NCBI GenBank assembly: GCA_030141605.1
Contig: JAQGDQ010000810.1
Location: forward strand, 1-64,000
Direction: 5' to 3'
Length of the DNA: 64,000 bases
From: Tubiluchus corallicola
Lineage: Eukaryota > Priapulida > Priapulimorpha > Priapulimorphida > Tubiluchidae
Below are positions 1 to 64,000 of this stretch, one piece after another. The position numbers and the translations under genes are program-made. Below the pieces are notes generated by a model. That model was given only the letters and a program-made list of their open reading frames with translations. It did not search any database and was not told where the DNA came from. Each line of letters begins with the position of its first letter. The stretch's first letter is position 1.

Positions 1-654
1 TCTTGCGGTTTTAGCGTTAATTGAGCGGAATCTACGACCAGAGGGGGGCATTTCAAAATATTTATTACGTGGATGGAATATTGCGCTCTCTTTGCTACCC
101 TAGTTTCGTACAAATTTGCCAGAGATTGTTGTTCAACTCCTATAATTTTCAAGGCGGATTTAACAACTTGATCAAAAGCATTGTGATCTCCGTGAGTGGT
201 AGCGCCATCGTACCAAACAGTGAGGGATGTTATTAAGACGCTCTCAGTTACTGCATTAAAAACTTTCCACCCCATGGTCCAGCAGGAGAAATGTTAAGTG
301 ATTTCAGTCTACAACTTAGAAACTTGTATTGATGCGTCTCTTAAAAAGTACAGACGCTGGCGTGCCTTTTTTACTCAATAAAGCTTCCCATTTAAGATAC
401 AGATTAAAACATACTTATTTAAAATAGCATGCAATCTTTGAACTGACCAAATGATTTGTCGTTATTATGCTTGTATTTTGTAAATCTGTGTGTTTTTATG
501 TATTTACTTACTGTAATTTTGTGAAAATTTAGTAGGATTTCTGTTTAATCTTATAAACCTTTTTTGTAAGCTGATGATTTTAGAAATCTTTGTGAAGCGT
601 CTTTGAATATTGTCAGTTGTGTTGTCTATAGAGTTAGATGCTATACAAAATAAA

Positions 655-690
<36 letters not shown>

Positions 691-850
691 GTTATTGTTA
701 TTGTTATTTTTATTATTATTATTGTTATTATTATTATTATGTTATTGTTGTTTTTGTTATTATTATTATTATTAATATTATTATTATTATTTTATTATCT
801 ATTATTATTATTATTATTATTATATTATTATTATTATTAATATTATTATT
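1..850. repeat. Left arm of a large inverted repeat (rearranged LINE insertion)
   Basis: This stretch is the reverse complement of about 7074-7945. I found about three mismatches over the roughly 650 non-microsatellite bases, so identity is above 99%. Bases 1-236 hold, on the minus strand, the C-terminal end of a LINE reverse transcriptase. From about 290 onward the plus strand holds a LINE 3' untranslated region ending in an AATAAA-type signal and an (ATT)n tail. Having the reverse-transcriptase segment inverted against its own 3' end is the structure expected from twin-primed LINE insertion. The arm starts at the window edge and may extend further left. Confidence 0.85.
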
Positions 851-1010
851 ATTATTAATATTATTATTATTGTTATTATTACTATCATTATTATTATTAT
901 TATGTTATTATCATTATCATTATTATTATTATTATGTTATTGTTGTTTTTGTTATTATTATTGTTATTGTTATTATTATTATTATTATTATTAATATTAT
1001 TATTATTATT

Positions 1011-1047
<37 letters not shown>

Positions 1048-1049
1048 TA

Positions 1050-1080
<31 letters not shown>

Positions 1081-1142
1081 TATTATTATTATCATCATTA
1101 TCATTATTATTAATTATTATTATTATTATGTTATTGTTATTG
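650..1142. repeat. (ATT)n-rich microsatellite
   Basis: About 490 bp of imperfect ATT, GTT and CTT triplets. It starts as the tail of the LINE in the left inverted-repeat arm and runs on past the point where the right arm stops matching. Long leucine/isoleucine/tyrosine reading frames here are low-complexity artefacts. Confidence 0.9.
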
Positions 1143-1238
1143 TAAAACTCTCCATCTCAGCAGGGTGATGCCTTCATTGCTTTACCTTCCTCTTACGTCA
1201 TTTTATCGGTTTTCATCAGTGTTACGTTTCTTTCATAG

Positions 1239-1345
1239 ATCCCAGCAAAGTCGTTCACACGGAAGTGGCTCTCGTGCCGGACGAGTTTGACAGTTATCAA
1301 GTGGGAGTTGATGCGGACGTCACGTTCTGTTTGAAAGAGTTAAGG
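1239..1345 (+). CDS. RAD9: RAD9 exon (sixth of those found), on the inverted segment
   Basis: The exon follows TTTCATAG and ends before GTGGGT. It begins with two bases (AT) of a split codon and then encodes [20 protein letters not shown] and, further on, TFCLKELR. Human RAD9A has TFCLKEFR at the same place, in the second half of the PCNA-like clamp domain. The split codon is completed by the single G left at the end of the minus-strand exon 8841-8947, giving Asp after GluAspGluPro. The two exons therefore belong together although they are 7.5 kb apart on opposite strands. The family assignment is firm; the orientation is the anomaly. Confidence 0.93.
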
Positions 1346-1491
1346 GTGGGTGGTGCTCATTTTACACGGAAATAGCGAATTTGCAAAACTGGTCGAATAA
1401 GTTTTGCGCTTTGCGTTCGAACAAAATTGACCGTACGTCACTGCTTTGCTAGGTTTCATCATATGTTGATTGAGGAGGTGCGTTTAGCCGT

Positions 1492-1644
1492 GTTACTTGA
1501 ATTCAAGGTTGTTTGCTGTGTTACTTGAATTCAAGGTTGTTTGCTGTGTTACTTGAATTCAAGGTTGTTTGCTGTGTTACTTGAATTCAAGGTTGTTTGC
1601 TGTGTTACTTGAATTCAAGGTTGTTTGCTGTGTTACTTGAATCT
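1492..1644. repeat. 28-bp tandem repeat, about 5.5 copies
   Basis: Near-identical units begin at 1492, 1520, 1548, 1576, 1604 and 1632, each starting GTTACTTGAATTCAAGG. It lies in the RAD9 intron after exon 1239-1345. It shares its length, but not its sequence, with the array at 5213-7073. Confidence 0.95.
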
Positions 1645-1805
1645 CAGAGTCCACTCTGTCCTTCAGGTTGGCTCCAAAGCGTTTGCTGGGTTGAGGTCTG
1701 GTGAATTTCTAGGCAATCCAATGATACCTATTGTTCTGTACTATTTATTCATACTATCAGTTACATGTTGTTTCTGTACCTCCTAGCAAAAGGGTGTGTT
1801 CCATC

Positions 1806-2902
1806 CAGAGGCGTAGCTAGGTCAAGGCGCCGGGGGGCAATCGGCCCGGGTGCAAGGATGAGAGCGCAAAATTCTTCTAGAGTTCAGCGACTTAATTGTT
1901 AATTACTAATCCGACATTAGCAAAACAATTAACAAAAATTTTCAAACTACGTAGACATCGCATAGTCAGAGATCATCGCAATTGATTTAATTACTATTTA
2001 AAGCCTAGGAAAAGGCTATTGTTGTTTCTTAATGGCGTGGGGGGGGGGGTCGTGTGGTTTAGTTTATCCATAATTTTGGAGAAACAGTGACGTTTCTCTA
2101 AATGCCGATTGCAGGGATGAGAATTTTCCGCGGATACGCGGAATTCCGAGTTTCTGGAAGACCAGTAGTGTCATTTTTGTAAATCGCGTAAATTCGTTGA
2201 GAAAATTTTTACGGACCCAGTACATTATTTCACGAGCTGACCGCTAGTTGGCAGGCCGTCACTTTGTTTACATCACGTACATCAGTGTAACCATGTGTAT
2301 ATCACTATGTATAAAAATATAGAATCAATTGTGTGGAGTTATTTGAGTCAATTACAGACAGTTTTTATTTACTTTTGCATAGGAGCGGCCAGTACTTAGG
2401 CATTTTTGAGACAATTAGGTATCATGTATCCTTGATAGTTGGGTATTTTAAATTATGCATGAAACAAGGTAATTGATATTTTAAGTCCACTTAGAGGCTG
2501 TCTGTGTTCACAAAATTGCAATTTGTTGCTGCTTATGGCCTGTTTCAGAGTTTTTTACTATTTATCATTCTCATCCCTGCAATTGTATTGTGAAAATCTG
2601 TAGTGTTCTGTATCTTTCATAATCTTTACATGTTTTAATGCTGGAGCTGAATGTTTAAGGACTGTTGAGTTACGAGCAACTTATGCATAGAAAAGAGTTA
2701 TTCTGCTGCAGTACCGCAAGTCACACTTATGGTGATTCTTAGAAAAAATCGTTTATCTTTATCCCATCTTGTCGAAAAAGAAATACAAAAAACTTGCACA
2801 ATTTGTGGTTTCACCAATGAAAACAAAAGATCAAGACATTAAAGGGGTAGGGCGCCAAACGTTTTTTACCCTCGGATGCCACAAGTACTTGCTACGTCAC
2901 TG
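1806..2902. mobile_element. hAT-like non-autonomous DNA transposon, with a nested MITE
   Basis: The left end CAGAGGCGTAGCTAGG pairs with a right end whose complement begins CAGTGACGTAGCAAG. Flanking 8-bp duplications GTTCCATC (1798-1805) and GTTCCATA (2903-2910) match at 7 of 8 bases, as expected for hAT. No transposase frame is visible. The 6-bp-TSD MITE at 2112-2579 is inserted inside it, so this element is the older of the two. Confidence 0.7.
2112..2579 (+). mobile_element. MITE family A, copy 1 (13-bp TIR, 6-bp TSD)
   Basis: Perfect 13-bp terminal inverted repeats, CAGGGATGAGAAT and ATTCTCATCCCTG. Flanks CGATTG and CAATTG match at 5 of 6 bases. The interior is about 90% or more identical to copies at 4194, 16393 (minus), 28166, 38682 and 49014. 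No coding capacity. Confidence 0.9.
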
Positions 2903-2968
2903 GTTCCATACTGTATTTACTTTTTTGATGAGATTTTAATCCGCGGTTTTTTCATTTTTCATTTTCAG

Positions 2969-3033
2969 GCGATTCTCTCATTTACGGAATTCGTCAGCCT
3001 CCCTTTAACTGCGCATTTTGAAACAGCCGGCAA
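2969..3033 (+). CDS. RAD9: RAD9 exon (seventh of those found), on the inverted segment
   Basis: The exon follows TTTTCAG and ends before GTGAGT. It encodes AILSFTEFVSLPLTAHFETAG plus two bases of a Lys codon. It aligns with human RAD9A residues beginning GLLSFAES and ending at the IHFDAPG strand of the clamp domain. Its start phase (0) matches the end of exon 1239-1345, and its end phase (2) matches exon 3985-4143. Confidence 0.92.
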
Positions 3034-3984
3034 GTGAGTAGCTTTGCAATGTCTTTTGCTGTGTATTGTATGCGAATAAACCAGATGTTTCTAAAGTGAT
3101 AAAGATTGGCCTTTTTGTTTCGCACGGAAATATCAAGTTTTTCCATTTTGCGTTACTTGAAGGCAGTTAAAGCTTTAAAGCTGCAAGATCTAGGGTTTAA
3201 ATTTTTTGTGAATTTGTAATTTCCGGGAATTTTTAGAATCTGCCTAACAATAGGAAAAAATGGGAGTAAAAGTGGTAAATGCCACATTTTAACAATGAGA
3301 TTTGTCTATCCACAAAAATAACAGATCTATTACTAGATTTAAAAAAATGCTAAAAAATCAAATTTTAAGCAAGTATGAGTGAGTAATCAAAATTTCTATC
3401 AGTATCCATCCTCACAGTGGTGTTATCTTAATCAAGTTATCTTAATTTTACATACTATTAACAAATAATAGTCTTTCTATCTTTTATATCATCTCATATA
3501 TGAGCTTCATTCATTACATCATTCCATTTTAAGCACTAATGTTTTTTTATCACGATTCACTTTAAATTTTCAGATTATTTCCATTACTTTTTTCTATCAC
3601 TGTGTGGGACAATCTAACAAGCCCTGCTTTTTGATTGCCCGCAACACATTTACCTTCGTGTATAAGTGAACAGTGTTTGAGGCTTTTCCTGTGCAGTATT
3701 TCTTATTTGTATTACGTTCATTGTAGGCCCTTTCACTAGATATTGTATAAGTAACCATTGTAAATGTGTAATGTGAAATAAATGACTTTCGACTTATGAC
3801 AATGGCAAATTTACACACGGCATCATGGGATTATTATCAGGAGTTACATATTTTTTCACCTGCCATGTAATGACTCAGACCAGAAGTAGTTTTTTTGACA
3901 CCCAATTATCCAGTTACTAACCAAGCTCATTAGTGTTTAACTTTGTAACTAAGTCAACAGACTGCGTTTTTTACCTGCTTTCAG

Positions 3985-4143
3985 ACCCATCGTGTTTTCG
4001 ATCAGTAGCGATCCCAGTTTCGAAGCCAACTTTGTACTGGCGACACTAGCAGACAGAGTCGGTGATACATCAGAGCCATCTACGTCGAAGCCAGATGAAC
4101 AGAGAGCAACATCAGTGTCACATAAGCAGAAACAAGTGTCAAA
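3985..4143 (+). CDS. RAD9: RAD9 exon (eighth of those found), end of clamp domain
   Basis: The exon follows CTTTCAG and ends before GTAAGT. With the preceding AA it encodes KPIVFSISSDPSFEANFVLA and then TLADRV; human RAD9A has FTIKDSLLDGHFVLATLSD here. This closes the second PCNA-like domain. The rest is a Ser/Thr/Lys-rich linker (about 30 residues) that should lead into the phosphorylated C-terminal tail, which binds TopBP1 in other animals. The exon ends in phase 2, so at least one more exon is required. None was found before the 28-bp array, as expected if the true downstream exons lie left of position 1 on the minus strand. Confidence 0.92.
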
Positions 4144-4193
4144 GTAAGTGTATTTTTTCCAATTGCTAGGGCATATGGTTTTGGTTTATGGTC

Positions 4194-5170
4194 CAGGGAT
4201 GAGAATTTTCCGCGGGTACGCGGAATTCCGAGTTTTTGGAAGACCAGTAGTGCCATTTTTGTAAATCGCGTAAATTCGTTGAGAAAATTTTTACGGACCG
4301 AGTACATTATTTCACAAGCTGACCGCTAGTTGGCAGGCCGTCACTTTGTTTACGTCACGTACATCAGTGTAACCACGTGTATATCTCTATGTATAAAAAT
4401 ATAGAATCAATTGTGCAGAGTTATTTGAGTCAATTGCAGACAGTTTTTATATACTTTTGCATAGGAGCGGCCAGTACTTAGGCGTTTTTGAGACAATTAG
4501 GTATCATGTATCCTTGATAGTTGGGTATTTTAAATTATGCATGAAACAAGGTAACTGATATTTTAAGTCCACTTAGAGGCTCTTTATGGTTACAAAATTG
4601 CAATTTGTTGCTTTGCTCCCTTGAACCCCAATGGGGGCCTACGCGGCCCCAAAACCCCGGGCCTGTTTCAGAGTTTTTTGCAAAAAATTCATATGACTGT
4701 GTTTCATCCATCCACAAATCATTCAGGCGAAGTGCTAAGTAATTTCATGTCAGTTTTGCCAGTTTTTTGCAAATTGCGGCCAGAATGTTGCACGAAATTC
4801 GCATGACACGTATGCGCATTTTTTGCAACTTCTGCGACAAGGCGAATGTTGCACAAGGATAGTGTGATCATTTTACGACCGTTTAACAAAATTTTCGCAA
4901 ATTTTCGAAAAATGGTTGCAGCAGTCTCAAAATCTTCTCAAAATTTTCGCATATTCTGATATTGTTGGCATGGCGATGTGGCGAGTTTTCCAACTCCGGT
5001 TACAAAGCCTTAAAATTTTTTGCCGAAGCCATCGGGCTTTTGACAACAGTGGCAAATACCTGCGCATATTTGGGGGAACTTTGGAGCATATTTGGTGGTT
5101 TTTGGACTTCGTCGAAGTCATGAGCGCGAGCTTTATGTTGGAAGTTGTTAAATGCAATGCATGTGGTTGT
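4194..5170 (+). mobile_element. MITE family A, copy 2, with extra interior and no 3' end
   Basis: It starts with CAGGGATGAG and follows the family up to about 4680. It then carries about 500 bp of interior not seen in the other copies, rich in TTTTTTGCAA and CGCAAATTTTCG stretches. No closing TIR is seen before the 28-bp array at 5213. It could be a fragment of the longer parent element or a fusion with an unrelated repeat. Confidence 0.65.
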
Positions 5171-5212
5171 AACTTGAGGTGATGAAAAAAGGTTTAATTC
5201 TAATGTTTAGAA

Positions 5213-7073
5213 TTAACGAACGATAGCAAAAGTTGGAATGATAACAAGCGATAGCAAAGGTCGGAATGATAACAAGCGATAGCAAAAGTCGGAATGATAA
5301 CAAGCGATAGCAAAGGTCGGAATGATAACAAGCGATAGCAAAAGTCGGAATGATAACAAGCGATAGCAAAAGTCAGAATGATAACAAGCGATAGCAAAGG
5401 TCGGAATGATAACAAGCGATAGCAAAGGTCGGAATGATAACGAGCGATAGCAAAAGTCAGAATGATAACGAACGATAGCAAAAGTCAGAATGATAACGAG
5501 CGATAGCAAAAGTCGGAATGATAACAAGCGATAGCAAAAGTCGGAATGATAACAAGCGATAGCAAAAGTCGGAATGATAACAAGCGATAGCAAAAGTCGG
5601 AATGATAACAAGCGATAGCAAAAGTCGGAATGATAACAAGCGATAGCAAAACTCGGAATGATAACAAGCGATAGCAAAGGTCGGAATGATAACAAGCGAT
5701 AGCAAAAGTCGGAATGATAACGAACGATAGCAAAAGTCGGAATGATAACAAGCGATAGCAAAAGTCGGAATGATAACAAGCGATAGCAAAAGTCGGAATG
5801 ATAACAAGCGATAGCAAAAGTCAGAATGATAACAAGCGATAGCAAAAGTCAGAATGATAACGAGCGATAGCAAAGGACGGAATGATAACAAGCGATAGCA
5901 AAAGTCAGAATGATAACGAACGATAGCAAAAGTCAGAATGATAACAAGCGATAGCAAAAGTCAGAATGATAACAAGCGATAGCAAAGGTCGGAATGATAA
6001 CAAGCGATAGCAAAGGTCGGAATGATAACAAGCGATAGCAAAAGTCAGAATGATAACAAGCGATAGCAAAAGTCAGAATGATAACGAACGATAGCAAAAG
6101 TCAGAATGATAACAAGCGATAGCAAAAGTCAGAATGATAACAAGCGATAGCAAAAGTCAGAATGATAACAAGCGATAGCAAAGGTCAGAATGATAACAAG
6201 CGATAGCAAAAGTCAGAATGATAACAAGCGATAGCAAAGGTCGGAATGATAACAAGCGATAGCAAAGGTCGGAATGATAACAAGCGATAGCAAAGGTCGG
6301 AATGATAACAAGCGATAGCAAAAGTCCGAATGATAACGAGCGATAGCAAAAGTCAGAATGATAACAAGCGATAGCAAAAGTCCGAATGATAACAAGCGAT
6401 AGCAAAAGTCGGAATGATAACAAGCGATAGCAAAAGTCCGAATGATGACAAGCGATAGCAAAAGTCCGAATGATAACGAACGATAGCAAAAGTCGGAATG
6501 ATAACGAACGATAGCAAAAGTCGGAATGATAACAAACGATAGCAAAAGTCGGAATGATAACAAGCGATAGCAAAAGTCGGAATGATAACAAGCGATAGCA
6601 AAAGTCCGAATGATAACAAGCGATAGCAAAAGTCAGAATGATAACGAACGATAGCAAAAGTCAGAATGATAACAAGCGATAGCAAAAGTCGGAATGATAA
6701 CAAGCGATAGCAAAGGTCGGAATGATAACAAGCGATAGCAAAAGTCAGAATGATAACAAGCGATAGCAAAGGTCGGAATGATAACAAGCGATAGCAAAGG
6801 TCGGAATGATAACAAGCGATAGCAAAGGTCGGAATGATAACAAGCGATAGCAAAAGTCCGAATGATAACGAGCGATAGCAAAAGTCAGAATGATAACGAA
6901 CGATAGCAAAAGTCAGAATGATAACGAGCGATAGCAAAAGTCGGAATGATAACAAGCGATAGCAAAAGTCGGAATGATAACAAGCGATAGCAAAAGTCCG
7001 AATGATAACGAACGATAGCAAAAGTCGGAATGATAACGAACGATAGCAAAAGTCGGAATGATAACAAACGATA
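5213..7073. repeat. 28-bp satellite array, about 66 copies
   Basis: Units of the form AACAAGCGATAGCAAAAGTC plus GGAATGAT, varying at a few positions (AAGCG/GAGCG/GAACG, AAAG/AAGG, TCGG/TCAG/TCCG). No unit carries a stop codon in several minus-strand frames, so overlapping reading frames up to 222 codons arise. The peptides repeat every 28 residues (three DNA units), which marks them as array artefacts. The array ends directly against the (ATT)n of the right inverted-repeat arm. Confidence 0.97.
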
Positions 7074-7945
7074 GTAATAATAATAATAATAGATAATAAA
7101 ATAATAATAATAATATTAATAATAATAATAATATAATAATAATAATAATAATAATAGATAATAAAATAATAACAATAATATTAATAATAATAATAATAAC
7201 AAAAACAACAATAACATAATAATAATAATAACAATAATAATAATAAAAATAACAATAACAATAACATAATAATAATAATAATAATAATATTTATTTTGTA
7301 TAGCATCTAACTCTATAGACAACACAACTGACAATATTCAAAGACGCTTCACAAAGATTTCTAAAATCATCAGCTTACAAAAAAGGTTTATAAGATTAAA
7401 CAGAAATCCTACTAAATTTCACAAAATTACAGTAAGTAAATACATAAAAACACACAGATTTACAAAATACAAGCATAATAACGACAAATCATTTGGTCAG
7501 TTCAAAGATTGCATGCTATTTGAAATAAGTATGTTTTAGTCTGTATCTTAAATGGGAAGCTTTATTGAGTAAAAAAGGCACGCCAGCGTCTGTACTTTTT
7601 AAGAGACGCATCAATACAAGTTTCTAAGTTGTAGACTGAAATCACTTAACATTTCTCCTGCTGGACCATGGGGTGGAAAGTTTTTAATGCAGTAACTGAG
7701 AGCGTCTTAATAACATCCCTCACTGTTTGGTACGATGGCGCTACCACTCACGGAGATCACAATGCTTTTGATCAAGTTGTTAAATCCGCCTCGAAAATTA
7801 TAGGAGTTGAACAACAATCTCTGGCAAATTTGTACGAAACTAGGGTAGCAAAGAGAGCGCAATATTCCATCCACGTAATAAATATTTTGAAATGCCCCCC
7901 TCTGGTCGTAGATTCCGCTCAATTAACGCTAAAACCGCAAGAACT
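7074..7945. repeat. Right arm of the large inverted repeat
   Basis: Reverse complement of 1-850. It starts with the microsatellite (7074-7290) and continues through the LINE 3' region into the reverse-transcriptase fragment. The arm faces the left one across about 6.2 kb that holds three RAD9 exons in the wrong orientation. Confidence 0.85.
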
Positions 7946-7990
7946 TTAAATTCTTTCTATCCCGTTGCAAATAAGAGATTAAAAACTTAA
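7690..7990 (+). mobile_element. LINE reverse-transcriptase C-terminal fragment (broken)
   Basis: The frame encodes SLTVWYDGATTHGDHNAF followed by VVKSASKIIGVEQQSLANLY and then RVAKRAQ. This is the usual end of CR1/L2-like LINE reverse transcriptases (LTVWYGN..., KIIG..., LY..R..KRA). After a one-base frameshift near 7910 it continues as SINAKTARTLNSFYPVANKR and stops, matching the LINE C-terminal Asn-Ser-Phe-x-Pro block. It is inverted against the LINE 3' end beside it. Confidence 0.8.
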
Positions 7991-8404
7991 TTAAAGCCTG
8001 GCAAACTATTGACGACATCAGAACATAATTTTCAAACGCACAAAGGTTTCACGAACGTGTTGCGCGTGTTTGCGAAAGCGAAAATTGATGTACAGCGCCA
8101 CACCCACTAGTCTACACCCATCCCCCACCCCAGAAAAACTGTGGCAGGTATACATCTGCCCAAGAAGCTGTGAACCAGTTGCGCAACTCAGTCTAAGTCT
8201 TATCTCGTGCAGCCATCTTGTGGCGGAAATAGTAATTAGTAAGCATAAAAAGAAGTATGGGTAAATCTTTCAGGCCGATAATAATTTTATTAATTCTAAT
8301 TTGAAATCGTAATTAAAAAGCACTAAGATGGAAAGATGGCTACGATGAAGTCTAACGTGGCCTTATGTAAATTAAGCGTTCAATTGTAAGAAATCATTCA
8401 TTCG

Positions 8405-8700
8405 ACCAGACGGTTTAGTCTTGTGGTAATGCGTCTGCTTTCCGTCTGGGAGGTCATGAGTTCGAACCAGCGGCTGGGGCATACCAAAGACTAAAAATGG
8501 TACCTGCTGTTGCCCTGCCTAACGCGTGGTATTTAGGGTAAAAGTGGGGTAATAATAGTCTCTGTTATGTAGTTGTAGGTTGTTATTTACAGTCTGCGAT
8601 AACAGCTCTTTGAGCTAATGTTAATTGTTGACCCAAAAGCCAACTTTAAACATATTATTATTGTTAATATTATTATTATTATCATTATTCATTTCTCAGA
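8405..8700 (+). mobile_element. tRNA-derived SINE, copy 1
   Basis: A tRNA-like head has an A-box-like GGTTTAGTCTTGTGGTAATG and a B box GAGTTCGAACC about 40 bases on. The body (TACCTGCTGTTGCCCTGCCT region) ends in an (ATT)n tail. The copy at 10630-10870 shares body and tail. Confidence 0.7.
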
Positions 8701-8840
8701 ATTAATAAACATATTAAACATACTTGATTCACTCTGAAAACAGCTGTATGTTCACTATTAGTGATTTACGTTTTTAGCATAGCTACTTTACTTCTACATA
8801 ACTGCCATGCAGTAGAATGTCTACTAAACAGTAAGCTTAC

Positions 8841-8947
8841 CCGGTTCATCCTCCGTATAATTCTTCAAGCGCAAGGATTCCGGGTCGACTATCAATGAAA
8901 TTTCTTCTTGTGTGTTTTGAAAATTCAAAATGGCGTCGCTTAGCAAC
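8841..8947 (-). CDS. RAD9: RAD9 exon (fifth of those found)
   Basis: On the minus strand the exon follows TTTGCAG and ends before GTAAGC. It encodes LLSDAILNFQNTQEEISLIV and then DPESLRLKNYTEDEP. It aligns with human RAD9A VLGEAVLPFSPALAEVTLGI and LRSYHEEEAD, the strands just after the interdomain connector. It starts in phase 2 from exon 9805-9904 and leaves a single G. The next exon expected from the family is not found further left on this strand; it is at 1239 on the plus strand. The gene is cut here. Confidence 0.93.
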
Positions 8948-9379
8948 CTGCAAACAAACAAATTTATTATAGTAATGAGATCAGATATATTAGGTACGTT
9001 AAATGCAATTAAGACTGAGCAAGACTCATCGAATTCGGCTGATATCCAAAACACAAACACACAACATCATAATTTCGCAGGGTTCACGGCCGAGTGGACA
9101 TGATCATATAGCTCAAGACATCTTGGGTTTCACACTCGATCTATGCAATTTTATTCGCCATACTGATTCAGGCAGTTTACCTCACGGACCGAGGATGCAG
9201 TCACAGGGAAACATGGCAGAGACACCTCTGCCAGTCCAGTGGCTCATCCTAGAGTGATATCCTTGATGAGCCAGGCTCCGGTCACTCCACAAACATCGCG
9301 TTTAGTAGACCGCCCAGCAAATGCTTGACAGTGTGATATGTCAGAAATCCTTATGTCTCTCTGAACGTCGCTTAAAGCG

Positions 9380-9610
9380 GAACAAAACTCTCCACTTACA
9401 TAGAGCTTAAAAAATTCGTCTTGAAAATTTATATCACTTACTTACTGCCTCTTTGTATAAAGGGCTTGTGTCGGCAGTAACGCTGTATAAAACATAAAAA
9501 TTTAAACTCCCACGATGACCGTTAGACGACGCCATTTTGACGACGGGTCATCTGAAACAACTTTAGATAAGATGCAAAAGGTAGAAATTTAGCATGTTGA
9601 TGAGGAATAC
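9380..9610 (+). repeat. Dispersed repeat family B, copy 1
   Basis: Shares blocks such as TAAAAAATTCGTCTTGAAA, GCTGTATAAAACAT and GATGACCGTTAGACG, then GCCATTTT, with 37050-37440 and 55565-55900 (plus) and, in reverse, with 32195-32660 and 28885-29520. It looks like a non-autonomous element; its ends are not defined. Confidence 0.6.
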
Positions 9611-9804
9611 ATGAATGACAGATGTTGTACGATGATGTTACGACGATGATTGCGCCATGATAATATTTCCAAAGCACGAATACAGCCAAAATAAGAATAA
9701 ATAAAAAGAGGCACAATTGCTTGCCAATTATATTATTCAGTTTTATACGGATAACTACAGTCATACAAGAATACGATAACTCTAAAGGAAAGTTTAATTT
9801 CAAC

Positions 9805-9904
9805 CTCGATTGTGCGGCGAGCTGATTCGGACAGAGAGTTTTGCTGAAAACTGCCTGTAGTGTTTCGCATTCGATGTACGCCAAGTTGTACGTCTTCACG
9901 ATAC
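9805..9904 (-). CDS. RAD9: RAD9 exon (fourth of those found)
   Basis: On the minus strand the exon follows CTATTCAG and ends before GTTGAA. It encodes IVKTYNLAYIECETLQAVF then SKTLCPNQLAAQSR; human RAD9A has [20 protein letters not shown] here, the end of the first PCNA-like domain and the interdomain connector. It begins with two bases that complete the Gly codon of exon 11646-11760. The donor GTTGAA is weaker than the others. Confidence 0.93.
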
Positions 9905-10061
9905 CTGAATAGAAAAAACTCTGATGAGTTTAACAGTCAGTTTTGATCAATTCACATTCCTGGAGACTGAAAACAACTCCTAAGAGTGGATGACGTTTAC
10001 AATTCCCCACACACAAGAAAATATTTCGTGAAGTGAATTAGGTTAGAGTTAAAGTTAGGGT

Positions 10062-10181
10062 GACTACGGCCAAATCACGTTGAAAACACTGGTTCTCGTC
10101 TGACCACCGAAGTTAAGCAACGTAGAGCTTGGTTAGTACTTGGATGGGTGACGGCCTGGGAATACCAGGTGCTGTAGGCTT
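10062..10181 (+). rRNA. 5S rRNA-derived sequence, probably a SINE head or pseudogene
   Basis: Exactly 120 bases line up with animal 5S rRNA. The start is ACTACGGCC, then CTCGTCTGACCACCGAAG, an A-box region AGTTAAGCAACG, TTGGTTAGTACTTGGATGGG, and the end GGGAATACCAGGTGCTGTAG. The internal promoter blocks (A box about 10109-10124, C box about 10139-10156) are largely intact. No T-run terminator follows; the sequence goes straight into a GC-rich tail. Imperfect TTAGGG-like repeats lie on both sides (10041-10060 and 10567-10600). It is a single copy in a RAD9 intron, so a retroposed 5S-headed element is more likely than a working gene. Confidence 0.8.
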
Positions 10182-10600
10182 GCAAGATGCCCACACTGTA
10201 TCTCGACTCTAGGCAGAGAAGAGCTGCACAAGCAGCCAACGGCTAGAGGGCAGAGGAGGTCAAGTGACCCAACGGCCATGTGTAGAGGAGTAAACCTTCC
10301 AAATCAGGAGTGGAGCCCCGAAGGCGGACCAGTGCAGCATGTTCAGTGACTCCGGCAGCTCCTGCAGCCAACCTGGTACCAAACGTATCGCTCCGCTTTC
10401 CTTTGGACTACACCAGGGAGGAAGAGAGGGGGTTCCTGTTGCCTGGGCAACCCAGGATCTCCATACACCTTGCCCAGGCGTGCACCCTGGTTCAAGGATC
10501 GGATTGCTCAGCCACAGTCGACGCTGCAGCTCCATTGTCTTCCGAGACAGAAGGATGACAACAAACCAAGGTTAGAGTTAGGGTCAAGGTTAAGGTTAGG
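10182..10600 (+). mobile_element. GC-rich tail of the 5S-headed element
   Basis: About 400 bp, clearly more GC-rich than its surroundings, starts at the 3' end of the 5S sequence. It ends in GGTTAGAGTTAGGG-type repeats resembling those just before the 5S head. I see no convincing reading frame. The matching short repeats suggest one inserted unit. Confidence 0.45.
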
Positions 10601-10629
10601 GTAATTAAATTGTAAGCTCCTTCCGAGCC

Positions 10630-10870
10630 AGTTTGTTTGTAAGCACATATACCAGGTGGTCATGTGTTCGATACCGCATCAAGGTAATACCAGACTTTAA
10701 AAATTGAACGCGATGTTTCCCTGCCTGGCGGTATTTTTACAGTAAGAGGCTCATGTTGTCAACTTTAAAGACAACTTTAAAAAAGGTTATTTTTATTATT
10801 ATTATTACTATTATTATTATTATTTTTACCATTACCATTACTATAATTATTATTATTATTACACGAAGAG
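10630..10870 (+). mobile_element. tRNA-derived SINE, copy 2
   Basis: A B-box-like GTGTTCGATACC is followed by the same body as 8405-8700 (GGTAATACCAGACTTTAAAA, then TTTCCCTGCCTGGCGGTATTT) and an (ATT)n tail. The A box is poorly preserved. Confidence 0.6.
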
Positions 10871-11036
10871 TATAAATTAACAGAAAACCAAAATTTAAAT
10901 GTCCCAAAAAAAACATTTACTAGATTTTTTGTGACTGCATTAGGTTGATTTTTATTTCGTGCTATACACTATTTCAGTAGTTAATAGTATGGTACAAATA
11001 TGTTCAAATAATAATATGCTAATAATAATAGTACTA

Positions 11037-11328
11037 ACAGTGGTGGCGATGGTAATTGCAGTAGTAGCAATAGTAGTAGTAACAGCAGCAGTAACAGCAG
11101 CAACAGCAGCAGTAACAGCAGCAACAGCAGCAGTAACAGCAGCAGCAGCAGTAGTACCAGCAGTAACAGCAGCAGCAGTTGCAGTAGCAGCAGCAACAGC
11201 AGCAGTAGTAGCAGCAGCAGCAGCAGTAGCAGTAGCAGCAGCAGTAGTAGCAGCAGTAACAGCAGCAGCAGTAGCAGTACCAGCAGCAGTAGTAGCAGTA
11301 GCAGCAGCAGCATCAGCAGCAGCAATAT

Positions 11329-11364
<36 letters not shown>

Positions 11365-11502
11365 CAACAGCAGTAGCGGCAGCAGTAGCAGCAGCAGTAG
11401 CAGTAGCAGTAGTAACAGCAGCAGTAACCGCAGCAACAGCAGCAGCAGCAGTAGTATCAGCAGTAACAGCAGCAGCAGTAGCAGTACCAGCAGCAGTAGT
11501 AG

Positions 11503-11537
<35 letters not shown>

Positions 11538-11636
11538 ACAGCAGCCGCTGTAGCAGTAGCAGCATCAGCAGCAACAGCAGCAACAGCAGCAGCAACAGCA
11601 GCAGCAGCAAAAGCAGCAGTAGCTGTAGCAGTATTA
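11037..11636. repeat. 600-bp CAG/GTA (CTG on RAD9 strand) triplet-rich tract
   Basis: Imperfect AGC, AGT and AAC triplets run almost without interruption. On the RAD9 (minus) strand the tract reads as CTG/CTA and begins about 10 bases after the splice donor of exon 11646-11760. The long poly-Ala/Val and poly-Leu reading frames here are repeat artefacts. Confidence 0.95.
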
Positions 11637-11645
11637 ACATCATAC

Positions 11646-11760
11646 CATGTTTGCAGTGAAGTTGAAACACAAGTCTGGCTTCTTTCACATCAAGTTTCAA
11701 TTTACATTTATCTACGGTTTTCTCCAGGCTGCTCAGAGACTTGAAAACTGGGAGGCAGCA
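11646..11760 (-). CDS. RAD9: RAD9 exon (third of those found)
   Basis: On the minus strand the exon follows GATTTTCAG and ends before GTATGA. It encodes CCLPVFKSLSSLEKTVDKC then KLKLDVKEARLVFQLHCKHG. Human RAD9A reads SFLSVFRSLAMLEKTVEKCC then RLVVQLHCKFG. It starts in phase 0 after 15424-15561 and ends with one base of a Gly codon. The triplet tract at 11037-11636 lies just beyond its donor. Confidence 0.95.
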
Positions 11761-11889
11761 CTGAAAATCAAAAACACGACTTCACATTAACTTGAAAATA
11801 AGAGAGTGATCTTCTGAGACTCGCCACGGTCATCATCATAAAGGAGACAAAATGCTCTTTAAAATCTCAAAAAGTTTTTTTCGGGAGGT

Positions 11890-12787
11890 TTTATTCTTCA
11901 CCGACTTCATCAGCTGAAACGGCTTGTGAAGCCTAGATCTTGAAACATCTTTCTATATTCTTCAAGATCCAGCTGAAACTTCATCAGCTGAATCTGCTTG
12001 TGAGGCCTAGATCTTGAAACATCTTTCAAGATCCTTCAAGATCCAGCTGAAACTTCATCAGCTGAAACTGCCTGTAAGGCCTAGATCTTGAAATGTCTTT
12101 CAAGATCCAGCTGAAACTGCTTGTGAGGCCTAGATGTTGAAACATCTTTCAAGATCCTTCAAGATCCAGCTGAAAGTTCATCAGCTGAATCTGCTTGTGA
12201 GGCCTAGATCTTGAAACATCTTTCAAGATCCTTCAAGATCCAGCTGAAACTTCATCAGCTGAAACTGCCTGTAAGGCCTAGATCTTGAAACGTCTTTCAA
12301 GATCTAGCTGAAACTGCTTGTGAGGCCTAGATGTTGAAACATCTTTCAAGATCCTTCAAGATCCAGCTGAAACTTCATCAGCTGAATCTGTTTGTGAGGC
12401 CTAGATCTTGAAACATCTTTCAAGATCCTTCAAGATCCAGCTGAAACTTCATCAGCTGAAACTGCCTGTAAGGCCTAGATCTTGAAACGTCTTTCAAGAT
12501 CCAGCTGAAACTGCTTGTGAGGCCTAGATGTTGAAACATCTTTCAAGATCCTTCAAGATCCAGCTGAAAGTTCATCAGCTGAAACTGCTTGTGAGGCCTA
12601 GATCTTGAAACTATCTTTCAAGATCTTTCAAAATCCAGCTGAAACTTCATCAGCTGAAACTGCCTGTAAGGCCTAGATCTTGAAACATCTTTCAAGATCT
12701 TTCAAGATCCAGCTGAAACTTCATCAGCTGAAACTGCCTGTAAGGCCTAGATCTTGAAACATCTTTCAAGATCCTTCAAGATCCAGG
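11890..12787. repeat. Composite tandem array (74-bp and 59-bp units)
   Basis: Units share CTTCATCAGCTGAAACTGC, GGCCTAGATCTTGAAAC and TTTCAAGATCCTTCAAGATC. A shorter variant lacking one block recurs about every 197 bp (12090, 12290, 12487), so there is higher-order structure. Each unit contains short palindromes (TCAGCTGA, AGATCT-like). It lies in the RAD9 intron between exons 15424 and 11646. Confidence 0.93.
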
Positions 12788-13083
12788 CCATACGAGTAGT
12801 TTCAGTTGACGAAGTCCATGGAGGATGACAGCTCTTGGAAAAAGTTGAGATTCAAAGGGACTTTTGTCTTCTTTATGATAATAACTTCACAATCTAACCA
12901 GTTAGAATTTAGAATTAAACGCATCGGCTATAAAACTAGTTAACTTTCTTTATAAATTCTGTAACTATCTGTTTATTGTTTACTAACAATGTTTATTGAT
13001 TGCGCAGTGTATTATAGTGTACTTTTGGATACATGTAATTATTTTAGTACGAGCAAACATAACAAACACGTATGAATATAGCA

Positions 13084-13502
13084 CAGGGGTGTGCAAACTG
13101 CGGCCCGCCGAGAGATCTTGTGCGGCCCGCGAAGAGCTTTGTCAACGTAATGAAAGTGCGGCCCACGCGATCCAGCTGAAGTCTCCGCCAATATCGCGAA
13201 GATAGCGCGGGTAGTTTTTTCCTCTAGATCGGATGGCATTAACCCTTACAAGACCCTTGTCACTTAATGTCACTGTCGGACATGACGAAATATATGGTTT
13301 TTAATATAAATTTTAATAACTTCTAAAATAGTTTTTTGAGTGTAGTAGTGTAGTAGTAGTGATGATGTGCGCAAATCGGATGCAAAAAAAATCGTTACTA
13401 GGTCCTACTGTACTTGGCTCCTTGACCAAACTGCATGTGGCCCACAGGAATTGCGGGAATGTTTAATGTGGCCCGGCTAGTCAGATAATTTGCACACCTC
13501 TG
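13084..13502 (+). mobile_element. hAT MITE, copy 1
   Basis: The ends CAGGGGTGTGCAAACTGCGG and TTTGCACACCTCTG are inverted. The element is flanked by a perfect 8-bp duplication ATATAGCA (13076-13083 and 13503-13510), the hAT signature. The GCGGCCCGC-rich ends are typical of this MITE type. A second copy is at 21171-21630. Confidence 0.93.
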
Positions 13503-13510
13503 ATATAGCA

Positions 13511-14800
13511 CAACATTCAACTTCAACCAGAACAGGAATGGGTACATGCAACAGTAGATGCTAAGCAAACTGGAGATATCATTACAAAACTCCCAATCAC
13601 AGGATAGTATCACAGTTTTCAATTACACCAGTACGGATGTTAAACTATACAAATTTGGCGAGACGATAGCAATACGATACTTTTTTCCAACAATACGGTA
13701 GCGATAATCTATTTTATTAGCTGGTGCCGGCCATGGATAGATAGTCCGTTCAGCGGTGGGTGTGGTAGGCATATTTAGATTTCACGAGAGGGTCACGCCA
13801 TCCCGTAACGGGCGTTTCCTCGGACACAACTCATGATTTTTTCGAAATTTTGGAAACCAAGCAGCCTGCAGGAAAAACGTTCTAGCGGGGCCTGGTGGGA
13901 CTCTCAAAAGGAGATATATAGCTCTTTAGAAAGAGGAAGAACGGGGCTACACGATGATGTGGGCTATATTTTAGGACACGTCCACCAAAAGGAGTACCGA
14001 CGAGTTAATTACATGTTCTATTTCTGGCAATTTTCGCTTGGAAAACTGCTGGTGCAAAGCCATTGTTCTGACGTCATCCATTATACTCTGTCTGTAACCT
14101 TATAACTTTAATTCAGTAAAAGCTGCTGCTGGCTTTGCATTACGAGTGATGAATATGTAGGATGTTCGCACATTATTGATTATATATAAGTGTATTTATA
14201 CGCAAAATTTTTTGCGAGGCCTTTGCTAGTTAATAATTAAAATTATTAAGTGCTTCAGTGCATTCAGTACTCTATACTTAAATGGCTGTTAGTTGTGAAA
14301 CACAAGTTTGTTTACGATAATGATTCATACACAAGTAAACAGATAAACATACTACTAGGGCAAAAATATTTATCTATGTTACCTGCATACGACTGGGAAA
14401 GTGACACTAAGGATACGGTACAAAATACTTGACATTAGCCTGTCAGTGTCGAAGTACATAAAGGGGCCTCTATGCTTTGTCAGTATGATTCAGAATGAAG
14501 ATAGCCCTTATTGCCAGGCAAATGTACAAGAAAATGATTCGACTTGTGACAAGTTTATAATTTAAATAATTCTTTTTATTCACTAATTTGCATAATTACT
14601 GTAAATAAATGTAAAAGAAAAGTGAAGAGATTTTATAAAAGTAAGCGATTAGTAACGATGCGTGCCAATAATCGATAATTATCGATAGGTATCATTAGCG
14701 TCGACATCCCTAAGGCTTTAGTACCTATGATGAACGTTAAAATAACTTCGCCATCAACAAGATTTGAACTGGCAACTTTGAGCCTCAGTCAAGTTTTTTT
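13511..14800. other. RAD9 intron segment, possible old DNA transposon
   Basis: No exon is seen. CGATAGCAATACGATA near 13665 and, reversed, GGGATGTCGACGCTAATGAT near 14690-14712 resemble degenerate inverted ends of one element of about 1 kb. No duplication could be confirmed. A 90-codon frame at 13833-14105 shows no recognisable domain. Confidence 0.3.
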
Positions 14801-14809
14801 ACTTTTTTT

Positions 14810-15370
14810 TATTTTATTATTATCACATTCAGTACAATATAATGACATTAAGCACACAGTGACATCAAAATTATTACTTCATACTGTATCAAATTGTTAT
14901 GTTTCATTCACTATCGTTATCATAAAAGAATAGTTGTACTGCAGTGGGCTAGAGAAGCAAAGGCTTGTATAAGCCCACTGCCATGTGAACCCGATAAAAA
15001 AAGAATGGATTAGTGAACAAAAAAAAAGAACTGGGAGAAAGGTTAGATCACACAGGAAGGGTAGAAGGATGTGTTAGTGGAAATGGTAGGAAGAAAGATA
15101 GTAGATTGTGCGATGTTGACATCAGCTCTAAAGATTTATCAATGATGCCTTGTTTTGCATAATCTGTACCAGGATTGTGGTATGACTGCTGCAGTAGGTG
15201 TGGGAAATTAGGAAGTGTTGTACTTGTTGAGAATTATTGCTCTGTATTTCTTTTTAAATTTTTGAATTGGCTGAACAGTTTTTAATTCATCATTTATGTC
15301 ATTGCAAAGCGTTGGACCAACATTTGCAATGAATTGCCGTGCCACGTCTGTTCTACAGAAATTTACAAAT
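14810..15370 (-). mobile_element. LINE 3' end with broken reverse-transcriptase C-terminus
   Basis: On the minus strand, 15365 down to about 15230 encodes TDVARQFIANVGPTLCNDI then NDELKTVQPIQKFKKKYRAI and a stop. This matches the end of CR1/L2-like LINE proteins (FxxxxGPxxWNxIPxxI...SFKxxLKxxL). The 3' UTR that follows contains a stem CAGTGGGCT...AGCCCACTG near 14945-14985. A second copy of this UTR lies in opposite orientation at 28965-29245. Confidence 0.75.
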
Positions 15371-15423
15371 TAATAAAGCACTTTATAAACCTGCTAACCT
15401 AAAACACAAGTGATTAAACTTAC

Positions 15424-15561
15424 CTTCATGGCAATTTTGCATCTGACTGAATCTTCCTCGATATCAACAGCATCGCTAACGACAAATGACGCGAAAAATG
15501 TTCTTCTGAACAAAAAACACGCGTAGGCCGATCTGGATGAATTCACGGTTCTCAAGGCGAG
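15424..15561 (-). CDS. RAD9: RAD9 exon (second of those found)
   Basis: Forty-six codons on the minus strand between CATGTTTAG and GTAAGT. They encode [16 protein letters not shown] (identical to human RAD9A over these 16 residues), a diverged loop, then [10 protein letters not shown] (human LLRCKILMK). This is the heart of the first PCNA-like domain. RAD9 forms the RAD9-HUS1-RAD1 ring that is loaded at DNA damage in the nucleus and activates ATR through TopBP1. Both boundaries are phase 0. This exon alone is enough to name the gene. Confidence 0.97.
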
Positions 15562-16138
15562 CTAAACATGGAAATAAAAAGCTTGTGAAGTATTTAGTAA
15601 ACGAGCAGCGTTATTACAAAAAAAGAAATTGAAAACTATACCAAAATCGAATTTTTCATGAGCTGAACTGAAATTAAAATCAAAACTGAAATTCCTTTGA
15701 AAACTAATCAATTATGACACGAATATAAGTGTATATATACTGAACACTCCGTACAAGTTTGATTTTAAGAGATGAATTGGTTACTGTGCGTGATTAGCGA
15801 CAGCAGTTATGCAGCGCTGAGCCTGATTAGTGAATGAATAGGTGACCAACGGTTCAATATTCATTCCGGGTGGTTCCACATTGCATGCGTGTGTTTGTCT
15901 CATGAGGGAAGATGCATATGAATCTCATCTTGGTAGCCCACACATAATAACAAAAAAGTTCCAGTACCACCACCAGCTACATAGATCTACTAAGCTGTAT
16001 AGGTGAGTGCTGGATTCAAGTTTGCTCAGTGAAAACTGTAAAATTTACTATTGCAGGCAGTAAACGTGTTTTAACCACTGCTGGAAATTGAACTCAGGAC
16101 TTTGTTTTACCGTTACTACACGATTGCTAGATGCTTAC

Positions 16139-16209
16139 ACTTTCCTCCAGCGGTTCAAAGTACAACTCATCGCCGATCTTTGAGAGCGAATGAATGGCAC
16201 GAGCAAAAA
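16139..16209 (-). CDS. RAD9: RAD9 exon (first secure exon, near the N-terminus)
   Basis: On the minus strand the exon follows AATTTTAG and ends before GTAAGC. It encodes FARAIHSLSKIGDELYFEPL then EES; human RAD9A has [21 protein letters not shown] at residues about 15-36. It starts with two bases (TT), so the upstream exon must end with one base, most simply G for Val. The eight secure exons total 862 coding bases, about 287 residues. That covers almost the whole clamp domain of a family whose human member has 391 residues; the first dozen or so residues and the C-terminal tail are missing. Confidence 0.95.
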
Positions 16210-16392
16210 CTAAAATTAAAAGAAAAAAGGTAAAGAACTAATAAACTGAACATAGAACGTAACCACCTATTAATAAGCACAAAAAAAATCTATGGTGTGA
16301 CTGTCTGGCTAGAGATACAATTTACATTGCAGTTAAAGATAAAATAATTACTTACCGTACATAAATTAATTTAGTCTACCAGTTACTAATTA

Positions 16393-16873
16393 TCTGAAAC
16401 AGGCCGGGGGGTTTTGGGGTTCGCATAGGCCCCCATGGGGGTTCAAGGGGGCGAAGCAACAAATTGCAATTTTGTGACTATAGAGAGCCTCTAAGTGGAC
16501 TTAAAATATCAGTTACCTTGTTTCATGCATAATTTAAAATACCCGACTATCAAGGATACATGATACCTAATTGTCTCAAAAACGCCAAAGTACTGGCCGC
16601 TCCTATGCAAAAGTATATAAAAACCGTCTGCAATTGACTCACATAACTCCACACAATTGATTCTATATTTTTATACATAGAGATATACACGTGGTTACAC
16701 TGATGTATGTGATATAAACAAAGTGACGGCCTGCCACCTAGCGGTCAGTTTGTGAAATAATGCACTGGGTCCGTAAAAATTTTCTCAACGATTTTTTGCG
16801 ATTTATAAAAATGGCACTACTGGTCTTCCAAAAACTCGGAATCCCGCGTACCTGCGGAAAATTCTCATCCCTG
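16393..16873 (-). mobile_element. MITE family A, copy 3, truncated at one end
   Basis: Reverse orientation. The 5' TIR is present at the right end (ATTCTCATCCCTG, 16861-16873). The other TIR is missing: the family sequence begins abruptly at TCTGAAACAGGCC. It lies in the first large RAD9 intron. Confidence 0.88.
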
Positions 16874-16974
16874 ATTGTTTACTAACAACTCCTGCACAAG
16901 TAAAGTGACAGGTGGGGAAGACACTGGTTGATATTAGGACTGACGTACGACCTGCTATGATCACAAGGGACCCA

Positions 16975-17150
16975 CACTGAATAGTCTAGTGGTCACGGAA
17001 CTGCAACTATAATCCAAAAGTACCCAGTTCAAACCCAGACTCGGTCTCAACTCTCACACATTTTTTATTTCGGCTCAAGTTTGGTTTCAGAAATTTTAAT
17101 AAATTCCACCATTCTTAATCTTACCATTATTAAGCTTACAGATAATTGGT
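16975..17150 (+). mobile_element. tRNA-like SINE, second family, copy 1
   Basis: A-box-like TAGTCTAGTGGTCACGG and B box CAGTTCAAACCC, followed by a body (ACATTTTTTATTTCGG, then TTTGGTTTCAGAA) also seen after the B box at 23600. A similar unit begins at 35925. Confidence 0.5.
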
Positions 17151-17189
17151 TTATTAGTTTTGATTGTTTCATGCCTGAAAAATTGCTTT

Positions 17190-18300
17190 GCATTATTATT
17201 ATTATTATTATGAGTTTATTTCGTATAAAAATATACAGTTTACAAAGATAAAGATGTTAGTAAAACAGGTAATGCGATGTTAGTAAAGTAACATATCTAC
17301 AGACGTTCAACTTTATAATAACCACACATTGTAGTTCCCTTGTAATTATATTACAGTATACAGTCTTGTAAGGAGCTATAATAGGTATCTTAAAACATAA
17401 TCTTTAAATGAGTTCTTAACCTTTAATTTTAAATTTTCGTTTAGATCTACAGTACAACCATATTTAAATCTTAAATTTACTTTACTGTTATTTACGTTGT
17501 GATTTAAACTTTCAAATAACAAAAGTCAACATGATAAGATGCGTAATTGGTATCAATTTAGCATGGCAAAATAAACAATGGTAAATACATTAAGGGAAGA
17601 GAAAATAATTGAACGAAAAACTAAAACTATAGTATAGTAAACGAATACTGTACTAATATTATTATAGTGAAAAGAGCTAATCAAACATTAGCAATGATAA
17701 AGGAACAGTTTGTATCTAGAGACATCACCCAAATTCGACCCAGTATAGATTTTCATTCAATAGCTGCGTTTATAAATTGACTGCATTGCTTGTTTTTTGT
17801 GTGAATTTGTCACATTGATTACTGATTGCTTTTGTTCATTTACTCCATTTAAGACTTACTGCACAAATTTTCTTCCTTTTGTTTTTGTTTTGTTGTGCAT
17901 TCATTATTTAACTACATTTTCGTTCACTCGCTGCATTTTAGTTCACTCGCTGCATTTATGATTTAACCAGATTGCTTGCTTTTTTGTTGTTGCATTCATG
18001 ACTTGTTCAGTTGTTGTTTTAATATTTAACTGCATTATTTGCTTGCTTTTTTTCCATTGGTATAATTATAATATAACTGCTTTGCATTTTGTTTATTTGC
18101 TACACTTAAGACCTAACCACGTATTTATTCACTTAGCCATGTAGTCTGCCGTGCTTTATAATATTTCTAAGTTATGTAGGGGTGGCTGACTCGATGACCT
18201 CCTGGTCTTTCGCCACCCCATCTCTACATACTTTGTATAATTTGTTGTATTTGCGCTATAAATATTATATTAGAGATAAATAAACCTTTGAATTGAATTG
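17190..18300. mobile_element. Two LINE 3' ends facing away from each other
   Basis: The left edge (about 17190) looks like a minus-strand LINE tail: (ATT)n after an AATAAA read in reverse. The right edge (18258-18300) is a plus-strand tail, AATAAACC then repeated GAATT. A stem near 18180-18225 (GGGGTGGC...GCCACCCC) also occurs, in reverse, near 55050-55100. The exact boundary between the two is unclear. Confidence 0.45.
17729..17756 (-). CDS. RAD9: Candidate RAD9 start exon (weak)
   Basis: On the minus strand an ATG opens the peptide MKIYTGSNL plus one G before GTGATG. Joined to exon 16139-16209 this gives MKIYTGSNLVFARAIHSLSK. The phase is right, and the family starts MKC...GxNVKV. However, it is about two residues short, the donor is poor, and it lies inside LINE-derived sequence. 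Chance is a real possibility. Confidence 0.25.
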
Positions 18301-18302
18301 AA

Positions 18303-18790
18303 TTTAGTAAGACCCAAATCAGAGTATTGTGTACAAGCATGGAATCCACACTATAGAAAATACATACAGCTTCTAGAGGGTGTGCAGGGTAGGGTGATCA
18401 ACATGATTGAAGGTATGGAAGAAATATCAATACAAGAGAGGCTTAGGAAATGATCACTTACAACCTTACAGCTGAGAAGACGTACAGGAGACTTGATACA
18501 AACGTATAAAATTATGCATTGGTTAGGTGGCAATGAAACAGAAAAAACGTTTACACTGGCAAATAATGGCACAACCAGAGAGCATTCGCTGAAAATTTAA
18601 AAATAAAATATAGAGCTAAATCGGATTTTGGAAAATAATTTTTCACAGAAAGGGTTGTTAGAGAGTGGAATTTACTCCCATCTGAAATCGCTAAAGCTTC
18701 TTCGGTAAACAATTTCAAGAACAAGCTGGATAGATATTTAGATACGAAATATGGGTTGCAATTAGCTTGCTCAATCAACTTCTACCACTC
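18303..18790 (+). mobile_element. CR1/L2-like LINE reverse-transcriptase 3' fragment, several stops
   Basis: The plus strand encodes VRPKSEYCVQAWNPHYRKYI, then LTTLQLRRRTGDLIQTYKIM, LANNGTTREHSL, FSQ, ESG and KNKLDRYL in changing frames. This is the standard order at the C-terminus of CR1-type LINEs. At least three stops and two frameshifts make it dead. Long minus-strand frames over it are shadows. Confidence 0.85.
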
Positions 18791-19253
18791 TTATATTTTA
18801 AGAGTGGCGATATGGCAACTGTAAAATATGTAATTTGAGAACGAAAATGATCAGGAAGTTTTACTCTTAACATTGATTCCTGGTATGATGCACTTCATTG
18901 AGCACATAATGAGTCTCTTTTACTAACATCAACGCTTAAATTGGTATGATTTCCTACACCAGAATAGCACGCGCGGCTTCCAAACAATTTTGTTTTGCTA
19001 GGAAACACGTGAGTGACATGTGCGACTTTTGTGCCCTCGAGTGATAAGATAACAAACTAAACGTTTTTGGTAATAAAAGTTTCTATTATAAGAAACATAC
19101 AATCTTTACGCCAATAAATAAGTGTTTAAGTAATTTACCAACAAAAGTCTACTGTTAATCGTTTTTATAAATCATACAGACCTAAGAATTTGCCTTAGAA
19201 TAAATCGCATTTTGTTGACAACATTTGCCGGGCAAGGCAATTCCAGTTTTAAA
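18791..19253. promoter_or_regulatory. Probable promoter and 5' UTR region of the unassigned gene
   Basis: The last stretch before the start codon at 19254. It lies between two divergent genes (RAD9 leftward, the unassigned gene rightward). There is no clear TATA box or CpG-dense block. The short distance to the RAD9 5' region would allow a shared regulatory region. This is inferred from position only. Confidence 0.3.
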
Positions 19254-19412
19254 ATGGCCGACAAAAGTGATAATTTTGGTAATTTTGGTGGCAATAAATT
19301 TTCTAATTCCGCTCTTTATGTACAGTTAGCTAAACCTTTACGAGAAGACGATGGAGAAACTTTCACTCAGCTTTATGACAAAGAAATTCCAAAAGACATA
19401 TCTAACGAGCAG
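19254..19412 (+). CDS. Unassigned long protein, exon 1 (start)
   Basis: The start AAAATGG has a good context; the exon ends before GTAAGT after 53 codons (MADKSDNFGNFGGNKFSNSA at the N-terminus). It is the first of nine exons whose phases fit throughout: 53 + 21 + 455 + 107 + 728 + 131 codons, about 1,495 residues. The reconstructed protein has no obvious enzyme or membrane domain. It has charged helical segments, long Ser/Asn/Thr-rich stretches and several Lys/Arg clusters that could act as nuclear import signals. I do not recognise the family. The stop-free 14 codons upstream are treated as 5' UTR because of the better context of this ATG. Confidence 0.7.
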
Positions 19413-21162
19413 GTAAGTTTCAATTGCTATTTGTTCATTTACTTGACCCGAATTTGCTGCTTTTGGCAACAGCTTAGTAAAGGAATCGGCGTGAGTCATG
19501 GTGAATTTACTGAATCACGCCAAAACGAAGTAAGTAATTACTTACTTCCTGAGTTCGTATTACTTTTCTAAAAGTTCTCAATTGTATTTGTGATGTACTA
19601 AGTGGAGAATTGAAATCTTGAATGTTGAAGTAAATATCTGATTGAAAGGGTAAGGTCAACTTGCTTTCACCAACACTGAGAACACGTTGCTCATTTAGCA
19701 GTGGTATGATTGCAGCTTCACATATAAAACTGAGCCAACGTCAATACAGAGAAACATCGTGAAAGAATGTTCAATATTAAATTTCTTGTTGAAGATGTTA
19801 ACAAAGTATTTGTTGACTAACTGTATTCAAAAGTGACTTCTAATCCATCGCCTATGTCGAGCGCTGTTTTGGAATTTATTAATCATCTAGACTCGTAAAT
19901 TTTGTCATTGTTCAAGTGGCGATAGGGTTAGGATGAAGTTCTAATTTTCCAAAATGAGCCACAACCAAGCCTTTCATTTTAGAATTAAATCGAACGAGAT
20001 TAAACGTAGCAAAACAAAATTTACTGGCCAAACCATGTTTAACTAGATGCAGTGCCATACCGATTTGAGCCAAACATTGTTTGCTTACAAGTTATACTAG
20101 AAAAAATATACGTTATTTGAGGGGGAATTTTGGTCTTAGCCATATATACAGCTTCTAAATTTCCGCGATAGCGGAAAACAAACGGAATTCACAGACATGG
20201 GCAACTGAAATGGAAATAGCTATGAAAAATGGAATTGGCCTGATTTTCAATTTTTCTGCAAGTTTAATGCATACTAGAGACGAAATTTTACTTACCGGCA
20301 AAACTAAGCAGTTTTTTTCAGCCTTCCGTGACTTTGATAGAAGTTCCTTTCCCAAGTTTTATTTTTTATGCAACTAGCATTCCTGCTTTCCCTTTGTTTT
20401 TGTGTTTGCCACGAGAAAATTCTGGGAAAACACTGGGAAATTCTTTAGCGCGTAGCGTGAACTTGTGGCGAATAGCAGAGCATTTGAGAAAAGGTTTCAC
20501 CTGTTCACACAAAGACGATCTGACAATGTTATGCATGTGACATCTAGCCAGGGAATTTGTACGAATATGGTAGGATATTGTTTTGTAACTTTTGTGTGCG
20601 AATTAAATACTGGCGTTCTTATTTTATCTTAGCCAAATGCAAAGTATTATACCTGATAGATTACATACTTAATTCATATAAAAATTTACTTTTTTAATTA
20701 AAGTCTATCGCACATCACATAATTTAATGATAAATATTAGTTACAGGGCCATGTAGCTTCTAATTTCTGTGAATTGAGCCTTTCTTTGAAACAGAATTTG
20801 GTCAAATTTGAAACTGAAAATCGGAGACCCTACATATAACTAAGAAAATTACTGCCAGCATGAGGTGAACTATTTTTAAGCAAATGCAGGGATTATTAAC
20901 CTACCAAGCATTGCAGAACTTGAAAGTTTTCAGCAGAATTGCTCTGTGTGATGCTCTGTACTTAGCAAAACAAATGTAACACATATTTGAAGGGCAAAAG
21001 TTGAGTGTAGTGATGTTATATAGCTGTACTGTGTGCAAGTGGCAAATCTCTTTCAACGTTGCACTTTTACAACTGCATGTGTTGTCATATCTACTGTAGG
21101 TTATTGCTGCTGCAAGAAATTTAAAAATATGCTCAGTAAGATTGAGTAAGATTTTTCTTTGA
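19413..21162 (+). other. Start of 12.4-kb intron 1, nothing recognised
   Basis: AT-rich, with no repeat family I can pair elsewhere and no supported exon. Short frames at 20155-20540 have no recognisable domain. Confidence 0.5.
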
Positions 21163-21170
21163 GTTTAGCT

Positions 21171-21630
21171 CAGGGGTGTGCAAATTGCGGCCCGCAAAGA
21201 GATTTATCAACCTAATGAAAGTGCGGCCTGGGCGATTAATTGAGTGTATCCAGCTGAAGTCCGTGCCACGATCCCAAAGATAGTGCGGGTAGTTTTTTCT
21301 ACAAGATCGGATGCCATTAACCCTTACAAGACGGTTGTAGCTTAATGTCACTGTACTACACAGACTGTGTGATACTCATTACTATAATGCATTGTAATGA
21401 AATTACCACTATCTGTCCTGAAAGTAGAAATATATGGTTTGTAATATAAATTTTAATAACTTCTAAAATAGTTTCTTGAGTGTAGCAGTAATGATGTACG
21501 CAGGTCGGATGCAAAAAAATCGTTATTAGGCCTTTCTGTACTTGATTCCTTGATCAAACTGCCTGTGGCCCGCAGGAATTGCGGGAAAGTTTAATGTGGC
21601 CCGGCTAGTCAGATAATTTGCACACCCCTG
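21171..21630 (+). mobile_element. hAT MITE, copy 2
   Basis: Ends CAGGGGTGTGCAAATTGCGG and TTTGCACACCCCTG, flanked by a perfect 8-bp duplication GTTTAGCT (21163-21170 and 21631-21638). The interior is mostly identical to 13084-13502, with small insertions. Confidence 0.95.
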
Positions 21631-21654
21631 GTTTAGCTCATTTTAAAGGAAAGG

Positions 21655-21800
21655 CCAAGCCTTCTGGTAACTTAGGCTTGTTTCAATGTTTGCAATTAAA
21701 ACGTTAGGAGGATTTAGTATAAAAGTACGATAAGCGCCTCGCGTAATTAGTAAAATCACTGTAGTGCTTCAGCATCCCCGTTTTGAATGTCCATTTTTCC
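21655..21800 (+). repeat. Dispersed repeat family C, copy 1
   Basis: Shares GGAAAGGCCAA, CTTTCTGG-like, GATTTAGTA and ATAAGCGCCTCG...GTAATTAGTAAAAT with 34680-34880 in the same orientation. Ends undefined. Confidence 0.55.
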
Positions 21801-23534
21801 AGCATTTCTGTTGTTTCTACCTGGACTGAAGAATAGCAGTGCACCTAAGAGCTGCGGCAAGTCCGAGTCGCGCTAAAATATCATTGCTGGGGCAAATCAA
21901 ACCAAACTAGTCGAAGTTTGACTCATCTCTCCATCCAGCAATTCAGATGTTTTGCCTGGTCACTAAGGGAAGTTTTATTGCTATACTGTGTCAAAAACTG
22001 CTGGTACCTGTTACTCACGTTTGTAATCCGGGGGCAGGTGAATCAGATTACTTAAGTTTATTTACTTTCCTTCACTTACACACTCATGTATAAAACCGAT
22101 ATCTTAAACTTCATGATGTCTTGTTAATTGGACCTTTGCCTAATGCTAACATTACTGTAGTGTACTAATTTTTTCTAGAAACAGGCGAAAATTTAATAAA
22201 TTGGCAATTGTAGTTAGTATATATGCCAAGTACCAAAAACTATGAAATTCCCGCCTGGGTGCGAGATAAAAAAATATTACCCGGGCGATTAGATGAAAAT
22301 AGAAATATTTTTATTGTTGGCCTTGGCTACAGTTAACTTCATACAGTTGTGATTTTCATCGATTTTTCTAGTTTTTTTTTATTACACAAGCAATTGTAAT
22401 CGGTTCAAACGTGCGAACTGTAAACAATTTTCCAAGCTTTGATAATTAATCAACAATAATCCATGATGATGTTAAAAGATGATGTAAATTTTGCAGTCAT
22501 TTTTGAAATTAGGCACTATTTGACTGCAAACAGTCACAGAGAAAGCAGCCAAAAATTGTAGTTAAATTTTAAAAAACTTCTATTCTTATTTTGGGCTAAA
22601 AATATCGTGAATTTTTTCGAGTTTTCTTGGAAGAAAAATAATAATTAGAAACACTATTTATTCTCTAGGTCATATTAAATGTGGCGTGCGGATTGTTGTT
22701 GCAATTTCAGTTTTCCAAGGTTTCCCATATTGCCAGATCTGACTTCTTTTAGTTGTGATGCTGACAAGCCACTGGCGTTGCAGTGTTTAATCGTTTTTTC
22801 TTGTTAGATTTCTTTTGCCTTCCCAGTGTTTAAAATAGACATAATAATGATGATGATAATGATGATAATGATACAGCTTATAAGCACATTTTCATAATAC
22901 TGACTCATTTTTTGTTAGTAATTTCGATTTTTGCCTGCAATTCTTTTATTAGCGTAAGTCTATTAATGACTTGGAAGTAGTCTATTAAGTAGTCTTTTAA
23001 TGACTTGGAACGTTGCCAAGTCAGGCGAAGTTCATTGCAGTGTATTTTTCTTCACTGTGTCTGATCTCTTTCATAATTCATCCAGTCTATGCAACAGGAA
23101 CGATACCTAAACACTACAGCTTCGAGCGTTATGCGATTATTGAGCATGGCATTTTGCAGTCGTCCAACGTTTTTAATGAAACTTTTCCCGTTCGATATTT
23201 ACGTTATCTTAAAGTGGAAATTATCTAGGATTAAGGTTTTACTTTGATTTGCACCCCGGTAGCAGCCAGTCCTGTACGAGTTTCGAACTGTTTGCATTTC
23301 TTTGAAATCATCTTTTCAAGGTCTCCGTCTCAATATTGTATTTGTAAAGGTCTTAGATGAGAGTTTGCTTAATAAAACGTAGTCCTTGATTTAACTCTTT
23401 ACCTTTACCACTTTAAAATTTTTGCCAAGCCCCAAGTTTTGAAATTTAATGCTTTTTTTGAACACTTCGTATTTTATTAAATTCATTGGAAAGTTGGTGA
23501 TGTGCATTTCAATGTGCTAATGATTTCCAGGCTG
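21801..23534 (+). other. Intron sequence, nothing recognised
   Basis: AT-rich intron of the unassigned gene. A short (GATGAT)n run lies near 22845-22870. The segment at 22250-22330 weakly resembles 38100-38160. No supported exon. Confidence 0.5.
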
Positions 23535-23539
23535 GGGGA

Positions 23540-23700
23540 ACACAGTAATCTAGCATTTATGGCATCAGCCAGGTAAGAGGAAGGTCCTCGGTTCAAATCC
23601 CAATATGATACAATTTTTCACATTTCCTATTTTTTAGGTTTGTTTCAGAATTCAATTAATTGTGGGTTTGTACCATCATTAATAATTGTCTCGATATTAA
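23540..23700 (+). mobile_element. tRNA-like SINE, second family, copy 2
   Basis: A-box-like TCTAGCATTTATGGCATC and a clear B box GGTTCAAATCCC, then the body ACATTTCCTATTTTTTAGG and TTTGTTTCAGAA, matching 16975-17150. Confidence 0.55.
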
Positions 23701-23808
23701 CTTTGAGTTCATTATTAAATATTCAATTTGGCATTAAGTTCACTGAGGTCAAGCAGCCTGAAAACTAGGTGAATACCAACAGGTGGCAACGGTCACTTAC
23801 TGCTGCTA

Positions 23809-23839
<31 letters not shown>

Positions 23840-24354
23840 CAGGGCCACTGCAATCACACCCGAACCGATGCCTCAATATGTCAGCTGAAGTCAGATTGTA
23901 AAAAACTACATTCATTCTGCTTGGGTCTGATTTTTGGTCAACCCTGCTATGGTTCCTAAATTCCACCTTTGTGAGCTTTCTTGTCAAAAATCATTTAGTA
24001 GACTTGTCAAAAGTCGTTAAAGCTTTTTTTGCTACTTCTACATGGAATTTGTTCTCAGAACCTTTACTAAATGGCTTCAAGATGGCAATGGCAATACTCA
24101 CTTTCCCTCTGTTATTTATAAATGTTTATTCAAAGATGTAGAACTGCTACTTACACAATAATAAATTCAGATTTCTCGTAGAGCATCTGTGAAATTGTCT
24201 ACCAAAGAACTGTTTCCATGAAAACTAAAACCTCACTCCATTGTAGAAGAGTATCAGCACATATCTTCTGTCACTAGCAAATTGGTTATATGAATTCTGT
24301 TTCTCTGGACATTTGCTCATATCTTCACTTTCTTATTGTGGCCTCTTGCCTGAG

Positions 24355-24367
24355 TGACCTTTGACCT
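24355..24367 (+). promoter_or_regulatory. Possible DR1 nuclear-receptor site
   Basis: TGACCTTTGACCT is a perfect direct repeat of TGACCT with one base between, the consensus bound by HNF4, RXR and COUP-type receptors. It lies in intron 1 of the unassigned gene. One exact match in 64 kb can still be chance. Confidence 0.3.
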
Positions 24368-25590
24368 TGTTCGAGATGATCTGTATAAAAATACTGGTGC
24401 CTCTCTAGTGCACTCCAAATCACTTTATCACGTTCCCCCCCCCTGCATCCTTACCTACCCTGCAGGGACGCCACGGCATCTAGAATATGTGCTGAAAATG
24501 GTTGTAATCATTTTAACTGAAAGTCTTTTAGCCTTCATCAGAGAGTTTCAAAGCAATGAAGTTATATGCAGTTTTATTCTTAATGTTCACGTCATTTTAA
24601 CTTGAAAATTTTTGCCCTTTGGGAATGTGCACTACTAAGTCTTTTCTACATATTTATCTTACTAATCCTCTGTTCTTTGTGTAAATATTTATTTTATTTG
24701 TCTTGTAGTAGTAATTGCACTTTGTTTATCTTTCTATAGTACTTATAGTACTTATTATGTACTCTAATAAACATAAAATAAATATAAAAGTGCACATGAA
24801 ATCAACGTGTACAGTCGCATACTCTAAACACATGTGTTATGAAAACTGTGGCATGGATAAAACATGCATATTCAAGATGGAACGGTTCCTTAGGGGCTAG
24901 GAGAATTGTCAGTTAAGTACAGTGATGAAATTCATAGTGTGAATTTTTTTTGGAAATAATTTCATGCCAAAAACGTAAATTTAGCAAAAGAATGTTGTGG
25001 TAATGTCTATATATTTGTCTGGTGATTGAATTTATTCATGTATTGAAATATTACATTGTTTATTAGCATTTTATTATGATGTTTTGTGTCCTGTAGAAAG
25101 TGATTGATTCTGAATTCTAATTTGGAAATAATTTTATCTAAGAATAAACCGGTTGAAATAGCCTTTGGCTAATGTTTTCAACACTGAGAATGTATAGAAA
25201 GTGTACGTACATATGTGTGTGTATGATTAGCAGAAAAGATCTTGAAACTATATATGCAAAACTAATCATTCCAGAATTTGAAATGATTGCCACTTTTGCC
25301 TGGGCATTGGTTGCGTGTATATCGGTTCGTCGTGTCTGGCAGGAGTGGGCTTGCCTTGTTTTGCTGTGCTGTACCTGTATGATGCAGCTATACCTGAAAA
25401 CGTGTACTAGTTGTGATCACGTATTTGACGTGTGTCCCTGCTTTTTTTATAAACTTGCTTCTGTTCACTGATGTGTGTTTAATGAATATTCATTATATTA
25501 ATACAACCCGTGCGCGTAGCGAGATGTTAATTTATTCAGCTGGGAATTTTTCAGTTCGTCTAACTGTAAACCGTTATTTTTCCTGCACGT
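24368..25590 (+). other. Intron sequence, nothing recognised
   Basis: AT-rich. The short frames show no family features and no flanking splice sites. Confidence 0.5.
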
Positions 25591-25848
25591 GTTGTTGTAT
25601 CCGACATCTTGTATTTCTTCGCTAACTACAAAAGAGAATGACTAAGAGCCGATACAGTACACGTGGTTGACTATCGTTTAAACATACTTGTTGATGTTAG
25701 TTGTCGAATAAGTTTTTGCTGTTGTTGTATCCGACATCTTGTATTTCTTCTCTAACTACAAATGAGAATGACTAAGAGACGATACAGTACACGTGGTTGA
25801 CTGTCGTTTAAACATACATACTTGTTGATGTTAGTTGTCGAATAAGTA
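25591..25848 (+). repeat. 130-bp direct duplication
   Basis: GTTGTTGTATCCGACATC starts at 25591 and again at 25721. The copies run to AATAAGT at 25713 and 25848 with a handful of differences, including one extra CATA. Confidence 0.95.
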
Positions 25849-25956
25849 TTTACGAGTTTATCGCGCGACGTAGCAAAATAAATCACAAGGTGAAGAATAT
25901 TTGCATAGTACGTAGCTTTTATTGTAACATGTTTATGTTGCATTACGCAATATTTG

Positions 25957-26160
25957 CATGGTTCTCTCTCTCTCTCCCTATCTCTCTCCCCCTCTCTCTC
26001 TCGCTCTCTCTCTCTGTCTCTCTCTCTCTTTTCTCGCGCCACTCTGTATGTGTCAGTTGTATGTTTTCCTTTGTGTAACTTTCCCTCTCACCTCTCTCGC
26101 TTTCTGCCTCTCTCTCTCTTTCTCGCTCTCTTTCTCTTCTGCCTCTTTCACTATCTTCCC

Positions 26161-26216
<56 letters not shown>

Positions 26217-26380
26217 TCTCTCTCCCTCTCCCGCTTTCTCTCTGTCTCTTTCCCTCTTTCTCGTCATAAGTTTTCCTTTGTCTAACTTTCTTCCTATCCA
26301 TATTTCCTCTTTCCCTCTCATCTCTCTCTCTCTTTCTTTCTCTCTCTCTCCCTCCCTTCTCGCACCACTCTTTGACAAAG
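25957..26380 (-). repeat. CT-rich tract with an embedded dispersed repeat (minus orientation)
   Basis: (CT)n broken by blocks whose reverse complement reads GAAAGTT..ACAAAGGAAAACAT then ACTGACACATACAGAGTGG. The same blocks occur in plus orientation at 30740-31615 and 35239-35340. Reading frames on either strand are low-complexity. Confidence 0.85.
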
Positions 26381-26689
26381 GACATTTTTGTAAATATATT
26401 ACTTCTTTGAACAGTTATAATAATAATAATAGTAATTTTCCTGCCTTGGGTTTACTGCTATCTAGCAATAATATTGCCGGGGTTTTCTATTGCTTTCCTG
26501 TAAACCTCAAACTTATACGCGTGTGTTCTGAGTGTTTACGCATTAGTGCTTGCTCAGTGGGGGAGAGGGGATATGCATGATTTCACCCTACCACAGACAA
26601 GCTTTCCAAAATGAATGCTGGATAAGAAATTTGGCCTTCATTTTTTTGTTATTTTTTGTATTCATTAATGGGAGCCCCGAAAAACCAAA

Positions 26690-27565
26690 GTTACGATATT
26701 ATTGAGTGGTCTTAGCTATCTAGCCAAGGGTTACGGCAATATTGAGTGGTCTTAGCTATCTAGCCAAGGGTTACAACAATATTGAGTGGTCTTAGCTATC
26801 TAGCCAAGGGTTACAACAATATTGAGTGGTCTTAGCTATCTAGCCAAGGGTTACAACAATATTGAGTGGTCTTAGCTGTCTAGCCAAGGGTTACGACAAT
26901 ATTGAGTGGTCTTAGCTGTCTAGCCAAGGGTTACGACAATATTGAGTGGTCTTAGCTATCTAGCCAAGGGTTACGACAATATTGAGTGGTCTTAGCTATC
27001 TAGCCAAGGGTTACGACAATATTGAGTGGTCTTAGCTATCTAGCCAAGGTTACAACAATATTGAGTGGTCTTAGCTATCTAGCCAAGGGTTACGACAATA
27101 TTGAGTGGTCTTAGCTGTCTAGCCAAGGGTTACGACAATATTGAGTGGTCTTAGCTGTCTAGCCAAGGGTTACGACAATATTGAGTGGTCTTAGCTATCT
27201 AGCCAAGGGTTACGACAATATTGAGTGGTCTTAGCTATCTAGCCAAGGGTTACGACAATATTGAGTGGTCTTAGCTATCTAGCCAAGGGTTATGACAATA
27301 TTGAGTGGTCTTAGCTATCTAGCCAAGGATTACGACAATATTGAGTGGTGTTAGCTGTCTAGCCAAGGGTTACGACAATATTGAGTGGTCTTGGCTGTCT
27401 AGCCAAATGTTACGACAATATTGAGTGGTCTTAGCTATCTAGCCAAGGGTTACGACAATATTGAGTAGTCTTAGCTGTCTAGCCAAGGGTGACAATATTG
27501 AGTAGTCTTAGCTATCTAACCAAGGGTTACGCAATATTGAGTAGTCTTAGCTGTCTAGCCCAGGG
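26690..27565 (+). repeat. 40-bp satellite array, about 22 copies
   Basis: The unit contains ACAATATTGAGTGGTCTTAG then CTATCTAGCCAAGGG. The period is exactly 40 bp through most of the array, with TATC/TGTC variants in blocks. It is surrounded by ordinary intron sequence. Confidence 0.97.
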
Positions 27566-28165
27566 ACTGCTACGAGCAAAGGTAATTATGGCAATATTGT
27601 TCCTGCTTTGAACATAGCTGTGGGTACCATCATACTTTGTCATGCTTTGCTGATGTTACTTAATGTCTGGTATAGCTGATGCCCCCCTCGAGTTGTGCAT
27701 AAACTTAATATTATTATGTGGCAAATGTATGCATCTTTTATGCTTACCGTAGTTTGAATGTATATAAGAGTAATGAATTTGATGGCAGGAAACTGTTCTT
27801 CTTTCACAGAAACTCTGCTCTTCTCTCAGCTAGACTGTCACGCACATCATATTGAACAGCAAATTCAACGCATCATATGTTTTCTAGTAAGAGAAGTGAA
27901 TTTTATGGCAGAAAAGTTCTTTTTTAAATGTTCTTCTCTCTCAGAAACTTCATTCTTTTCTCTGTTAGACTGCTAGATGTGTAAGCTTGAACAGCAATTC
28001 ACCATTTTATAACATATTTTCTCTAGTGAAAAAAATGTAATTTTAACAGAAATGCTAACTGCATAAAGTGAAAAACTAACGAGATGTGATTTTTGTATTT
28101 TATTTCTGACAAGATTTCCTTAAGATATAAGAACAACTTATTTCATGCATTCAAATCAAATCATG
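27566..28165 (+). other. Intron sequence, nothing recognised
   Basis: A loose internal duplication (TTCTTCTTTCACAGAAACTC near 27795 and TTCTCTCTCAGAAACTTC near 27930) is the only structure noticed. Confidence 0.5.
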
Positions 28166-28634
28166 CAAGGATGAGAATTTTTCCACGGATACGCGAAATT
28201 CCGAGTTTTTGGAAGACCAGTAGTGCCATTTTTGTAAATCGCGTAAATTCGTTGAGAAAATTTTTACGGACCCAGTACATTATTTCACAAGCTGACCGCT
28301 AGTTGGCAGGCCGTCACTTTGTTTACATCACGTACATCAGTGTAACCACGTGTATATCTCTATGTATAAAAATATAGAATCAATTGTGTGGAGTTATTCG
28401 AGTCAATTGCAGACAATTTTTATATACTTTTGCATAGGAGCGGCCAGTACTTAGGCGTTTTTGAGACAATTAGGTATCATGTATCCTTGATAGTTGGGTA
28501 TTTTTAATTATGCATGAAACAAGGTAATTGATATTTTAAGTCCACTTAGAGGTTCTTTATAGTCCAAAATTGCAATTTGTTGCTGCTTACGGCCTGTTTC
28601 AGAGTTTTTTTGCAATTTGTAATTCTCATCCCTG
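28166..28634 (+). mobile_element. MITE family A, copy 4
   Basis: The left TIR has one change (CAAGGATGAG); the right TIR ATTCTCATCCCTG is intact. No target duplication is visible (flanks ATCATG and GTGAGG), so one flank has changed or the copy was rearranged. Confidence 0.88.
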
Positions 28635-28884
28635 GTGAGGGTAGCTTCATGACTATAGGTAATATTGAGTAAGCTACCATTCTCTAAAGTGCATGAATTA
28701 TAATAGTGGAGCTTGATGTGTCTCACAAAATTACAATTATTCTCAATATTTACATAGCATATACTAATTAAGCATAAAATTGAATGTAATGGAATTGAAG
28801 AAACAGAATGAAAGAAAGTTAAATTATCATTAATGTTGTACATGTTAATAAATGTGCCATCTAATACAAAGAAAATACAAAGAA

Positions 28885-29520
28885 AGGAAGCATTACACTT
28901 ACCTGTTTGAAAGGCTTATGTACATGTACTTTGAAAACATATGTCAACATAGCGCAATCTATTATCTTTCTTCCTACCATTTCCACTAACACATCCTTCT
29001 ACCCTTCCTGTGTGATCTAACCTTTCTCCCAGTTCTTTTTTTGTTCACTCATCCATTCTTTCTTTATCAGGTTCACATGACAGTGGGCTTATACAAGCCT
29101 TTGCTTCTCTAGTCCACTGCAGTACAATTATTATTTTATGATAACGATAGTGTATGAAACATAACAATTTAATACAGTATGACGTAATAATTTTGATGTC
29201 ACTGTGTGCTTAATGTCATTATATTTTACTGAATGTGATAATAATAAACTAAAAAACAAAATTTTTAATAATTTAAACTGTTATCACGGCAACTGGCAAA
29301 ATATCATTGCATCACAATCCCTGCATAGATTCAAAGAAAAGCATGTTGATCTTATTGACAATATGAAGCTATTTTCACTTTTGCTTAGTTTGCAAAGAGT
29401 GTGCACTGATTTTCAAACTTTACACAATGTTGTTTAAACTATGCAAAATTTCGAGACGAAATTTTTAAGCTTTATTTATGCAAAAATGTGTTCTTGTCCT
29501 TTAATGTAAATTACTGCTTG
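28885..29520 (-). repeat. Dispersed repeat family B, with a LINE 3' UTR inside
   Basis: The outer parts (TTACACTTACCTGTTTGAAA near 28897, CGAGACGAAATTTTTAAGC near 29452) match 32195-32660. The inner 28965-29245 is the LINE 3' UTR of 14810-15115 in reverse, with the same AGTGGGCTTATACAAGCC stem. A nested insertion is the simplest reading. Confidence 0.55.
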
Positions 29521-29765
29521 GCACCTAGATGTTTCTACTGTACAGTAGTTGCTTAAATACGTAGTGCCAGTTCAAATAAGCCGGATGGCTCATTGCTCAA
29601 GTGTGCATGTATTAAATAAAGGTCACCTCTCTTCTGTAGACATTTCGTACCTGAGGTGTATCGTAGCTACCTGTTTGTGCCAGAAGTGTAAGCTGATAGG
29701 CTGTTATCGTTTTGCGTTGTGTCCCTTTCTAGATGTTTACTTGACCCCATCCTAATTTTTTTCAC

Positions 29766-30377
29766 TATGTTCGCTATGTTTGGATATGTTCATGTTCGCT
29801 ATGTTTGGATATGTTCATGTTCGTTATGTTTGGATATGTTCATGTTCGTTATGTTTGGATATGTTCATGTTCGTTATGTTTGGATATGTTCATGTTCGTT
29901 ATGTTTGGATATGTTCATGTTCGTTATGTTTGGATATGTTCACGTTCGTTATGTTTGGATATGTTCACGTTCGTTATGTTTGGATATGTTCATATTCGCT
30001 ATGTTTGGATATGTTCATATTCGTTATGTTTGGATATGTTCATATTCGCTATGTTTGGATATGTTCATGTTTGTTATGTTTGGATATGTTCATGTTCGTT
30101 ATGTTTGGATATGTTCATATTCGCTATGTTTGGATATGTTCATGTTCGTTATGTTTGGATATGTTCATGTTCGTTATGTTTGGATATGTTCATGTTCGTT
30201 ATGTTTGGATATGCTCATGTTCGTTATGTTTGGATATGTTCATATTCGCTATGTTTGGATATGTTCATGTTCGTTATGTTTGGATATGTTCCTGTTCGTT
30301 ATGTTTGGATATGTTCATATTCGCTATGTTTGGATATGTTCATGTTCATTATGTTTGGATATGTTCATATTCGCTAG
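29766..30377 (+). repeat. 25-bp satellite array, about 24 copies
   Basis: The unit is ATGTTTGGATATGTTCATGT plus TCGTT, with CAT/CAC and CGTT/CGCT variants. No stop codon occurs in any of the three forward frames, giving overlapping frames of about 190-250 codons with a 25-residue period. These are array artefacts. Confidence 0.97.
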
Positions 30378-30735
30378 TGCTGTAAATAGTTGGAGGCCGT
30401 GTGTTATACAGTACAAAACACCTTGGAGATGCAGTTTGCCTTGCAGTCAGTCACCCATCCATTTCATGACATAAACATACTGAGCAGTGCTTAACTATGC
30501 TGGCTAAACATACACTACGACCATTCAACTATTCTACTTTTTTTACACGTATTCAGCAGACATACACGAGTGCTGAGGAATTAGCACAGAGCGTTTTATA
30601 CGCAAGTTTAAAAATACCATATTTTATAGTTGAATGCCTTAACTTAATGCATAAGAAGTAAATATTAAAGATATGTAAAGATATTTTATAGTTGTTGCTG
30701 TATGCTTAAGAAATTACTTGCGAAAGTGCATCTGT
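30378..30735 (+). other. Intron sequence between arrays, nothing recognised
   Basis: AT-rich, no repeat match noticed. Confidence 0.5.
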
Positions 30736-30739
30736 AGCG

Positions 30740-31615
30740 TGTGTGCGAAAGAGACGAGAGAGAGAGAGGGAAAGAGGAAATATGGATAGAAAGAAGAGAA
30801 AGTTAGGCAAAGGAAAACATACGACTGACGCATACAGAGTGGAGCGAGAAAGGAGGGAGAGAGAGGTGAGAGGGAAAGAGGAAATATGGATGAGAAGAGA
30901 GAAAGTTAGGCAAAGGAAAACATACGACTGACACATACAGAGTGGCGGGAGAAAAAGAGAGAAAGCTGGAGAGGGAGAAAGAGGTGAGAGGGAGAGAGAG
31001 AGAGAAAGCGGGAGAGAGAGAGGTGAGAGGGAAATAGGAAATATGGATAGGAAGAGAGAAAGTTAGACAAAGGAAAACATACGACTGACACATACAGAGT
31101 GGCGGGAGAAAAAGAGAGAAAGTCGGAGAGGGAGAGAGAGAGAGAGAGAGAGAGAAAGCGGGAAAGAGAGAGAGGTGAGAGGGAAATAGGAAATATGGAT
31201 AGCAAGAGAGAAAGTTAGACAAAGGAAAACATACAACTGACACATACAGAGTGGCGGGAGAAAAAGAGAGAAAGCCGGAGAGGGAGAAAGAGGTGAGAGG
31301 GAGAGAGAGAATGAGAAAGCGGGAGAGAGAGAGAGAGAGGTGAGAGGGAAATAGGAAATATGGATAGGAAGAGAGAAAGTTAGACAAAAGAAAACATACA
31401 ACTGACACATACAGAGTGGCGCGAGAAAGGAGGGAGAAAAAGAGAGAAAGCTAGAGAGTGAGAAAGAGGTGAGAGGGAAAGAGGAAATATGGATAGGAAG
31501 AGAGAAAGTTAGACAAAGGAAAACAAACGACTGACACATACAGAGTGGCACGAGAAATTGAGGGAGGGAGAGAGAGAGGGAGAATGAAGGAGAGAGAGAG
31601 ATAGTGGAGAGACAA
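30740..31615 (+). repeat. GA-rich tandem repeat, about six irregular units
   Basis: GAAAGTTAGACAAAGGAAAA recurs at about 30799, 30900, 31056, 31210, 31373 and 31503, each followed by ACTGACACATACAGAGTGGC and a variable (GA)n spacer. The same unit, reversed, makes up 25957-26380. Confidence 0.92.
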
Positions 31616-31803
31616 ACAAGTCACTCACCCTTTATACATGATGTTGATTCATACGTGATAACTATGATTTACGATGCGTTTCATTGTGTGACATTATTTA
31701 ACTTAGGCTTGAGATGTGTGTACTTTTTGCAGGAAGTTATGCGAGTACTGTACAACGCTGTTAGTGCCGCTTGTAAAAAAAATTTCAATTTTTGAAATTT
31801 CAG

Positions 31804-31866
31804 TTAAACGAATTGAAAGAGAAAATTCGATTGACCGCTGAAATGCCGGAGGAAGAATTCTGCAAA
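31804..31866 (+). CDS. Unassigned long protein, exon 2
   Basis: The exon follows TTTGAAATTTCAG and ends before GTATGT: 21 codons, LNELKEKIRLTAEMPEEEFC plus Lys, phase 0 at both ends. It is a charged, probably helical segment. It extends exon 1 (ending SNEQ) into exon 3 (starting LASEQRGARREK). Because intron 1 is 12.4 kb, an additional small exon could have been missed. Confidence 0.65.
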
Positions 31867-32194
31867 GTATGTGAATAGTTCCTCCTCGAGAGAGTCAATG
31901 CTGGTTTTCTTGGCTTCCCTTTTTTTATTAATGGTCTCCCATTTCTAACTTTAAATGTTTTTTTATTATGGTTCGCTAATTCCATATGCAACTTTATTGT
32001 CACAAAAATGGAGAAGAATTTAGAAAAATGATCCGATCAATGATTGAGTGAGTGATTGGTACGGAAAGTATTCGAAAATCGATTATTGTAATCAATCGCC
32101 TCACATGAAAACTTCAATAAGTCTTTAGAACTTCTGCCACCGTTAAAGGGGAAGTGTGTTCCAAAAAACTTTCCGCACAAAGTGATATTATTTA

Positions 32195-32660
32195 GCATTA
32201 CGCTTACCTGTTTGAAAAACTTAGGTAAGTGGAAAAGAAAATTCTTAATAATTTAAAATAATCACGCCACCTGATAAAACATCGCTGTACCGCCATCCCA
32301 GTGTGCACCACTGGCTTATCAAAAGAATACATTATTGCGCTTATTAAATATTAAGTCAAATTTTTATATTTTTGCTTAAGTCAACAAAGTGTGTGCTACA
32401 AATGGTCTGATCATATTTACTTTATCCAATGTTATGTAAACTTGTTTTAAATGAATCGCTGTACCTAACGATCATCATGACAGTTTAAAATTACAAGTTT
32501 CATACAGCGTTACTGCTAACGCAAGCCCTGTATGCAGTAAGAGAACTTGCAAGCGGTAGGATTTCCAAGACGAAATTTTTAAGTCTTATTTGCGAAGAGT
32601 GTTTTCTTTTGATCTTTAATGAAAAGATCGACTTTTACAGCAATCATTCTATGAGAACAA
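32195..32660 (-). repeat. Dispersed repeat family B, minus copy
   Basis: The reverse complement shows AAAAATTTCGTCTTGG, GGGCTTGCGTTAGCAGTAAC, GCTGTATGAAAC and GATGATCGTTAGG in the same order as 9380-9610. It occupies the intron before exon 3. Confidence 0.55.
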
Positions 32661-32886
32661 AACAATAACTGAATATGTTCATATTCGGATTTCGTTTTAT
32701 ATTCCAGGATTCCGAAATTGAATCTTGGATTAAGTAGAAATTGAAACTTTATCCAGAAAAGAATTTTAGTGTTTTAGTGACCCGAGTGCCATTTGCTCTA
32801 AGTGGAATGAATATATTTGTTTGTTTTTTATCACAACTACCGTAGAGTTTATCAGATAAACTAACAAATATTTATGTATTTTGCAG

Positions 32887-34251
32887 CTGGCGTCTGAACA
32901 ACGAGGAGCTCGGCGCGAAAAAGCCAAGTACTTTGCTCAGAACTTTGAAAGCAAAGGACTTCCCGATGAAGACCTTCACGAGTTCTTGGCCTTGTGCATG
33001 GACAAAGACCCGTCGGTCATGCAAACTGTGGCCAAAGAGCTGAACGTTAATCTGGACGAAGACCAGGACATCCCGTCGCTAGACCTGCGCAGCGGTAACA
33101 AGCGCAGAAATGTGAAAGACAATTTTGTGGACAACAAAATGGACATTGTGTCAGATACAGCTTACCAGTGCGTAGGTAAGACTGAGGCCAGGTTTAAACA
33201 GGAAGACAAGCCTGCATCTGAAAATCGTGATAAGTCTGACCGGTGGTCAGCGAAAAATGACTGCAATACCGGTAGCTTGCACTCCGAAAACGCCGAGCCA
33301 TCTAAACCGGTGCTGAATGGCACTTTGTCGGGAACCTCCGATGACGATGACTCGACTGATTTAAAATGTGTAATCGTGGATTCATCAATGAAGCCAGACA
33401 TATCTAATGAGCAACGTGTAGATAAGACGTGGAACTCTTCCCAGAAAAAACTGCTTCATGGACTCGCGCCAAAGAGTGCATTTTCTAGTAGTCTGAAAAA
33501 TCCAGATCCAGAAAAACTTATAGACTGGAAAAAAGCGGAGTCCACTTCCGTGCGTCACAGATTTAAAGGCAGTTCGTCTGGCTGTGAAAATGTGAGACTA
33601 ATATCGGCAAAGCCTTTACCTGAGGCAGACAGTATACCATCTAGTCAATTTAAGCGGCCGGTTAATTACCCGGTGTCTGACGAAGTGACCATGATAAAAC
33701 TCAGAGGCGTAGACCTCGATACGCGTTACGCCTACAGACCGCTTAATTACGCTTCAGACAGTTCGGACGGTATTCCGTTCGCAGACGATACCTCAGGAGA
33801 AGATACGACGGAAACGGAAGCAAATAGGACTAGTCACGAGGAGACTGAATCCACGGAACAGTCTTCCCCGAGTGAAGCATTACTTTGTAAAGTTGGCAAA
33901 CCTTCGTACGGGACCGTTCAAAAATCTAGCGGGCTATATCCGTCTATTTACCCGTCATTGGACGGCGTGCGCGCCGAGGAGAAGGCGCAGCAGTACGCTA
34001 GCTTGTTAGCCAATCGCGACACGACCGATGGCTGCGAAAGGGAAATAGAGATGAAGACGCTAGAACGCGGAGACGAAAGATCGCGTGACGTCGACGACGG
34101 CGTGGATTTCCCGCTGCAGACGGGCAGCAACCGCAGCAGCGTCGAACGAGTCGTGGTCATAGACCAAGCTCAGAATGTCGCGGCAATTACTCAACCAGCC
34201 AATGAGTTCAAGTCGAGAAATTCCATCCGGAGACAACAATCGGGATCGCCG
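32887..34251 (+). CDS. Unassigned long protein, exon 3
   Basis: A 1,365-base exon between TATTTTGCAG and GTAATT, phase 0 at both ends, 455 codons. It opens with a charged segment (LASEQRGARREKAKYFAQNF, then SKGLPDEDLHEFLALCMDKD) that looks helical and folded. The remainder is Ser/Asp/Thr-rich and probably disordered, with clusters such as SDDDDSTD and TSGEDTTETEANRTSHEETE. Base composition is much more GC- and CpG-rich than the introns, which supports coding. Without splicing the frame would run 11 codons into the intron and stop at 34284. Confidence 0.85.
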
Positions 34252-35238
34252 GTAATTTATAACATTGGTCTTCTGCGTCTTTGATGACTAGTAACTAGTA
34301 TCATGATTGTGTAACATCAATAGAATTGCTCAAGTTTATTGGCACCAGTTAATGTTCTTGCTAACCGACCCTTGTACTCTTTAATAGAGCGTTATGCCGC
34401 ACCAGTGCTGCTTGACCTTTAATCTTGTTTGAGTTTGCAACTTAATGTTTGGGGTTATTAACTTGCCAAGTATCTCAGATGGCCTTCCTTTTAATGGAGA
34501 GTTACGAAAGTTTTCGTAATTTATTGTCGAAACTATGTCTTTGTTAGAAATAATCTTATTCGGAAGTAATCGTAGATAAATTGACAGCACTTGTAGCAAT
34601 AGGTCGGAAATGCCGTTGCGAAAAAGTTGTGATATGCCCTGCTTATTTATACAATTTAAACAGTTACTTGATCATGGCTTAGAGGAAAGGCCAAACTTTC
34701 TGGAAATTCAGTTTATTCAAATTCATTTTAAACTTATTTCAATCTTTGCAAAAAATGTTAGAAAGATTTAGTAGTAAAAGCATAAGCGCCTCGTGTAATT
34801 AGTAAAATATCTTTATAGTTGCGATCATTTCACACTTGGGTGCTCTTATTTTGAACGCCTATTCTTCCGCCGATGAGGTCATACATCAAGTAAAGAAACC
34901 GGTGCACTGTCAATTTTTGTCAAGCTTGATAAGCTTAATAATATAGCTAATTTCGCGAGGTTTTTGCGTAAACATTAATTAAGCTACAGAAGTGTGAATC
35001 AGTTTAAGCACTTACAAAAAGTAACGATGCGCTTACGAAAAGTCACAATTTTCAAGTGAATGGTGGCTGCCCGAAAATTTCCGTGCAGCTGTAGTCTAAA
35101 TTAACTCTGTGCTTTTTAAACAGTTGTGCGCATTTCTTCTTAAATGCTAATAGTCATAAAATAAACCCAGCATCCTAACAAGGCAAGAAGTGACTTGGCC
35201 TTTTCTGTAAGATTTTTAAGGGGTCTACTCCTTAATAA
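34252..35238 (+). other. Intron with dispersed repeat family C, copy 2
   Basis: 34680-34880 matches 21655-21800 (GAGGAAAGGCCAAACTTTCT, then ATAAGCGCCTCGTGTAATTA). The rest shows nothing recognised. Confidence 0.5.
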
Positions 35239-35340
35239 CTTCATAACTTCATGTGAGAGAGAGAGAGAGAGAGGGGGGGGGAAATATGGATGGGAAGAGA
35301 GAAAGTTGCACAAAGGAAAACATACGATGACACATACATA
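35239..35340 (+). repeat. GA-rich dispersed repeat, single unit
   Basis: (GA)n followed by AAATATGGATGGGAAGAGAG and ACAAAGGAAAACATACGATG, one unit of the family at 30740-31615, about 70 bp before the acceptor of the next exon. Confidence 0.85.
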
Positions 35341-35406
35341 CTTTGTTAATTATATGATGAACTATCATTTTTACTTTCTTCACACGCTAACTTTCCATAT
35401 TTGTAG

Positions 35407-35563
35407 GTGTCAAGTGACACGGTTGCAGCTGAAAAGAATCCGCCGTTTTGTTATCCTCCGCACCCGGATTTGATGTTGAAGCCAGTGGAGAGCATCCTCG
35501 ATAACATCGCTGCAAACGACAAGGCAGCTACAAAGATTCATTTGAAAAGTAACAGAATTGAAG
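35407..35563 (+). CDS. Unassigned long protein, exon 4
   Basis: The exon follows CATATTTGTAG and ends before GTAAAC: 52 codons plus one base. It encodes VSSDTVAAEKNPPFCYPPHP, then DLMLKPVESILDNIAANDKA and TKIHLKSNRIE. The Pro-rich start and the amphipathic LKPVESILDNI stretch look conserved, but I cannot match them. The leftover G joins exon 5 to make Gly. Confidence 0.75.
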
Positions 35564-35924
35564 GTAAACGATGCCGTACTTGTAACAGAATTGTACGTTT
35601 GACAAAATGAGCAATGGCGGTTTTATATACCCTACGCTTCGGCACGCGGTAAACTGGAAGCTGGCATTCCGTAGCTACGCATACTCGGTGTTAATAGTTG
35701 TGGCGTGAATGAAACTTGGTCATTGTCGAGGCTAACCCTCGCACGTGCGACTGAAAATGAGCCACTAAACTGGCCAGAGATGTCCTGATTTCATTAACTA
35801 GATGATGACTGTGAATTCCAGAATGTTCATAAACCGCTGCAATTTATTTTGTAACATCTATTACCCATTGCGGTGCTCTCGGATTAGGTGCTACAAGGAG
35901 GAAATGTCGTGTGCTCTGTCACGT

Positions 35925-36120
35925 TGGATTGGTAGTTCAGCTAGAGGCACATGGATGTACTAATCCCAGGTCTCCGGTTCTAATCCCGACTAGTCGACAA
36001 TTTTTCAGCATCTCCTTTCTTCATATCATTACCCACAATAGGTAATAACTGGTAAAATAAACCACGTAAAAATAAAGTGGCTTATGAACATTCTGAGCAT
36101 TCACATTCATAATCTAGTTA
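35925..36120 (+). mobile_element. tRNA-like SINE head, second family, copy 3
   Basis: A-box-like TGGTAGTTCAGCTAGAGG and B box GGTTCTAATCCC, followed by ACAATTTTTCAGCAT as in the other copies. The tRNA cloverleaf is not intact. Confidence 0.5.
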
Positions 36121-36191
36121 ATGAAATCGTTAAGTGCCAATTAATCTGAAGAATAAAAGTTGGTTCCCTGATATTTTGACCACATTCGAGT

Positions 36192-36502
36192 GTGAATGCG
36201 TCCTCTCTTAACGAGGTGAACAGCCAGAATCAGCAAGGCGAGCGAAACTATTGAACCAAGCCTGCCACAAACCATTTACTGACTAAATTTGGTGTGGCGT
36301 AATTTCGATTGCAATGCTTACGTTGCTCTGTTTCTAGCATTCTCTGTTTCTGTGAATGCGTCCTCTCTTAACGAGGTGAACAGCCGGAATCAGCAAGGCG
36401 AGCGAAACTATTGAACCGGGCCTGCCACAAACCGTTTACTAACTAAATTTAGCGTGGCGTAATTTCGATTGCAATGCTTACGTTGCTCTGTTTCTAGCAT
36501 TT
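36192..36502 (+). repeat. 160-bp direct duplication
   Basis: GTGAATGCGTCCTCTCTTAA begins at 36192 and again at 36352. Each copy runs to GCTCTGTTTCTAGCATT with only a few substitutions, so the duplication is recent. Confidence 0.95.
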
Positions 36503-36743
36503 GCGCTTATGTGCACAGTAGCAAGTTCGTGCATGTTGCATTGTCTAGATTTAAAACAATGCAGTCATCACATTGTGACAAAGTTCTTGTATTGCAAATA
36601 TTAATCAACTGCATTGCAACTCGTACAGAAATCACCTATTACGTGACTTATAAAAACTACAAAGTCAGTTTATTTGTTAAAGCAAATCAAGACGAGAACA
36701 CTTCATATGTCAAAAACCTTCTATTTGTTCGTTTTTTTAATAG

Positions 36744-36907
36744 GGGGCAGCAGGTTCGACATTAACGGCAACCCCATTCCGTACGGTTCCGAAACGGGCG
36801 CTCGCCCTAAAGATTTCCCTCAGCGGCAGTCGCTGCTGGAGTCCGGTTACGGGAACGACCGATTCCAGCAGAAGAAACAAAAAAAGCAAATGAAAGAAGC
36901 CAACAAG
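36744..36907 (+). CDS. Unassigned long protein, exon 5
   Basis: The exon follows TTTTTTTAATAG and ends before GTAAAA. With the leading G it encodes GGSRFDINGNPIPYGSETGA, RPKDFPQRQSLLESGYGNDR and the basic helix QQKKQKKQMKEANK: 55 codons, ending in phase 0. The basic end leads directly into exon 6. A CAGCAG shortly after the chosen acceptor offers alternatives a few bases downstream. Confidence 0.75.
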
Positions 36908-37049
36908 GTAAAAGATTCATCTGCAGCTAATGATATTTTTCTGTGAGATTCAACTTGGTAAGATTGCTTGCCACTAAAAATTACCGATGCTGGTAACATT
37001 AATGCCTTTAAGTTGTTGTTAATCAACTGTTTACTAGGAGGACTTAAAG

Positions 37050-37440
37050 TGCAAGAAAACCCTTCATAAACATAAAGCTTGAAAAATTCGTTTTGAAATT
37101 TTATATCGCTTACATATACTGCGTTTTTTGCATGCAGGACTTCAATCGGCAGTCACGCTGTATAAAACATGTAAATTTAAATTCCCGCGATGACCGTTAG
37201 ACGCGGCCATTTTCACGGCAGGTCATTTGAAACAAATTTAGATAACATTTTGTAAAGTTTGAAAAAATAATCAGAGCATTCGTAGCGCACAAGTCACTAA
37301 CTAAATAAACTTTAAAATTTCTGTATCTTGTCAATAAGATTAAAAATACATTTTTTGGGTTGTGAGTGGTGCACCCTGGAGGGTGAGTCAGCGACATTTT
37401 GCCAATTGGTGAAAACATTTTAAATAATTAATAATTTCCT
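37050..37440 (+). repeat. Dispersed repeat family B, plus copy
   Basis: Contains GCTTGAAAAATTCGTTTTGA, CGCTGTATAAAACATG, GATGACCGTTAGACGCGGCC then ATTTTCACGG, in the same order as 9380-9610, and ATTCGTAGCGCAC, shared with 55565-55900. Confidence 0.65.
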
Positions 37441-38681
37441 TTTCTAGTTACATAAGTCTTTCTAGCAAGTAAGCATCTAAGTAATATAGATTTACACGGA
37501 AAGTCCTTTGAGACATAATTTGACATTGCCTTTTCTTCCCTTCATTTACGTTTGGTGCATGACTTCATGTAATGGCGACTTCGGAACAGTATTGCGGGAG
37601 ATTTAAAATGAAAACAAACTAAAATTCCTTTCAGTGCGAGTAAGATATACGCATAAAATTGCTATAAAGTCATATAATTTTTTAAGTCCATTTTTCTGAA
37701 ACCTACTTCAGGTGCCCCTTTTCTTGTACTTTAAGTTACGACTCCAGGAGGACTTAAGTAGCTTGAAAACTAGTAGAACAGAATAGAACAGAAATTTGTT
37801 TTTTCCTTTTCATACATAAAAAACGTGATACATACAGGAGAGTTCCCATGGTCAGTTAAAATCCTGGAAAATCCTTGAAAATACAGGAAAAGTCAAAAAA
37901 AATGATGAAAATGGGGCGAAAAGTCAGGGAAATTGGAAAGGGTTGCAAATCACCGAGAACGGATATCTTTCCAAACATATTTTTCAGTGATTCGTGTTAA
38001 AATAAAACTGCTATGACAGGCTCCCAGTTTTGATTCCTCTTCCAAAAATAATGACTGGCCGACACATTATATATCAGTGTACGTATGCATGTGGTGTGCA
38101 GTAAAAAAATTATCCAGGGAATTAGACGGAAACAGAAGTATTTTTATTAATTCGACCCTGTGACGATGGCTGTGCCTTACGGTTATGATCTATTATGATG
38201 GTAAATGGTTTTCTCAAAGATTTAGTGTAATTTGAAGTGAAAATTACGTTTCATGTCAATGCAGAATATCCATTTTCATAAAAGTGTTTTCCACATTAGA
38301 GAAAGATGTCCTAATAATAGTACTAACAGGCCAACCTTCTGGGTATGATATTAAACCTTTTTGACTTTAACCTGGAATCACTTACGGGTGGTGATTTTAT
38401 TGATTTTTTTCCGACTGTTTGTCCGTCTGTTTAACTCTTTCATTTCTTCTTATTTATTATCAGACTATGTAAATGAATGCTTACATATGAATTTCAAGTG
38501 AAGAATTTCGTAACTTTATTCCTCGAAACTTTCATGTGTTGTTTGAATATTGTTATAACTGAATACTAAAAGTCAGGAAAACTCCTGAAAATGTGTTGTT
38601 TTGTGTTTGTTAGACTGCTGAGAGGAATTTCCGTTCAGCTGGTGGAAGGGGGTGGGGGGCATTAATCACATCAGTAAACTA
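37441..38681 (+). other. Intron sequence, nothing recognised
   Basis: AT-rich, with repeated AAAATCCTTGAAAATACAGG-like runs near 37860-37890. No exon seen. Confidence 0.5.
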
Positions 38682-39200
38682 CAGGGATGAGAATTTTCCC
38701 TGGATACGCGGAATTCCGAGTTTTTGGAAGACCAGTAGTGCCATTTTTGTAAATCGCGTAAATTCGTTGAGAAAATTTTTACGAACCCAGTACATTATTT
38801 CACAAGCTGACCGCTAGGTGGTAGGCCGTCACTTTGTTTACATCACGTACATCAGTTTAACCACGTGTTCTATGTATAAAAATACAGAATCAATTGTGCG
38901 GAGTTATTTGAGTCAATTGCAGACAGTTTTTATATACTTTTGCATAGGAGCGACCAGTACTTAGGCATTTTCTGAGACAATTAGGTATCATGTATCCTTG
39001 ATAGTTGGGTATTTTAAATTATGCACGAAACAAGGTAATTGATATTTTAAGTCCACTTAGAGGCTTTCTATGCTCACAAAATTGCAATTTGTTGCTGGCT
39101 CCAAGGGGGTTTTGCCCCCTTGAACCCCATGGGGGCCTACGCGGCCCCCAAATCTCCGACCTGTTTCAAAGTTTTTTGCAATTTGTCATTCTCATCCCTG
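38682..39200 (+). mobile_element. MITE family A, copy 5 (clean 6-bp TSD)
   Basis: Intact 13-bp TIRs at 38682 and 39188-39200, flanked by AAACTA on both sides (38676-38681 and 39201-39206). It includes the GC-rich hairpin block CCCCTTGAACCCCATGGGGG near the 3' end. Confidence 0.95.
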
Positions 39201-39362
39201 AAACTAGCTAATCAATGCCAATTAATTCCATGTATTTTAATGAAAGGAAGGTAATGCATATGTTTTTCTGTTACCTGCAGTACTTAACATTACACTAGAG
39301 CTGTAATAAAATGGCAGTTGTATGTTGGAGTTTCAATAGATTATCTTTTTTACATGCCGCAG

Positions 39363-41546
39363 GGCTACAAGACTGCTGGCGAACTACACGGTAACCGCGG
39401 CAACATGGAAATTGACGAACTCATCGAGTTTATCGACGGGCCGCAGCCAAAGAGCAAGGAGGTCGACAAAGACAAACGACGAAAGAACAAGAAGAAAGAG
39501 AATCCGATTGTCAGTCCGCCGCTGAAAAAAGCAAAAGAGAACTCGATCGTGACGAGTAACAGCGGCTCCGTGGTGATCGACATTTACAGCAATAGCAGCA
39601 GTGACGTTTCACAAGATGGGAAAGAACTTTCAGCTCCGATCCCGGACGACATCCCTAAGTTTGACCATTCCATTTTTGACAGAGGAGTTGATGCGGACTC
39701 TTCGGACGAAAAATTCTGCGTCGTGAAGAAAAAGCAGAAAACGGGTTCGAAACACCGCGGGACTCACAATTCCGGAGAAAGTTACGCGTCGCGGAAGATT
39801 TCTCATTCCACCGCAGACGGTCGCAGAAACTCGACCGGAAACGCTCCCGTAGATTGTCTCTCTCCCGAATACGCTAGCGACGTGGAATCAATTAGGTCGC
39901 TTCCGGTAACCAGTAGAAAACTTTCCGTTGACCACGACGGAAACTCGACCGTAAGCTCGCCTACGTCTCCCGTGGAGAAAGTGACCAAGTCGTCGTACGC
40001 CGATGCGATTAAAGCACACAAAGACGTGCACAAGGACGATACGAGGCAAAAAATTTGCAGTGACTCTAATCCTGGACACCCACCTGTTGCTAACAGTGCA
40101 CGACCGAGTTCTTCATGTGGTAGTAAAACAGATGAACTTGACCAAGATGTTCGGGATGCGAATGATACTCAGTCGAGTCCCAGTGCTTCACAGAGCTGTG
40201 CTCTTGAACCGCCGTCTTCGCTCGTAGAAAGTAAAGTCTGTGATACCCAAACAATTTTACCGAAAAACCCTAATAGTGTTCATGTACATGAAAAAGAAGA
40301 AGAAGAAGAAACTAATTGTGAAGCGCCGGTGCAAAGAAATGACGGAAAGAATGCAAGGGAAACCACTACTGCTGTAGAAGTAAGTAATCCGAAAAGCAGC
40401 GGTAATAGCGAAACTAATAAGGCAGTCGTCGCGTACGTCCCGCAAGCTGCAATTTTACCGGCTTGGAAGGGCGTTGACAATAATCAGCTCGGTAACAGCG
40501 AAACTGCAGGCGCTGCATCTTGTGACAATCAAGCTTTATCGGCTGCCTTAGTGTTGCCACCACAAACTGAAAAAAGTTGGCCAAAAGTCACCGTTTCGAC
40601 GTCGGCAGCGGCGGGAACGGGTGGTGTTTACGCCACAAAATCAACAAGTTCAGAAGTTTGTTCGGGTAAAAGCAGCTGTGCAAAAACTAGTGCCGAAAAC
40701 GGAGTTGTCATTTCTAGTGAGAGCATCGAGTCTAAAAATGAAAATGTTCTGGACAAATTTGCTCAGCGTAATGTGAATGTTAAAATGTTGAACAATGTTA
40801 TGGTCTCGCCTCAAGCAAACGAAACAAACTCTGACTTGATAAACTCAAGAAAATGTACTGGTGAACTAGACCAGTCTAAGTGTGTAGATAATAGTTCTAG
40901 TAAGTTGTCTAATAGCGCTAAACCTGTTGTAAATAACCAATCGAATGGCTTCGCTCAACAGCTATTAATTAACGTAAACGAAGAAGACAGTTTTCCTAGT
41001 CTACCGTGTAAACCCGCAATCGTCACAAACGTGCCTGTAGAACAGAAACAGCCCCCCGCGCGTAGCTACGCGGCAGTGTGTCAAAAGACGAACCCCCGAT
41101 GGTTCGACTTCTCGATAGATCCGGGTCAGTACGACGTCGGCCGTATTCCTCCGTGCTGCTTTGACGGCAACGATAACGGCTTAGTGAAAGCTAAAGACGC
41201 CGCCGAGTTTGCTCAAGTTTATAATGTGGTGCGCAATAACGGTAATATAGTTAGCTCAGTGAACGTAATGAATGAATGTGTGCCATTGACTAACAACGTC
41301 GCTTGCACCAAGGATACTGTTTTGTTCACGTCTAGTAGCGGTGCGGGAAGCGACTCCGTACTCGTGGAACCTGCCGGACGTGCCGACCAGAAACGACCGA
41401 AAGCAACTGACCCGCAGCGGTGTCGCGGCAGGGTGATCTTTGACATTGGTGGCAAGAAGAAGTCATCGGTTAGAAACGTCGCCGACGACCATGGCTTATC
41501 TTTCGGCTTTGAACCGGTCTTCACTGGAACAGAATGCAGTGGTCAG
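39363..41546 (+). CDS. Unassigned long protein, exon 6 (largest)
   Basis: A 2,184-base exon (728 codons) between ATGCCGCAG and GTTAGT, phase 0 at both ends. The first 45 residues are the most ordered: NMEIDELIEFIDGP followed by the basic run KDKRRKNKKK (about residues 653-680 of the whole protein), with PLKKAKE a little later. The middle is Ser/Asn/Val-rich and disordered, with SYADAIK near residue 847. Towards the end are FPSLP (about 1177), RSYAAVC (about 1204), RWFDFSIDPGQYDVG, KRPKATDPQRCRGR and GLSFGFEPVF. FPSLP and SYA-type motifs also occur in some RNA-binding and RNP-granule proteins, but this is too little to assign a family. Nuclear or RNA-related function is a guess. Confidence 0.85.
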
Positions 41547-41591
41547 GTTAGTAATAACATCTGATTTCTTAAATTTTTCCCGACAGAACCT

Positions 41592-42132
41592 AATTGAGTA
41601 AAGTCCACGTAAAACAAGTGAAGTTACTAAAAGGATACAGCAGACGGCTTTGCTTTACCGAAGTCACGTGACTATTGTATTTAAGATGCATTGTCACATG
41701 ACTATTGTAGTTAAGATGCAAAGTACTTAACGTTTGACCTACAGCATCTGCACGTGCGCACAACCTTTACCGCCCCAAATTCCCGTCTTTCAAATGCTGG
41801 CAAACTCAAACATTTTGTTGTCAATGTGCAAGTGTTTGACAGTGAAAACAATTCTCAAGAGTTTTTATGCTTGTATTGTTTACAAATTTCAGTCAGTTTT
41901 CTATATTTTCTACAACAGCCTGCTAACAATTGAATGCAGTTACACTAATAAGTCTTCACGATTTCGTTGTGCGCACGCGCAGTTGCTGTAGGTCAAAGGT
42001 TAAGTGCTATGCATATTAACTACAACAGTCACGTGACAATGCATCTTAAATACAATAGTCACGTGACTTGTTGGTAAAGCAAAGCTGTCTGCTGTATCCT
42101 TTTAGAAACTTCACTTGTTTTACGTGGATTTT
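41592..42132. mobile_element. Fold-back element with about 165-bp inverted arms
   Basis: The left arm (41592-41760) and right arm (41966-42132) are near-perfect reverse complements: AAAACAAGTGAAGTT...GGATACAGCAGAC, GTCACGTGACTATTGTA and GACCTACAGCA all recur inverted. About 200 bp of unrelated AT-rich loop separates them. It lies in the intron after exon 6. CACGTG-type E-box cores occur several times in the arms. Target duplication not resolved. Confidence 0.92.
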
Positions 42133-42139
42133 ACTTAAT

Positions 42140-43284
42140 TGTGCATTAGACTGTGATTTTCTAGCAGGATCTTGCTTGGGAACAAGAAAAAATGGACTGC
42201 GTAAGATTCTAGCTAGCTGTTAAAATATGTTAAAACTGCTACTATTACAGTAGCTTTGGCTGTGAGGTATTGTCAAGTGTACTCAAATGGTTTCACGATC
42301 ATCATCAATCGCTTCAAAAAGGCTTTCTGAATGCACGCACTAATTACCATCAGTTCATACATAGAACGTTTTCACGGAATGTAACAGCTGCTGATATGTT
42401 TACTCTGTTTTTCTTTACCGGAAAGTTTATAAATAAGTTGATATTTGAACAGCTACAAAACTTGGAATATTTCAAAAAATTCTTTTGGCTATTTTCTCGG
42501 AAAAGAGTTATTCAACTTTTACACATGTAGACGACTTTTCAGGGAGAACTGCAGTAGTCTGTGTTGGGTATCAGAAGGGCTAAAAGTTATTCTGATAAAA
42601 TTTGTCACAAAGTTTTCATAATTATATAATACTAATTTGCTCTCCAAATCAAAAAATTGAAAAACAAAATTTTTGCACATCAGAGACAAATTTCATTTAC
42701 GTTCAGTGTATGTGTGCTTTTATCGTAGGAAGCTGATGAAACTGCTTAAATGTTCATGGTCAGGAAGAAGTTACGTCCTAGGAACATACATGATAAAAAT
42801 TTATGTACAGTCAACTTTGGATATAAATCTCGGGACCGGAAAAAACCGTCCCTTATAGCCGAAGTTGAGTCAGAGCGAGGGTGTATCTAGACCTGTACTT
42901 TTACTCATATTTTTATGGATTATTGCTACACATTCAGTGCAAACGGTATGTAGGAAGCTCCTTCAATGATGCAAGATGTATGTGAGTGCGGAAACCGAGC
43001 TGTTCGAAGGCCGAGTTTGCGAAAAATTGAGGTTAAAAATCGATAATTTTGCTTTGATGATAGGGTCCTTTATATGTGAAGTAATTTACCTGGGTTTCTA
43101 TTACATGAGACTGTTACATAATACTGCAAGTCTCTATTACTGCAAGTCACTAATAGTGTAGAACATTTAAGGGTAAAATTCAATAATTCTTTGATTATTT
43201 TTGCATAAAACTATAGAGCAATTTTTACTGAGAATTTCTGAAAGTGTTAATTTCACTTGTCTGATGAGTTTAATTTACAAACAG
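42140..43284 (+). other. Intron sequence with one possible TIR remnant
   Basis: TACAGTCAACTTTGGATATA near 42807 resembles the end of Tc1/mariner- or pogo-type elements, but no partner end was found. Otherwise nothing recognised. Confidence 0.4.
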
Positions 43285-43606
43285 GTCACTAGTCAAGCAA
43301 TTACCATCAGTTCTGCAGCCGTATCTTGCGTCACCTCACACACGTCGTCGGCGGTCAGCTTTCCGGCTACTTTCTCTGCAGACATATCAACTCAGGGACT
43401 TGTGTTTATGGACATCGGTCAGAACGTGCCGGATTTCATTCAGTCTGGCGTGAAAGTTGACGGAGTGTCGCAGGCGCAGCCTACCACGGAGTCTCCGGCA
43501 TTACCTCCTGCGCGTGCGGTTGCGCTGCCGACCTATCGAGAACCGGCGTCCGAGCCCAAAGCAATAACCTTCCATGTCCAGCAGCTGGTCAACTACATTG
43601 GACAAA
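43285..43606 (+). CDS. Unassigned long protein, exon 7
   Basis: The exon follows TTTACAAACAG and ends before GTAAGT: 107 codons plus one base. It encodes a Ser/Thr/Val-rich start (VTSQAITISSAAVSCVTSHT), then FMDIGQNVPDFIQSGVKVDG, a Pro/Ala linker, and a conserved-looking helix KAITFHVQQLVNYIGQ that continues in exons 8 and 9. GC content is high, as in the other coding exons. Confidence 0.8.
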
Positions 43607-43783
43607 GTAAGTTGGGCGAAGGTTTTTAACTGTCTTCCGTTCTGCTTAGCGCACAGACCTTTGGTATTAATATGGATAATATTTGTAGGAAAATATTGAT
43701 TTTAAAAGTAACATTATTTTAGGCTTTACTTGGGTTTCCTTAGCACTTCTAGTTAGCAAAGCCCTACGTGTTTTGAGCTTTTA

Positions 43784-45890
43784 TGGCGCATTTAGCCTAG
43801 CGAAAAGATTTCTGTCTGACAGTACACTCGCATGTGTGAGCTGATTTGGGAGTTACTGTGAGCAAGTTGATTTCCCGTGAGTTACTGTCTCGTGTGAACA
43901 CCTCGACCAGTTACTCTCTACACTTCTCGCAGTGAATAGAGAAGCTCGCGTTTACTGTGAGAGAGTAACTCACGGGGAGTTTTGACTATAGTCTGAACGT
44001 GCTTGCTAGTTACTTGATGAGTTTATCTGACGAGAAAGTTTGCTAGTCTGAACGTCTTGCTAGTTACTTGATGAGTTTATTTGGCAAGAATGCTTGCTAG
44101 TCTGAACGTGTTTGCTAGTTACTTGACGAGTTTATTTGGCAAGAATTGCTTGCTAGTCTGAACGTGTTTGCTAGTTACTTGACGAGTTTATTTGGCAAGA
44201 ATTGCTTGCTAGTCTGAACGTGCTTGCTACTTTCTTGACAAGTTTATTTGGCAAGAATGCTTGCTAGTCTGAACGTGTTTGCTAGTTACTTGACGAGTTT
44301 ATTTGGCAAGAATTGCTTGCTAGTCTGAACGTGTTTGCTAGTTACTTGACGAGTTTATTTGGCAAGAATTGCTTGCTAGTCTGAACGTGCTTGCTACTTT
44401 CTTGACAAGTTTATTTGGCAAGAATGCTTGCTAGTCTGAACGTGTTTGCTAGTTACTTGACGAGTTTATTTGGCAAGAATTGCTTGCTAGTCTGAACGTG
44501 TTTGCTAGTTACTTGACGAGTTTATTTGGCAAGAATTGCTTGCTAGTCTGAACGTGCTTGCTACTTTCTTGACAAGTTTATTTGGCAAGAATGCTTGCTA
44601 GTCTGAACGTGTTTGCTAGTTACTTGACGAGTTTATTTGGCAAGAATTGCTTGCTAGTCTGAACGTGTTTGCTAGTTACTTGACGAGTTTATTTGGCAAG
44701 AATTGCTTGCTAGTCTGAACGTGCTTGCTACTTTCTTGACAAGTTTATTTGGCAAGAATGCTTGCTAGTCTGAACGTGTTTGCTAGTTACTTGACGAGTT
44801 TATTTGGCAAGAATTGCTTGCTAGTCTGAACGTGTTTGCTAGTTACTTGACGAGTTTATTTGGCAAGAATTGCTTGCTAGTCTGAACGTGCTTGCTACTT
44901 TCTTGACAAGTTTATTTGGCAAGAATGCTTGCTAGTCTGAACGTGTTTGCTAGTTACTTGACGAGTTTATTTGGCAAGAATTGCTTGCTAGTCTGAACGT
45001 GTTTGCTAGTTACTTGACGAGTTTATTTGGCAAGAATTGCTTGCTAGTCTGAACGTGCTTGCTACTTTCTTGACAAGTTTATTTGGCAAGAATGCTTGCT
45101 AGTCTGAACGTGTTTGCTAGTTACTTGACGAGTTTATTTGGCAAGAATTGCTTGCTAGTCTGAACGTGTTTGCTAGTTACTTGACGAGTTTATTTGGCAA
45201 GAATGCTTGCTAGTCTGAACGTGCTTGCTAGTTACTTGACGCGTTTATTTGGCAAGAATTGCTTGCTAGTCTGAACGTGTTTGCTAGTTACTTGACGAGT
45301 TTATTTGGCAAGAATGCTTGCTAGTCTGAACGTGTTTGCTAGTTACTTGACGAGTTTATTTGGCAAGAATGCTTGCTAGTCTGAACGTGCTTGCTACTTT
45401 CTTGACAAGTTTATTTGGCAAGAAAGCTTGCTAGTCTGAACGTGCTTGCTAGTTACTTGACGAGTTTATTTGGCGAGAAAGCTTGCTAGTCTGAACGTGT
45501 TTGCTAGTTACTTGACGAATTTATTTGGCAAGAATTGCTTGCTAGTCTGAACGTGTTTGCTAGTTACTTGACGAGTTTATTTGGCAAGAATGCTTGCTAG
45601 TCTGAACGTGTTTGCTAGTTACTTGACGAGTTTATTTGGCAAGAATGCTTGCTAGTCTGAACGTGCTTGCTACTTTCTTGACAAGTTTATTTGGCAAGAA
45701 AGCTTGCTAGTCTGAACGTGCTTGCTAGTTACTTGACGAGTTTATTTGGCGAGAAAGCTTGCTAGTCTGAACGTGTTTGCTAGTTACTTGACGAATTTAT
45801 TTGGCAAGAATTGCTTGCTAGTCTGAACGTGTTTGCTAGTTACTTGACGAGTTTATTTGGCAAGAGTTGCTTGCTAGTCTGAATGTGCCG
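43784..45890. mobile_element. Harbinger-like MITE whose interior became a 55/56-bp satellite
   Basis: Ends TGGCGCATTTAGCCTAGCGA and, inverted, CTAGTCTGAATGTGCCG, flanked by TTA (43781-43783 and 45891-45893). A related, unexpanded copy with the same ends and TTA flanks is at 58990-59279. From about 44000 to 45890 the 3' part is amplified about 34 times: TTTGCTAGTTACTTGACGAG, TTTATTTGGCAAGAAT, GCTTGCTAGTCTGAACGTG. Two 56-bp units plus one 55-bp variant (GCTACTTTCTTGACAAG) form a 167-bp higher-order repeat at 44226, 44393, 44560, 44727, 44894 and 45061. It lies in the intron between exons 7 and 8. Confidence 0.88.
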
Positions 45891-46093
45891 TTACTTTGTG
45901 GTAGCCATTAACTATTCAGTTCAGGAGAGGGATGAATAGAATGGTTTACCCATGGTGACTCAAAACAAGACGCTTGTCTGCAATTCGGTGATTACAAATG
46001 AATCGCTTGAAACAAAAATTTCACTCATTTTGTACTTGAGACTAAAGTTCCTCTTTTCTAGCTCTTGTAAATGCTTTATTATTTCTGTTTCAG

Positions 46094-46126
46094 GCTGGTT
46101 AGACATCGAGTCTGAGATGAAAAGAG
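46094..46126 (+). CDS. Unassigned long protein, exon 8 (33-base micro-exon)
   Basis: The exon lies between TTTCTGTTTCAG and GTAAGG. With the A left by exon 7 it encodes SWLDIESEMKR and one G, in phase with exon 9. It continues the helix YIGQSWLDIESEMKRG. It is flanked on one side by the 2-kb MITE satellite and on the other by the 1.8-kb 91-bp array. The supporting evidence is phase, strong splice sites and peptide continuity. Confidence 0.7.
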
Positions 46127-46319
46127 GTAAGGAGTTTCATTTTCATCATCAGCAGTCAATGAAAAGTATTCAGTTCGTTTATAATTGTGTATTTACGAAA
46201 CTTACTGTGACTTAAACATGACAGTTTCTGCTTTCTCTGTTTCTTTCTTCCAAAATGTTCTCTCGGCTAATTATGTATGCTAATTAGATGCTAATTAGTA
46301 TCGGAGTGAGAGTGGGGGT

Positions 46320-46555
46320 AGATGGGGCTCCTTAGCCTTGGCCGGCAATCCATCTAGGTGAAGGAAAACACTGATCACAAACCTCCACTGCCTTGTGGCT
46401 ATACCCTCCGTGGGGAAGGCTCCGGGAGTAAACCCCAAGGAAAAATCTGGAGCTGGAGTCCCTATAGGCGCGTCATGTTGCATAGCACCATGATTCCGAC
46501 AACTCCTGAAGTAGCAGATGTACTGGCTCCGCCTTTCCCATGGATCATACTTCTG
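46320..46555 (+). mobile_element. GC-rich dispersed element of unknown class
   Basis: Markedly GC-rich against its surroundings (CCTTGGCCGGCAATCCATCT, GGGGAAGGCTCCGGGAGTAA). It resembles a widespread invertebrate interspersed element that I cannot name with certainty. Its 3' end runs straight into the 91-bp array. Confidence 0.4.
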
Positions 46556-48350
46556 GCGTGGAGAGACTGAGGCTGGTGACCTGGTGCAATCCCTCCCTCC
46601 CTTTAAACCAAGTCATGATGACAGGTCACCACCTGGCCTGGAGAGAGTGAGGCTGGCGACTTGGTGCAATCCCTCCCTCAGTTTAAACCAAGTCACGCAC
46701 AAGTCATGATGACAGGTCACCACCTGGTGTGGAGAGAGTGAGGCTGGCGACCTGGTGCAATCCCTCCCTCGCTCACTTTAAACCAAGTCACGCACAAGTC
46801 ATGATGACAGGTCACCACCTGGCGTGGAGAGAGTGAGGCTGGCGACCTGGTGCAATCCCTCCCTCACTTTAAACCAAGTTACGCACAAGTCATGATGACA
46901 GGTCACCACCTGGCGTGGAGAGAGTGAGGCTGGCAACCTGGTGCAATCCCTCCCTCACTTTAAACCAAGTCACGCACAAGTCATGATGACAGGTCACCAC
47001 CTGGTGTGGAGAGAGTGAGGCTGGCGACCTGGTGCAATCCCTCCCTCACTTTAAACCAAGTCATGCACAAGTCATGATGACAGGTCACCACCTGGCGTGG
47101 AGAGAGTGAGGCTGGCGACCTGCTGCAATCCCTCTCTCACTTTAAACCAAGTCACGCACAAGTCATGATGACAGGTCACCACCTGGCGTGGAGAGAGTGA
47201 GGCTGGTGACCTGGTGCAATCCCTCCTTCACTTTAAACCAAAGTCACGCACAAGTCATGATGACAGGTCACCACCTGGCGTGGAGAGAGTGAGGCTGGTG
47301 ACCTGGTGCAATCCCTCTCTCACTTTAAACCAAGTCATGCACAAGTCATGATGACAGGTCACCACCTAGCATGGAGAGAGTGAGGCTGGTGACCTGGTGC
47401 AATCCCTCTCTCACTTTAAACCAAGTCACGCACAAGTCATGATGACAGGTCACCACCTAGCATGGAGAGAGTGAGACTGGCGACCTGGTGCAATCCCTCC
47501 CTCACTTTAAACCAAGTCATGCACAAGTCATGATGACAGGTCACCACCTAGCGTGGAGAGAGTGAGGCTGGTGACCTGGTGCAATCCCTCCCTCACTTTA
47601 AACCAAGTCACGCACAAGTCATGATGACAGGTCACCACCTGGCCTGGAGAGAGTGAGGCTGGTGACCTAGTGCAATCCCTCCCTCACTTTAAACCAAGTC
47701 ACGCACAAGTTATGATGACAGGTCACCACCTGGCGAGGAGAGAGTGAGGCTGGCAACCTGGTGCAATCCCTCCCTCCCTCACTTTAAACCAAGTCACGCA
47801 CAAGTTATGATGACAGGTCACCACCTGGCGTGGAGAGAGTGAGGCTAGCGACCTGGTGCAATCCCTCCCTCACTTTAAACCAAGTCACGCACAAGTCATG
47901 ATGACAAGTCACCACCTGGCATGGAGAGAATGAGGCTGGCGACCTGGTGCAATCCCTCCCTCCCTCACTTTAAACCAAGTCACGCACAAGTCATGATGAC
48001 AGGTCACCACCTGGCGTGGAGAGAATGAGGCTGGCGACCTGGTGCAATCCCTTCCTCACTTTAAACCAAGCCACGCACAAGTTATGATGACAGGTCACCA
48101 CCTGGCGTGGAGAGAGTGAGGCTGGCGACCAGGTGCAATCCTTCCCTCTGTTTAAACCAAGTCACACACAAATCATGATGACAGGTCACCACCTGGCGTG
48201 GAGAGAGTGAGGCTGGCGACCTGGTGCAATCCCTCCCTCACTTTAAACCAAGTCACGCACAAGTCATGATGACAGGTCACCACCTGGCGTGGAGAGAGTG
48301 AGGCTGGCGACCTGGTGCAATCCCTCCCTCACTTTAAACCAAGTCATGAT
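46556..48350 (+). repeat. 91-bp satellite array, about 20 copies
   Basis: Units read CGTGGAGAGAGTGAGGCTGG, CGACCTGGTGCAATCCCTCC, CTTTAAACCAAGTCACGCAC and ATGATGACAGGTCACCACCT. The first unit is continuous with the element at 46320-46555 (CTTCTGGCGTGGAGAGACTG), so the array is an amplification of that element's end. Each unit carries GGTGACCTGG and CAGGTCACC, which can pair. Confidence 0.95.
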
Positions 48351-49013
48351 GACAGGTCCATCAATGGAATCACAACCCCCCAAACTGACATTTTATCCCT
48401 GTCACTATGGTCATCTTCGATTCGAAGGACGAACATCATCATCAGTAATGGAGGGAGCAAATATTACGAGATAATCATTGTAATGGCGTTTGATGATCAT
48501 GAATATGTTATTGTTAAGTCAGTGTCTTCATGATTGCAAAGTCATGGTTATATACAATTACTGCTTGCTTTCTTACTATAAAAAATATGTACCAAGTATT
48601 TGGGTAACTAATTCAACTACTTTTCCTTATTGGCGTATTTTTAACAGTCCTGGAGTAATGCATTGTCTGTATAAATTACTTGTAAATGTATGTGGCAACT
48701 GTCAAAAAATTGATTTAACACGAGATACTCATTAAAAAATGTGGATTTCTCTAACAACTACTGAAAAATGCCCGCTTTTGAAATGTTTGTATATTTTTTT
48801 GGACATGTGGTAAACCATTTCGTAGATCATTTCAAGCTCTGCAAATCCCGCTATTCTTTTGCCTATAATGAAGATTGCTAGCTTTGCGTGGTTGTCTAAA
48901 GTATATGTAAAACATCAAATTTGCGAAAACTAGTGCATACTTAAACAAAATTCGCTGTACCCAGCTTTGAAGTTTCTCTCACCTTTTTACCTTGTCTCAT
49001 TTTTGACCATATT
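48351..49013 (+). other. Intron sequence, nothing recognised
   Basis: No exon, repeat pair or element ends noticed between the 91-bp array and MITE copy 6. Confidence 0.5.
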
Positions 49014-49513
49014 CAGGGATGAGAATTTTTTGCGGATACGCGGAATTCCGAGTTTTTGTAAGACCAGTGGTGCCATTTTTGTAAATTGCGTAAATTCGTT
49101 GAGGAAATTTTTACGGACCCAGTACATTATTTCACAAACTGACCGCTAGTTGGCAGGTCGTCACTTTGTTTACATCACGTACATCAGTGTAACCATGTGT
49201 ATATCTCTATGTATAAAAATATAGAATAAATTGTGCGGAGTTATTTGAGTCAATTGCAGACAGTTTTTATATACTTTTGTATAGGAGCGACCAGTACTTA
49301 GACGTTTTTGAGACAATTATGTATCATGTATCCTTGATAGTTGGGTATTTTAAATTATGCATGAAACAAGGTAATTGATATTTTAAGTTCACTTAGAGGC
49401 TCTCTATGGTTACAAAATTGCTATTTGTTGCTGGCTGCAATTGGAGCTTCGCCTTGGACCCTTTGACGCGGCCCCCAAAACCCGTTTCAGAGTTTTTTCC
49501 ATTCTCATCCCTG
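49014..49513 (+). mobile_element. MITE family A, copy 6 (clean 6-bp TSD)
   Basis: Intact 13-bp TIRs at both ends and a perfect duplication CATATT (49008-49013 and 49514-49519). The GC-rich hairpin block near the 3' end differs from that in copy 5. Confidence 0.95.
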
Positions 49514-49828
49514 CATATTGCAAAAAACTGCACTGCACTTTCTGCTTGTATTCTTGCAAAACATAAAAGCTTTTCACCTTACTTATGTGTTCAGTGCTCA
49601 GACAAGCTCAAACGTGTGTGATCTTGCAGTGATTCTACAACTGCCCTACGTTACCTATAATCATATATGGAGTCTACAGACTTAATTAGACCCACGTCTG
49701 CATTTGTTTACTTAGAATATCATATGCCATCTGATAGTTTTTAAGTGTTATTTCGATTTCTAAACCTCCTTCATGTTTTGTGATTGTACTTCAAAATTTC
49801 TTATACCAATTCATCAATTTTCTTCCAG

Positions 49829-49869
49829 GTAATCCGCGAATAACCCATCTGGGAAAGTTCCTAAACTGA
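49829..49869 (+). CDS. Unassigned long protein, exon 9 (C-terminus and stop)
   Basis: The exon follows TTTTCTTCCAG. With the G from exon 8 it encodes GNPRITHLGKFLN and stops at TGA (49867-49869). The complete C-terminal block is AITFHVQQLVNYIGQ-SWLDIESEMKRG-NPRITHLGKFLN, a predicted helix with a basic turn. Human NUFIP2 ends in a loosely similar way (aromatic/His, Trp, then KR and Ile). I recall this only from memory and treat it as a lead, not an assignment. Confidence 0.72.
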
Positions 49870-52700
49870 CGTGCGATTAGAAACTCCTAGTTGTTGAGAA
49901 CGGGAACTTTCCCTTTCGGTGACGGATTCCTTGGTGATAGTAGTTTATAGTTACCGTAATCTGTGTTAAATTTACGATCGTGACCGTTTGTGGCATTTAC
50001 AATCCTTAGCGATTGTTAGTGACGATTTATAACGAACATCGAATAAACAGTCGCTGAATGTGCTTTGTGTAAGTGAGACTTCGAGAGCAGACTTTAGACT
50101 GCCGTTCCAGCTCAGTTAAATCGTAGCGTGATCGTCGATGCACGCTTCACATCGTTTTGTCGCCGCTCGCCGCTTTCGGTTTTTTCTCCGTGTGATTATG
50201 CAACGACAAAAATCAATACAGCGTGTGCAATGCAAAAAGAACTAGTTGCTGTGTGTTTTTTCTAAGAAGCTTACCTGACTCGGGTTTAAATTGTCAGCGT
50301 GACTCTTGAACGCAAACGTAAGCATGTGTGTAATGTGTTACTGGTATTCTGATCAAACTTGTGTAGCTTGCTGTCCATTTGCTTGGCTACGTCTTGACTT
50401 TGCGGTCCGCATGACTGTTTTATCGGACCTAACGACGGGCCAGACGATGCTTTCGCGTTCCAAAAGGAAGAAACTGTCGTCGAATGAAGAGTTGGTGCTT
50501 TCTCGTCCTGAAAACTCTTTTGATTACGTCTGAGTGACCGTATTCTGTCTCTCTGAGTGACCGTATTCGGTGTGTCGCCTTTTTGTTGTTTGTGCGCTTG
50601 AGTTATTGACGTTATACATGTTATTACGGAGTAATATATTGTACGTAACCACGTAAGGTAGTTGTTTTTCCACAGTTAGAAACCATTGTGCTTTGGCAGG
50701 TTGTTTTTGCCAAGAAGAACGTTTTGTTTTGTAGCAGTAACTCTTGTTTTCCTTCCGTTATTTGCTAATTGTGCCAAATTGATGGTAAGCGTGTCACGAC
50801 CATCAAACTGCGAAAATTTTTATGGCAGTTTTCTTGTCGGTTTGTTTAAGCTTCTCTCGTGATGTCTTGACGTTTCAAACATTACTGATAGGTGGCGCTG
50901 TTGCGTTAAAACTAGGATAAAATTAGCTAAATTGTTCTAAAGCTTGGCGAAGCATTGTCTGTCAATTCTAATCAGTGCTCTAATGTGCAACCACAAGTAT
51001 TTATGTTTGTAATGTTATGTAAAATGCATGAAAAAAATAAATTTTTGTTCGCATGGCACACGTTTGTGGTACAAACTAAGTTCCAAAAGAATTCCCACCT
51101 GCCGATGCCTTCATCGCCGGCACATCTTAGTTATTTTTTGTTCATTAAATAACAGCCTGTTAAGTAAGAACTAATGTACGACTGCTTGCAATTTTTTTTT
51201 AACAAACATGGGATCTTGTGCTCAAAGTAAGCATTTCTCGGCGTGTTACAGTCGGGGATGTTGCCGGTAATTGCGCTTTCGGTTGAGTTTTGTTTTCGTC
51301 GGAAATTAAGTTTTCTAACCGAGACTTTGGTAATTTTCCGTAGCATTTTCCCGAGATTTTGATACTATCTATCTCACTTACCCGTTTTCTCCTATATCTT
51401 AAAATTTTGGCTAAAATAGTTCAAATAAAGCGTAAATATCATTTATTTAACCTTTTGTACCATTTGTAGCGTGCTTTTTACAGCAATGCGGGATATCTTC
51501 ACTGCTGACAACTGTGAAGCTTTAAGGTGTCCAGACTCGATTAACCGAAATGCCAAAGCGTAATTTGAATAAAATAAACTTTAATTTTATAATTTATGAA
51601 ATATAGGCAACAAAATATTTACAAAATAAAATTTGTCAATTTTTTTGGAACATCGTAGTGTTTAACCGTAAACATTGTTTTACTTTCTTAGTCGGAATTT
51701 TTTGCTTGGCTACTTCATCATTCATTTATTTCAGATTGTTTTTCGGTTTTTATAGTAGTTGGTTTTGCAAAAATGAATTCAGTGCAGTTTTATTTCGGCA
51801 TCAGTCTCCTTTAATTCCAAAATTTTCGTTTCGGTTTGTAATTTCAGTTTCGGTAACGTCCCTGCTCACAACACACATAAACATAAGATTGTTTCTTGGC
51901 TTTTTATGATTGCTTAGTAAAAAAACAGCCATGTTCATAAAAAAATGTGAAACGCCCACTTATAACTGTTGTGATGCTTTGTTCCGGGTAAATGCAAAGT
52001 AAAATGTGTCTTACCTCAGCATTTAGAGGAAAATCTTCCCCTGCTCCTTGCTGTATTTTGCTATCAGAATAGTTAACCAAGAGTTATTAACCGATACTTT
52101 AATACGGCCTTGTGTGAACTTATCATGTGAATGAATTGATTAAGTTGTGATTGGATCCGATTGCATCCCTAGTCTTGTGATGTTCATTGTTCTTGGGGTA
52201 TGGTAGAACTTGTAATCTAATCGGCTATGCATTAGGCAGTTGCTTACACGCAAGCGGGTAATGTGTAGTAATTGACAGATAGCTTTAAAGCAAGCTTTAA
52301 ACGTGCAAGGTTTTTGCTATGCACTTTACATGATGTAAATTATTTTCAGGTACGCAAAAGAACCCGGGTTTAATTCCTAGTTGAAATCGGGTATTGTACG
52401 GTTGCTTTTGAACCACTACGTTAAGTTTTTTGCTGTAGGATTGCGTGTTTCTGATCGTTTTTAATTCTGAGTTGTTGTTGGCACGTGAAAAGGATGAGGT
52501 GTTTTCAAGAAGACCACGTTGCAGCTTACAAGAAACATAAAATCTTCTTGTTTTTTTTAATTTCATTGTTCAGTTTGCTTGCACAGTCTCACTGGCTTTC
52601 CTTTTTTGCAAATGTATCTTGTAATTTTGCTCACAAGTGTGAAGGATTTCAAAAAGTGTTCCATCAATTGTTTTCCACTGTAAGAACTGAATATAATTTA
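49870..52700 (+). other. Probable 3' UTR and downstream flank
   Basis: No convincing exon. The first AATAAA after the stop is at 50042-50047, with a GT-rich stretch following; others are at about 51036 and 51569. The 75-codon frame at 50306-50533 has no recognisable domain. Confidence 0.45.
50042..50047 (+). terminator. Candidate poly(A) signal of the unassigned gene
   Basis: AATAAA 173 bases after the stop codon, followed by a TGTGCTTTGTGT-type GT-rich element. Later AATAAA copies could be used instead. Confidence 0.4.
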
Positions 52701-52702
52701 TC

Positions 52703-54212
52703 TGATTGTTGAGTTGCATCGTTTGTTGTCTCTGCTGTGCCGTAAACAATGTTTTTCCAACCCTTATCTGATTGTTGGGTTGCATTGTTTGTTGTCTCTG
52801 CTGTGCTGTAAACAATGTTTTCCAACCCTCATCTGATTGTTGGGTTGCATTGTTTGTTGTCTCTGCTGTGCTGTAAACAATGTTTCTCCAACCCTCATCT
52901 GATTGTTGGGTTGCATTGTTTGTTGTCTCTGCTGTGCTGTAAACAATGTTTTCCAACCCTTACCTGATTGTTGAGTTGCATTGTTTGTTGTCTCTGCTGT
53001 GCTGTAAACAATGTTATTCCAACCCTTACCTGATTGTTGGGTTGCATTGTTTGTTGTCTCTGCTGTGCTGTAAACAATGTTTTTCCAACCCTTACCTGAT
53101 TGTTGGGTTGCATTGTTTGTTGTCTCTGCTATGTCGTAAACAATGTTTTTCCACCCCTTATCTGATTGTTGGGTTGCATTGTTTGTTGTCTCTGCTGTGC
53201 TGTAAACAATGTTTTTCCAACCCCTACCTGATTGTTCGGTTGCATTGTTTGTTGTCTCTGCTGTGCTGTAAACAATGTTTTTCCACCCCTTACCTGATTG
53301 TTGGGTTGCATTGTTTGTTGTCTCTGCTGTGCTGTAAACAATGTTTTCCAACCCTTACCTGATTGTTGAGTTGCATTGTTTGTTGTCTCTGCTGTGCTGT
53401 AAACAATGTTTTTCCAACCCTTATCTGATTGTTGGGTTGCATTGTTTGTTGTCTCTGCTGTGCTGTAAACAATGTTTTCCAACCCTTACCCGATTGTTGA
53501 GTTGCATTGTTTGTTGTCTCTGCTGTGCTGTAAACAATGTTTTTCCACCCCTTATCGGATTGTTGAGTTGCATTGTTTGTTGTCTCTGCTATGCCGTAAA
53601 CAATGTTTTTCCACCCCTTATCTGATTGTTGGGTTGCATTGTTTGTTGTCTCTGCTATGCCGTAAACAATGTTTTTCCACCCCTTATCTGATTGTTGGGT
53701 TGCATTGTTTGTTGTCTCTGCTATGCTGTAAACAATTTTTTTCCACCCCTTATCGGATTGTTGGGTTGCATTGTTTGTTGTCTCTGCTATGCTGTAAACA
53801 ATGTTTTTCCACCCCTTATCGGATTGTTGGGTTGCATTGTTTGTTGTCTCTGCTATGCTGTAAACAATGTTTTTCCACCCCTTATCGGATTGTTGGGTTG
53901 CATTGTTTGTTGTCTCTGCTGTGCTGTAAACAATGTTTTCCAACCCTCATCTGATTGTTGGGTTGCATTGTTTGTTGTCTCTGCTGTGCTGTAAACAATG
54001 TTTTCCAACCCTCATCTGATTGTTGGGTTGCATTGTTTGTTGTCTCTGCTGTGCTGTAAACAATGTTTTTCCAACCCTTACCTGATTGTTCGGTTGCATT
54101 GTTTGTTGTCTCTGCTGTGCTGTAAACAATGTTTTTCCAACCCTTACCTGATTGTTGGCTTGCATTGTTAGTTGTCTCTGCTGTGCTGTAAACAATGTTA
54201 TTCCAACCCTTT
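52703..54212. repeat. 66-bp satellite array, about 23 copies
   Basis: The unit contains AACAATGTTTTTCCAACCCT, TATCTGATTGTTGGGTTGCA and TTGTTTGTTGTCTCTGCTGT. Units are 65 or 66 bp, depending on one T in the TTTTT run. Stop-free frames exist on both strands and give overlapping frames of up to 217 codons, all artefacts of the array. Confidence 0.96.
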
Positions 54213-54861
54213 GCATATTTGAACAAGGTCTAGCTGATGAATGAACATTTTTTCTTCATCTTGCAGCCGCCATGTTTGTTTTTGTATATAATTTGTTTTT
54301 CTTTCTGCTGTATATTTTATTAGTTCACTCAAGGCACGTCTCTCCTGATTTGTAAACGGTCACCAAATGTGTCTGTGCGTTGTTACGAAATTATTTGCTA
54401 TTTTGTTATTAAATTTGAAATGAAACTAAGAATTGAACACTAGCAGCAGTTTCTAGGCCTGTAATTGCTTGGCATTGATGAAAAACGGCGAATTGTCGAA
54501 ATTGGTCTATTATTTGTACCTTTTTCTGTTAATAGATGGCGCCAACGAAGCAAAAGTGCTCCTATCCCGTATGCATTCAAATCGAGGTTTGTTTTGTTAA
54601 TAATTGAAAAAAATTATGTGTTAAAACCATTCAGGTTTCGGTACATTCATAATAAAGTTTATTTTTGTGTAAATTTGAAAACTGCCCAGTGTGTTATTTA
54701 TTTCGGTTGGGGGGTTTATTACTAGTAGTTTGAAAACGCATTTTTATTCGAGTTTTTCCATTTCGAGTTGACCCGACTGTGCAACCTCGATCTCTAATAA
54801 AATGCTATTGTTACGTTTCCTGTATGCCCGATGATTGAACGTGCTCTAAAATGGTTTATAT

Positions 54862-55110
54862 TATTATTATTATGAAAGAACTGTATTATTATTATTAAAT
54901 AAAAAGTTGAAATAATTTGATTGCTGTGTTAAATTTTGTGTCCAGATTTCTCATTGTAGGAACGCTCGCTGTGGTATTCAAATCAAATAAATTATTTTTC
55001 ATCCCAATAACAATACAAAGAAACATAGATATAAATAAAAAAAAGCCAAACAAATGGGAATAGGTGGCGAGGAACATTAGTTATCGAATCAGCCACCCTA
55101 AAGCGAGTAT
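54862..55110 (-). mobile_element. Possible LINE 3' end (minus)
   Basis: (ATT)n next to a reversed AATAAA, and a stem region whose complement GGGTGGCTGATTCGATAACT resembles the stem at 18185-18225. No protein-coding part is seen. Confidence 0.4.
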
Positions 55111-56276
55111 TAAATTAGTATTATGTAGTGCTGTAATTACATATTAATTGTATATAAACTGAAGTATACACACACACATATAAACCGTAAATATATGTAC
55201 TATAGTAATATTAAAAAAGAAAAAAGTTATATCATTAAATTATGTATTTCATTTGCCTGTGTTTTTCTATACATAAAATTTTCTAATTTTTAACTAAGAA
55301 AACGAAAATAAAATTACCAGAAACTAACAAAATTGCTACTATAATATTGACTTAAATATTAATGTTTCATTTCGAGTTGAAATAAAAATATGAAAATATA
55401 ACTGTTTATGATATCATGCTACAGATCAATGTTAATTAATGACTCAATGAACTTAGGAAAATAATATAACATGTAATAATACAGAAAAGGTAATCAGTAT
55501 CCCAATCTGTGGATACAGTCAGTAACTAAATATATGTATATATATATATACACTACGTATGTGTGCACAAGGCTTAAGAAATTCGTCTTGTAACTTTATA
55601 TGACTTACGTACTATCTTATTGCATGTAGAGTTTGCATTAGCTGCAACACTGTATAATACTAGAAAATTTAAACTCTCACGATGACACTTGTGTAGCCAT
55701 TTTAACGGTAAGTCAATGGAAAAGAGTTTAGATCCCATTGAGTAAAGTTATAAAAGGTATTCAGAGCGTTCGTAGCGCACCCTTCAGTAACTGAGCAAAA
55801 GCATAAAATATTTCGCATTGTCAATATGTTTTTCGTGAAGCAATGGTGCACACTGGGATGGTGAAACAGTGACGTTTTACTACGTGCGCAAACATTTTAA
55901 ATTAAGAATCTTACGATTGCAGGCAACTTGGACCAGCGGTCATTTACAACATAAATTCTTTACGAGTTTTGATAGAAATGTCTGCGAAGGCGAGTTTTAA
56001 AAGTAGTTAAATTAATGGTGTTTAAGAGAAATTACGACTTCACGCGGTAAAGAATTCCGTATCTTGATTTTGTTTCTTAACTCGACAAGCAAATCTGTAC
56101 AGACGCACACTGAGTCGAACCTGAGGCTTTGCTATGTCCAGGAAGCCTTGTAACACTAGACAATACAAAAATACGTTTATATAGTCGACAAAGCTGTGGA
56201 GAAACCAGTAATGGTCATTTCACACTGAGGACGCGAGAAGAATTGCTGACAGAAAATATTTAGAAAATTTCCTATT

Positions 56277-56308
<32 letters not shown>

Positions 56309-57030
56309 TATTTGTCATTAAAATGGTTCACTCATTATAATAAAATTGAGTAAGCCTCAGCGTAATGTTAAGATAACAACAATGTTCAAGACAAATGTGT
56401 CCAGTGCGTACTAAAAAAACTAAAGTGCAAAACTAAGGCTTAATTATATACAATAACCGAACATATTTACAAACACCGTATTAAAATATTTTTACAAAAC
56501 AATATTACAGAAGTACATTAAATTTTACATGACATATTTTACACCATATATACATTTGATATGACACAAATAACAGAAACATGCTTTACATTACATAAAT
56601 TTCACTCATTGCGTTCACACTATTTGTACATGTGACATTACAAAACTAACATAACACGCATTACATTACATAATTTTTTTTAAAAATTACATTCTTAATC
56701 GTTTTTTCTCGAAATCACAGAGTAAGAAAGTTCATTTCTTTCCGTGCGTCCAGCTGCTTTGCGAGTTTTATAATCACGTCTAAAATGAAGTTATACATGC
56801 CGTATTTCATATACAAAGTACAATAATTAATAATTTTAGTCAATGTTATGTCACACCTGTTCGTTTTTTAGTAAAGTTCTTGTTGTGTTTTGTTTCTCTC
56901 GGAAGGTTCGTAGAGAAAACCAGAAAACACTTCGTCAAATTAAACTAGTTTATTAAGCGAGAATTCTACAACACAAAAGTATGAAGGAACACGAAATGTT
57001 TACACTAAACGTGAAAATCTACCGTAATTA
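55111..57030. other. Intergenic; contains repeat family B (55565-55900)
   Basis: 55565-55900 carries TTAAGAAATTCGTCTTGTAA, CACTGTATAATACTAG, CACGATGACACTTGTG then GCCATTTTAACGG, in family B order. The rest is AT-rich with an (ATT)n run at 56275-56305. No gene seen. Confidence 0.5.
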
Positions 57031-57035
57031 AGTTA

Positions 57036-57374
57036 CCGTATTTATTCGAGTATAACGCGCAAAATTTTCTACCTAAAAAAGAACTCAAAGTTTGGGTGCG
57101 CGTTATAAACGAGGGCTGGGGTGAGGCGTAGCTAAGGAAATAATCAATAATATTTGCGTCATCAGAAGATTTTGTAAGACGGTGCCTGGCCCACGGAAAT
57201 CGAGCAGCTAGCCGAGAATTCACTGTACCAGAGACGAACGTTAGAGACTGAAATTGTTCAATAACGTTTGTCACTTACAATTCTTGGTCTGAGCCGAGAA
57301 AAAGTGAAACAAAATTTTATACCGATTTTTAATCGAAAATTAGGGGTGCGCGCGTTATACTCGAATAAATACGG
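57036..57374. mobile_element. MITE with TA target duplication
   Basis: The ends CCGTATTTATTCGAGTATAA and its inverted copy TTATACTCGAATAAATACGG are perfect over 20 bp, with TA on each side (57034-57035, 57375-57376). GCGCGTTATA blocks lie next to each end. TA flanks suggest the Tc1/mariner type. Confidence 0.9.
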
Positions 57375-57599
57375 TATTTTAATAGTTACATGATAAATTT
57401 GTTTATTGATCTTTTTGCACTAATTTTCCTCTTTGTTAAGTTCTTATCCTGTATAATTGTAACTATTAGTCAATAAATCTAATCTAATCTTGCATTAATA
57501 AAATGTAAAATGGTCAGTCTGTTAAAACAGGGATTAAATCTTATAATTTTATGCTGAAATGTGTTAATTGTTGTGAGTAAGAATAAAGTGTTTCCTTGA

Positions 57600-57689
57600 C
57601 GCCTAATGTAGAGGCTGACTAGACAACATAAAAAGACATTCATTATAATTAAATGTTATGTTGTCTCATCAGCCTCTCTACATTAGGCG
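57600..57689. repeat. Short hairpin with about 31-bp arms
   Basis: CGCCTAATGTAGAGGCTGA and GACAACATAA recur inverted as TTATGTTGTC and CAGCCTCTCTACATTAGGCG, around a loop of about 25 bases, with a 2-base bulge in one arm. Probably a very small MITE. Confidence 0.88.
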
Positions 57690-57789
57690 TGAACGTCACA
57701 AACGTACCCTTGTCAGGACTCTACACGTCTTATTCTTGACTATTTGTGTTGATAACAGTTCACTAAAGATAATCATGTACTTGAGTAGA

Positions 57790-58080
57790 TCAGTCGATTT
57801 TCTTTTCTCTTCTTTTCTTTTCTTTTTTTCTTTTCTTTTCTTTTTTCTCTTTTCTTTGCTTTAGCTTTTCTTGTTTTCCTTGACCTCATTCCGTTCTTTT
57901 CTCCCATTTTCTTTCTTTTTTGCCTCTCCTTTCCTGCCATTTTTTCTCTTTATTTTTGTTTTTTCTCTTTTTCCTCCTTTTCATTTTCTTTCTTATCTCC
58001 CCGTGTCGCTTTTCCCCTCTGTTACTGTTTAAATCTTCTCCCTTTCTCTCTTTCTCATCTTTCTGTCGAATTCTGTCAAA
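57790..58080. repeat. T/C-rich low-complexity tract
   Basis: TTTTCTTTTC-type polypyrimidine sequence. Phe/Leu/Ser-rich frames over it are not genes. Confidence 0.85.
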
Positions 58081-58149
58081 AGTAGCGTCTTTAATTTCAT
58101 GAAAAAAGGATTGAAAGCGTTTACGAAAACTGATGAATCTCAGTTTATA

Positions 58150-58745
58150 ATTATGAATTATGAATTATGAATTTATTCCACAGCAACTTAAACATACACA
58201 CAAGTTGATATTACACTGAAAAAGAAATAAACTATGCGAGTTACTGTGAGGAGGAGGAAGGAGCATTGAGCTTTCGAGTCCTCCTCCAGATAAGTGAAAC
58301 AATTGACAATTAACATTACATTTTCATCAGTTATAGCGTACATTAGGACAAAATAAGTTTTGTTAGTAACTTAAGATCAGGATGAGTAAAATTGTGAGTT
58401 AATTATACCGTTGTAGTAAGTAATTCTTTGATGCTTTTTTAAATTGATAAAGATTAAGAGTTTTCATTTCACGCGGAATTGATGACCATATTTTAATAGC
58501 ATCATATTTTGATGACTGTTTCATTATATTTGTTTTTGGAAGAGGGAGTACATAGTTTTCGACTGAATATCTTGTGTAATGATCATGTTGATTTGAAACT
58601 GGACTAAAGTATGACTGAAAAGCTGGTGGAAGTAGTGAATTATGATAGTGATACATGAAATGTAGACAATACATGTCATATATTTCTTTCACTTTAAGAG
58701 TTTTAACAGACAAGTAAATTATATTTGTGGGATGGTCATACCTTA
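58150..58745 (-). mobile_element. LINE 3' end with intact C-terminal reading frame
   Basis: On the minus strand, 58713 down to 58399 encodes a frame ending at a stop: LKVKEIYDMYCLHFMYHYHN, LLPPAFQSYF, KYDAIKIWSSIPREMKTLNL and FKKASKNYLL. This is the standard end of CR1/L2-like LINE proteins (LLPxxF..., Y..xxxWNSLP, FKxxLKxxLL). The 3' UTR runs left to an ATTATGAA-type short tandem tail at about 58150-58175. The frame is unbroken over about 104 codons, so this copy is fairly young. Confidence 0.85.
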
Positions 58746-58989
58746 CATGGTATTATTAGTTTGAGAATTTTGTTTTGGGTAATTTGTAAAGCTTCCAAAT
58801 AAGTTTCCTTATAAACCTTTTAATACTTGAAAGGCACGTCTTTATAAACAAAATTGTACGTAAGATCGTCGGTAAATCCGTTCTGAAAAATTCACTTTTT
58901 TTACTTTTAGTCGATGTAAAGTGAATCATATATACGGCCTATACTGATAACGTCTCACACAGTTTTGAATGCATGTGATACAAGACTTA

Positions 58990-59279
58990 CGACGCGTTCA
59001 GACTAGCGAATTTTGTCTGTTACAACAAACTTGCAAGTGTGAACTGCTTTGCGAGTTACTGTCGGCGAGTTACCGCAAACTCTTCCGTGGTTGCAGTCTG
59101 CTGTCTAGATTCACTGTCTAGTGTGTCTGCTGTACTGTCTAACTACGCCTTCGTTACTCTCGACACTTCTCGCAGTGAATAGAGCAGCGAGTGTCAGTAA
59201 CTCGGAGAGTAACTCGCAACAAGTTTTGCTCTCTAGTCTGAACACGCTTGCAAGAAAACTCGCTAGTCTGAACGCGCCG
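58990..59279. mobile_element. Harbinger-like MITE, unexpanded copy
   Basis: Ends CGACGCGTTCAGACTAGCGA and, inverted, TCGCTAGTCTGAACGCGCCG, flanked by TTA (58987-58989 and 59280-59282). The interior block ACTCTCGACACTTCTCGCAG then TGAATAGAG also occurs in 43784-45890 (43915-43945), which makes the two elements relatives. Confidence 0.88.
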
Positions 59280-59611
59280 TTACTGATCGAAATTCGTCTT
59301 TGGAACGTGTAAATGGGATTTTAATTGAAAAGGCTTAGAAGCCATTCTTATTCAGGGTTGTGCCTTCCTTATACTATAAATAGGGGCGATTACTCATCTC
59401 AATGTTAACAACATTCAGCGTTACTTGTTCTCCTATATCTTAGACTAAATTAAGCGAATACGCGCAAATATACTTTTTTACTTATAGCAGTGAAAAAATA
59501 CTATGCGATTAAACTTGGTGCCTGTTTTGATGAAACCAATTAATGTGAGAATCACGTGATACATTGTGCTTACTATTCGAAGTCTCTGCAGTCATTAGGC
59601 CTATTTGACAA

Positions 59612-60672
59612 CAGTGGCGGCTCGTAGCTAAAATTAGGGGGGTGCTGATTCAGAAAATTTTTAATACTGTGTAAAACGTAACAAACACCTTTAATTTTAA
59701 CATTGTAGTTATATTTGAAGATCGAGTGTTGAACAACCTCTTTTATTAACTGCATAATTCTCATGGAGAGACAATTGTGAAAAATTAAGCTGTTGTAGTT
59801 CACTTACAATCACAGAACTTATTTCTTGGAGATGCAAGGCGTCCATTATTAAATAATTTATGTTTCAAGCAGGCACGCTAAGTTTATACTTTATCATATC
59901 CAAGTATATGATGGTACACGGTAAGCACGTGGTATCGTTACTGTGATAGAGACAGTACTTTTCTACCTAGCAACAGACGATAGCCTACAGCGTGTTATTT
60001 CAGACATGTGCGCATGGCCGCATGCGCACAACAGCCAAACACCACGTTGCTTGGGCTGTGAAGTAAATCGTACTTCCCTCACATGCTCCGGTTCCGCACA
60101 AGAACTCAAGAAAAACTCTTATTATATTGAATAATATCGATAATAATGAGTGAAGACAGGGGGTGCTGTAGTACCTATACACGAGCCGCCACTGCTTGTA
60201 ACGTACAGGGGGTGCTGTAGTACCTATACACGAGCCGCAACTGCTTGTAACGTACAGGGGGTGCTGTAGTACCTATACACGAGCCGCCACTGCTTGTAAC
60301 GTACAGGGGGTGCTGTAGTACCACAGTATCTATACACGAGCCGCCACTGATTGTAACGTACAGGGGGTGCTGTAGTACCACAGTACCTACCTACACGAGC
60401 CGCCACTGCTTGTAACGTACAGGTGGTGCTGCAGTACCTATACACGAGCCGCCACTGCTTGTAACGTACAGGTGGTGCTGCAGTACCTATACACGAGCCG
60501 CCACTGCTTGTAACGTACAGGGGGTGCTGTAGTACCACAGTACCTACCTACACGAGCCGCCACTGCTTGTAACGTACAGGTGGTGCTGCAGTACCTATAC
60601 ACGAGCCGCCACTGCTTGTAACGTACAGGGGGTGCTGCAGTCCGCAGTACCTATACACGAGCCGCCCCACTG
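59612..60672. mobile_element. hAT-like MITE with a 49-bp satellite at its right end
   Basis: The left end CAGTGGCGGCTCGT and right end ACGAGCCGCC..CACTG are inverted. Flanks TTTGACAA (59604-59611) and CTTGACAA (60673-60680) match at 7 of 8 bases. From about 60157 to 60672 the right end is repeated about ten times: ACAGGGGGTGCTGTAGTACC, TATACACGAGCCGCCACTGC, TTGTAACGT. Some units are 10-11 bp longer through an extra CACAGTACC(TACC) block. Confidence 0.85.
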
Positions 60673-60680
60673 CTTGACAA

Positions 60681-61090
60681 ACAGTAAAGCTCTCGGAGTA
60701 ATTTTGCGCCAAATATAGATTTTGTAAAACTACAGGCAGGAAATGAAAGAAACGAGTGTTATAATTTCATTAATTTTGCCCTCTCGTTTGTCAATTACAG
60801 TTTGAGCTGATGAAATATATTATGCCGACATTAAGCGCCCATTTCAGAAATTTTTGTTTCCAAATTCTTCACTGATATATACGTCTCCGCCAGCTGAGAG
60901 CCCTCTAGACATTAAGTGAAAATAATTTACTGTGAAAGTTGTTACAAAATATAAGTATATTACTTATAAATAGATTAAAATTCTATTTATCAAAGTCTGT
61001 AATGCTACCATTAAAGAGAAATGTCTCTAGTTACAATATAAATACATAGATTTACAGCAGCTTCAAAGAGTCCGTTGGTGTGTAAAAGTT
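60681..61090. other. Intergenic sequence, nothing recognised
   Basis: AT-rich, no features supported. Confidence 0.5.
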
Positions 61091-61094
61091 AATT

Positions 61095-61385
61095 AGTATT
61101 AATAAAAGAAGGACCTTGGACAAGAAAAATAAAAAGACGCCGTTTAAGATGGATTGGGCAAATGCTTAGACTACCTGATGATATTCCAGTGAAGATAGCT
61201 CTTCAACAAGCCGTAGAACCAGCTAAAAAACCTGCAGGAGGACAAATGTTAACATATTTAGATTTTGCACAGAAAGATTTAAACACTTCAGCATTGATCC
61301 TTAGAAATAAATGCACTTGGGGCATTGCGGCAAGCAGGGAGTCCTGGCATAGGGAGGTGAACAGAATCATGTCACTGGACGTATG
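61095..61385 (+). mobile_element. RTE-like LINE C-terminal fragment
   Basis: The plus strand encodes KIKRRRLRWIGQMLRLPDDI then PVKIALQQAVEPAKKPAGGQ, DFAQKDLNTSAL and SRESWHREVNRIMSLDV before a stop at 61384. RRRLRWxGHxxRMPDxRxPKxAL followed by RGRPxxTWxRxVxxDL and DRxxWR is the usual end of RTE/BovB-type LINE proteins. The RGRP core is changed here. The GAT-type tail follows within about 10 bp, as in RTE elements. Confidence 0.82.
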
Positions 61386-61394
61386 ATTCATTGG

Positions 61395-61477
61395 ATGATG
61401 ATGATGATGATGATGATGATCCTGCTGCTGCTGCTGCCTGCTGCTGCTGCTGATGATGATGATGTTGATGATGATGC

Positions 61478-61546
<69 letters not shown>

Positions 61547-61550
61547 GTAG
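61395..61550 (+). repeat. (GAT)n / (CTG)n tail of the RTE-like LINE
   Basis: About 155 bp of TGATGA triplets, with a CTGCTG block at 61420-61452, directly after the LINE stop codon. Confidence 0.95.
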
Positions 61551-61689
61551 CAGTATATCTTATGATAAACGTTAAAAAACAGTAATTAATTTATTGCAAT
61601 TTGTAGGTGTGGTATTTAATATTTCAAAAACTTATTTTAATTTTGTAAATATCAGAATATCTCTTCTGTCTTTCTTGTGTTTGACTTGC

Positions 61690-64000
61690 ACACATCTATG
61701 TGGGCCTCGTGTTGGCATTATGTTGTAAAAGTTGAATAAACTGATTTGAAGAATCCAACATTCACGTTTTTGCTAATTGTCACTGTGGGCCTATAATGCT
61801 GACATTATGTTGTAAAAGTTGTATAAACTGATTTGAAGAATCCAACATTCACGTTTTTGCTAATTGTCACTGTGGGCCTATAATGCTGACATTATGTTGT
61901 AGAAGTTGTATAAACTGATTTGAAGAATCCAACATCCACGCTTTTGCTAATTGTCACTGTGGGCCTATAATGCTGACATTATGTTGTAAAAGTTGAATAA
62001 ACTGATTTGAAGAATCCAACATTCACGTTTTTGCTAATTGTCACTGTGGGCCTATAATGCTGACATTATGTTGTAGAAGTTGAATAAACTGATTTGAAGA
62101 ATCCAACATCCACGCTTTTGCTAATTGTCACTGTGGGCCTATAATGCTGACATTATGTTGTAAAAGTTGAATAAACTGATTTGAAGAATCCAACATCCAC
62201 GCTTTTGCTAATTGTCGCATGGGCTTATAATGCTGACATTATGTTGTAAAAGTTGAATAAACTGATTTGAAGAATCCAACATTCACGTTTTTGCTAATTG
62301 TCACTGTGGGCTAATGTTGGCATTGTTGTAGAAGTTGAATAAACTGATTTGAAGAATCCAACATTCACGCTTTTGTTAATTGTCACTGTGGGCCTATAAT
62401 GCTGACATTATGTTGTAAAAGTTGAATAAACTGATTTGAAGAATCCAACATCCACGCTTTTGCTAATTGTCACTGTGGGCCTATAATGTTGACATTATGT
62501 TGTAAAAGTTGAATAAACTGATTTGAAGAATCCAACATCCACGCTTTTGCTAATTGCCACTGTGGGCCTATAATGCTGACATTATGTTGTAAAAGTTGAA
62601 TAAACTGATTTGAAGAATCGAACATTCACGTTTTTGCTAATTGTCACTGTGGGCCTATAATGCTGACATTATGTTGTAAAAGTTGAATAAACTGATTTGA
62701 AGAATCGAACATTCACGTTTTTGCTAATTGTCACTGTGGGCCTATAATGCTGACATTATGTTGTAAAAGTTGAATAAACTGATTTGAAGAATCCAACATT
62801 CACGCTTTTGCTAATTGTCACTGTGGGCCTATAATGCTGACATTATGTTGTAAAAGTTGAATAAACTGATTTGAAGAATCCAACATTCACGTTTTTGCTA
62901 ATTGTCACTGTGGGCCTATAATGCTGACATTATGTTGTAGAAGTTGAATAAACTGATTTGAAGAATCGAACATTCACGTTTTTGCTAATTGTCACTGTGG
63001 ACCTATAATGCTGACATTATGTTGTAGAAGTTGAATAAACTGATTTGAAGAATCCAACATCCACGCTTTTGCTAATTGTCACTGTGGGCCTATAATGTTG
63101 ACATTATGTTGTAAAAGTTGAATAAACTGATTTGAAGAATCCAACATCCGCGCTTTTGCTAATTGTCACTGTGGGCCTATAATGTTGACATTATGTTGTA
63201 GAAGTTGAATAAACTGATTTGAAGAATCCAACATCCACGCTTTTGCTAATTGTCGCATGGGCTTATAATGCTGACATTATGTTGTAAAAGTTGAATAAAC
63301 TGATTTGAAGAATCCAACATTCACGTTTTTGCTAATTGTCACTGTGGGCTAATGTTGGCATTGTTGTAGAAGTTGAATAAACTGATTTGAAGAATCCAAC
63401 ATTCACGCTTTTGTTAATTGTCACTGTGGGCCTATAATGCTGACATTATGTTGTAAAAGTTGAATAAACTGATTTGAAGAATCCAACATCCACGCTTTTG
63501 CTAATTGTCACTGTGGGCCTATAATGTTGACATTATGTTGTAGAAGTTGAATAAACTGATTTGAAGAATCCAACATCCACGCTTTTGCTAATTGTCGCAT
63601 GGGCTTATAATGCTGACATTATGTTGTAGAAGTTGAATAAACTGATTTGAAGAATCCAACATCCACGCTTTTGCTAATTGTCACTGTGGGCCTATAATGC
63701 TGACATTATGTTGTAAAAGTTGAATAAACTGATTTGAAGAATCCAACATTCACGTTTTTGCTAATTGTCACTGTGGGCCTATAATGCTGACATTATGTTG
63801 TAGAAGTTGAATAAACTGATTTAAGGAATCCAACATCCACGCTTTTGCTAATTGTCACATGGGCCTATAATGTTGACATTATGTTATAGAAGTTGAATAA
63901 CCTGATTTTGAAGAATCCAACATCCACGCTTTTGCTAATTGTTGCATGGGCCTATAATGTTGACATGTTGTAGAAGTTGAATAAACTGATTTAAAGAATC
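61690..64000. repeat. 87-bp satellite array, at least 26 copies, open at the window end
   Basis: The unit contains CACGTTTTTGCTAATTGTCA, CTGTGGGCCTATAATGCTGA, CATTATGTTGTAAAAGTTGA and ATAAACTGATTTGAAGAATC. Variant units (CGCATGGGCTTATAATG; the short GGGCTAATGTTGGCATTG) recur together near 62216 and 63254, about 1,038 bp or 12 units apart, so blocks of units have been duplicated. AATAAACTG in each unit is an embedded poly(A)-like signal. Confidence 0.95.

Follow-up and report, generated by a model that had tools for sequence, protein, structure and literature searches.

We propose that RAD9 of the priapulid Tubiluchus corallicola is, with high probability, a single, normal and collinear gene, and that the flip of its exons 7-9 stems from an inverted foldback artefact located where one contig ends. 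The window, i.e., the complete stretch of 64,000 nucleotides that was analyzed (assembly GCA_030141605.1, JAQGDQ010000810.1, forward strand), begins at the first base of contig C932. Here, RAD9 exons 1-6 run along the minus strand (18898 to 8841) and exons 7-9 along the plus strand (1239-4143), in the presence of two inverted repeat arms (Table 1). As an observation, the split gene with its inverted arms is confirmed and far beyond chance. An assembly or library artefact is the most likely cause, rather than a truly broken gene, since the flip lies at the very end of the contig in an assembly that contains other mirror-image joins. Bases 1-7074 of C932 are therefore probably to be read as the product of an inverted foldback join, the true gene being collinear.

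Table 1. Coordinates of the RAD9 exons, the repeats and the proposed join in the window.
Feature	Position	Strand	Remark
RAD9 exon 1	18865..18898	-	encodes MKCIIPGINVK; added in this analysis, outside the range of the first-pass annotation
RAD9 exon 2	16139..16209	-	
RAD9 exon 3	15424..15561	-	
RAD9 exon 4	11646..11760	-	
RAD9 exon 5	9805..9904	-	
RAD9 exon 6	8841..8947	-	last minus-strand exon; codon left open at G
RAD9 exon 7	1239..1345	+	closes the codon opened by exon 6 (GAT, D)
RAD9 exon 8	2969..3033	+	
RAD9 exon 9	3985..4143	+	2 nt open at end
Arm 1 of inverted pair	1..886		starts at contig base 1
Arm 2 of inverted pair	7070..7942		nearest relative of arm 1 among the assembly matches scored
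Repeat A	7545..7970	+	nested in another repeat (7107-7552 plus 7969-8101); arm 1 copy cut at contig base 1
ATT microsatellite tail	655..1141		adjoins arm 1, extends towards exon 7
Shorter copy of the arm 1 ATT tract	7071..7289		in arm 2; ends at the join
28-bp minisatellite	5214..7074		exact consensus unit on C932 only
Proposed false inverted join	7070..7074		minisatellite to ATT tract; 5-nt microhomology GATAG

RAD9 gene model and copy number

Spliced together, the nine exons yield 896 nt and 298 codons with zero stops; all nine are followed by a GT donor and exons 2-9 are preceded by an AG acceptor. The first-pass annotation had already described the split between strands, and its limits of the two exon groups (16209, 8841, 1239, and 4143) are exact. 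The same is true for its observation that the G left open at 8841 is completed by the AT at 1239, with the other junctions in frame, and the two nucleotides left open after exon 9 agree with its expectation of a tail continuing in phase 2. The Pfam domain Rad9 (PF04139) is covered over its whole profile of 253 positions, of which 1-173 are supplied by the minus-strand exons and 178-253 by the plus-strand exons. The alignment with human RAD9A (3g65) spans the join between exons 6 and 7 (E 1.4e-70), and the closest relative is RAD9 of Priapulus caudatus (69% identity with 90% of the query aligned). The query for the Pfam, relative and genome searches consisted of exons 2-9 without exon 1; it includes a few residues translated from beyond exon 2, and its terminal K derives from a split codon.

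When this protein was compared to the 343.5-Mb assembly, eight matches were found (eight candidates, all eight scored), all on C932 and one for each exon. RAD9 of Priapulus gave nine matches (11 scored), eight on C932 and a weak one on C1915 (E 0.116). A second RAD9 locus, or exon pieces outside C932, is rejected on this basis, the weak C1915 match being the only one beyond C932. The first-pass annotation had named a second complete locus as the case that would speak against its view; it was sought in the assembly and not found. Across the whole assembly, no contig besides C932 was found with RAD9 exons or with the exact 28-bp minisatellite unit. The 48-residue C-terminal tail of Lingula RAD9 (in relatives: ...GTPPSKKFKSLFFG...), a short query whose negative outcome carries little weight unless a positive control accompanies it, had zero matches in the assembly, and the full Priapulus protein matched no C-terminal tail exon there. 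Long RAD9 intron stretches used as DNA queries against the assembly returned matches swamped by other repeats. Among the neighboring open reading frames, nine of the 66 listed were scanned against Pfam and none reached the cut-off, with one weak match to TFCD_C (14.6 bits vs. 22.4).

Inverted arms and the join

The arms, previously set at 1-850 and 7074-7945, are indeed an inverted pair. Their alignment runs from 1-886 against 7942-7070, with 866 matches, 6 mismatches and 15 gap columns (one 12-base ATT block and three single gaps), and on its outer side arm 1 stops at contig base 1, a position that cannot be equated with a repeat edge. The homology begins exactly at this base, within repeat A and away from the edge of that repeat; C932 thus ends inside arm 1. 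Both arms are 98% alike, whereas the next best copy among the 40 of 607 candidates that were scored reaches 89% and spans 377-843 only. The nested-repeat layout is common to both arms and occurs in no other of these 40 matches, and for this reason the arms look like copies of one locus, although a recent duplication would look identical. That members of one repeat family inserted twice, independently of each other, was also considered as the origin of the arms and rejected, because both parts occur apart in the other copies listed and the nesting is limited to the two arms. Repeat A, which has no match in Pfam, is presumably similar to the terminal part of a non-LTR reverse transcriptase.

In the true locus, one nested-repeat cluster carrying a long ATT tail would lie behind exon 6; exons 7, 8, and 9 would come next and the 28-bp minisatellite last. 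While the library was made or the sequence assembled, a strand that left exon 6 in the leftward direction may have passed through the repeat and, at GATAG in the ATT tract, jumped about 6 kb downstream onto the opposite strand, within the minisatellite. From there, it would have returned through exons 9, 8, and 7 into the same repeat, on the other or the same allele, until base 1 of the contig was reached. We infer that the join is absent from the DNA of the animal and that one of these steps has made it. Because the arms differ by six substitutions and in microsatellite length, the foldback reading requires either two alleles or errors in copying. Also against this reading, the microhomology at the join sits in low-complexity sequence. 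All 13 copies of the exact minisatellite unit in the assembly are located on C932, and accordingly none forms a bridge from C932 to another contig.

Inverted joins in the assembly and in known systems

The foldback reading builds on observed elements, namely the geometry of the locus, how often its parts occur in the assembly, the microhomology and the inverted duplications present on further contigs. In contig C21, bases 1-2257 repeat 3961-6208 in inverted orientation at 98.7% identity, and among the 40 of 2026 candidates that were scored, this segment occurs at its full length of 2257 bp at those two sites only. The ends of C1142 mirror each other across 2.2 kb at 99%, and the last 600 bases of C1539 are the 100% identical reverse complement of its first 600, which recur near 11 kb. 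In C2174, bases 1-595 are mirrored by a stretch ending at 82880 (595/595), followed by N at 82881-82885. At every sampled place, C1142 and C1539 are self-mirroring, as is C2174 over its first 82,880 bases; C932, in contrast to C1539, is no whole-contig mirror. A survey of 20 contig starts (174,732 letters), with pairs counted from at least 97% identity over at least 200 bp, revealed inverted pairs in 3/20 starts and 20 direct pairs in four of the 20 contigs, the latter all within tandem arrays. The pairs of C261 and C361, two of the three high-identity inverted pairs, start away from base 1, so that some of these pairs could be real young inverted repeats. Six pieces from the interior of the window (60 kb) contained no inverted pair (0/6), a weak control as about one would be expected at the contig-start rate.

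Similar joins have been reported for two techniques. Long-read foldback artefacts are recurrent technical joins that quality-control tools often miss (Heinz, Meyerson and Li, 2026, PMC12870357), with a reported rate of about 0.55-0.6% for nanopore genomic DNA and virtually none for PacBio HiFi. The foldback reading would consequently weaken if the assembly were made from PacBio HiFi reads. As in C932, these foldbacks are an inverted return over one locus, with about 2 kb between the passes in one read that the paper depicts, but its classifier asks for a return at most 200 bp from the same place, whereas C932 first jumps about 6 kb downstream. In multiple displacement amplification, 406 of 475 reported chimeras were inverted, with segments that tend to lie <10 kb apart, jumps either upstream or downstream and complementary bases at 93.5% of the inverted joins (Lasken and Stockwell, 2007, PMC1855051). 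The proposed join of C932 likewise is inverted, short-range and located at microhomology.

Alternative explanations and implications

The first-pass annotation left the choice between an inversion and an assembly error that had to be excluded first. An error is now much likelier, yet its probable mechanism differs from the one envisaged, with a proposed foldback join at 7070-7074. In the version envisaged, both arms are real inverted intronic repeats, the assembler only walked the block between them wrongly and the animal itself carries a collinear gene. Flipping that block does give an exon order with one intact frame, as had been claimed, and repeats are frequent contig ends. Nevertheless, this version requires a second nested-repeat cluster that lies about 6 kb from the first and differs by only six substitutions in 886 bp, while other scored copies reach at most 89%. 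With a length of about 0.9 kb, the arms would also be short in comparison to long reads, if such reads were used. The 98% identity of the arms against 89% for the next copy, the nested layout found here only and the start of arm 1 at base 1 favor one locus represented twice, which renders two real arms quite improbable.

Cells also produce microhomology joins and inverted duplications, and the divergence of the arms is like that of alleles or young duplicates. A recent inversion or inverted duplication in the sequenced animal, either fixed or heterozygous, might thus have disrupted RAD9 by template-switch repair at microhomology or by recombination between the arms, in line with the inverted pairs away from the starts of C261 and C361. 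We regard such an event as unlikely: it would need to be very young, given the intact frame of exons 7-9 and all their splice sites, it falls on the end of a contig, within an assembly that shows structures of this kind repeatedly, and the assembly yielded no backup copy of RAD9. It is very improbable that the layout is real in the sense of two opposite-strand, trans-spliced transcripts or of a switchable inversion turning a checkpoint gene off. Trans-splicing of two pre-mRNAs from a truly two-stranded RAD9 is by itself exceedingly improbable, as the layout is already explained by the assembly context, even if splice sites and phases are intact across the join of exons 6 and 7 and mod(mdg4) of Drosophila has exons on both strands. 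Fusions of transcripts from opposite strands have also been reported (PMC8324879).

In summary, the split RAD9 is probably unimportant as biology, since the gene is most likely intact. The mirror-image contigs and inverted joins of this assembly call for caution with inverted repeats, gene inversions, palindromes and duplicated genes, all of which should first be backed by reads. In this respect, RAD9 serves well as a marker, because its exon order exposes the error.

RAD9 gene model and copy number

The first-pass annotation had described RAD9 as split between opposite strands, and this observation is exact. Spliced in order, exons 1 to 9 give 896 nt, or 298 codons, in one stop-free frame, with GT donors at all nine exons and AG acceptors at exons 2 to 9; exon 1, identified via the motif MKCIIPGINVK, is newly added to the model. 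The two exon groups match complementary halves of the Pfam Rad9 profile (positions 1-173 in one, 178-253 in the other). Exons 6 and 7 correspond to 157-191 and 192-227 in the alignment with Priapulus RAD9, and the alignment with human RAD9A (3g65, E 1.4e-70) spans the exon 6/7 join. Out of 1068 related proteins at E ≤ 0.001, 120 were listed, among which the RAD9A-like protein of Priapulus caudatus is the closest (69% identity, 90% of the query covered).

The gene lies on contig C932 (93,211 bases), one of the 2344 records of the 343.5 Mb assembly; since the window starts at base 1 of this contig, its first base is also that of the record. The complete second RAD9 locus named earlier as the opposing case was not found in the part of the assembly open to a six-frame search, nor was a contig carrying the exons collinearly. 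The protein of exons 2 to 9 gave eight matches, all on C932 and one per exon, and the full Priapulus protein gave nine, eight on C932 and one weak (E 0.116). A short query for the tail exons, of a kind that shows little, matched none in the assembly.

Between exons 4 and 5, but on the strand that does not carry exons 1 to 6, lies a full-length 5S rRNA match (100.9 bits) that could represent either a gene or a repeat derived from 5S. Two long open frames further along might belong to a neighbouring gene as large exons.

Features of the window (C932) and inverted pairs from the survey of contig starts
Record	Feature	Coordinates	Strand	Remark
C932	RAD9 exons 1-6	18898 to 8841	minus	
C932	RAD9 exons 7-9	1239 to 4143	plus	
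C932	28-bp minisatellite	5214-7074		runs into arm 2 ATT tract at 7070-7074
C932	Repeat A	7545-7970	plus	within another repeat, 7107-7552 + 7969-8101
C932	Very abundant repeat, ~290 bp	8400-8689		copies 91-94% alike (best 40 of 8370 candidates scored)
C932	5S rRNA match	10062-10180	plus	
C932	One repeat family	2112-2530, 4194-4658, 16409-16873		93-94% alike; in RAD9 introns or adjoining exons
C932	Long minisatellites	26690-27565, 29767-30373, 43989-45887, 46609-48346, 52698-54211, 61716-64000		differing units, 25 to 167 bp
C932	Open frame, 474 codons	32860-34281	plus	without Pfam match
C932	Open frame, 758 codons	39288-41561	plus	without Pfam match
C21	Inverted pair	1-2257 / 3961-6208		98.7%
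C261	Inverted pair	2305-3726 / 7870-9291		99.3%; arm partly matches nearby tandem array
C361	Inverted pair	1309-2381 / 3928-5000		99.5%; second arm reaches edge of sequence taken

Inverted arms and the join

The inverted-repeat arms, previously placed at 1-850 and 7074-7945, align as an inverted pair over 1-886 and 7942-7070: 866 positions match, 6 differ and 15 columns are gapped, a single block of four ATT units accounting for 12 of these columns. Base 1 pairs with 7942 in the interior of repeat A, and the homology ends there because the contig ends, not because a repeat edge is reached. Bases 1-850 gave 49 matches in the assembly, the best 40 of 607 candidates being scored; among the matches listed, the two C932 places reach 100 and 98%, the third match reaches 89% over 377-843 only, and the rest, short pieces aside, each cover some stretch either within about 1-398 or within about 391-850. 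Both arms share the nested layout, which none of the other copies among these matches shows; in C1187 the outer-repeat parts lie 27 bp apart, compared with about 440 bp in the window.

The exact minisatellite unit is present in 13 copies in the assembly, only on C932, and GATAG, a five-base sequence of the minisatellite, recurs at two sites in the arm-1 ATT tract (886 and 1042). Read from exon 6, the sequence thus passes through the repeat and ATT, jumps in inverted orientation to the minisatellite some 6 kb downstream, and comes back through exons 9, 8 and 7, ATT and once more the same repeat until the contig stops. An inverted foldback chimera has this form. A study of amplification chimeras (PMC1855051) counts 406 of 475 as inverted, with joined segments tending to lie <10 kb apart and complementary bases at the join in 93.5% of the inverted ones; C932 resembles these in the form of path and join and in its jump of about 6 kb. 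Foldbacks are also known from long reads: PMC12870357 shows an example with about 2 kb between passes and found them virtually absent from PacBio HiFi, and for nanopore ligation libraries PMC13141652 describes inverted-repeat chimeric reads.

Mirrored contigs and contig starts

Match tables scanned by eye for equal-score pairs within one contig yielded three contigs, all inverted and mirrored. The ends of C1142 (27,220 bp) mirror each other over 2.2 kb at 99% (1 mismatch, 20 gap columns). In C1539 (32,883 bp) the first and last 600 bases do so at 100%, as do 11000-11599 and 21286-21885. In C2174 (111,659 bp) bases 1-595 are mirrored at 100% by the bases up to 82880, directly followed by N at 82881-82885, and 30000-30599 mirrors 52287-52886 at 99.3%. 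C1142, C1539 and C2174:1-82880 hence mirror themselves at each sampled place (99-100%), up to record ends or N; mirrors of 27 to 83 kb, if continuous between these places, are hard to explain other than as artefact.

Elsewhere in the assembly, one repeat match with identical coordinates (239692-240149) suggests that C457, C628 and C2254 have their first 240 kb in common, and the last 1,753 bases of C1933 (to 512740) equal the first 1,753 of C2123 at 99.8%, an unmerged contig overlap. COX1 had no match, so no mitochondrial contig was seen in the assembly as searched.

Twenty contig starts, every 20th by number from C1 to C381, were surveyed for pairs of at least 97% and at least 200 bp (first 10 kb of 18 contigs, first 5 kb of two; 174,732 of 190,000 letters non-N), leaving out C1142 because it had been selected for its matches. 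Inverted pairs passed at three starts, that of C21 alone beginning at base 1 and the other two near the start. All 20 direct pairs, in four contigs, lie within a single tandem array each, and dispersed direct pairs therefore occur in 0 of 20 contigs. Pairs in C161 (93.7%, from base 49) and C341 (91%, 278 bp) fell below the 97% cut-off and were left out. With the best 40 of 2026 candidates scored, the 2257 bp of C21 match in full only at their own two places, other matches being to inner repeats only. Six 10-kb interior pieces of the window held neither inverted nor direct pairs at the cut-off, a small control since about one inverted pair is expected there at the contig-start rate.

Weighing the explanations

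The simplest reading of the nested layout is that the two arms are one and the same place in the genome. Arms as alike as those of one locus seen twice would also result from a young inverted duplication, and a real recent rearrangement, which the first-pass annotation had allowed for, is in our view improbable. The assembly error of that annotation, in which the assembler walked the wrong way between two true arms, needs two such places and is slightly less probable still. A two-strand gene whose open frame is restored by trans-splicing is scarcely credible.

Several points stand against a foldback. The arms are not identical, which calls for two alleles or copying errors; C932 as a whole is no mirror; of the three survey pairs, two do not lie at the contig start; the interior control carries little weight, and microhomology within simple repeats is weak evidence. 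Even so, we consider a foldback join across a single repeat locus quite likely, and the join at 7070-7074 is probably false.
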